From IMG/VR virus record IMGVR_UViG_3300020471_000620, positions 1 to 32,312 of that record: a stretch of 32,312 bases of DNA. One strand, given 5' to 3'. Position numbers and translations under genes: made by a program. This document shows positions 1 to 32,312 of this stretch, piece by piece. This DNA is from a virus. Within the stretch, counting starts at the first letter, position 1. Each line of letters opens with the position of its first letter. The notes under the pieces were generated by a model. It saw only the letters and a program-made list of their open reading frames with translations. It was not told where the DNA came from and did not search any database.

Positions 1-37
1 ACTCAATTTCACCAATATTAGGAACGAGTAATGCCAT
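1..37 (-). CDS. Partial phage structural protein, N-terminus only
   Basis: The first 12 codons of a minus-strand gene run off the left edge and read MALLVPNIGEIE. This opening resembles small tail-associated structural proteins that often begin MALLVPNIGE in T4-like cyanophages; that link is from memory. The ATG at 35-37 is preceded by an AGAGG Shine-Dalgarno at 48-52, ten bases upstream. A perfect late-promoter octamer lies about 45 bases upstream at 82-89. The gene therefore looks like the start of its own late transcript, with a longer leader (44 nt from octamer to ATG) than the other promoter-linked genes here. Too little is visible to assign a function beyond probable virion protein. Confidence 0.6.
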   Translation of the reverse strand, partial: MALLVPNIGEIE

Positions 38-81
38 TGAAAAACTACCTCTAGGGGTCTAGTTGAACTAAGAACTATTGT

Positions 82-89
82 TATTTATA
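82..89 (-). promoter_or_regulatory. T4-type late promoter octamer TATAAATA
   Basis: The minus strand reads TATAAATA, an exact match to the T4 late promoter -10 element read by the gp55 sigma-like factor. It overlaps the TAA stop of the 224-aa gene and lies 44 nt upstream of the ATG at 37. It is therefore placed to drive the gene leaving the left edge. Confidence 0.7.
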
Positions 90-759
90 ATTTTAATTTT
101 AGAGAGATTAGTAACCTTCTAATATTATTCACACTGATTACATCAAATCGGAGAATATCTCCAGCTGTAATCGTTGTTGTCCAATTATTTAGGACATCAT
201 CAAAGTATTTATTAGAATTCGTTAGTTGAACTCTCTGCCCAGCAGTTATGCTGTTAAATGCAGGGTAATCTGCAAATGAAGCCTTACCAATATCAAGAAC
301 TATATCACCTGTTTGATCTGCTAAAACTCTAATATTTTCAATGACTCCAGTAACATCAATAGTCAATTTACCTTTGTCGCCAAGTTGCATTGGAAGACTA
401 CCACTATCTATAACGTAATTTACTGTTCTTGTTAAATCTGCAGCCGCAGCAAGAGCAATAATCACTATGTCATCACTTATTGCTGGGGGAGTTGTAAAAA
501 CAACTTGATCACCAGAAATATTATAATCATTCGATGGATCTAAGAATAGACCATTTTTAGTGACAATAAGTTGTTGATTATTATTAGGAGTATAGGGAGC
601 TCCCTGATCAGTTAATGAAAATGTAGTCTCAGTACCATCTTGTGCTGGACTTTTTCCAATTATGATATTACCATACTGGATCGACTTTGAGGGAATCTCA
701 TAGTCTACACCGACATTATACTTGCCAGGTTCGTTTAACGTTACTAGATAATCTGCCAT
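85..759 (-). CDS. Virion structural protein, probable tail-fibre/adhesin component (224 aa)
   Basis: The protein has two recognisable parts. Residues about 30-105 form a module with a predicted beta strand, a short 'TKNGLFLDPSNDY' segment and a 'VVFTTPP' strand. This 'named-variable, default value, boundary' pattern recurs in the 2,995-aa protein (ILINNIVQTPGLDF) and is common in phage tail and neck-appendage proteins. Residues about 115-224 (from SGSLPMQLGDKG through ADQTGDIVLDIGKA and WTTTITAGDILRFDV) resemble a C-terminal domain seen widely at the ends of phage tail proteins, where receptor or sugar binding is suspected. The ATG overlaps the stop of the 110-aa gene as TAATG, so the two are probably translationally coupled. 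Ending in this domain suggests an exposed virion position. The family resemblance is from memory; the exact role is inferred. Confidence 0.7.
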   Translation of the reverse strand: MADYLVTLNEPGKYNVGVDYEIPSKSIQYGNIIIGKSPAQDGTETTFSLTDQGAPYTPNNNQQLIVTKNGLFLDPSNDYNISGDQVVFTTPPAISDDIVIIALAAAADLTRTVNYVIDSGSLPMQLGDKGKLTIDVTGVIENIRVLADQTGDIVLDIGKASFADYPAFNSITAGQRVQLTNSNKYFDDVLNNWTTTITAGDILRFDVISVNNIRRLLISLKLKL

Positions 760-1091
760 TACGTTACGCCTGGAATTACTAATACATTTCCCTGTATAGG
801 CCTAGTTTTATACGCATTAGGCGAAGTCAAAACTAGATCATACACATACCTTCCACCTTCTATGGTAGCTGTTGTTGTGCTAGCCAGTGCAACTTTTATC
901 TGTCCATTCACTCTGTTGGGGAAAGATACGATAAAAGAATTGTATTTCGTGGCAGCAGGGTGTTTCCTTATCTTAGCTTCTCCAGTGTAGCCAGTTAAAT
1001 TTAAAGAACTTGCATCTTCATTTCTGACAGTGAAAGTTGCTTCAAAGTCTACACCCTGATCTAAAACTAAATTAATGTTTCTTGCTGTCAT
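759..1091 (-). CDS. Small virion protein with beta-sandwich N-terminal-type domain (110 aa)
   Basis: The whole protein is one predicted beta-rich domain. Features are an opening NINLVLDQGVDFEATFTVR, then a 'LTGYTGEAKIRK' strand pair, an 'NGQIKVALASTTTATIEGG' segment and 'YVYDLVLTS'. This layout (asymmetric 'D.G.D....F...' start, Y/A-x-A-K-I-R centre, G-x-Y-x-Y-D-L end) is typical of small phage baseplate and fibre-attachment domains of the BppU N-terminal sort. It should have an immunoglobulin-like fold and could act as an adaptor between baseplate and fibre. It starts 21 bases after the 69-aa gene and ends in a TAATG overlap with the 224-aa gene. No Shine-Dalgarno is visible; the leader is instead C-rich (CCCTCCTC). 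The adaptor role is inference. Confidence 0.65.
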   Translation of the reverse strand: MTARNINLVLDQGVDFEATFTVRNEDASSLNLTGYTGEAKIRKHPAATKYNSFIVSFPNRVNGQIKVALASTTTATIEGGRYVYDLVLTSPNAYKTRPIQGNVLVIPGVT

Positions 1092-1112
1092 CTGTCAAGA
1101 GGAGGGTTTTAG

Positions 1113-1322
1113 TTATTTATCTAATTTACTTAAAATTAGTTTCATCATATCTTTTAGTTCACCTACATCATCTTTCAGTTTATCCATTTCTTCTTGTTCA
1201 CTCATCTTCTGTTGTTTCAACTTCAGATAATTATTGTACTCAGAATCAGAACAATTCAATATTGCTCCTGATTCCTCATCTCTGTAAAGAGATCCACTAT
1301 CTTTTACTTTAACCTTTTTCAT
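1113..1322 (-). CDS. Small protein with C-terminal coiled coil (69 aa)
   Basis: The N-terminal half contains a short beta-like segment, VKVKDSGSLYRDEESGAILN, that reads like the small 'backbone plus marker' proteins often found next to structural genes in T4-like cyanophages. Residues about 28-69 are charged and heptad-like (EYNNYLKLKQQKMSEQEEMD, then LKDDVGELKDMMKLILSKL), predicting a coiled coil that may trimerise. The ATG overlaps the stop of the 2,505-aa gene as TAATG, so expression is probably coupled to it. Its size and position suit a small virion or assembly factor, but no function can be assigned. A plus-strand reading of the same stretch exists but lacks a credible start. Confidence 0.65.
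   Translation of the reverse strand: MKKVKVKDSGSLYRDEESGAILNCSDSEYNNYLKLKQQKMSEQEEMDKLKDDVGELKDMMKLILSKLDK
1114..1121 (-). promoter_or_regulatory. Possible late promoter, GATAAATA
   Basis: The minus strand reads GATAAATA, one mismatch from TATAAATA and a match to the NATAAATA form. It overlaps the TAA stop (1113-1115) of the 69-aa gene, whose last codons are GAT AAA TAA. The 110-aa gene begins 22 bases on, so any transcript would have a leader of only about 15 nt. It could be chance, since Asp-Lys-stop forces this string. Confidence 0.35.
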
Positions 1323-4300
1323 TAGATAGATGCAATAGCCCTTAGATCACGAATCTTAGGAACGTAAGCAAAGTTAGTTCCTGACATGATAATTTTTATT
1401 TGGAATCCATTGAACTGTGGAAGATTAGAAGCGTTAAACTCATATTCTTTAAAATCACTTTCAGTTGAAGATGATAGGACTCTTCTGTCTGGTCTACCGT
1501 TATTCTTTGCTGGATCTATAACTCTACCCTCAGAATCTAGATTATCAAAGCCAGGGAATAGTTCAAACAATTGATACTGTGGTGGAGCATCGATTCTGAA
1601 TATTCTGTACATAACTCTAATATCATTAGTAGAGTGTCTGTAGGCATCAAACATGACTTTCAAACCATCAGCAGCTTTCTCAAGACTAACAACTTTAGAT
1701 AAGTAAACTGCAGCACTAGGATCTTGGTCAATAGAATTAACTCTTCTATCTGTTGCATAATCTGATATCTTAGAGTTGATTCTGTCCATGACAGTAATCA
1801 TATTGACTCTATCCAAGTCAATCATAGGACTTACTTTAGAATCTTCAGTCTTTAAGAACGTTTGAAGAGTAAATGATTTTCTACCTTCAAAGTCAACTAA
1901 CTTATCTAACTCATTTTGTTTAGAAGCAATGATTCTTGGAGTACTTAGATAGTTGTTACTATTAAGAGAAACTTCCTCATATCCTTGATCTACAAATGCA
2001 GTTAGATTGCCATCTGGACTATTGCCACTGAATGTTCTAATTCTTGCATTTATATTTGTTCCTTCTGGAAGTAAGGTAGCAACGTTAGGTCTAACAATAT
2101 TGAATGGAATATTCTGTGTTGCCATTGGCCCATATGGTACACCAACTTGAACATATTGTTGATCGTAACTTCCACCAGATTTAGTTTCATTGAAGAATAT
2201 TTCTGGGAATCCACTTGCATTTCCAGTTCCTCTATCTACTCCACGACTTGATACACCAACCTTAACCCAGTAATGGTCAACATCTATTGGGTATTGTGAT
2301 AGATTACTATCTAAGAATTTGTGTGAAGTATTGATTCTTCTAAGAGACATGCCATTCAATTCATATTTGAATACTTTGTCGTTAATATTGTAATCACCAG
2401 CCTTCGTATCATCCATAGATCTGGTAATGTTGTTCAAGGTTGAAGTTGTAGTTGTTACGCCAGTGTATTTGATAATTTCATTTCCAATCTTAACATAGCC
2501 AGGATTGGAGTTATTAACTTCAACATTTTCAAAAGAAGTAAAGATTCCAATAGATGTTACTGTAATATCTTCTGTACTGGATGAATCTATTGTAGATGTG
2601 ATCTTCTCTGGTTTGATATCGGACTCAACTCCAGAAAGTGTAACCAAATCTGACTGAGAGTACATACCATGATTAGAATGTCTTACACGGAAATGTAATC
2701 CATCAGCGATGTTATTGATAAAGTTAATAGCACCACCATTAACAACACTTGTTCCGCCTCCACCGACATATACAATGGAAGATGAGGAATCAACTTTAGG
2801 AACGCCTTGAATATTATCAATAACTAAAGTATTGAAGGCACTGATGACACCAACATTATTTGGAATTGATAGTAGTAAATCCTTACCAAATCCACCTGTG
2901 TTAGATGCGTCAACAGTCAATACATCACCAGCTGCATATCCAGTTCCACCTATCGCTACAGTTGCAGCGGTAGCCACTCTGTTTGAAACAGTCAAATTGA
3001 CTGTTGCACCTGATCCTCTACCAAATTGTGATACGAGTGGTACACCAGAATAAACAACAGATGTAGCAGCAAAACCACTACCAGCACTTGTAATTGTTAG
3101 ATCACTACCAACACCAATAGCACCTAGAACCTTAGTTAGATTTGCACTAAAGTTTGGATTTGCTTGTTGATATATTGTAGTTCCTTCTGTCAATCCAGCT
3201 TGTTCTGCTGATGTCAAACTCTTTCCTAATCCAATAACAGCACTCTTTGCAAGCATGTCTATTGGGTTAGGTGCAAGAGAAACAATCTGTCTATTTCCAA
3301 TATCAAGATCTGGATTATAGAAGTTGACTCTACCTTCTGACTGTGTGAAGTTAGCTCTGTACATATTGAACTTCAAGTCTTCCAACTGGCTAGGATCCCA
3401 TGTAGCACCGTTCTGTGATTTGAATAGTGAACCAAGTAAAGGTTGTTGAGATACAATTATCTTCTCAGAATCTGCCGCATTTACTGTAGTAATATCTTCC
3501 TCACCCATCCTAGAGATGTAAACAAAGTATTCGTTAGATGCAGATAAAAGAACTAAAGCAAACTCTCCTCCACCCTCACAATAAACAGGTGCAGGGAAAG
3601 TAAATGTTGTTGCTGCAGATCCATCTTCTGATACAACGACTTCATCTGGGTCAAGAATACATTCACCGAATGGCAAAATTTCTTGAGTTGGTAAACCAAT
3701 CTTTAATGTTCTTATTTGTAAAGTAACTGGTAATTGATTTGTATCTTTTGCTTGGAAGTAAACATCACACTTGGTAATGAATACACCATTGATATCAGGA
3801 ACTTCAAATGATTGTGCAAGAGGGTCAACCCATCTTGTTTGAGTCGTAGATCTATTTGTAAATGTTTGATCTACTGTTAATCTCGTATCGGTATCTGAAA
3901 GAGTTCTATCAGCAGACTGAGGTATTCTTTGTACATCAGCATTTCTCATTCTTAATGTAGATGCCTCTACAGTCTGTAATGTACCAGAAGCTGTAAAGTT
4001 TGCCTCACCTGAACTATCAGTGAATCCTGAAATAGTTGCGTTGGTAGAACTAGATGATAATGTAAATGTCTTAGTACCTGTGTTAAATGTAGGTGCAGAT
4101 GGAACAGTAGGATCAGGTAAGAATAGTGATCCAATGAGTGTTCCTGATTTATCTGTAATTAATCTAATTGCAGTTACAGTTGCGATAGCACCACTAGACT
4201 GACCAATCAACTTCATACCAGTGGTAATATATCCATAGAAACCAGAAGCAGACTGCAACTCTAATGACGCTGTATCAACGTTTAGAATTGTAGTGGTTGA

Positions 4301-7300
4301 TGAGTATGTTGATGATATAGTTGATGCTGGATCATATGGATTCTGTTTATAAACCTGACTAGGATTATTATATGGCCCATATTTGTGATTCTGATTTGCC
4401 AATCTAAATCTGATAGCATCATTATTTGAATTAGGACGACTTCCTTCTACAATTTCACCAGCACCAAATGTACCAGATACCATTGTAATTTCAACAAGTT
4501 TTGGTACAACATACTTCGACATGTCAATACTATCGAAGAATGGATACAATCTTGTGTTTGGCTTAAGTCTTCTAGTAACAAATTCAATGTTTCTAGATCT
4601 CATTGTAGCGATAACTTCTGTGTTTACAACTTTGTCGCCTAGACTTGTAGTATCAAATCTTTCACCAACACGGAATTGAATACCCTGTCTTGTTTGATTT
4701 GTAGTGGTTACAGTTGTTTGTTCTCTAAAATCAGTCTTTGTATCAAGGAAATCCTTAGTTGTAGTTATAGGAATACCTCTCATCTTAACAAACTTACCTC
4801 TTACGGTAGAACTACCTGTAAGTTTAGTTCTTGTATCACTATAAATTGTTGGCCCAAAAGTTGAACTAGATCCTGTCCAAGTTGTTTCCCATGATCCCCA
4901 ATCAATAGGTGAAAGACCAGTGTTACTGTCCGCCCCAGTGATTCCCATTGTGGAGTTGAAGCTACCTTCAATGTCATATGTTGCAGAAGTTCTTCTAGTC
5001 TCAATCCATGTATCAGTTGCTGGATTCAATTCAACTTGACCAATCCAGTTAACAACAGCGAATGGGTTTACGTTTACAATGCGAGTGGCAAATTTGTTTT
5101 CTAAGTAAACTGTGTCAGTATAGTTTAAACATACAACGTCACCAATTCTCTTGACATTTGTATCACCCAAATCTTCTGCATATCTGAAATCCGCAGATGG
5201 ATTAGAAGATGTAGCAGCACCAACTATAGCCTCTGTTCCAAGTAATAAGTCAACAGAAGTTGTATAGTGTTGAGGCCTTAGTCTACCATCTACTGCATCT
5301 ATAGATGCTTTATAATTTCTACTGGTTACATCACCACCAGTTACAGACTTAAAGTTATCAACAAAGAAACCAGACTTAAATCTATCAAGATTAGTTTGTG
5401 GATCTTTAAGAGACATTGAACCTGTTTCTACTTCAAGTAGAGACAATGAAGCATAGTATTCAACGTTCTTTAATCTATTTTCAAGTTGGTTGATATCTTT
5501 CATTCGATATCTCTTATATTTTGCCAAAGTCAAACCAACTTCTCTAGTATCATAGAGATATGGTGGAAGTTGAATCGTAGCAACTTCTAATGCATTATCA
5601 ATTGTATTTGGAAGCTTAGGTATGTCTGATGGTACACCCTGAGATAGAGTAAAGATACCCTCCTTACTTAAGAACAACTTATCGATTCTTCCAAGATAAT
5701 AATTATATGTGAGATTGAAAGACTTATCCTTAGCAACAATATGAGATGAAGATGATGAGCCAGGCACAAATTGTCTTGCACTAAACTCCCAAGGAGCTCT
5801 ACCAGCGACTGTTGATGTAACTCTTGGTCTTAAATCAATAATATCTGAAGCATATCTTCCACCTACAGTAGGTAGAGAATCTGAGTATACAGAAGAATCA
5901 TAAGAGTTTACAGTTACAAAATCGCCTGGGTCTGATGCATCAATAACATAGTTATTATAAACAACTGTCAATCTTCTAGTAGGAGCCTCTGATCCTTGTT
6001 TTCTTTCTAGAGCAGAGAAGTCTACATAATCTAATCTCTGGCCAGGATCGAATGTAAAATTATTTCTAATATCTCTATCGCCAGGGATAAATGTTTGAAC
6101 TATACCTTGAACATTTGTTTCCTCAAAAGTAACTTCTTCTCCAATTTCAAATGTATTCTCGTTCTGGTATACAAAATCTACTTCGTTTGTTCCATTTGTA
6201 GAAACAAATATTGCAGATGCACCAGAAGTTTTACCAACCATGGCCTCACCCTGTAAGGCGTTCAAAATATTTGAGTTAAGGTTAGTAAGTTGAAGAACTG
6301 GGAACTGAGGATCTGATGTAGTAGATGATTCTAATACAGCAAGAACATATGCAACATCACATACACCTAAAGATAATCTTCTATCTTGAACTCTATCACC
6401 ATAATTTGTGTTGTAAGTAAGTCCATCATTTAACTTCATTAATCCAGTGCCTGACTGGGTTTTTGAGGACTTATTAATTGTATAAGTTGTTGCTCTCTTG
6501 AATACTTTAGATTTTGGTTTTACATTTACCTTCTTCCAAGTTACTGTCAATACAGCAGCACCAGAAGCAGTGTCTAATCCAGATAGAGTAACAGTTCTGC
6601 CACTGACTGTAAGTTTTTGATTAGTAAGTGGTTCTACTACACCAGTAGTCTTAAATGTTAAATTATAATCTTCTTCATCAAATGGTTCTAATGTGAGATC
6701 AGCATCAGTCTCTAGTGTTCCACTAAAGGCATTACTTGCAACTGTGACGTTATATGATTTTTTGATTATTAAATCAGCACCATTTGTGTCTACACTTGCG
6801 ACATTATTTTTTGTTAAATCACTGAATAAAAACGCCTTAGAGTTATTTTTAACTTCTAGAGTTACTTTAAATAAATCATTTACTGTTGTATCAGCAGATG
6901 GCAAAGCACCAGAACATACATTAGTTACATCAGAGATTGCCTCAAGTGATATACTTGTTGAAGTCTTTGCAGTAACACTATTAAAAGTTGGTACAGTATT
7001 ACCAGAAACACTATATTGAATAATATCACCAGTTTTAATTCCAATATTAGCAAAGTTTGCACTTGGAGATGTGATAGTAGATGCAGCACCAGACTTAGCA
7101 CTTATTGTATACTGAGTCGCAACTGGAGCAAGTAGATGACCCAAATTTAATACAGCATCTGCACTAAACTTGTAGTTGGTTGGATCATTTCCTACTAACT
7201 GTTTGACATCTTCCATGCCATAATCTTCTACCTCTGTGATACTTCTAGAAGCAGTAACACCGTTGATAAAAATTTCTTCACCAACTTGGAATTGTCCATT

Positions 7301-8839
7301 GACTTGGTATAAAGTAATTTGAGTAGAATTGTTAGAAGATGTGTATGCGAATCCTACAGCATTACTATTCTGTCCTTCAATGTATGCTGGAAGAGGTACA
7401 GTTGTGCCTGTATTTAATTGTAGATATGTGAATGTTTGAATATCATATAGAGATGATTCAAATACTGTAGAAGAATCAGCATAGCCAACATTCTTTAACT
7501 TCAAATCATAAACTCTAGCAACACCAACTTGTGTTCCGTTGCCTTCTCCAACAGTGACTGTTCTTTTGTTGAATAAGTTGACATGGGAATCAGTCCCAAT
7601 ACCAATAGGTGGCGAACCACTTACATGGTTAAGTTCTACTTGTCTACCCACACTAAATGGTAGAGATTCATTCTTTATTTTTTCAGTAGTACGAGGTTTG
7701 GGAACGTCAACTGTTGTAGTGTTGATGGTTTCTATTTCATATCCCTTGACATATGCTTTTCCTGGCCCAATAGATAAACACATGAAATCATCTGAAGGAA
7801 CGTTTCCTTGTTGTGTTAATTGAGATGAATAGTATGCACCATCATTTCCAATTCTATTGTTTAATTGTTCTTTAGGAACTATTGCGAATGGCTTGATATA
7901 ATAGTTTCCAGACTCATCAAATGTTCTTCTTGCTAATTCATCATTAATAACTTCGTCAATCTTAGTTCCAGATTTTACAAACTTTTTGAGAATACCATTT
8001 TCAACTCTCATCAACTCTACAAAGTTCTCATCATTTAGATCGGTGAGCGACTTTTTAATTAGGGTTGTAGATAGTTTGAATCTATCAGCACCAGGCGCTG
8101 CAAAGTTTGAGAATCCTCTTGCATTATCATATAGATCATTATCTATTGCAGATGCTGTTATAAGTTCTTCTTTAACTAGAAGTCCTATTCTGTATGAAGG
8201 AGTATCACCATACTGATCTAAAATAACTGTAGAGTCAGAAACAGTTACAAAGAAACCTCTAATGAAATAAACACCAGAAGCTATCTTTGCAGCAGAACCA
8301 GTAGCAGTTGAACTTGAAATAAGCGTTGTAGCAAAACTAGAACCAGATCTAATACTTGATAGAGAATAGTTCATATCCTCTTCTAGTAATAAGTTCTCTC
8401 CGTCTGCAAATGTCTTTCTTGAAAAATCAGAATCACTAGAACTCTGATATTTGATGTATAAAGTATATGCTCCTTTTACTGATTCTCTATTTGTAATATA
8501 TGTTTCTACCTTAGCAGTAACACCACTAGTCTCTCCTCTAATTTTTTTACCTTTTAGAGTCTCCAAGTAAAGAGATACTGGAATACCCAAATGGCTATCG
8601 TCAATCTGAACACAAGTATATTCGTTATCATATGCAACTTGGCCAGGAATTACGACAGCACCTTCTTTAAAGAAATGCTTACCAAATTTTTCAACCTGAT
8701 TCTGTAGAATAGATTGAAGTGTAGTAAGTTCTCTAGACTGTACAGGTAAGCCTGGTTTGAATAGTACCCTTTGATAGTTTTTTAACTCATTAAAATCATC
8801 AAAGTACGGAGATGAATTTAAGTTGGTATTCTGTGGCAT
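1322..8839 (-). CDS. Giant DUF4815-type virion structural protein (2,505 aa)
   Basis: The N-terminus (from SSPYFDDFNELKNYQRVLFK through PVQSRELTTLQSILQNQVEK and HFFKEGAVVIPG, residues about 9-67) matches the conserved opening of DUF4815 phage structural proteins. These are common beside the baseplate genes of T4-like cyanophages and in other large phages. The middle is beta-rich, with SAGSGF and GGTGY modules. At residues 1672-1682 lies DPLAQSFEVPD, followed by an 'FITKCDVYF' strand and a lectin- or jelly-roll-like segment. Around residues 2110-2145 is a 'VKIGNEIIKYTG' module shared with the gp7 homologue. The C-terminal 150 residues (VNMITVMDRINSK, FRIDAPPQYQLFELFPG, IKIIMSGTN) also look family-specific. 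It is probably a baseplate-rim or fibre-attachment protein; length well above most relatives suggests internal expansion. It starts six bases after gp8, with a GGAG about 12 bases upstream of the ATG. A remembered family resemblance supports the call; no enzymatic motif was seen. Confidence 0.8.
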   Translation of the reverse strand: MPQNTNLNSSPYFDDFNELKNYQRVLFKPGLPVQSRELTTLQSILQNQVEKFGKHFFKEGAVVIPGQVAYDNEYTCVQIDDSHLGIPVSLYLETLKGKKIRGETSGVTAKVETYITNRESVKGAYTLYIKYQSSSDSDFSRKTFADGENLLLEEDMNYSLSSIRSGSSFATTLISSSTATGSAAKIASGVYFIRGFFVTVSDSTVILDQYGDTPSYRIGLLVKEELITASAIDNDLYDNARGFSNFAAPGADRFKLSTTLIKKSLTDLNDENFVELMRVENGILKKFVKSGTKIDEVINDELARRTFDESGNYYIKPFAIVPKEQLNNRIGNDGAYYSSQLTQQGNVPSDDFMCLSIGPGKAYVKGYEIETINTTTVDVPKPRTTEKIKNESLPFSVGRQVELNHVSGSPPIGIGTDSHVNLFNKRTVTVGEGNGTQVGVARVYDLKLKNVGYADSSTVFESSLYDIQTFTYLQLNTGTTVPLPAYIEGQNSNAVGFAYTSSNNSTQITLYQVNGQFQVGEEIFINGVTASRSITEVEDYGMEDVKQLVGNDPTNYKFSADAVLNLGHLLAPVATQYTISAKSGAASTITSPSANFANIGIKTGDIIQYSVSGNTVPTFNSVTAKTSTSISLEAISDVTNVCSGALPSADTTVNDLFKVTLEVKNNSKAFLFSDLTKNNVASVDTNGADLIIKKSYNVTVASNAFSGTLETDADLTLEPFDEEDYNLTFKTTGVVEPLTNQKLTVSGRTVTLSGLDTASGAAVLTVTWKKVNVKPKSKVFKRATTYTINKSSKTQSGTGLMKLNDGLTYNTNYGDRVQDRRLSLGVCDVAYVLAVLESSTTSDPQFPVLQLTNLNSNILNALQGEAMVGKTSGASAIFVSTNGTNEVDFVYQNENTFEIGEEVTFEETNVQGIVQTFIPGDRDIRNNFTFDPGQRLDYVDFSALERKQGSEAPTRRLTVVYNNYVIDASDPGDFVTVNSYDSSVYSDSLPTVGGRYASDIIDLRPRVTSTVAGRAPWEFSARQFVPGSSSSSHIVAKDKSFNLTYNYYLGRIDKLFLSKEGIFTLSQGVPSDIPKLPNTIDNALEVATIQLPPYLYDTREVGLTLAKYKRYRMKDINQLENRLKNVEYYASLSLLEVETGSMSLKDPQTNLDRFKSGFFVDNFKSVTGGDVTSRNYKASIDAVDGRLRPQHYTTSVDLLLGTEAIVGAATSSNPSADFRYAEDLGDTNVKRIGDVVCLNYTDTVYLENKFATRIVNVNPFAVVNWIGQVELNPATDTWIETRRTSATYDIEGSFNSTMGITGADSNTGLSPIDWGSWETTWTGSSSTFGPTIYSDTRTKLTGSSTVRGKFVKMRGIPITTTKDFLDTKTDFREQTTVTTTNQTRQGIQFRVGERFDTTSLGDKVVNTEVIATMRSRNIEFVTRRLKPNTRLYPFFDSIDMSKYVVPKLVEITMVSGTFGAGEIVEGSRPNSNNDAIRFRLANQNHKYGPYNNPSQVYKQNPYDPASTISSTYSSTTTILNVDTASLELQSASGFYGYITTGMKLIGQSSGAIATVTAIRLITDKSGTLIGSLFLPDPTVPSAPTFNTGTKTFTLSSSSTNATISGFTDSSGEANFTASGTLQTVEASTLRMRNADVQRIPQSADRTLSDTDTRLTVDQTFTNRSTTQTRWVDPLAQSFEVPDINGVFITKCDVYFQAKDTNQLPVTLQIRTLKIGLPTQEILPFGECILDPDEVVVSEDGSAATTFTFPAPVYCEGGGEFALVLLSASNEYFVYISRMGEEDITTVNAADSEKIIVSQQPLLGSLFKSQNGATWDPSQLEDLKFNMYRANFTQSEGRVNFYNPDLDIGNRQIVSLAPNPIDMLAKSAVIGLGKSLTSAEQAGLTEGTTIYQQANPNFSANLTKVLGAIGVGSDLTITSAGSGFAATSVVYSGVPLVSQFGRGSGATVNLTVSNRVATAATVAIGGTGYAAGDVLTVDASNTGGFGKDLLLSIPNNVGVISAFNTLVIDNIQGVPKVDSSSSIVYVGGGGTSVVNGGAINFINNIADGLHFRVRHSNHGMYSQSDLVTLSGVESDIKPEKITSTIDSSSTEDITVTSIGIFTSFENVEVNNSNPGYVKIGNEIIKYTGVTTTTSTLNNITRSMDDTKAGDYNINDKVFKYELNGMSLRRINTSHKFLDSNLSQYPIDVDHYWVKVGVSSRGVDRGTGNASGFPEIFFNETKSGGSYDQQYVQVGVPYGPMATQNIPFNIVRPNVATLLPEGTNINARIRTFSGNSPDGNLTAFVDQGYEEVSLNSNNYLSTPRIIASKQNELDKLVDFEGRKSFTLQTFLKTEDSKVSPMIDLDRVNMITVMDRINSKISDYATDRRVNSIDQDPSAAVYLSKVVSLEKAADGLKVMFDAYRHSTNDIRVMYRIFRIDAPPQYQLFELFPGFDNLDSEGRVIDPAKNNGRPDRRVLSSSTESDFKEYEFNASNLPQFNGFQIKIIMSGTNFAYVPKIRDLRAIASI

Positions 8840-8845
8840 TTGCTT

Positions 8846-10441
8846 TTAAAACTCCAGCACTATTTTAATGTCTTCCTTCTGACTAGCAGATCTTGGGATT
8901 GCAGTTCGATTATCAATGTAAATAATTTCACCCGATTTGGTATTAAATTCTGCTGATGAAATACCAGCACTAAAAGTCATACCTAATTGGTAGGTCTTAT
9001 TATTTATTGAGGTACTGACACCGTTGTAACCAGTATCAATAGATAACATTGAACCGACCACAGAAGATCCAGTAATTGTAACTCCATATCCAGCATCAGG
9101 AGTAGAAGTAAATGGAATTATCTTGTATCCAGTTTCACTAGATGCAAGACCCATTGGTTGATAATACTTCAACACTCCAGTAACTTTATCCCATGAAGCT
9201 ACATATCCTATCGCAGTCGATCCCAAACCTACTGTTTGAGTAATTTCAGAATCAACAGCATAGGTTGTCGCTGTAGTAACTCCACTCAATTTTACTGCTT
9301 TTAATCCACTAACCATGGCAGTGTCTAGTAATTCTGTACTACTACCAAATACAGTGGGATTTTTTATTAATCCAACTCTAGCAAAATCATTACCCTCTAT
9401 GATATCAGGGTTAGTTTCTAGTGTTTCAAATCTAGAATATAGTAAAGCTCTATATGCACCTAACTCTCTATAGATGTCATATCCATGTCCACCTTTAGGT
9501 GGGATAATTACGCTGAACCCTGCATTGGATGTTGTTCCTATTCCAGTATTGGTAAGGTTAGCAAGAACACCGCCAGACTCAGAGCCAGGAGCGCCTGGGA
9601 AGAACTGTATTGATCCGTGAGTGTATCCTTCTCCTCCGTCAGTAACAAATACCTCAGATACCTTTCCGAAAGAATCAACCGTAATAGTTGCTTTTCCTCC
9701 TGTTCCATCTCCCAAAATCGGAACATTAGCAAAAGATGTAGAGATCGGTTGATAGTTAGAACCTCTATTATCAACAATAACAACTTCAATTTTACCATCT
9801 ATAGCGTTAGCCTTTGTTGCAACAGTCTCGCCTTCATTTCCCCAGTTTTCGGGCACTGGTATGTATTCAATAGAGTCAAATTTAATGATTTCGGATGGTT
9901 TAATCGTATAAAGATATTTCCAAACGTAACCATCGCCACTAGTGCCAGCTGCTCTTGGCTCAAGGTCAACAAATGTGGGTTGGTCATATGAAGGCCTACC
10001 CTTGGGGTTCTCAGGGTCTGATCCATTTTGGAGACAAATGTAAACTTTCAAGTCTTCATTTACTATGTAGTAATTTGCTTCGTACAAACTACCTTGTGAA
10101 GTAATTGGTGTTAGATTGTAAATATTATAGTCATGTCGGTACATCTCATAGGTAGTACCAGCAACCCATGATACTTTTCTAACAAGTCTACGAACATCCT
10201 TGTCAGTCACTTTCTTCATAGCAATGATGGATTCTTTGATAGAATACTCCTCTTCAAATCCATCTAAAGGTGCAGGGGTGTTAGTAGGCCATGTGGCAGT
10301 ACCGCCTGCCTTTGGTTCTATGGAATTTGGTAGTCCCATGAACGCATAGTATTTGTTGACAGTAGATCCGACTCCGACAAAACTCTTTACAAAAGTCTCG
10401 GCATTTAAAATTCTAAACTGTTCGGATATTATAGCAGGCAT
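8846..10441 (-). CDS. 8: Baseplate wedge subunit gp8 homologue (531 aa)
   Basis: This is the T4 gp8 family, a dimeric wedge component that joins gp6, gp7 and gp10 in the baseplate. The key evidence is GDGYVWKYLYTIKPSEIIKF at residues 169-188 followed by EYIPVP, matching T4 gp8 GDGYVWEYLFEI and EYIVVP as remembered. Further on, GHGYDIYRELGAYRALL (about 318-334) fits the gp8 segment beginning GGHG. T4 gp8 is about 334 residues, so this protein is some 200 residues longer. Part of the excess is a beta insert at about 217-282 with two glycine-tyrosine hairpin motifs, RGSNY and DGGEGY, of the same type as in the giant neighbours. The ATG at 10439-10441 has no Shine-Dalgarno; it follows an A-rich/ACG/T-rich leader after a CTAAATA motif. 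It lies between the two giant genes, in the T4 order 6-7-8 but with two genes inserted after gp7. Confidence 0.9.
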   Translation of the reverse strand: MPAIISEQFRILNAETFVKSFVGVGSTVNKYYAFMGLPNSIEPKAGGTATWPTNTPAPLDGFEEEYSIKESIIAMKKVTDKDVRRLVRKVSWVAGTTYEMYRHDYNIYNLTPITSQGSLYEANYYIVNEDLKVYICLQNGSDPENPKGRPSYDQPTFVDLEPRAAGTSGDGYVWKYLYTIKPSEIIKFDSIEYIPVPENWGNEGETVATKANAIDGKIEVVIVDNRGSNYQPISTSFANVPILGDGTGGKATITVDSFGKVSEVFVTDGGEGYTHGSIQFFPGAPGSESGGVLANLTNTGIGTTSNAGFSVIIPPKGGHGYDIYRELGAYRALLYSRFETLETNPDIIEGNDFARVGLIKNPTVFGSSTELLDTAMVSGLKAVKLSGVTTATTYAVDSEITQTVGLGSTAIGYVASWDKVTGVLKYYQPMGLASSETGYKIIPFTSTPDAGYGVTITGSSVVGSMLSIDTGYNGVSTSINNKTYQLGMTFSAGISSAEFNTKSGEIIYIDNRTAIPRSASQKEDIKIVLEF

Positions 10442-10464
10442 TTTAAAAAAACGTTTTTTTCTTT
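10442..10464 (-). promoter_or_regulatory. A-rich/ACG/T-rich leader upstream of gp8
   Basis: Between the CTAAATA motif and the gp8 ATG, the minus strand runs AAAGAAAAAAACG, then seven T and three A. It contains the self-complementary A7-CG-T7 core and no Shine-Dalgarno. The same element, with shorter runs, precedes the 340-aa gene and, in weaker form, the 51-aa gene. It may be an initial transcribed sequence or a translation element. Confidence 0.5.
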
Positions 10465-10471
10465 TATTTAG
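10465..10471 (-). promoter_or_regulatory. Possible late promoter, CTAAATA
   Basis: CTAAATA lies three bases after the stop of the 2,995-aa gene and 24 bases before the gp8 ATG. It differs from TATAAATA only at its 5' end. Its spacing to the shared A-rich leader equals that of the perfect octamer at 20519-20526, which supports it as a real, weaker late promoter for gp8. Confidence 0.5.
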
Positions 10472-10474
10472 TGG

Positions 10475-13400
10475 TTAAGTTAATGGTTTCTTTCTGGAAA
10501 CTACAGGAGCGGTAGATAATCCAGTATTACCATTGTTTGAATTGACAAAAAATTCTTGTGGATTTCCAGAAGCACGGTTCTGATATCCAAAGATTTTACC
10601 CCAACTATATTTACCCCAGAAAGTATCAGTAGTTGCCGTAGTTGCAACTCCCACTTGAATTGTGTTGTTTCCATAAGGTGTAGGGCCTGGTTGGAAAGCA
10701 CATGTAACTGTAACCAAACCAGAGATAGCATCACCTGTTGTGATCTGTTCAACTCTGAACACACCACCAAGATAATCACCAGCAGTTACCATACCGACAG
10801 CTACATTAGAACCACTGGATGTAGTAATACCAGTTAAGGCATGACCAACAACCAATGAACTATCATAGATTGTAAAGTAGTCTCCCTGTTCCAGTCCACT
10901 AAAGTTAACTCCTAGATCGTTTAGTGAAGAATAACCATAACCTAAGTTAGTGTTGTCATTATACTGAGATTTCAATGTAAATGCTAACTGAGGAAGTCTA
11001 GCACCAGAGCCTGGCAACCATGTATTTATTCCTACAATATCACCAAAGTCTCCTTTTGCGTCTACTGATAAAACATTTTCTCTTGTAGTTTTGTCAGTTT
11101 GAACAATTACAGGAGGTGAACTACCAACATCATAACCAAATCCACCATTTGTTATTGTGACACTGGTTAGGATGCCTCCAGTAACTGATGCGGTAGCTGT
11201 TGCTCTGTTAGTAACAGGGTCAGCGTAGAATGTAGTAGTTCCAGAACCAACAGCGATAACTCTGCGACTTGCAAAATCACCAAATGGTGTATCTACAAGG
11301 TCACGAATTTGTTGTGAATGAGATACTGGTCTTTCATTCCAGTTAGCCAAATCGAATGAATAATACAATCCACCGACTGTACTGATTCCAACGTAGATAT
11401 TATCAATATACTTAATTTTAGCAAAGTCAAATGTTGCAGGGTGTTGTGTTCCAGCAGGCAACTGTTGACTCCAAGGTTGCCAGAAGTTCTTATCAGTAGA
11501 AATACCAATAGTACCACTATCACCAACAACAATGAATCTATCACCATCATAGATGATATCATTAAGATCAAAGACGGTATTACTTGTTTTATCTGCCCAA
11601 CTTGATCCATCATTTGAAGCAATAATAACACCACCATTACCTACTGCAATGTATTCTGACTGACCATAACAAACTGCATTTAGTTGTTGTATAGTTCCTG
11701 AGAACTGACTGAATGCTTCTGCTGTTGTGAGACCAACGGCAGTAAATATAGATCCAGCAGCTCCAACTGCAACCCATGTATTTCTAGTTCCTTCCCAAAT
11801 AACATCTTGGAAGTTTTCTGTATATGTACTATCAAATGTACTTATCTGGTTAATTGCTGGAATCTGTCTTTGTTCTTTTAGATCTATTGCAGTCCATGTA
11901 GACAGACTATTACCGATTGAAACTGCTCTTGCCATAGATCCATAATCACCAACAGCCATAGCGTAGACAGTAGACGTTCCACTATTACCTACACCAACAC
12001 CATTGAAAGTTACAGTTCCACCAAATCCAATTCTACCTCTCTCCCAGAATGATCCACTCTTAGTGTTCATGTAAAAACTACTTGAACCAACAGCAATTAT
12101 TGGTTCTTCTTTAGTTAATGCCTTGAATTCCACAGCAGATGTAATACCAGTAATTGCATCAAACTCCCATGCCGATATTGGATCTTTACGTTTAATTAAT
12201 GCACTTGATATAGCCACATTTGGAGAACTGAGGTTAATATAACCTGTACCACCAAATCCTATGGATAAAGCTGAGATACTGGATGATGTAGAAACAACAG
12301 ATGTAACAAGTCCAGGCAACACTTCCGTATCATCAAATATCTGAACATTTCTTTCTGACTGAACTAACTTATCAATGGCATTGAATACTGGGAAAGCATT
12401 ACTTACATAGATTACGTCATCAGTCTTACTTACATTTTTGATCAGTCTAGTTGTAGGTAGAACACGACTCTTCAAACTAGGTCTCGCTTTAGAGATTAAT
12501 ACACCAGATAAAATTTGGTCATGTCTCTGTTTTTCCCATGCAAGAGGTCTATCTGCATCTTGAGCAGTGTTGATTCCAATGCTGTTGTATGTAAATGTTT
12601 CAAGTAAATCAGAAGCAACAATCCTCTTACCAGTTCTCTTGAACTGATCTACGTCATCATTGACAAATCTATTTTCTTTTATTTGTACAGTGTCACCAGC
12701 CTTCAATGACTGTGCTGGTTCTACAGTTTCAACATCTCTCTTTGATCCTCTAAAGTAGAATACAGAACACTTAGAATTTGCTTTTGGAGCTTCACTAAAG
12801 ATAACTCTACTACCCTTGAATATGTAAGATGATTGTGGAGTCTGTAAAATATCATTGATGTAGATAAAGATATTGTTTGTAATATCCATATCGCTTCCAG
12901 GCGGTGTCTTCAAACTTAATATTTCAGTGTTACCACTTGTTGTTACAGACAAAGTAAACTTAGTACGTTTACCATTAAAGAAGGGAGCAATGTCATCAAA
13001 GAGTATGAATTGGCCAGGATAGAATCCAGAGAAAGTATCATTCTCAAGTTCTTCTATAATGAGTTGGAACTCAGTATTTACACCCACTCTTGGGTCTGTA
13101 GCAATACCAGAAACTGTTAGTCTGTCACCAACTTTATATGCGGTTCCCTCTTCTAATAAACTAAACTCTGAAATATTACCATCAACATTGATTCTGAAAT
13201 CAAGTTTAGCATTTGTTCCTATACCAGTGGTGCCCGAAATATATTCTATGTCTCTATTGAAGTATGGATCTGGTTCTGTGACATCAACAAATACTGGTTT
13301 GGTAACTTGACCACCTCTCTTGTATAGAGAGAATTCAGTTGTCAGTCCAGCATCTACTCTAAATCTTGCATTGTCAATTTTTTCTATAACATTGAAACCA

Positions 13401-16400
13401 GAGTATCCCTTCTCTATAGAAGATGCAATTCTCTTACCCTGTTGTGAAAGTCCAGCTCTTGCATAGTTGTGATCTACAGTTGAAATACCAACGTTAACAA
13501 CATATGTTTTACTGTCGATTATCTTATCTACAAAAGTTCCACCAGCAGCAAAGTCAGTTCCACTAGGAGAATTATTATTAAGTCTGGGAGCAAGAATAAC
13601 ACCTTGAATCTTACCACCAGAATTATAGAAACTAGGTGTGGTGGATGGGCCTACTTGTGTTTCGATAGTAGTGTTATTGATAACTCTAGTGATCAGTGAA
13701 CCATTGTAATATGGATCTCCTCCCTTTGGATAGAACTGTTTTGTGGCATAGTTATCTTGAGAACATGAGAATAGAATTGACTCATCTTTTAATTTAACAT
13801 TTCTACCAACACCAGCTGCGGTTGTGATTCCATGAACTGCTGGTAAGAAGGCAGTCATGATACCAATAGACTCATTATAATCTGCATGATTGATGTTATA
13901 TTCTACTCTTGTAGAAACACCGACATTAATAGTGATGTTGTTAGATGTTACAGCAGTTGGATATAGAGAGGTATTGTGGGCAGGGTCAGTCGTTCTTGGA
14001 TATGGATGTTCAGATGCATATTGATCCATAGCACAAGAGAATACAAAAGCGTTAGTTACAAGTCCAACAGCAGTTGTAGTTGTCTGTCCGTGAGCGGTGT
14101 CAGTTGTAAATGTCGCTAATCCACTATTTGCATCATATGTGGCGTTAGTTACGTTGTACTTAACTCTAGATGTAATACCAACATTCATTGTGAATGTATC
14201 AGTGGTAGTAGTGACAATACCGATTTCTATGTTGTGTATCGGATCAGTAGTTCTTGGATATGTGTGATCTGTTGCATAGTTATCCTGAGAACATCTCCAT
14301 GTGTATGAGTTCGTTGCAAGACCAACAGTATCTCTAGCAATTAACATACTATTGAGTTCTGCGTTTTCAAATGTATGTTTGTAATCGCCACCACTGATAA
14401 CAGAATCAGCAGATGCAGATACAAAGATGTGTTCAGACTGATTAGATGACTTACCTACATCCAGTGTAATAGTAGTATCTGTTGTAGCAGTAATCTTAAC
14501 AGCAGTATTATAAGCAGGGTCTGGGCCAGATATGCCACTTGCCCTTGGGTAGAAGTGATTTGTCGCATGATTATCTAAAGCACAAGTAAATTTGAATGCT
14601 CTTGTTTTGAGTCTTACAGATGTTCCTTTTTGTAATGAGTGTGATCCAATGTCTACAGTCATCAAACCAGTAAACGGATCAAAAGATCCACTTGTAGGAC
14701 TATGATAAACGAGAGGTGATGTTCCTACATTTACACTAAACTTATCAAGATCAACAGTAGTTACAGACAACCAATTTTGATCTGCTGGATCTTTTCTTCT
14801 GGGATAATCTTTGATAGTTTTTCTTTGATCCATCATACATCTGAATCTGATGGAACCTCTTGCAAACTGAACTCTATTACCAGTTACCATTCCATGATTG
14901 GGAACTGTACAAGTCATAATACCAGATCCAGCATCATAAGTTGCAAATTCTACACTCTTGGGTAAAGCACCATTGAATCCGTGAACATTAGAGAACACGG
15001 TCATGATACCTGTGCTTGCAGTGTAAGCTGCAGTAGTAATACCGTAGTTGACTATTGTAGATACACCAACGTTGATTGTTATGGTATCGGCAGATGTGGA
15101 ACCAATACCAACAGAAACATTGCCACCGATTGGATCATCAGGACGAGGATATGCGTGTTCTGTTGCGTAATTGTCTCTAGCACATGTGAATCTTATGGAG
15201 GCAGTGTTAATACCAACAGTGTCTCTTGCTTTCTTAAGACCACCAGTAGTCGCACTTTGGAACCAGTGTGCATTTACAATAGTAGATACACCAACATTTA
15301 CAGAGAATGTATTGACACCAACATGATAAATTGGTAGCCACTTATTCAAGAATGGATCAGAGTATCTTGGATATGCCTTAGTTGCAGTATATCCATCTAG
15401 ATCACATTTGAATGAAATTGATTCTAAGTCAAACTTGACATACTCACCAGCAACAAAACCATGATTGGATATGGTTGGTTCTAGTACACCAGTACTAGCA
15501 TTATACGTTGCCGTCGAAATTGTATGAGATGAGTGATCGTAATAAGAGTGTCCAGCACCTACATTCAGTACAAGTTCACCTGTACCAGCATTGTATGTGG
15601 ATGTTGATATAGAACGTTCCTGTATTGTAGAAGGCCCTACTCTTACCTCAAAAGTATTTGTGGTTGCAGAAACTATTCCCAAATTAGTATTATATGCTGG
15701 GTCTGTAGGACGAGGATAAGCATGAACAGTTGCATAATCATCTTTAGCACACTTGAAGTTCAAAGAACCAACTGCGATTTGAACCTGTTGAGAAGGCCTT
15801 TCTACAGCATTTGCAACTGATGTTTGATACCAGTATGGAGTGTAGTCTCCACCACCAGTAATGACTGCATCTGTTCCAATACCAGATAAAGTATATGGAT
15901 AGTCACCACCAGCTATAACTCCTTCTACTGCAACACCTTGATCAGGTAAGAATAGATATGTATTCGCCCCAGCAGTGGCTCCTACATTAACAACAAATTC
16001 AGTACCAGCAGCACTAACAAGAGTGACTGGTTTATTATAGTAAGGGTCTTGTGGTCTTGGATAGAAATGATTACTTTGGAAGCCATCCTGTTCACATTTG
16101 AAAGCAACAGATCCAGCCTTAAACTTAATAGATTCGCCAGCAGTAAAACCATGCAATCTATCAAGAGAAACGGTCATGATACCCGATGCTGGTGTATAAC
16201 TAGCAAATCTAATATTGTATTTGACTATTGTTGAAATACCAGCGTTGACTGTAATGGTTGTTCCAGCAACTCCTATAATTGGAACAGCAGTATTGTAAGT
16301 TGGATCTTTTGATCTTGGATAATACTTGATTGCAGTGTTTTGGTCGGCCTCACAAGTAAATCCTAATGAACTATTTCTAAACTTAATACTTTGACCAGTG

Positions 16401-19400
16401 GCAAGATCATGAGTTCCAATACTCATAGTCATAACACCCACAGAAGGTGTATAATCTGCTCCAGACACAGTATAATCTACTCTGGTAGTGATACCAGCAA
16501 ATACCTCAAAAGTGTCAGTTGTTTTGTTTGATATTGGAACCCAGTTGTTGCTTAGAGGGTCTGTAGATCTTGGGTAATATTTGGTTGATGTAAATGCATC
16601 TAATGAACATTTCCAACCAATAGAATTATCTGCAATTCTAACCATATCACCATTTGAAAATCCATGGCTAGGAACGGTGATAGTTAGAATACCGACTATC
16701 GGGTTATAATTTGCGGTTGTGATTGAATGTTGTGTAGGGCCTGTTAAACCATGACCATTAAGAGTTAGTATTAATGATCCAGTGCTAGGAGTGTAGTCAG
16801 CATCTGTAGGTGTGATTTGTGATCCACCAACTATTTGAACAGCGTTTGTATCTGCACTTACAAATTGGTGTGCATAATCACCACCAATCTTGATTGTTTT
16901 CTCATCAGAACTTACATATGTGTGTGGATAGTCACCACCAGCAAATGTGGATGTTGCGGTTGCACTGTGGAACTCATGTAAGAATGGGCCACCAGTTAGT
17001 AATGCACCTTCTTCTGCACGAAGGAATTTGTGAGGATAATCTCCACCATATATGATTGCTCCATTAACTGCCTCTTCAAATCTATGAACGTATTGATTCT
17101 TGACACGAGATATACCCACATCCATTGAAAGCCCAGTGCCAGCATATCCTGTAATTGGAATGGAAGTATCGTATGCAGTTGATCTACTTCTTGGATAGTA
17201 ATGATCTTTTGCACCATTGTCTATGGCACATGTAAATGCAAGACCAGTTAGAATAACATCTTTACCTACCTTGTAGCCATGAGGTGCGGCAGTAGTGACA
17301 GTTAGAACTCCAGTTATATTATCATATAACGCACTAGAAACGCCTAGGGCAGGGTCATAGTCGCAAGTAAATGCAATACCAGAAAGAACAACACAATCAT
17401 CTTCTGTAAGATTATGATTTTTTCTTGTGGTAACAGTTGCAATACCAGATCTCTCATCATACTCAACATGTCCAACTTGAACAGCAGGAGCACTTGTAAA
17501 TGTGACTGCAATACCTGTTGCTTGAATGAAATCATCAGTCTCTAGTCCATGACCTTCAAATTCTATAAATGAACCAATACCAGATTGTGCAGTGTGTATG
17601 CCAGTTGTTGTCATGGCAGCACCAATATTCACGGTAAAGTTCTTTGCACTTAAAATGCCAGTAACTCCGTAATATTTTTGTGAATCTGATGGAAATGTTA
17701 TATCTCCAACGTTAGTATTGAATTTAACGCCAGCTAATTTTATTACACTTGAGGTTGTTAATCCGTGAGAAGCTGCAGCATGAATAGTTGCAACACCAGA
17801 GAATGAATCGTAATCTAATTCAGATATGTTTATACTTGATCCAACCTGATCACCAAAAGCAGTGATAGTTGTAATTCCATTTGAGGGAGTTTGATCTAAG
17901 AAACTTATATCTTTTGGTATGTAGAACCCAGTTCCTCCTTCCACAATACTAAAGTTTGTAATAATACCAGCTTCCGCTCTGTTTATTACACCACCACTAA
18001 CATATTGATGTTCAAAAGTTGATATACCAATAAATGTTTCAATCGTATTTGTCGTAACTCCTAATACATCAAAACCTATGACATTTCTACCTTCCATGAT
18101 GGCAGTGTCAACACCAGCACGAACAGTTCCGCCTCCCTCATAGGATAAAGGTTGTGTGGCGATGCCTAAGTTGACTAGGACGTTAAGACTATCAATAACT
18201 TCTGTGACAGGATAGGCGTCCTCTCTGAGGGTATATGTGGATATACCATCACTTACCTGAATACCCTGAAGTAATAAACTTCTACTTTGGTTTTCCCCTA
18301 CACCAAGATAGTGTCCACCAGTTACACCAATGGTTGCAATACCTGAGATGTAATTAAATCCAAACGTGTTAATATTTCTTGCAACAGATACTGGGGTGAA
18401 TGTAAATCCAGCACCTGTAATTCTTACTCGATCATCAATTTCAAATCCATGAGAAACTGCACCTGTATTGAATGTAGCAATACCAGATATATGATTGTAA
18501 GTTGCAGTTGATATTGCAACACTAGATGTGCTAGAAACCCCTAAGAAAGCAGTAATACTTGCACCATATCCTTGAGTGGATCTTACGCTTATTTCTGGTA
18601 TTGATCTGTAACCCTGTCCTTTACCTTCTATCTGTAAAAATTCAAGACTACCAGTTGTACCTACACCAACTCTTACTGCAGCTTTGGTAGGTAAGTAATA
18701 TCCAGCTCCTGTTTGTAGTCCAACTTTACTAATTCTTCCCGCTCTTGGAACACCACTTAGGAAATTAATTTTATTTGTATCTGAATCTACTATCTCAAAA
18801 TCAAGGCCTGGTGTTTGAACAATATTATTGATTAATATAAAAGGATTATTGTTTACATCTACTCCTGTGTTGACTGAGTTGTAGAGAGCAGTTACAACAC
18901 CTGTATTTTCAGACAGTGTGAATTGAGTTCCAGCAACACCTGTAAAATCTAGTGATATATCATCTAGTATTACGTTCTTATCTTTTTCGTCAAAGGGATC
19001 TAATTTTCTTGAAAATAATCTACCAGAAAATGATGATCCTGTTTCTAATCCAACAGGGCCAGATTTTCCATAAGGTGCGTCTGTGAAAAATATATTATCT
19101 TTGACAATGTTATAATCACCAGCAAAAACAGAATATGCAATACCAGCCGCATGACCAGCCTTTTGTGTACCAAAAGCACCTCTCTCTACAGCAATTTCAG
19201 AAGATGAAGATGTACTAAAAACTGGATAGTAACCCAATCCAGATTTGAAGATTATAACTTCCGATATAGTTCCAACACCACTAATTACAGGAAAAAATAC
19301 TCCCTCCGTTGTTGGATCGGATGTTCCTTCAATTACAATTTTAGGTGGATCTGTTTTTGCATAACCTGACCCTCCATTTAGAACTTCTACAGAACTAACT

Positions 19401-19462
19401 CCATAGAATGAATCGAAAGTTGGTTTTAGGAGGGCTCCTGATCCAGGCGTAGTCCTTGGCAT
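10475..19462 (-). CDS. Giant repeat-built virion structural protein (2,995 aa)
   Basis: This is probably a long baseplate-attached fibre or tail-tip protein. Region 1 (about 1-330) is beta-rich, with NGGSGY and KSGLGY hairpins and an ILINNIVQTPGLDF module near 205. Region 2 (about 330-745) has repeats of the type HG...V.L.G..F (HGFEIDDRVRITG, HGLTTSSVIKLAG, HGLETDDFIQATG, HNLTEDDCVVLSG). Region 3 (745-1913) has twelve longer units, each with C-x2-D-x7-Y-P-[RK]; the tyrosines are at 756, 963, 1048, 1134, 1249, 1364, 1438, 1553, 1638, 1735, 1821 and 1911. Seven GGDYPH-type mini-repeats are interspersed. Region 4 (about 2130-2400) is a conserved-looking beta domain with IYINDILQTPQSSY. Region 5 (about 2458-2745) looks like a beta-propeller: WVAVGAAGSI, YIAVGNGGVIIASNDGSSW (Asp-box-like) and FIVVGDSGTIGIS. 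It starts 13 bases after the 340-aa gene, with a good GAGGG ten bases before the ATG. Structural role is well supported by context; the exact position in the virion is inferred. Confidence 0.8.
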   Translation of the reverse strand: MPRTTPGSGALLKPTFDSFYGVSSVEVLNGGSGYAKTDPPKIVIEGTSDPTTEGVFFPVISGVGTISEVIIFKSGLGYYPVFSTSSSSEIAVERGAFGTQKAGHAAGIAYSVFAGDYNIVKDNIFFTDAPYGKSGPVGLETGSSFSGRLFSRKLDPFDEKDKNVILDDISLDFTGVAGTQFTLSENTGVVTALYNSVNTGVDVNNNPFILINNIVQTPGLDFEIVDSDTNKINFLSGVPRAGRISKVGLQTGAGYYLPTKAAVRVGVGTTGSLEFLQIEGKGQGYRSIPEISVRSTQGYGASITAFLGVSSTSSVAISTATYNHISGIATFNTGAVSHGFEIDDRVRITGAGFTFTPVSVARNINTFGFNYISGIATIGVTGGHYLGVGENQSRSLLLQGIQVSDGISTYTLREDAYPVTEVIDSLNVLVNLGIATQPLSYEGGGTVRAGVDTAIMEGRNVIGFDVLGVTTNTIETFIGISTFEHQYVSGGVINRAEAGIITNFSIVEGGTGFYIPKDISFLDQTPSNGITTITAFGDQVGSSINISELDYDSFSGVATIHAAASHGLTTSSVIKLAGVKFNTNVGDITFPSDSQKYYGVTGILSAKNFTVNIGAAMTTTGIHTAQSGIGSFIEFEGHGLETDDFIQATGIAVTFTSAPAVQVGHVEYDERSGIATVTTRKNHNLTEDDCVVLSGIAFTCDYDPALGVSSALYDNITGVLTVTTAAPHGYKVGKDVILTGLAFTCAIDNGAKDHYYPRSRSTAYDTSIPITGYAGTGLSMDVGISRVKNQYVHRFEEAVNGAIIYGGDYPHKFLRAEEGALLTGGPFLHEFHSATATSTFAGGDYPHTYVSSDEKTIKIGGDYAHQFVSADTNAVQIVGGSQITPTDADYTPSTGSLILTLNGHGLTGPTQHSITTANYNPIVGILTITVPSHGFSNGDMVRIADNSIGWKCSLDAFTSTKYYPRSTDPLSNNWVPISNKTTDTFEVFAGITTRVDYTVSGADYTPSVGVMTMSIGTHDLATGQSIKFRNSSLGFTCEADQNTAIKYYPRSKDPTYNTAVPIIGVAGTTITVNAGISTIVKYNIRFASYTPASGIMTVSLDRLHGFTAGESIKFKAGSVAFKCEQDGFQSNHFYPRPQDPYYNKPVTLVSAAGTEFVVNVGATAGANTYLFLPDQGVAVEGVIAGGDYPYTLSGIGTDAVITGGGDYTPYWYQTSVANAVERPSQQVQIAVGSLNFKCAKDDYATVHAYPRPTDPAYNTNLGIVSATTNTFEVRVGPSTIQERSISTSTYNAGTGELVLNVGAGHSYYDHSSHTISTATYNASTGVLEPTISNHGFVAGEYVKFDLESISFKCDLDGYTATKAYPRYSDPFLNKWLPIYHVGVNTFSVNVGVSTIVNAHWFQSATTGGLKKARDTVGINTASIRFTCARDNYATEHAYPRPDDPIGGNVSVGIGSTSADTITINVGVSTIVNYGITTAAYTASTGIMTVFSNVHGFNGALPKSVEFATYDAGSGIMTCTVPNHGMVTGNRVQFARGSIRFRCMMDQRKTIKDYPRRKDPADQNWLSVTTVDLDKFSVNVGTSPLVYHSPTSGSFDPFTGLMTVDIGSHSLQKGTSVRLKTRAFKFTCALDNHATNHFYPRASGISGPDPAYNTAVKITATTDTTITLDVGKSSNQSEHIFVSASADSVISGGDYKHTFENAELNSMLIARDTVGLATNSYTWRCSQDNYATDHTYPRTTDPIHNIEIGIVTTTTDTFTMNVGITSRVKYNVTNATYDANSGLATFTTDTAHGQTTTTAVGLVTNAFVFSCAMDQYASEHPYPRTTDPAHNTSLYPTAVTSNNITINVGVSTRVEYNINHADYNESIGIMTAFLPAVHGITTAAGVGRNVKLKDESILFSCSQDNYATKQFYPKGGDPYYNGSLITRVINNTTIETQVGPSTTPSFYNSGGKIQGVILAPRLNNNSPSGTDFAAGGTFVDKIIDSKTYVVNVGISTVDHNYARAGLSQQGKRIASSIEKGYSGFNVIEKIDNARFRVDAGLTTEFSLYKRGGQVTKPVFVDVTEPDPYFNRDIEYISGTTGIGTNAKLDFRINVDGNISEFSLLEEGTAYKVGDRLTVSGIATDPRVGVNTEFQLIIEELENDTFSGFYPGQFILFDDIAPFFNGKRTKFTLSVTTSGNTEILSLKTPPGSDMDITNNIFIYINDILQTPQSSYIFKGSRVIFSEAPKANSKCSVFYFRGSKRDVETVEPAQSLKAGDTVQIKENRFVNDDVDQFKRTGKRIVASDLLETFTYNSIGINTAQDADRPLAWEKQRHDQILSGVLISKARPSLKSRVLPTTRLIKNVSKTDDVIYVSNAFPVFNAIDKLVQSERNVQIFDDTEVLPGLVTSVVSTSSSISALSIGFGGTGYINLSSPNVAISSALIKRKDPISAWEFDAITGITSAVEFKALTKEEPIIAVGSSSFYMNTKSGSFWERGRIGFGGTVTFNGVGVGNSGTSTVYAMAVGDYGSMARAVSIGNSLSTWTAIDLKEQRQIPAINQISTFDSTYTENFQDVIWEGTRNTWVAVGAAGSIFTAVGLTTAEAFSQFSGTIQQLNAVCYGQSEYIAVGNGGVIIASNDGSSWADKTSNTVFDLNDIIYDGDRFIVVGDSGTIGISTDKNFWQPWSQQLPAGTQHPATFDFAKIKYIDNIYVGISTVGGLYYSFDLANWNERPVSHSQQIRDLVDTPFGDFASRRVIAVGSGTTTFYADPVTNRATATASVTGGILTSVTITNGGFGYDVGSSPPVIVQTDKTTRENVLSVDAKGDFGDIVGINTWLPGSGARLPQLAFTLKSQYNDNTNLGYGYSSLNDLGVNFSGLEQGDYFTIYDSSLVVGHALTGITTSSGSNVAVGMVTAGDYLGGVFRVEQITTGDAISGLVTVTCAFQPGPTPYGNNTIQVGVATTATTDTFWGKYSWGKIFGYQNRASGNPQEFFVNSNNGNTGLSTAPVVSRKKPLT
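13724..17230 (-). repeat. Protein-coding repeat array, twelve C-x2-D-x7-YP[RK] units
   Basis: Within the 2,995-aa gene, each unit reads roughly [FW]xC, two residues, D, seven residues, YPR, then xxDPxYN, a variable strand, VGxST and AxYxxxxGxMTxxxxxHG. All twelve copies keep the Cys, the Asp and the Tyr-Pro at identical spacing; the last unit has Lys instead of Arg. Tyr-to-Tyr distances are 207, 85, 86, 115, 115, 74, 115, 85, 97, 86 and 90 residues. Units of 115 carry one extra half-module of about 30 residues. A degenerate unit with CDYD but no YPR precedes the array near residue 697. Confidence 0.85.
16860..17050 (-). repeat. GGDYPH mini-repeat cluster
   Basis: Four tandem copies of about 20-24 residues each lie between repeat units 1 and 2: GGDYPHKF, GGPFLHEF, GGDYPHTY and GGDYAHQF, each followed by a short acidic or serine-rich strand. 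Three more scattered copies (GGDYPYTL, GGGDYTPY, GGDYKHTF) occur further along the protein. Similar strings recur in cyanophage structural proteins, from memory. Confidence 0.75.
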
Positions 19463-19475
19463 TTAATCGTTTCCC

Positions 19476-20498
19476 TCAACTAATGTTAATAGAACTGCTA
19501 CAATAAACTCTGGTAACACCAGTAGCGTCTCTTATAATACTAAACGTTAATATATCCTCGTTTGATGTCGCTGGCGGAGGATTACCACCAACCCATTTAA
19601 CTCCATTTGCTATGGAAGCACCATTGACTGTAGTTGTATCACCGTAAGTATATCCAACTCCAGCATTGATGATAAGTGTGGTTGTAGTCGCTTTACTGTT
19701 CTGACCACTGACATTAGTAAATGCCCATGAAGTAATGGATGTTGTTGCAACACCACATACTACAGATCCTTGTGAAACATCAACGGTGAACGTACCGCCT
19801 GCACTTACAGTCAAGACATCACTGAAATTTCCTACAACTTTCTCTGTAATATCAGAGTTGAAGTTGACCTGATCTGTTAATGTGCTTGTGCCACTGACTA
19901 AAATATCACCCTTAACATCCAATCTACATGTTGGAGCGGTAGATCCTACACCACAATATGCTTCGTTGGTAACTACAAATGACTTATTATCACTTACATC
20001 TTGATCAGATACTCGGAATCCATGGCCATTACCTTTCGCAACTGCCCATATAGTTGGTCTTTGGTTAGAGAAAGATGCAACTTCTAGTTGTGAAGTGGGT
20101 AATGATGTTCCGATGCCTACCATACCGTCCGCTTTGATACGGAACATTGTTGCAGCAAAACCAACTTCTATTGGCCCATCTGTAATCGCACCAGGCTGTT
20201 GAATTGTAATTTTACCGACATCTGCATAACTTGTTGTTACAACACCAGATGTATTGATATCAATGTTATCTGTGACACTTGCTGCAAGACCAGCAAGGAC
20301 AGATGTTGATGCAATACCACAGTTGGTGGAATATCCAGCAGTGCTAGCAAAAGAAACAAAACTTACAAGATTAGTACCGTCTCCGAACTTATCGTATATC
20401 TCGTTAAAATTATTATTGATCTTAATAGTCCCTGCCAATAGGGTATCGCCCGTCCCATCATTGGGAGCCGAACCAGTACTAATCCCTTGTTTAGCCAT
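19476..20498 (-). CDS. Short fibre-like protein with gp10-type N-terminus (340 aa)
   Basis: The first 42 residues (GISTGSAPNDGTGDTLLAG, IKINNNFNEIYDKFGDGTNL) closely resemble the start of T4 gp10 as remembered (NIGNVVDDGTGDYLRKG, IKINENFDELYYELGDG). In T4, gp10 forms a trimer whose N-terminal part joins gp7 at the wedge tip. The rest is unlike gp10: a fibre-type segment (MVGIGTSLPTSQLEV, then RLDVKGDILVSGTSTL) and a beta-rich C-terminus with AGVGYTYGD and VKWVGGNPPP. At 340 aa it is well short of T4 gp10 (about 602). It follows the gp7 homologue behind a perfect late promoter, so position agrees with attachment through gp7. It could equally be a tail-fibre protein that borrowed the attachment motif. 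The gp10-like start is well seen; equivalence to gp10 is inference. Confidence 0.75.
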   Translation of the reverse strand: MAKQGISTGSAPNDGTGDTLLAGTIKINNNFNEIYDKFGDGTNLVSFVSFASTAGYSTNCGIASTSVLAGLAASVTDNIDINTSGVVTTSYADVGKITIQQPGAITDGPIEVGFAATMFRIKADGMVGIGTSLPTSQLEVASFSNQRPTIWAVAKGNGHGFRVSDQDVSDNKSFVVTNEAYCGVGSTAPTCRLDVKGDILVSGTSTLTDQVNFNSDITEKVVGNFSDVLTVSAGGTFTVDVSQGSVVCGVATTSITSWAFTNVSGQNSKATTTTLIINAGVGYTYGDTTTVNGASIANGVKWVGGNPPPATSNEDILTFSIIRDATGVTRVYCSSSINIS

Positions 20499-20518
20499 TA
20501 CTTAAAAACGTTTTTCTT
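20499..20518 (-). promoter_or_regulatory. A-rich/ACG/T-rich leader upstream of the 340-aa gene
   Basis: The 20 bases between octamer and ATG on the minus strand read AAGAAAAACGTTTTTAAGTA, including the 12-base palindrome AAAAACGTTTTT. There is no Shine-Dalgarno. It is the clearest copy of the leader shared with gp8 and, less exactly, the 51-aa gene. Confidence 0.55.
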
Positions 20519-20526
20519 TATTTATA
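20519..20526 (-). promoter_or_regulatory. T4-type late promoter octamer TATAAATA
   Basis: An exact TATAAATA lies one base after the TAA stop of the gp7 homologue and 21 bases before the ATG of the 340-aa gene. The intergenic position, perfect consensus and correct orientation make it the best-supported promoter in the window. Confidence 0.8.
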
Positions 20527-20527
20527 G

Positions 20528-23500
20528 TTAATATGGAGGGTTATCATCCAAAGTCACCGAAGTATCGGAAACTTTAATAACTGTTGAGTTAGATCTGTTA
20601 GTATCATAGAAGAAATCATTAGCAACAGTATTTTCGATTTCTGCTGTTCTTGCATTAACAAATGTAGAATCTCCTATTTGTTTAACCTTAACAAATTCAT
20701 CATCTAATCTAAGAGTATCTCCTTTAGATAATGATCCGATTCCAGCACTGATAGTTATAGTTTCTGTACTGATACCAACTGCTTCAGAGACTGTAACCTT
20801 CAATCTCTTATTAGTTAGAGGAGTCTGAATTATATTATCAACCATAATCAGAGCCTGTTTGTTAGGTTCTGTGACTGATAACTCATGAGTTCCAGTTCCT
20901 AATGAAGTAAAGTCAAATGGTAATGATGTAGAGAATCCAGCAAGTCTGAATTTCAAATCATCTACTTTCTGAACAAACATCATGTCAGGCATTTTGTCTG
21001 TACCACATTCTACAGGAGATAATGTAATATTATCGCCTGGAGTTACCCCACCTATGTATGTCCCTGCAATAGAGATTGTATTGGTAGTTGCATATCCAGT
21101 TCCACCAGTAACAACACTCACACCAGAAATATCTAAGTTAGCATCTCTAGTTACATTGAATGTTGCTCCCGATCCACCACCATCATTAGTAGAAGGAATA
21201 TTACTATAAGTTGTTTCTATTCCAACTCTTGATCCTGTTGTTTTAGTTACAGGGAATGTCAAGTTGTTTGCTGGAGTTGCACCACCCAGATATGTGCCAG
21301 CAATACTTACGTTATCACCCACGATATAATCTCTACCACCATTGATCAGAGTTACAGCCGTAGAAATACATTGTCCAGTAGTTTGATCAAAGTCAAACTT
21401 AACTTGGAAGATAGAACCACTACCACTTCCTCCTGTGCCAGGCACACCTCCATCTGCATTTCCAAATCCATATATTCTGAACAAAGCGCCTGGAGGATTT
21501 TCTGTTACAGCAGTTCCTGTTACAGGGCCTGGAATTTGAACATTATATCCATTTTCATACATTGCACTTCCACCAATACCAGATGTCACAACAGACATAA
21601 CAATATCCTTAGTGCCTGTAGTATGAGATGTGGTTGCAATACTAATCCTATCACCACCTTGAGTATCCAACACAACTGGCTGTCCAGTTTGGAAATCATG
21701 GTTTTGTATCTGTATGACGTTAAGTAAAAGATCTACGTCAGTAAACACTCCAGAAGCTGCAAATGATTTTTTGAATACTGGCTTTCCACCAGTAGATAAT
21801 TGGAACTGTTTACTACCAACTAGAGTTCCTGTTCTGTCATGAGTACCATTGAAACCATTAGAGATATCATCTAAATTCAAGACTTTATTAGTCTTGTTCA
21901 TAATGAAACTCTTGATTGGTCTACCTTCTGGGAAGAATATTCTTTGAACTGACCCATCAGGTAAAGGATCATCTTCTGTAACTATAGCAAAGTTATCTCT
22001 CTTACCCATGTACATATCATTGTCAATATTTAAAATCAAATCAACCTTAATATCAGCTGGTTTAACTTTCATATTGGTGGACTTAGCAACTCCTACATTG
22101 GGGGCATTTGCAATAGGATCACTCTCTACAATGAGGTCTGAGAACTCTAAGAAACCTGATGGGTGAACAATAGATTTTACAGACTCTTTCCATGTTGTAT
22201 ATGGTAACTTACTCTTGATTGAATAAGAGAATTTTTGGAAGTAGAAGTTATCTGATATTCTTTGACTGAAATCATTAAGAATACCAATATTCATGTCGTT
22301 TTTAGAAACTTTGTCTCTAGTAACGCCTAAAGTAGTGTTAACGCTAAACTTGTTTACATCTCTTACCTCACCATTCAATTTAGAAACTTCACCAAACAGA
22401 ATATCACCAGATGATAGAGTTCCTAAAGTATCTCTAAGTCTTAATTGACTGATATTTCCATTCCAACCATTTTCTGCTACAAATCCTTCAAATTTAGTGG
22501 ATGTAACTTTTTCACCAGATATGTATTTGGCATCATCAACGATTAACATATTAAACTTAGCCATATCGTTGAAGTTGACGATAGATCCCAATGTAAAGTC
22601 ATCATCATATTCACCTAGTGTTACTGTTGAAATACCAGGCGCAGATGCCATACTAAACTCTACAGTTGCGTTTGAAGTGTTTACACCTGTAACTGTGTAG
22701 AATGAAAAGTCATAATCAGCAGAGTTAAAGTTTCTTTCTCCAGCAAGAATGGAATTAGGCTTTAATCTACAACCTTCAATGAATACTTTATCACCTATTG
22801 CAAAAGGTAACTTAGTTTCTGTAGATGCAAACCCAGTTGTGACTGGAATGTTAAATTGTGCGTCTAATAACAATTCAGCAGTAACTGTAGTACCACTATG
22901 AGTTATAGCGTCTATATCATAACCATTTGAGTTATCAGTTGTAATAATACTCAAAGGTTCTTTAAATTCAAACGCATTTTTGATTATTTCCACTCTATCA
23001 ACAGATCCACCCTCTACATGAGCTGCAATTTTAACATTACTGTTACCACGAACTGCAAGAGTTGGAGGTTGGTTATATCTTCTTCCACCATCAATTACTT
23101 GGATCTCAGATATCCTAGCAATACCACTTATATCGACAATAGCGGGTACACTTAAGAATGGAAGTAAAGTTGGGTCAGTTGGATAATCAAATCCATCTTT
23201 TATTCTCTCAATAAGATCAATCTTACCAATATCAGGAGAAGATACTTTTACAATAGCATCTTTACCCTCTGCACTTGCAAAACCAATCACTCTTGGTAAA
23301 ACAGTGTATCCTCTGCCTGGGAAGTTTATTTTTGTTTTAAAGATAGGGCCTTTAGCAGTTTCAGACGTTGTGCTGTATGTAATCGTACTAACACCAGTTC
23401 TGGAAATGAACTTTTGAGATTCTAGTGGTCTTTCCTTCAAATTGAAGGTAAAATTAGTATCATCGGTTTTTATAATAGAATGTTCATTTCTAATTACGAT

Positions 23501-26500
23501 ATTATTGAATGTAATATTGTTTCTACCAGTTACCTCAGTGTCAGATGATCCAAATGTCTTTCTGGCATCAGAAGGAACCACAGGTGTAAGATTATAGAAG
23601 CTTTTACTTGGCCAATCAGTGTCAGTCTTGATAGTTACCGAAGCATCAGCGTTTCCAGAGACACCACTTCGGGAAATATTAAATCCAGTGGCATTAGTAC
23701 CACTAACATCTAGTTTTTCTGTAAAGTTAAGGTCTGCAAAGAAGTCTAATTTCATATCTAACAAACTTTGGTCAGATACGTCAAAAGTAATCGTATTACC
23801 AGTCGTAAATGTCAAAGGTGGATTTATCTTAGCAAGATAACTTAAGTTATTGGCACTCGCTGTTGTTACTGTTGATATGGAGACAGGGTTAGAGTCAAAT
23901 ACGTCAGATTTGTACTTACATAGTTTTATGAAGTCAGTATTTTCTCTAAGAACAAAATATGTCTCATTATTAATTAATCCGTTGATTGTATTTCCATTAT
24001 CGTAGTAAACAACCTTATCACCATTCTGTAAATCATCATCATTGATGTTTATTTCAGTTAGATCAGCAGAAAAACTTGTATATGTGAATCCTACTCTTTT
24101 TGTAGTTACTTTAGCAAGAACTGGGTCATATCTAATAATTGTAGATTCAGTAGATTTGGGTAAGGCATCTATTGTAATTAAATCTCCAGTTTCTAGGCCG
24201 TGATCCGATGCAACTCCAACAGTTCCGAAAAATTTCTCAACTTTGGAATTTACTTTGTCAAATGTGGTTGCTAAAGAGTGTGCAAATCCAGAATTAGACG
24301 CAACATTGTAGAACCAAACAGCATCACCAGTTGTAGGGAATCCAAGAGTCGCTATACCAATGTAATCTTGTTCAAAGTTAATAGCATATACATCTCCATC
24401 TGGTAAAACCTCAGTTCCAACACCAGATGTTGCACCAGCAGCTACTTTTGCCCAAACAAGAGATGTTCCACCAATTCCCATGTTGTAAACAAGTTTTTGA
24501 CCAGTAAAGAACTTGTGATCTTTGATATAAATTCTTTGTTGTGGTACAAATCTATTTTCTATGGTCTGTACTGTGCTTAATCCTGTAAGTGGTAGTGTAT
24601 AGTGAGTTCCTGTAGAACCAACACCAACTGTTTGTTGTGGATTGAAGTAAGTTATATAATTTTCAAAAGTAAATCTCGTTACAGTAGAATTTCCAACAGG
24701 GAAAGAGAACTTATTGGGTTTCAGTATAACATTGTTAGTTCCAGCTGCATGAGTCATAGCAGCACCAACAAAGTTTTCCCTATTTACAAATAATCTAGAA
24801 AATCTTTCATCGACTCCAGTAACAATGAATTTTTCAGTTCCAATACCAATAGTGTCACTAGGAGCAAATCCTCTTACGTCAGTAACAAAAATAGATGTAC
24901 TTACACCAGTAGCTGTAACATCATCTAAGTAAGTTGCCAATCCTACAGATCTACTTTCTACTGAAACTTTTCGAGTTCCATTGAACTCTGTAAACTGAGC
25001 AGTGTTTATACCGCTTATGTGTATAGTTTCACCATCAAGAATATCATGTGGTTCTGTAGTAACACCAATAATTTCTTTCTTGTTTAATCTTAGAGTAGTA
25101 TTAATAAATGTCGATATTCCTATCTCTACTGTATTGACATCCTTTCCTAGTATTTCACTTACTACAATATTTGCACCACCGCCATCAGTTCCCCTATTGT
25201 CTAAGGTTAGTGTATCATCTATTTTGTAGTTATCACCTTTAGAAAATACTGTGACAGATGTGATACCAGCACTCCTAGTTTTTGTAACCTCAAACTCTTG
25301 TTTCAGAGAATCTCTAACATCATCTATGAGTTCATAATCAGAATTACCAAACGTTAGATAATATGGAGATATATTTCTAGTAAGATTTCTAGAGATAATA
25401 TCAATGTCTTGATTAAAGAAAGTTACGAAGTTTTCTTCGATTGGAGTGTCTTTGAATTTGTTTCCAAGTAGATATGGGTATTTTGGTTTAGCAATACCAC
25501 TAGAATCAATATCAACACTGTAGAAGTATGCGTATGTTCCATCAGGGAACTGTGGAGTAACACAATACCTACCACCGAACTCGTCTAGGTCTCCAGAGTT
25601 GTCAAAGACATAATCATTAACAAAGTATCCAAATGCAAAGCCAGGTGGTCTTAGACCAGATAATATGGCAGTATTGAGAATATACCCAGACTGCAATCTT
25701 CTGATAGCTCCACCATCAGGATTCTGATAACCATAAGGGCCATATATTGGATTACCATCATAAGCAAATCCCAATATTGGAGAGTGGAAAGCATTAGGTG
25801 TTTCTAAGTTACCAGAATCAATGTTATCTCCAAGTTGATATCTCAACTTTTGTGGAGGATACATTCCTATAGTTTGTAATTGATATTCTGGGTTTGTACT
25901 TGGTTTAGTTAATATAGAATCTTCTACGTTTATAATATTTTCATTTTTCTGAACTTGATTTATTTTCCACTCTTTTACATTACCAATAAACTTGGCGAAT
26001 CTACCTCTGTTTCTTAAATCTAGAGTCGTATCACTACTTGCATATCCAACACCACCATCTAGGATCTGAACACCTGTAATTTTATTATTACCAATGATAG
26101 GTCTAATATCAGCAAAGCTTCCTGTAGGACTGTATATGATGATGTCAGAGTCTTGTCTGTATCCCTGACCTGATGCAAGAATTTGAACATCTACAATAGA
26201 TCCATCAATAATAATTGGTTTTAAAAGAGCTGGGAATACAACAGTTGAAATACCAACATCGGGTCTTCTATGGAAATCCATGATATTGGTACAACCATAA
26301 CCAATACCACCATCTTCTAGATAGACGTTATCAACAGATCCCAAAACTAATGGATCTATTTCTGGTTGTATAACAGTTGTGCTACCAATAGCAGATAAAC
26401 TTTCAATCTTTACTACTATAGGTGGATACTTTATAGTATGTTTACCAGCGCCCAAACTGCGAATTACAGCTGTTTTATTTTTGTCATAATTTGTAAGATT

Positions 26501-29500
26501 TCTTTGTGTGGAAACACCAACATCACATAATCTAAATTTGTTATTGTCAATGACTCTTATAGCATACTGAGTTGTTGTAGATAATCCACTTGCAACAGTG
26601 CCGTCTGTAGAGTACTCAACAATCTCACCGTTCTTGAAACTATGGTTATATGCAAGAATGTAATCGTCAGATGTGCTAATACCTGATTGAGTATCACCAT
26701 TGACTCCTCTAGATGATACAATTACTTTCCTATTTGAATATCCAGATCCAGATTCTTTTACATAAATTTTGGTTATTGTATTTTTGGCATTTACCGAAGT
26801 AAATTTGTGGAAACCAAAGCTAATATTTCCAATGTTAACTGTGTTGATTCCAGTTTTAGCATCTTCTGGAGTATTATGTAACTTGATTGTCTTTTCATTT
26901 ACAGGAGCAACGTAGTAGGTAGATCCACTAACAACGTTAACGATAGGAGTGTTGCCTCTAGCATCATAAACTATGCCTTCACCTACTTCAAAGTTATGTC
27001 TCTCTTCAAATGTGACAGTTTCATCAGTGGTGTTAACAGATGATCCGTCTGCCTTAAAGTTGGCAACAATAGCACCTCTAACAAGATTAGATTCTAAAAC
27101 TGCACCAGAACCATTACCCCCTTCTACAGTAATCTTTGGTTTCTCCTGATATCCAATACCAGGCGATATTAATTTTATTTCTTTGAAAGATCCAACTATA
27201 TTAGCATGACCAACAGCACCAGTTCCCTGAGCATCATTAATTACGATTGGAGGCCCTGTAATTACATCATAGTCTTGGCCTGGGTTTGTTACCTTTATTT
27301 CAGTGATATTACCATGAAAGATCTGTTCATCAAAAACTGTAGGAGGGAATAGTTCAACACCATTCGCCATAAGTCCTATGGGTCTATTGCTAACATCTCT
27401 TTTATTAGGATCGTCAAATAATTCTCTTTCTTTACTGAAAGGATACTTTCTAAGTATCTTTTGATTCTTGAGTGTCTTATTTTCCCAACCAGATTTGTAT
27501 ATAAACTGACCGACTGTTCCTGTTCTAACACCAATATACTTTTTAGCAAATAAGTCAGCGCCACTGAATGAAAGATAAAACTCAGTTTGGTTAATTGCAG
27601 TAACAAAATAAACACCAGTATTAATTCCACTATTTGTTGTATTATCCCAGTAAATCTTATCACCAGTTACATAATTGTGTGGCAGAGGTGGTGGCGATGT
27701 TAGAGTGACGTTGGCAGAGTCAAAAGACTGAATAGTGTAAGTAAACCCACCACCGAACAGAGGTGTGCCATCAGACCCTGTGGCCTCTACTGTACTTGTT
27801 CTTACAAAGACCTTATTATCTGTGGCAAAGATAGGATAGTTAGGTAAACCAGCTGAAGTTACATAAAAGAACTTTTCGTCCTTATCAAGGTAACTGTTTT
27901 GTATACCTACTGGAAAATTAGATACTTCTGTAAAATAATTGGAATTATGAGATGCTTTAGTAACAGTTTTAGTAATTACATTCGCATTTACAGGAATACC
28001 ACCAGTAGCTTGTACAACTATGGTGTTTGAGTAAATTTGTTCTACGTTTGTTGACGCATATTCTATTTGTTTTACAGTTATTGATGATTGATCACCATTA
28101 GCGTTCTTTATAATTAAAATTTCATCAATATAGAAAACACAGAAGTCTAATATGTTTATTCTGTAAGTATTGACGTTTACTTGACTAACATTTGCAATAT
28201 CATGACTTGAAGGAATGTTATAAATCCAATTATTGAATTTTGGGTCGTCTCCAAAGTCTTTTCCGAAGGAAAGTAACTTAAGATTGTCGCCAATCTGCAT
28301 ATTTGTTGATTGACTAGAATCAACTTCGTCAATTACGTTTACAAGTCTAAATTGTAGTAATGATGTTTGTCCAAATCCAGCATAAGCGTATGCCAACTTG
28401 TTTTCAAGTATATCTGCACCAAAAACTAAAGAAGTTGAAACACCAGTAACTCCTAAAAACTGGTTTATTGTTTTATCGGTATAACGTAGGTTTATAAAGT
28501 TATCACCATCTCTAGGCTTGACTAAAAGTGTTCCACTTTGTCCAAATCCAACTGTAGAGTCAACAACTAGAGTCTCTGCGTCTTGTTCGGTAAATTCTAG
28601 TGCTTTAGTTTTACCAGGCACTTGAAAAGATCCATCAAATGATGTAGAGTCAAGTGATATCTCATAAAAATCATTTTGATTTATTGGTCTATACTCTACA
28701 TTGTAGATTGAAGCACTAGCAGTTCCAATTCCAGCAATATCTTGATATAAAAAGTTACCAACTGTCTCTAATGGTTGCCCACCGAACAAGTTTTCAACAA
28801 GAACGTGTTTTGTTTTGAAATATACGTTATCTGATGGTACAATCGTGCTCTCGATTGGTTTGAGGATATCAATGTCCTCACCATATAGTAATTTAAAGAG
28901 AATCTGATATGAAGAGTCAGTTCCCTTCGACATGTAAAAGTCTTTTGCTCTTGTAAGTACGTTAGTAACAGATGTACCACTTACAAAACTTCTATTTTCA
29001 AAGCCAGGAAGGAATTCTGTTTTAAACTTAGTAAAGAAAGTCTGTAGAAACAGATTACTTAAGTTAATTACTGTTGAACCAGTTAAATGTACCTCAGCTT
29101 CAGTATCTGTAAAGTTTAGAAACTCTGCAGCATCTTCTCTTGATATCTGGTCGATACCACTGAACCCTCTAGCACACCCAAGAAACTGTGTATCAGTTTT
29201 AGAAGTATATGTGATGACTTCGTTGTCTATCTTCAACAAACCATAAGTATCAGGCCAACCAGTGGTAGATGCTACGTTTATTGTGGTGTCACCAGCGTAT
29301 ATGTTTAGTGTAGTAGTTGTAGATGGAATTAAACTCTCATTATTGAACGCACCAATCTGTCTATAATCAGCCAAGTTGTTGGCTAAGTCAGTCATACCAG
29401 ACTGATGTTCCTGTGATTTGTAATATTGATCTAAAAACTTGACAAATAAAGGAGATTCCTGAACGAGAAATTCAGGAATCTGTGATTCTATCACATGAGA

Positions 29501-29527
29501 GATTTTGACTCTTTTGATATCGGTCAT
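20528..29527 (-). CDS. 7: Baseplate wedge gp7 homologue with giant insertion (2,999 aa)
   Basis: T4 gp7 (about 1,032 aa) is a wedge protein that clamps gp6 and gp8 and carries gp10. Two separated stretches match the C-terminal part of T4 gp7 as remembered. Residues 196-224 (DFYMSKGTDSSYQILFKLLY, GEDIDILKP) correspond to T4 DFYSTKGIEASYKFLFKVLY, NEEVEIEIES. Residues 2435-2459 (YSIKSKLPYTTWKESV, IVHPSGF) correspond to T4 MKIKSNLPSSRWKSDV, FVHPVGF. The start (QESPLFVKFLDQYYKSQ) may match the adjacent upstream helix region. In T4 the two stretches lie within some 150 residues; here about 2,200 residues separate them. The insert has many GGxGY hairpins (NPGQDY, SPGIGY, DGGIGY, ASGQGY, DGGVGY) and a YHYH domain (about 1215-1360, with AYDGNPIYGPYGY around 1255-1267 and RYCVTPQFPDGTYAYF near 1320). 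The N-terminal half of T4 gp7 has no visible counterpart. The ATG abuts the gp6 stop (TAA ATG). Position between gp6 and gp8 supports the call. Confidence 0.85.
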   Translation of the reverse strand: MTDIKRVKISHVIESQIPEFLVQESPLFVKFLDQYYKSQEHQSGMTDLANNLADYRQIGAFNNESLIPSTTTTLNIYAGDTTINVASTTGWPDTYGLLKIDNEVITYTSKTDTQFLGCARGFSGIDQISREDAAEFLNFTDTEAEVHLTGSTVINLSNLFLQTFFTKFKTEFLPGFENRSFVSGTSVTNVLTRAKDFYMSKGTDSSYQILFKLLYGEDIDILKPIESTIVPSDNVYFKTKHVLVENLFGGQPLETVGNFLYQDIAGIGTASASIYNVEYRPINQNDFYEISLDSTSFDGSFQVPGKTKALEFTEQDAETLVVDSTVGFGQSGTLLVKPRDGDNFINLRYTDKTINQFLGVTGVSTSLVFGADILENKLAYAYAGFGQTSLLQFRLVNVIDEVDSSQSTNMQIGDNLKLLSFGKDFGDDPKFNNWIYNIPSSHDIANVSQVNVNTYRINILDFCVFYIDEILIIKNANGDQSSITVKQIEYASTNVEQIYSNTIVVQATGGIPVNANVITKTVTKASHNSNYFTEVSNFPVGIQNSYLDKDEKFFYVTSAGLPNYPIFATDNKVFVRTSTVEATGSDGTPLFGGGFTYTIQSFDSANVTLTSPPPLPHNYVTGDKIYWDNTTNSGINTGVYFVTAINQTEFYLSFSGADLFAKKYIGVRTGTVGQFIYKSGWENKTLKNQKILRKYPFSKERELFDDPNKRDVSNRPIGLMANGVELFPPTVFDEQIFHGNITEIKVTNPGQDYDVITGPPIVINDAQGTGAVGHANIVGSFKEIKLISPGIGYQEKPKITVEGGNGSGAVLESNLVRGAIVANFKADGSSVNTTDETVTFEERHNFEVGEGIVYDARGNTPIVNVVSGSTYYVAPVNEKTIKLHNTPEDAKTGINTVNIGNISFGFHKFTSVNAKNTITKIYVKESGSGYSNRKVIVSSRGVNGDTQSGISTSDDYILAYNHSFKNGEIVEYSTDGTVASGLSTTTQYAIRVIDNNKFRLCDVGVSTQRNLTNYDKNKTAVIRSLGAGKHTIKYPPIVVKIESLSAIGSTTVIQPEIDPLVLGSVDNVYLEDGGIGYGCTNIMDFHRRPDVGISTVVFPALLKPIIIDGSIVDVQILASGQGYRQDSDIIIYSPTGSFADIRPIIGNNKITGVQILDGGVGYASSDTTLDLRNRGRFAKFIGNVKEWKINQVQKNENIINVEDSILTKPSTNPEYQLQTIGMYPPQKLRYQLGDNIDSGNLETPNAFHSPILGFAYDGNPIYGPYGYQNPDGGAIRRLQSGYILNTAILSGLRPPGFAFGYFVNDYVFDNSGDLDEFGGRYCVTPQFPDGTYAYFYSVDIDSSGIAKPKYPYLLGNKFKDTPIEENFVTFFNQDIDIISRNLTRNISPYYLTFGNSDYELIDDVRDSLKQEFEVTKTRSAGITSVTVFSKGDNYKIDDTLTLDNRGTDGGGANIVVSEILGKDVNTVEIGISTFINTTLRLNKKEIIGVTTEPHDILDGETIHISGINTAQFTEFNGTRKVSVESRSVGLATYLDDVTATGVSTSIFVTDVRGFAPSDTIGIGTEKFIVTGVDERFSRLFVNRENFVGAAMTHAAGTNNVILKPNKFSFPVGNSTVTRFTFENYITYFNPQQTVGVGSTGTHYTLPLTGLSTVQTIENRFVPQQRIYIKDHKFFTGQKLVYNMGIGGTSLVWAKVAAGATSGVGTEVLPDGDVYAINFEQDYIGIATLGFPTTGDAVWFYNVASNSGFAHSLATTFDKVNSKVEKFFGTVGVASDHGLETGDLITIDALPKSTESTIIRYDPVLAKVTTKRVGFTYTSFSADLTEININDDDLQNGDKVVYYDNGNTINGLINNETYFVLRENTDFIKLCKYKSDVFDSNPVSISTVTTASANNLSYLAKINPPLTFTTGNTITFDVSDQSLLDMKLDFFADLNFTEKLDVSGTNATGFNISRSGVSGNADASVTIKTDTDWPSKSFYNLTPVVPSDARKTFGSSDTEVTGRNNITFNNIVIRNEHSIIKTDDTNFTFNLKERPLESQKFISRTGVSTITYSTTSETAKGPIFKTKINFPGRGYTVLPRVIGFASAEGKDAIVKVSSPDIGKIDLIERIKDGFDYPTDPTLLPFLSVPAIVDISGIARISEIQVIDGGRRYNQPPTLAVRGNSNVKIAAHVEGGSVDRVEIIKNAFEFKEPLSIITTDNSNGYDIDAITHSGTTVTAELLLDAQFNIPVTTGFASTETKLPFAIGDKVFIEGCRLKPNSILAGERNFNSADYDFSFYTVTGVNTSNATVEFSMASAPGISTVTLGEYDDDFTLGSIVNFNDMAKFNMLIVDDAKYISGEKVTSTKFEGFVAENGWNGNISQLRLRDTLGTLSSGDILFGEVSKLNGEVRDVNKFSVNTTLGVTRDKVSKNDMNIGILNDFSQRISDNFYFQKFSYSIKSKLPYTTWKESVKSIVHPSGFLEFSDLIVESDPIANAPNVGVAKSTNMKVKPADIKVDLILNIDNDMYMGKRDNFAIVTEDDPLPDGSVQRIFFPEGRPIKSFIMNKTNKVLNLDDISNGFNGTHDRTGTLVGSKQFQLSTGGKPVFKKSFAASGVFTDVDLLLNVIQIQNHDFQTGQPVVLDTQGGDRISIATTSHTTGTKDIVMSVVTSGIGGSAMYENGYNVQIPGPVTGTAVTENPPGALFRIYGFGNADGGVPGTGGSGSGSIFQVKFDFDQTTGQCISTAVTLINGGRDYIVGDNVSIAGTYLGGATPANNLTFPVTKTTGSRVGIETTYSNIPSTNDGGGSGATFNVTRDANLDISGVSVVTGGTGYATTNTISIAGTYIGGVTPGDNITLSPVECGTDKMPDMMFVQKVDDLKFRLAGFSTSLPFDFTSLGTGTHELSVTEPNKQALIMVDNIIQTPLTNKRLKVTVSEAVGISTETITISAGIGSLSKGDTLRLDDEFVKVKQIGDSTFVNARTAEIENTVANDFFYDTNRSNSTVIKVSDTSVTLDDNPPY

Positions 29528-31402
29528 TTATCTTGTATAGATTGATTCGCTAGCGTAACTAGAAGTTGTGACGTATGATGTTGCAGATGTATTTTCTCCA
29601 GAAGAAACAACGTCAGGTAAAGCTTTAACTGTACTGTTTGAAACGTCTAATTGTAAATACAAATCTTTCAAAGCGATAACGTCATTAGAATCGGGTATTG
29701 CCTCAACTTCAATGACTCCACTTGCTAATGATGCTCCTGTTATATTTACCACATCTAAATTAATCTCGCCATGAACGTAATCTACAGTTCCAGCATCGTT
29801 CTTAACTATTAGAGGAAGATTATTTACAAGTTTAAAGAATACAAGTTTTCCAACAGTCGTCCCAGCAGTAGGAATGTCACCCAAATACAAAGTTCCGTCA
29901 ATACCACTGACTGTAAATCCACTGGAACGTACGCCATATCCATTTGGTTGGTCATAAAAAGCATTTCCGTAGCAAAGTTCATAAGTTGCGAATGTATTGA
30001 TCTCAGGAGTGATGTCTCTTCTCATTTTTACTCGTGTTATGTTAGAAGTAACACCTCTAGCAGAGTCATCTATCAATCCAACAATTTTACTATACTTAAA
30101 TCTACCACCAAAAGCATTGATGTCTGATGAATTAGAGTAAGTTGTCAATGTTCTAGTTACAGAAGTGATTAATTCAGTTGCATCAGATGTTGCATTGGTA
30201 TTGTAGTAAACAGAAGTATCTAATTCCACATACAAATATTTTAAGTCAATGATTTCTGGTTTGATTCCAGCAATAGAGTATTGTTTGAGTTGTCTTGAAA
30301 TATCGTCCTTTGTAATTTGTGATAAGAAAGAACCATTTTTCGGTTTTATCGAAATAAACACTTTTCCATACTCAGGTGGATCTAACTCCTCTCCACCATA
30401 GGCAGTCACTGATTCAACGTTAGGATATACGAATGGAATTATACCTGTATAGTCATTGGCGGTCACTGCACGGTATTGTGAAGAGTATATACGAGGTGCA
30501 AGGTATTTGATAGAACTCACATCTTCAATATTGTCACCCATATCGGATTTTTGAGCTGTAGTCAAAACTGATATGCCTTGTGAGACTGTTGAATTGGTGT
30601 CGTCCTTTAAAATACCAACAAATGAGAAATTTCTAGCTCCATTTCCTAATTTTCCGTTAGTAACAATGTAAGTTACAGTTACAATCGCTCCAGCTGGCGG
30701 TTTTTTACCAATAATTCCATCACCAAACAAAATTTCATACTGTTCATCTTCGATTTCTTGAATTAAGAACAATTTAGAGGTAGAATCTACTTTTAAAATG
30801 TTATTATAGAGCGTATATGTCTCATCTGTAGTCGAAGACATGTTAACACGAATGGAAGTTGTGTCAATATTCGCATTTGGCAGAATAAATCTTTGATTTG
30901 GTTGAGAATAATCAATTTGAAATTGCTTTTGAAGGTAAATTCCTTCATAAAGTTTTAAATTATCGAAAAAAGCAATGTTATCGTCTCCAGTTGTAGCAAC
31001 AAAGTCGTCTGGAATCGAAAATATGTAATTACTTCCCGATTGATTACCAACTGCAACCTGTCCAGCCTTCAAAGTTACGATTTTTGTGTCATTTGTACCC
31101 AAGTCTACACTAAAATTCACCACAGCTTGTGCAGATCGGGATGATCTTGGTACATAACCAATATTTCTTGCTAGTGATACCACGTTTTCACGCAAAGTTG
31201 CACTGTCAAGGAAACATTCATTGACTGCCATGTTCGTATTGTAAGCAGTAATGTATGAGTTATACGCTAAAAGGTCAATTAGAGTCGAAAAGTTCGATCC
31301 CTCAAAGTCAAAATCAGCGAAATCACTGTTTACACGAAGGTAATCTTTAATTTGTTGCCTAAGATCCGCAAAGTCTAGGTTGGTAAACTGGTTGAAAGAC
31401 AT
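29528..31402 (-). CDS. 6: Baseplate wedge subunit gp6 homologue (624 aa)
   Basis: gp6 forms the inner ring that links the wedges of a T4-type baseplate and belongs to the baseplate J-like group. Residues about 25-95 (DFADFDFEGSNFSTLIDLLA, YNSYITAYNTNMAVNECF, LRENVVSLARNIGYVPRSSR) match the T4 gp6 opening 'FLDYDFEGSRLNVLCDLLAYN' with its following helices, as remembered. Next come a beta domain (AVVNFSVDLG, LKAGQVAVG), 'YEILFGDGIIGKKPPAGAIV' (a typical J-like signature), AVTANDYTGIIPFVYPNV, and a C-terminal wedge domain. Length is close to T4 gp6 (660 aa). Its ATG overlaps the gp25 stop (TAATG) with AGGA just upstream. Placement after gp25 and before gp7 is the usual cyanophage order, unlike T4 where gp25 lies elsewhere. 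Confidence 0.93.
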   Translation of the reverse strand: MSFNQFTNLDFADLRQQIKDYLRVNSDFADFDFEGSNFSTLIDLLAYNSYITAYNTNMAVNECFLDSATLRENVVSLARNIGYVPRSSRSAQAVVNFSVDLGTNDTKIVTLKAGQVAVGNQSGSNYIFSIPDDFVATTGDDNIAFFDNLKLYEGIYLQKQFQIDYSQPNQRFILPNANIDTTSIRVNMSSTTDETYTLYNNILKVDSTSKLFLIQEIEDEQYEILFGDGIIGKKPPAGAIVTVTYIVTNGKLGNGARNFSFVGILKDDTNSTVSQGISVLTTAQKSDMGDNIEDVSSIKYLAPRIYSSQYRAVTANDYTGIIPFVYPNVESVTAYGGEELDPPEYGKVFISIKPKNGSFLSQITKDDISRQLKQYSIAGIKPEIIDLKYLYVELDTSVYYNTNATSDATELITSVTRTLTTYSNSSDINAFGGRFKYSKIVGLIDDSARGVTSNITRVKMRRDITPEINTFATYELCYGNAFYDQPNGYGVRSSGFTVSGIDGTLYLGDIPTAGTTVGKLVFFKLVNNLPLIVKNDAGTVDYVHGEINLDVVNITGASLASGVIEVEAIPDSNDVIALKDLYLQLDVSNSTVKALPDVVSSGENTSATSYVTTSSYASESIYTR

Positions 31403-31818
31403 TATATCCTAGTTGATTGGAGAATAAATTCTATATTTTGTTGTGGAAACTGCATCCCAACGATATCGTATGCAATTCTTACGTTCATTTCAGTTGAATT
31501 TACGTCATATGAACAAGTAACTGTAATATTGGCGATTCTAGGTTCATAGTTCTCAAGTAAAAGTAGTATATCATCCTCTAAAATGAGTGCAGTATCACCA
31601 TCTTGCTGCTCAAATAAGGAATCTTCAAGAGGACTACCTAATAATTTTTGATAAAATCGCTCTCCTACTCTTGTTCTCACTAAATTTGTGACAGATCTCT
31701 TGATTGCATCTTCATTTACAAAGACTCCGATGTCATCTGTCACTGGGTGGCGACTAAATGACAAGCTTATATCTTTAAATGGAGTTGATCTAACAAGTTT
31801 TCTATCGACTTTTGCCAT
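31402..31818 (-). CDS. 25: Baseplate wedge subunit gp25 homologue (138 aa)
   Basis: gp25 is the small wedge protein that nucleates sheath assembly through interaction with gp6; the type VI secretion counterpart is TssE. The domain is complete: a DISLSFSRHPVTDDIGVFVN opening, a helix (DAIKRSVTNLVRTRVGERFY) and the conserved EPR motif at residues 92-94 (NYEPRIANITV), ending in the usual beta strands. Length agrees with T4 gp25 (132 aa). The ATG overlaps the stop of the 40-aa gene and the TAA overlaps the gp6 ATG, so these three genes form a tightly coupled unit likely transcribed from the promoter at 31963-31969. Confidence 0.95.
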   Translation of the reverse strand: MAKVDRKLVRSTPFKDISLSFSRHPVTDDIGVFVNEDAIKRSVTNLVRTRVGERFYQKLLGSPLEDSLFEQQDGDTALILEDDILLLLENYEPRIANITVTCSYDVNSTEMNVRIAYDIVGMQFPQQNIEFILQSTRI

Positions 31819-31940
31819 TATTCATTCAAATTTTGTTTTCTTTTTTCATCATTGGCGTCATCACCAACAACTTCACGCAAAAGATCGTCTGCCAGTTCCT
31901 CTTCTGGTCGAGGATTAATGAATTTTTTATCGTCTGCCAT
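31818..31940 (-). CDS. Small acidic protein (40 aa), unrecognised
   Basis: The reading frame from the ATG at 31938-31940 gives MADDKKFINPRPEEELADDL followed by a charged helix-like tail (LREVVGDDANDEKRKQNLNE). It is rich in Asp and Glu and has no membrane segment or known motif. Support comes from its TAATG overlap with gp25 and from a possible late promoter 23 bases upstream; no Shine-Dalgarno is seen. It is the first gene of the gp25-gp6 transcription unit and may be a small assembly factor. Function is unknown. Confidence 0.6.
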   Translation of the reverse strand: MADDKKFINPRPEEELADDLLREVVGDDANDEKRKQNLNE

Positions 31941-31962
31941 AACAAATACAGTAATTCAAATC

Positions 31963-31969
31963 TATTTAG
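31963..31969 (-). promoter_or_regulatory. Possible late promoter, CTAAATA
   Basis: CTAAATA on the minus strand lies directly after the terminator T-tract and 23 bases upstream of the 40-aa gene. The terminator-then-promoter order suggests that transcription of the gp25-gp6-gp7 unit is restarted here. It is the same variant as at gp8, one step from the consensus. Confidence 0.5.
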
Positions 31970-31973
31970 ACAC

Positions 31974-31999
31974 AAAAAAAGACCCTTTTAGGGGTCTTT
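31974..31999 (-). terminator. Rho-independent terminator after the 51-aa gene
   Basis: On the minus strand an eight-base-pair stem (AAAGACCC/GGGTCTTT, arms at 31992-31999 and 31978-31985) with a six-base loop is followed by an unbroken run of T (31974-31980). It lies 19 bases after the stop of the 51-aa gene. On the plus strand the hairpin is also followed by a T-rich run (32004-32010), so it could work in both directions, but no plus-strand gene needs it. Confidence 0.85.
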
Positions 32000-32018
32000 G
32001 AAGTTTTTTTGATTGATT

Positions 32019-32174
32019 TTAACCAGCAGCGAGTGGAGATTGAGATGAATTACTGTTTGCAGCAGCCTTTTTTCTTGCTTGAGCACTCACATCGTACTGT
32101 CCTTTAACACTTCCACCAGCAAAACCAGCACTTTCTACGTTATGGGGAGCTAATTTTGGATCTGAATCTGCCAT
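32019..32174 (-). CDS. Small protein (51 aa), unrecognised
   Basis: The ATG at 32172-32174 opens a frame of 51 codons: MADSDPKLAPHNVESAGFAG, then GSVKGQYDVSAQARKKAAAN and a Ser/Gln/Ala tail. It is low in complexity and lacks membrane or catalytic motifs. Its reality is supported by a promoter-like GATAAATA and shared-type leader just upstream and a strong terminator just downstream, making it a single-gene transcription unit. A short, abundant virion or scaffold-associated peptide is possible; no function is assigned. Confidence 0.65.
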   Translation of the reverse strand: MADSDPKLAPHNVESAGFAGGSVKGQYDVSAQARKKAAANSNSSQSPLAAG

Positions 32175-32193
32175 CTTTTAACCGTTTTCTTTT
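32175..32193 (-). promoter_or_regulatory. A-rich/CG leader upstream of the 51-aa gene
   Basis: The 19 bases read AAAAGAAAACGGTTAAAAG. This is a weaker copy of the leader before the 340-aa gene and gp8: A-rich, a central CG, then a T/A-rich end running into ATG, with no Shine-Dalgarno. Confidence 0.4.
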
Positions 32194-32312
32194 TATTTAT
32201 CTATTTGAGCTCTTAATCTGTCTGGAGAAATGCCTTCTGACATGTAAAAGTTCAATCTTGCCCTTGCAGCTTCCTTATCAAGACCTACATCTTGCTTAGG
32301 ATCGTTGACACA
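32193..32312 (-). CDS. Partial gene, C-terminal 39 residues, unrecognised
   Basis: One minus-strand frame is open from the right edge to a TAA at 32193-32195. It encodes 39 residues including DVGLDKEAARARLNFYMSEG and ISPDRLRAQIDK. The segment is helical and charged, in keeping with the C-terminus of a structural or assembly protein. The other two minus frames contain early stops. The gene's start lies outside the window, so its identity cannot be given; hub or neck genes are plausible neighbours of gp25 in these phages. Confidence 0.6.
   Translation of the reverse strand, partial: CVNDPKQDVGLDKEAARARLNFYMSEGISPDRLRAQIDK
32194..32201 (-). promoter_or_regulatory. Possible late promoter, GATAAATA
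   Basis: GATAAATA (NATAAATA form) overlaps the last codons of the upstream partial gene (GAT AAA TAA) and sits 20 bases before the 51-aa ATG. The spacing equals that of the perfect octamer at 20519-20526 within one base, and the following leader is related. Confidence 0.55.

Follow-up and report, generated by a model that had tools for sequence, protein, structure and literature searches.

The closest described counterpart of the gene studied here is SSSM7_103 of cyanophage S-SSM7 (ADO98169, E3SL21), which is annotated as "gp7 baseplate wedge initiator". The gp7 megaproteins of P-SSM2 (PSSM2_111, 5195 aa) and other Kyanoviridae carry, in their C-terminal part, the cysteine-containing unit that is our subject, and their C-terminus matches our gene. 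The unit is present in a large number of giant baseplate and tail proteins of the Kyanoviridae, which rank among the commonest viruses in the sea. Profiles that include the repeat exist as PHROG 1276, 5342, 701 and 2885 (for example, three stretches of PHROG 1276 fall in units 2-4 of the array listed below); these clusters represent whole proteins (their labels are unknown, tail fiber, virion structural or baseplate wedge), and the repeat is not defined in them as a domain. We found no description of the repeat in the openly licensed literature. The unit has no Pfam model above cut-off and no sequence-related solved structure, with PDB sequence searches returning nothing for the whole protein and only a 13-bit match to LptA (E 0.44) for the repeat profile.

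The sequence we analyzed, called the window, is an IMG/VR record of 32,312 bases whose large genes are all on the minus strand and in T4-like baseplate order. They are, with the evidence for some of them in brackets:

31402-31818, minus strand: gp25
29528-31402, minus strand: gp6
20528-29527, minus strand: gp7-like gene with a YHYH domain
19476-20498, minus strand: gp9/10-N protein
10475-19462, minus strand: gp7b, the array-carrying 2995-aa megaprotein of the putative baseplate wedge region (open reading frame; 77% nucleotide identity over 100% to SSSM7_103; PHROG 2885, 5342 and 701)
19220-19462, minus strand: N-terminal 81 aa of gp7b, common to PSSM4_082 (T4-GC399) and not to gp7 (blastp 45%, E 5e-19)
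8846-10441, minus strand: gp8
1322-8839, minus strand: DUF4815 protein

The array-carrying gene, gp7b, lies between gp6 and gp8, as does the gene for the baseplate wedge protein gp7 in T4. SSSM7_103 is its full-length colinear ortholog, in a genome with the same gene order and nearly equal gene lengths; it also has twelve units at almost identical spacings, with a first interval of 208 residues (207 in the window) and a seventh of 117 (115 in the window). Synteny and annotation would thus place gp7b in the baseplate wedge region. The earlier note had assigned the array to an extracellular fibre, which does not agree with the location of the gene in a baseplate operon, between gp6, gp7 and gp9/10-N on one side and gp8 on the other; because of this gene order, and because the S-SSM7 counterpart is annotated as gp7, a free fibre gene is unlikely. 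The N-terminal gp7-type domain (Baseplate_wedge, PF23786) had no match in 10475-19462, so that the likeness of gp7b to gp7 is confined to the repeat and the C-terminal region. In the neighbor at 20528-29527 this domain has a weak match, below cut-off (aa 11-47, E 1.7e-4); the same neighbor contains a clear YHYH domain (PF14240, E 7e-20, aa 1248-1339) and zero Cys units. The DUF4815 family also has matches in Synechococcus elongatus, our control genome.

P-SSM2 has a single gp7 gene, whereas the window has two (20528-29527 and 10475-19462), with the gp9/10-N gene between them. The first 3190 residues of P-SSM2 gp7 match the protein encoded at 20528-29527, and residues 3166-5172 match gp7b. PSSM4_082, which has the N-terminus of gp7b in common, is the P-SSM4 gene between gp9 and gp8. 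The simplest reading of these matches is that the repeat-bearing end of gp7 may have been transferred to, or fused with, a downstream gene. Using tblastn, we identified related repeats in 309 phage records, all of them cyanophages or marine virus records and mostly annotated as gp7 or structural protein, and four scans of IMG/VR gave approximately 300 loci. When 84,980 bacterial and archaeal genomes were searched with a single consensus-like unit triple, no cellular relative was recovered, and we therefore see no cellular source. We also located the unit in further large structural genes (S-SSM7 SSSM7_113, S-RIM44 and Sf-FR1); our loci L004:47615-48154, L069 and L073 correspond to an S-SSM7 "phage tail fiber-like protein" and to S-RIM44/Sf-FR1 structural genes, the latter followed, a few genes downstream, by tryptophan halogenase genes.

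Our analysis of gp7b confirmed the twelve-unit C-x2-D-x7-YP[RK] repeat that had been read from the window: twelve motifs are present, all in the one minus-strand frame at 10475-19462 (aa 745-1913), against 0.00015 matches per protein expected from composition-preserving shuffles of gp7b. The outer ends of the array lie exactly at 17230 (first motif) and 13724 (last motif), and the last motif residue is R in 11 units and K in one. Each of the following was assigned by the motif pattern, with further evidence in brackets:

17189-17230, minus strand: unit 1, CAIDNGAKDHYYPR, aa 745-758
16568-16609, minus strand: unit 2, CSLDAFTSTKYYPR, K/W type (AlphaFold2 model of units 2-4, pLDDT 89)
16313-16354, minus strand: unit 3, CEADQNTAIKYYPR (AlphaFold2 model of units 2-4)
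16055-16096, minus strand: unit 4, CEQDGFQSNHFYPR (AlphaFold2 model of units 2-4)
15710-15751, minus strand: unit 5, CAKDDYATVHAYPR, without a canonical N-terminal half (N-half HMM)
15365-15406, minus strand: unit 6, CDLDGYTATKAYPR, K/W type (AlphaFold2 model of units 6-8)
15143-15184, minus strand: unit 7, CARDNYATEHAYPR, without a canonical N-terminal half, 74-residue interval (N-half HMM; AlphaFold2 model of units 6-8)
14798-14839, minus strand: unit 8, CMMDQRKTIKDYPR, K/W type, Asp replaced by Asn in L016 and L051 (AlphaFold2 model of units 6-8)
14543-14584, minus strand: unit 9, CALDNHATNHFYPR
14252-14293, minus strand: unit 10, CSQDNYATDHTYPR, without a canonical N-terminal half, preceded by GGDYKHTF (N-half HMM)
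13994-14035, minus strand: unit 11, CAMDQYASEHPYPR
13724-13765, minus strand: unit 12, CSQDNYATKQFYPK

The Tyr-to-Tyr distances from unit 1 to unit 12 are 207, 85, 86, 115, 115, 74, 115, 85, 97, 86 and 90 residues. The spacing had been described as quantised, which is true of the distances of 85/86 (four times) and of exactly 115 (three times), but 207, 74, 97 and 90 fall outside both classes. A profile of the N-terminal half showed that most units have one hairpin before them, that units 5, 7 and 10 lack the usual type, and that further elements are present between and upstream of the units:

17363-17473, minus strand: N-terminal half without a complete core, upstream of the array, ending FTC at aa 700 (N-half HMM E 1.2e-7)
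16823-17047, minus strand: GGDYxHxF repeats within the 207-residue interval, aa 806-880 (pattern; sequence)
16742-16822, minus strand: extra N-half hairpin before unit 2, aa 881-907 (N-half HMM E 5e-10)
15803-15910, minus strand: pair of GGDY repeats within the interval between units 4 and 5, aa 1185-1220 (pattern)
15542-15619, minus strand: extra N-half hairpin before unit 6, aa 1282-1307 (N-half HMM E 1.5e-5; strands in the AlphaFold2 model)
14972-15052, minus strand: extra N-half hairpin before unit 8, aa 1471-1497 (N-half HMM E 4.5e-8; strands in the AlphaFold2 model)

The extra half-module proposed for the 115-residue intervals is therefore an N-terminal beta hairpin of approximately 27 residues in two of the three (units 5 to 6 and 7 to 8), and a hairpin also explains part of the 207-residue interval; the third (units 4 to 5) contains a different insert, with GGDY repeats. 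In the AlphaFold2 model of units 6-8 the extra half forms a separate pair of strands. The three units with an extra hairpin, 2, 6 and 8, lie close together in the unit tree and have Lys24 and Trp37 in common; over 592 units, Trp37 is associated with the extra hairpin (odds ratio 4.8, p 6e-10, a value uncorrected for relatedness). Hairpin halves that lack the Cys core also occur upstream of the array, at 17732-17836 and 18395-18526 (aa 313-356 and 543-577), and because of such upstream halves we consider the hairpin a module in its own right. GGDYxHxF is itself a second small repeat of approximately 18 residues, present at 14345-14392 as well as in the two stretches listed, and takes the place of the N-terminal hairpin in units 5 and 10; similar stretches are present in related phage loci. 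The differences in spacing result largely from gain or loss of the approximately 27-residue hairpin: a second hairpin was gained in units 2, 6 and 8, the hairpin was lost or replaced in units 5, 7 and 10, and GGDY insertions lie elsewhere.

The half-modules of the earlier note are thus indeed gained or lost, but its growth by unequal exchange is not supported as an ongoing process: in each of the 41 orthologous arrays that are complete (S-SSM7 and 40 metagenome contigs), the same twelve units follow one another in the same order, and the number differs only between more distant phages. Every unit of the window has its closest match at the corresponding position of the array, both in S-SSM7 and in L038; in 2 of the 41 arrays the motif Asp of unit 8 is replaced by Asn. 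Since all 41 arrays are fixed at twelve units, whereas seven are present in the related Sf-FS3 gene, units must have been duplicated and lost long ago. These data also bear on an improbable alternative, in which the units form a surface for receptor binding and unequal exchange reshuffles these modules so that host range changes. The label of PHROG 5342 ("tail fiber protein"), sub-threshold matches to the carbohydrate-binding Cthe_2159 (in 14 of 65 members) and to an endosialidase barrel, and the variation in unit number between genera (12, 7, 9 and 11) are all in its favor, but the constancy of the 41 arrays and the closeness of units to their positional counterparts show no current shuffling.

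Conservation was examined in an alignment of 603 units, at most 80% alike, from the IMG/VR loci and fetched phage records. Only the Cys and Pro27 are conserved in every unit, followed by Tyr26 (94%), Asp18 (92%), Arg28 and Asp31 (each 91%) and Phe13 (90%). The expectation that relatives would keep both Cys and Asp thus holds fully for the Cys and only in part for Asp18, which is replaced by Gly, Asn or Ser in 8% of units, sometimes with a shorter loop, while the Cys is kept. At position 24, which precedes the Tyr by two residues, 65% of units have His and 29% have Lys; exactly one Cys is present in 578 units (96%). A motif-masked model, itself trained on Cys-bearing copies, found no Cys-less copy among 2179, some of the loci having been fetched by motif-containing patterns. 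Synonymous codons vary (519 TGT and 84 TGC for Cys, 321 CCA and 270 CCT for Pro), so that the constraint acts on the protein, and an explanation at the DNA level, such as a recombination site, is rejected. We also observed a subfamily (L069:11998-12519, L073:13279-13806, L255 and L311) that has C-x2-D-x5-H, but LPS, LPE or APQ(SHHY) in place of YPR; its SHHY stretch is reminiscent of the YHYH family.

AlphaFold2 monomer models of units 2-4 (65 sequences; mean pLDDT 89.0, pTM 0.57) and of units 6-8 (27 sequences; mean pLDDT 81.8, pTM 0.53) are rows of small beta domains, and their pTM values mean that the domains are better defined than their arrangement. A BFVD model of S-SSM7 agrees with the AlphaFold2 model (TM 0.87). 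The Cys site recurs, in that all six modelled units have an equivalent hairpin, in which the Cys ends a strand and is followed by a three-residue helical turn with the Asp and then by the Tyr-Pro strand. Hydrophobicity alternates in phase with the Cys, columns 11 and 13 being 100% hydrophobic and columns 12, 14 and 16 only 17%, 1% and 5%, and because of this alternation we infer that the Cys is on the core-facing side. Our proposal is that twelve small beta-barrel-like domains, arranged in tandem, make up the array, and that the protein carrying them is a second gp7-like megaprotein from the baseplate wedge region of a cyanophage similar to S-SSM7. A full domain would consist of an N-terminal beta hairpin (YxPxTGxMTxTxxxHG) and a core of approximately 58 residues, in which a strand ending in the Cys leads into the short C-x-x-D turn and returns through the H/K-x-Y-P-R strand. 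The Cys side chain would face the core beside Phe (column 13) and Tyr (column 26) and stabilize the C-x-x-D turn, and on the baseplate the row of domains may act as a spacer or offer a surface for binding.

A buried, stabilizing thiol is probably the correct reading of the Cys, and a fold-stabilizing role is the best fit among the three that had been suggested, the others being metal binding and cross-linking. A metal ion held in each unit by Cys, Asp and the downstream His, giving a chain of sites that stiffens the protein, is very unlikely. C-x2-D-x5-H is the commonest form, Asp and His occur together in 379 of 603 units, and the His is kept in 74% of the non-YPR subfamily, but the ligand set is not constant from unit to unit: His is present in only 7 of the 12 window units, the sole conserved His is often Lys, and the Asp is lost from some units that retain the Cys. 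Metal binding is unlikely because these partner residues change while the Cys stays. Disulfides in the mature virion, linking adjacent units or the chains of an oligomer and suggested by an invariant Cys at the hairpin tip of every unit, are also doubtful, since nearly all units offer a single Cys, relatives can have odd numbers of units (for example, Sf-FS3 has seven, with 11 Cys in all), the intervals of 74-207 residues provide no regular partner, and phage assembly occurs in the reducing cytoplasm. The data give no support for regular disulfide pairing. We also dropped a thioester, an isopeptide bond and bilin binding as roles of the Cys, as there is no second invariant partner residue.

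A Cys that is merely packed usually tolerates replacement by Ala, Ser or Val, and its complete invariance therefore leaves room for a chemical role. There is a small chance that the thiol has a chemical function in the virion, for instance in Cys bonds or a shared metal site between gp7b chains, or in a reaction with the host surface at contraction; if so, it would be a new covalent or redox-sensitive baseplate element in abundant marine phages. The Cys is the one firm oddity of the repeat, and it raises the question of why all of the more than 600 divergent copies retain a single Cys when its supposed partners can be lost. The repeat is a widespread, old and fixed structural building block of marine cyanophages, and most likely serves neither metal binding nor cross-linking. 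Expression and structural studies can take a domain boundary from the unit as defined here.

Comparison with solved structures returned no match below E 1e-3 for units 2-4, where FCCH was not seen, and none passing E 1e-3 for units 6-8. Below this level, Foldseek related units 6-8 to the FCCH domains of ubiquitin E1 enzymes (probability 0.98-1.00, E 6e-3 to 5e-2) and to phage endosialidases (E 3e-3, probability only 0.41-0.57). The endosialidase beta barrel (PF12195; phi92 4hiz, K1F), which one related unit triple matches in Pfam (E 1.2e-5), has this sub-threshold fold match but is part of a tailspike enzyme, and to our knowledge it has no Cys motif. The E1 FCCH domain (PF16190; PDB 2v31, 6dc6) is likewise a small beta domain with a weak sequence match (28.5 bits for whole gp7b, under the gathering cut-off of 29.5), but unlike the gp7b units in that this match leaves out the invariant Cys core. 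From these fold and sequence matches, the unit is likely an FCCH-like barrel, by which we do not claim FCCH membership; the repeat itself is real, well conserved and under-described, and is a structural one within a known class of phage protein.
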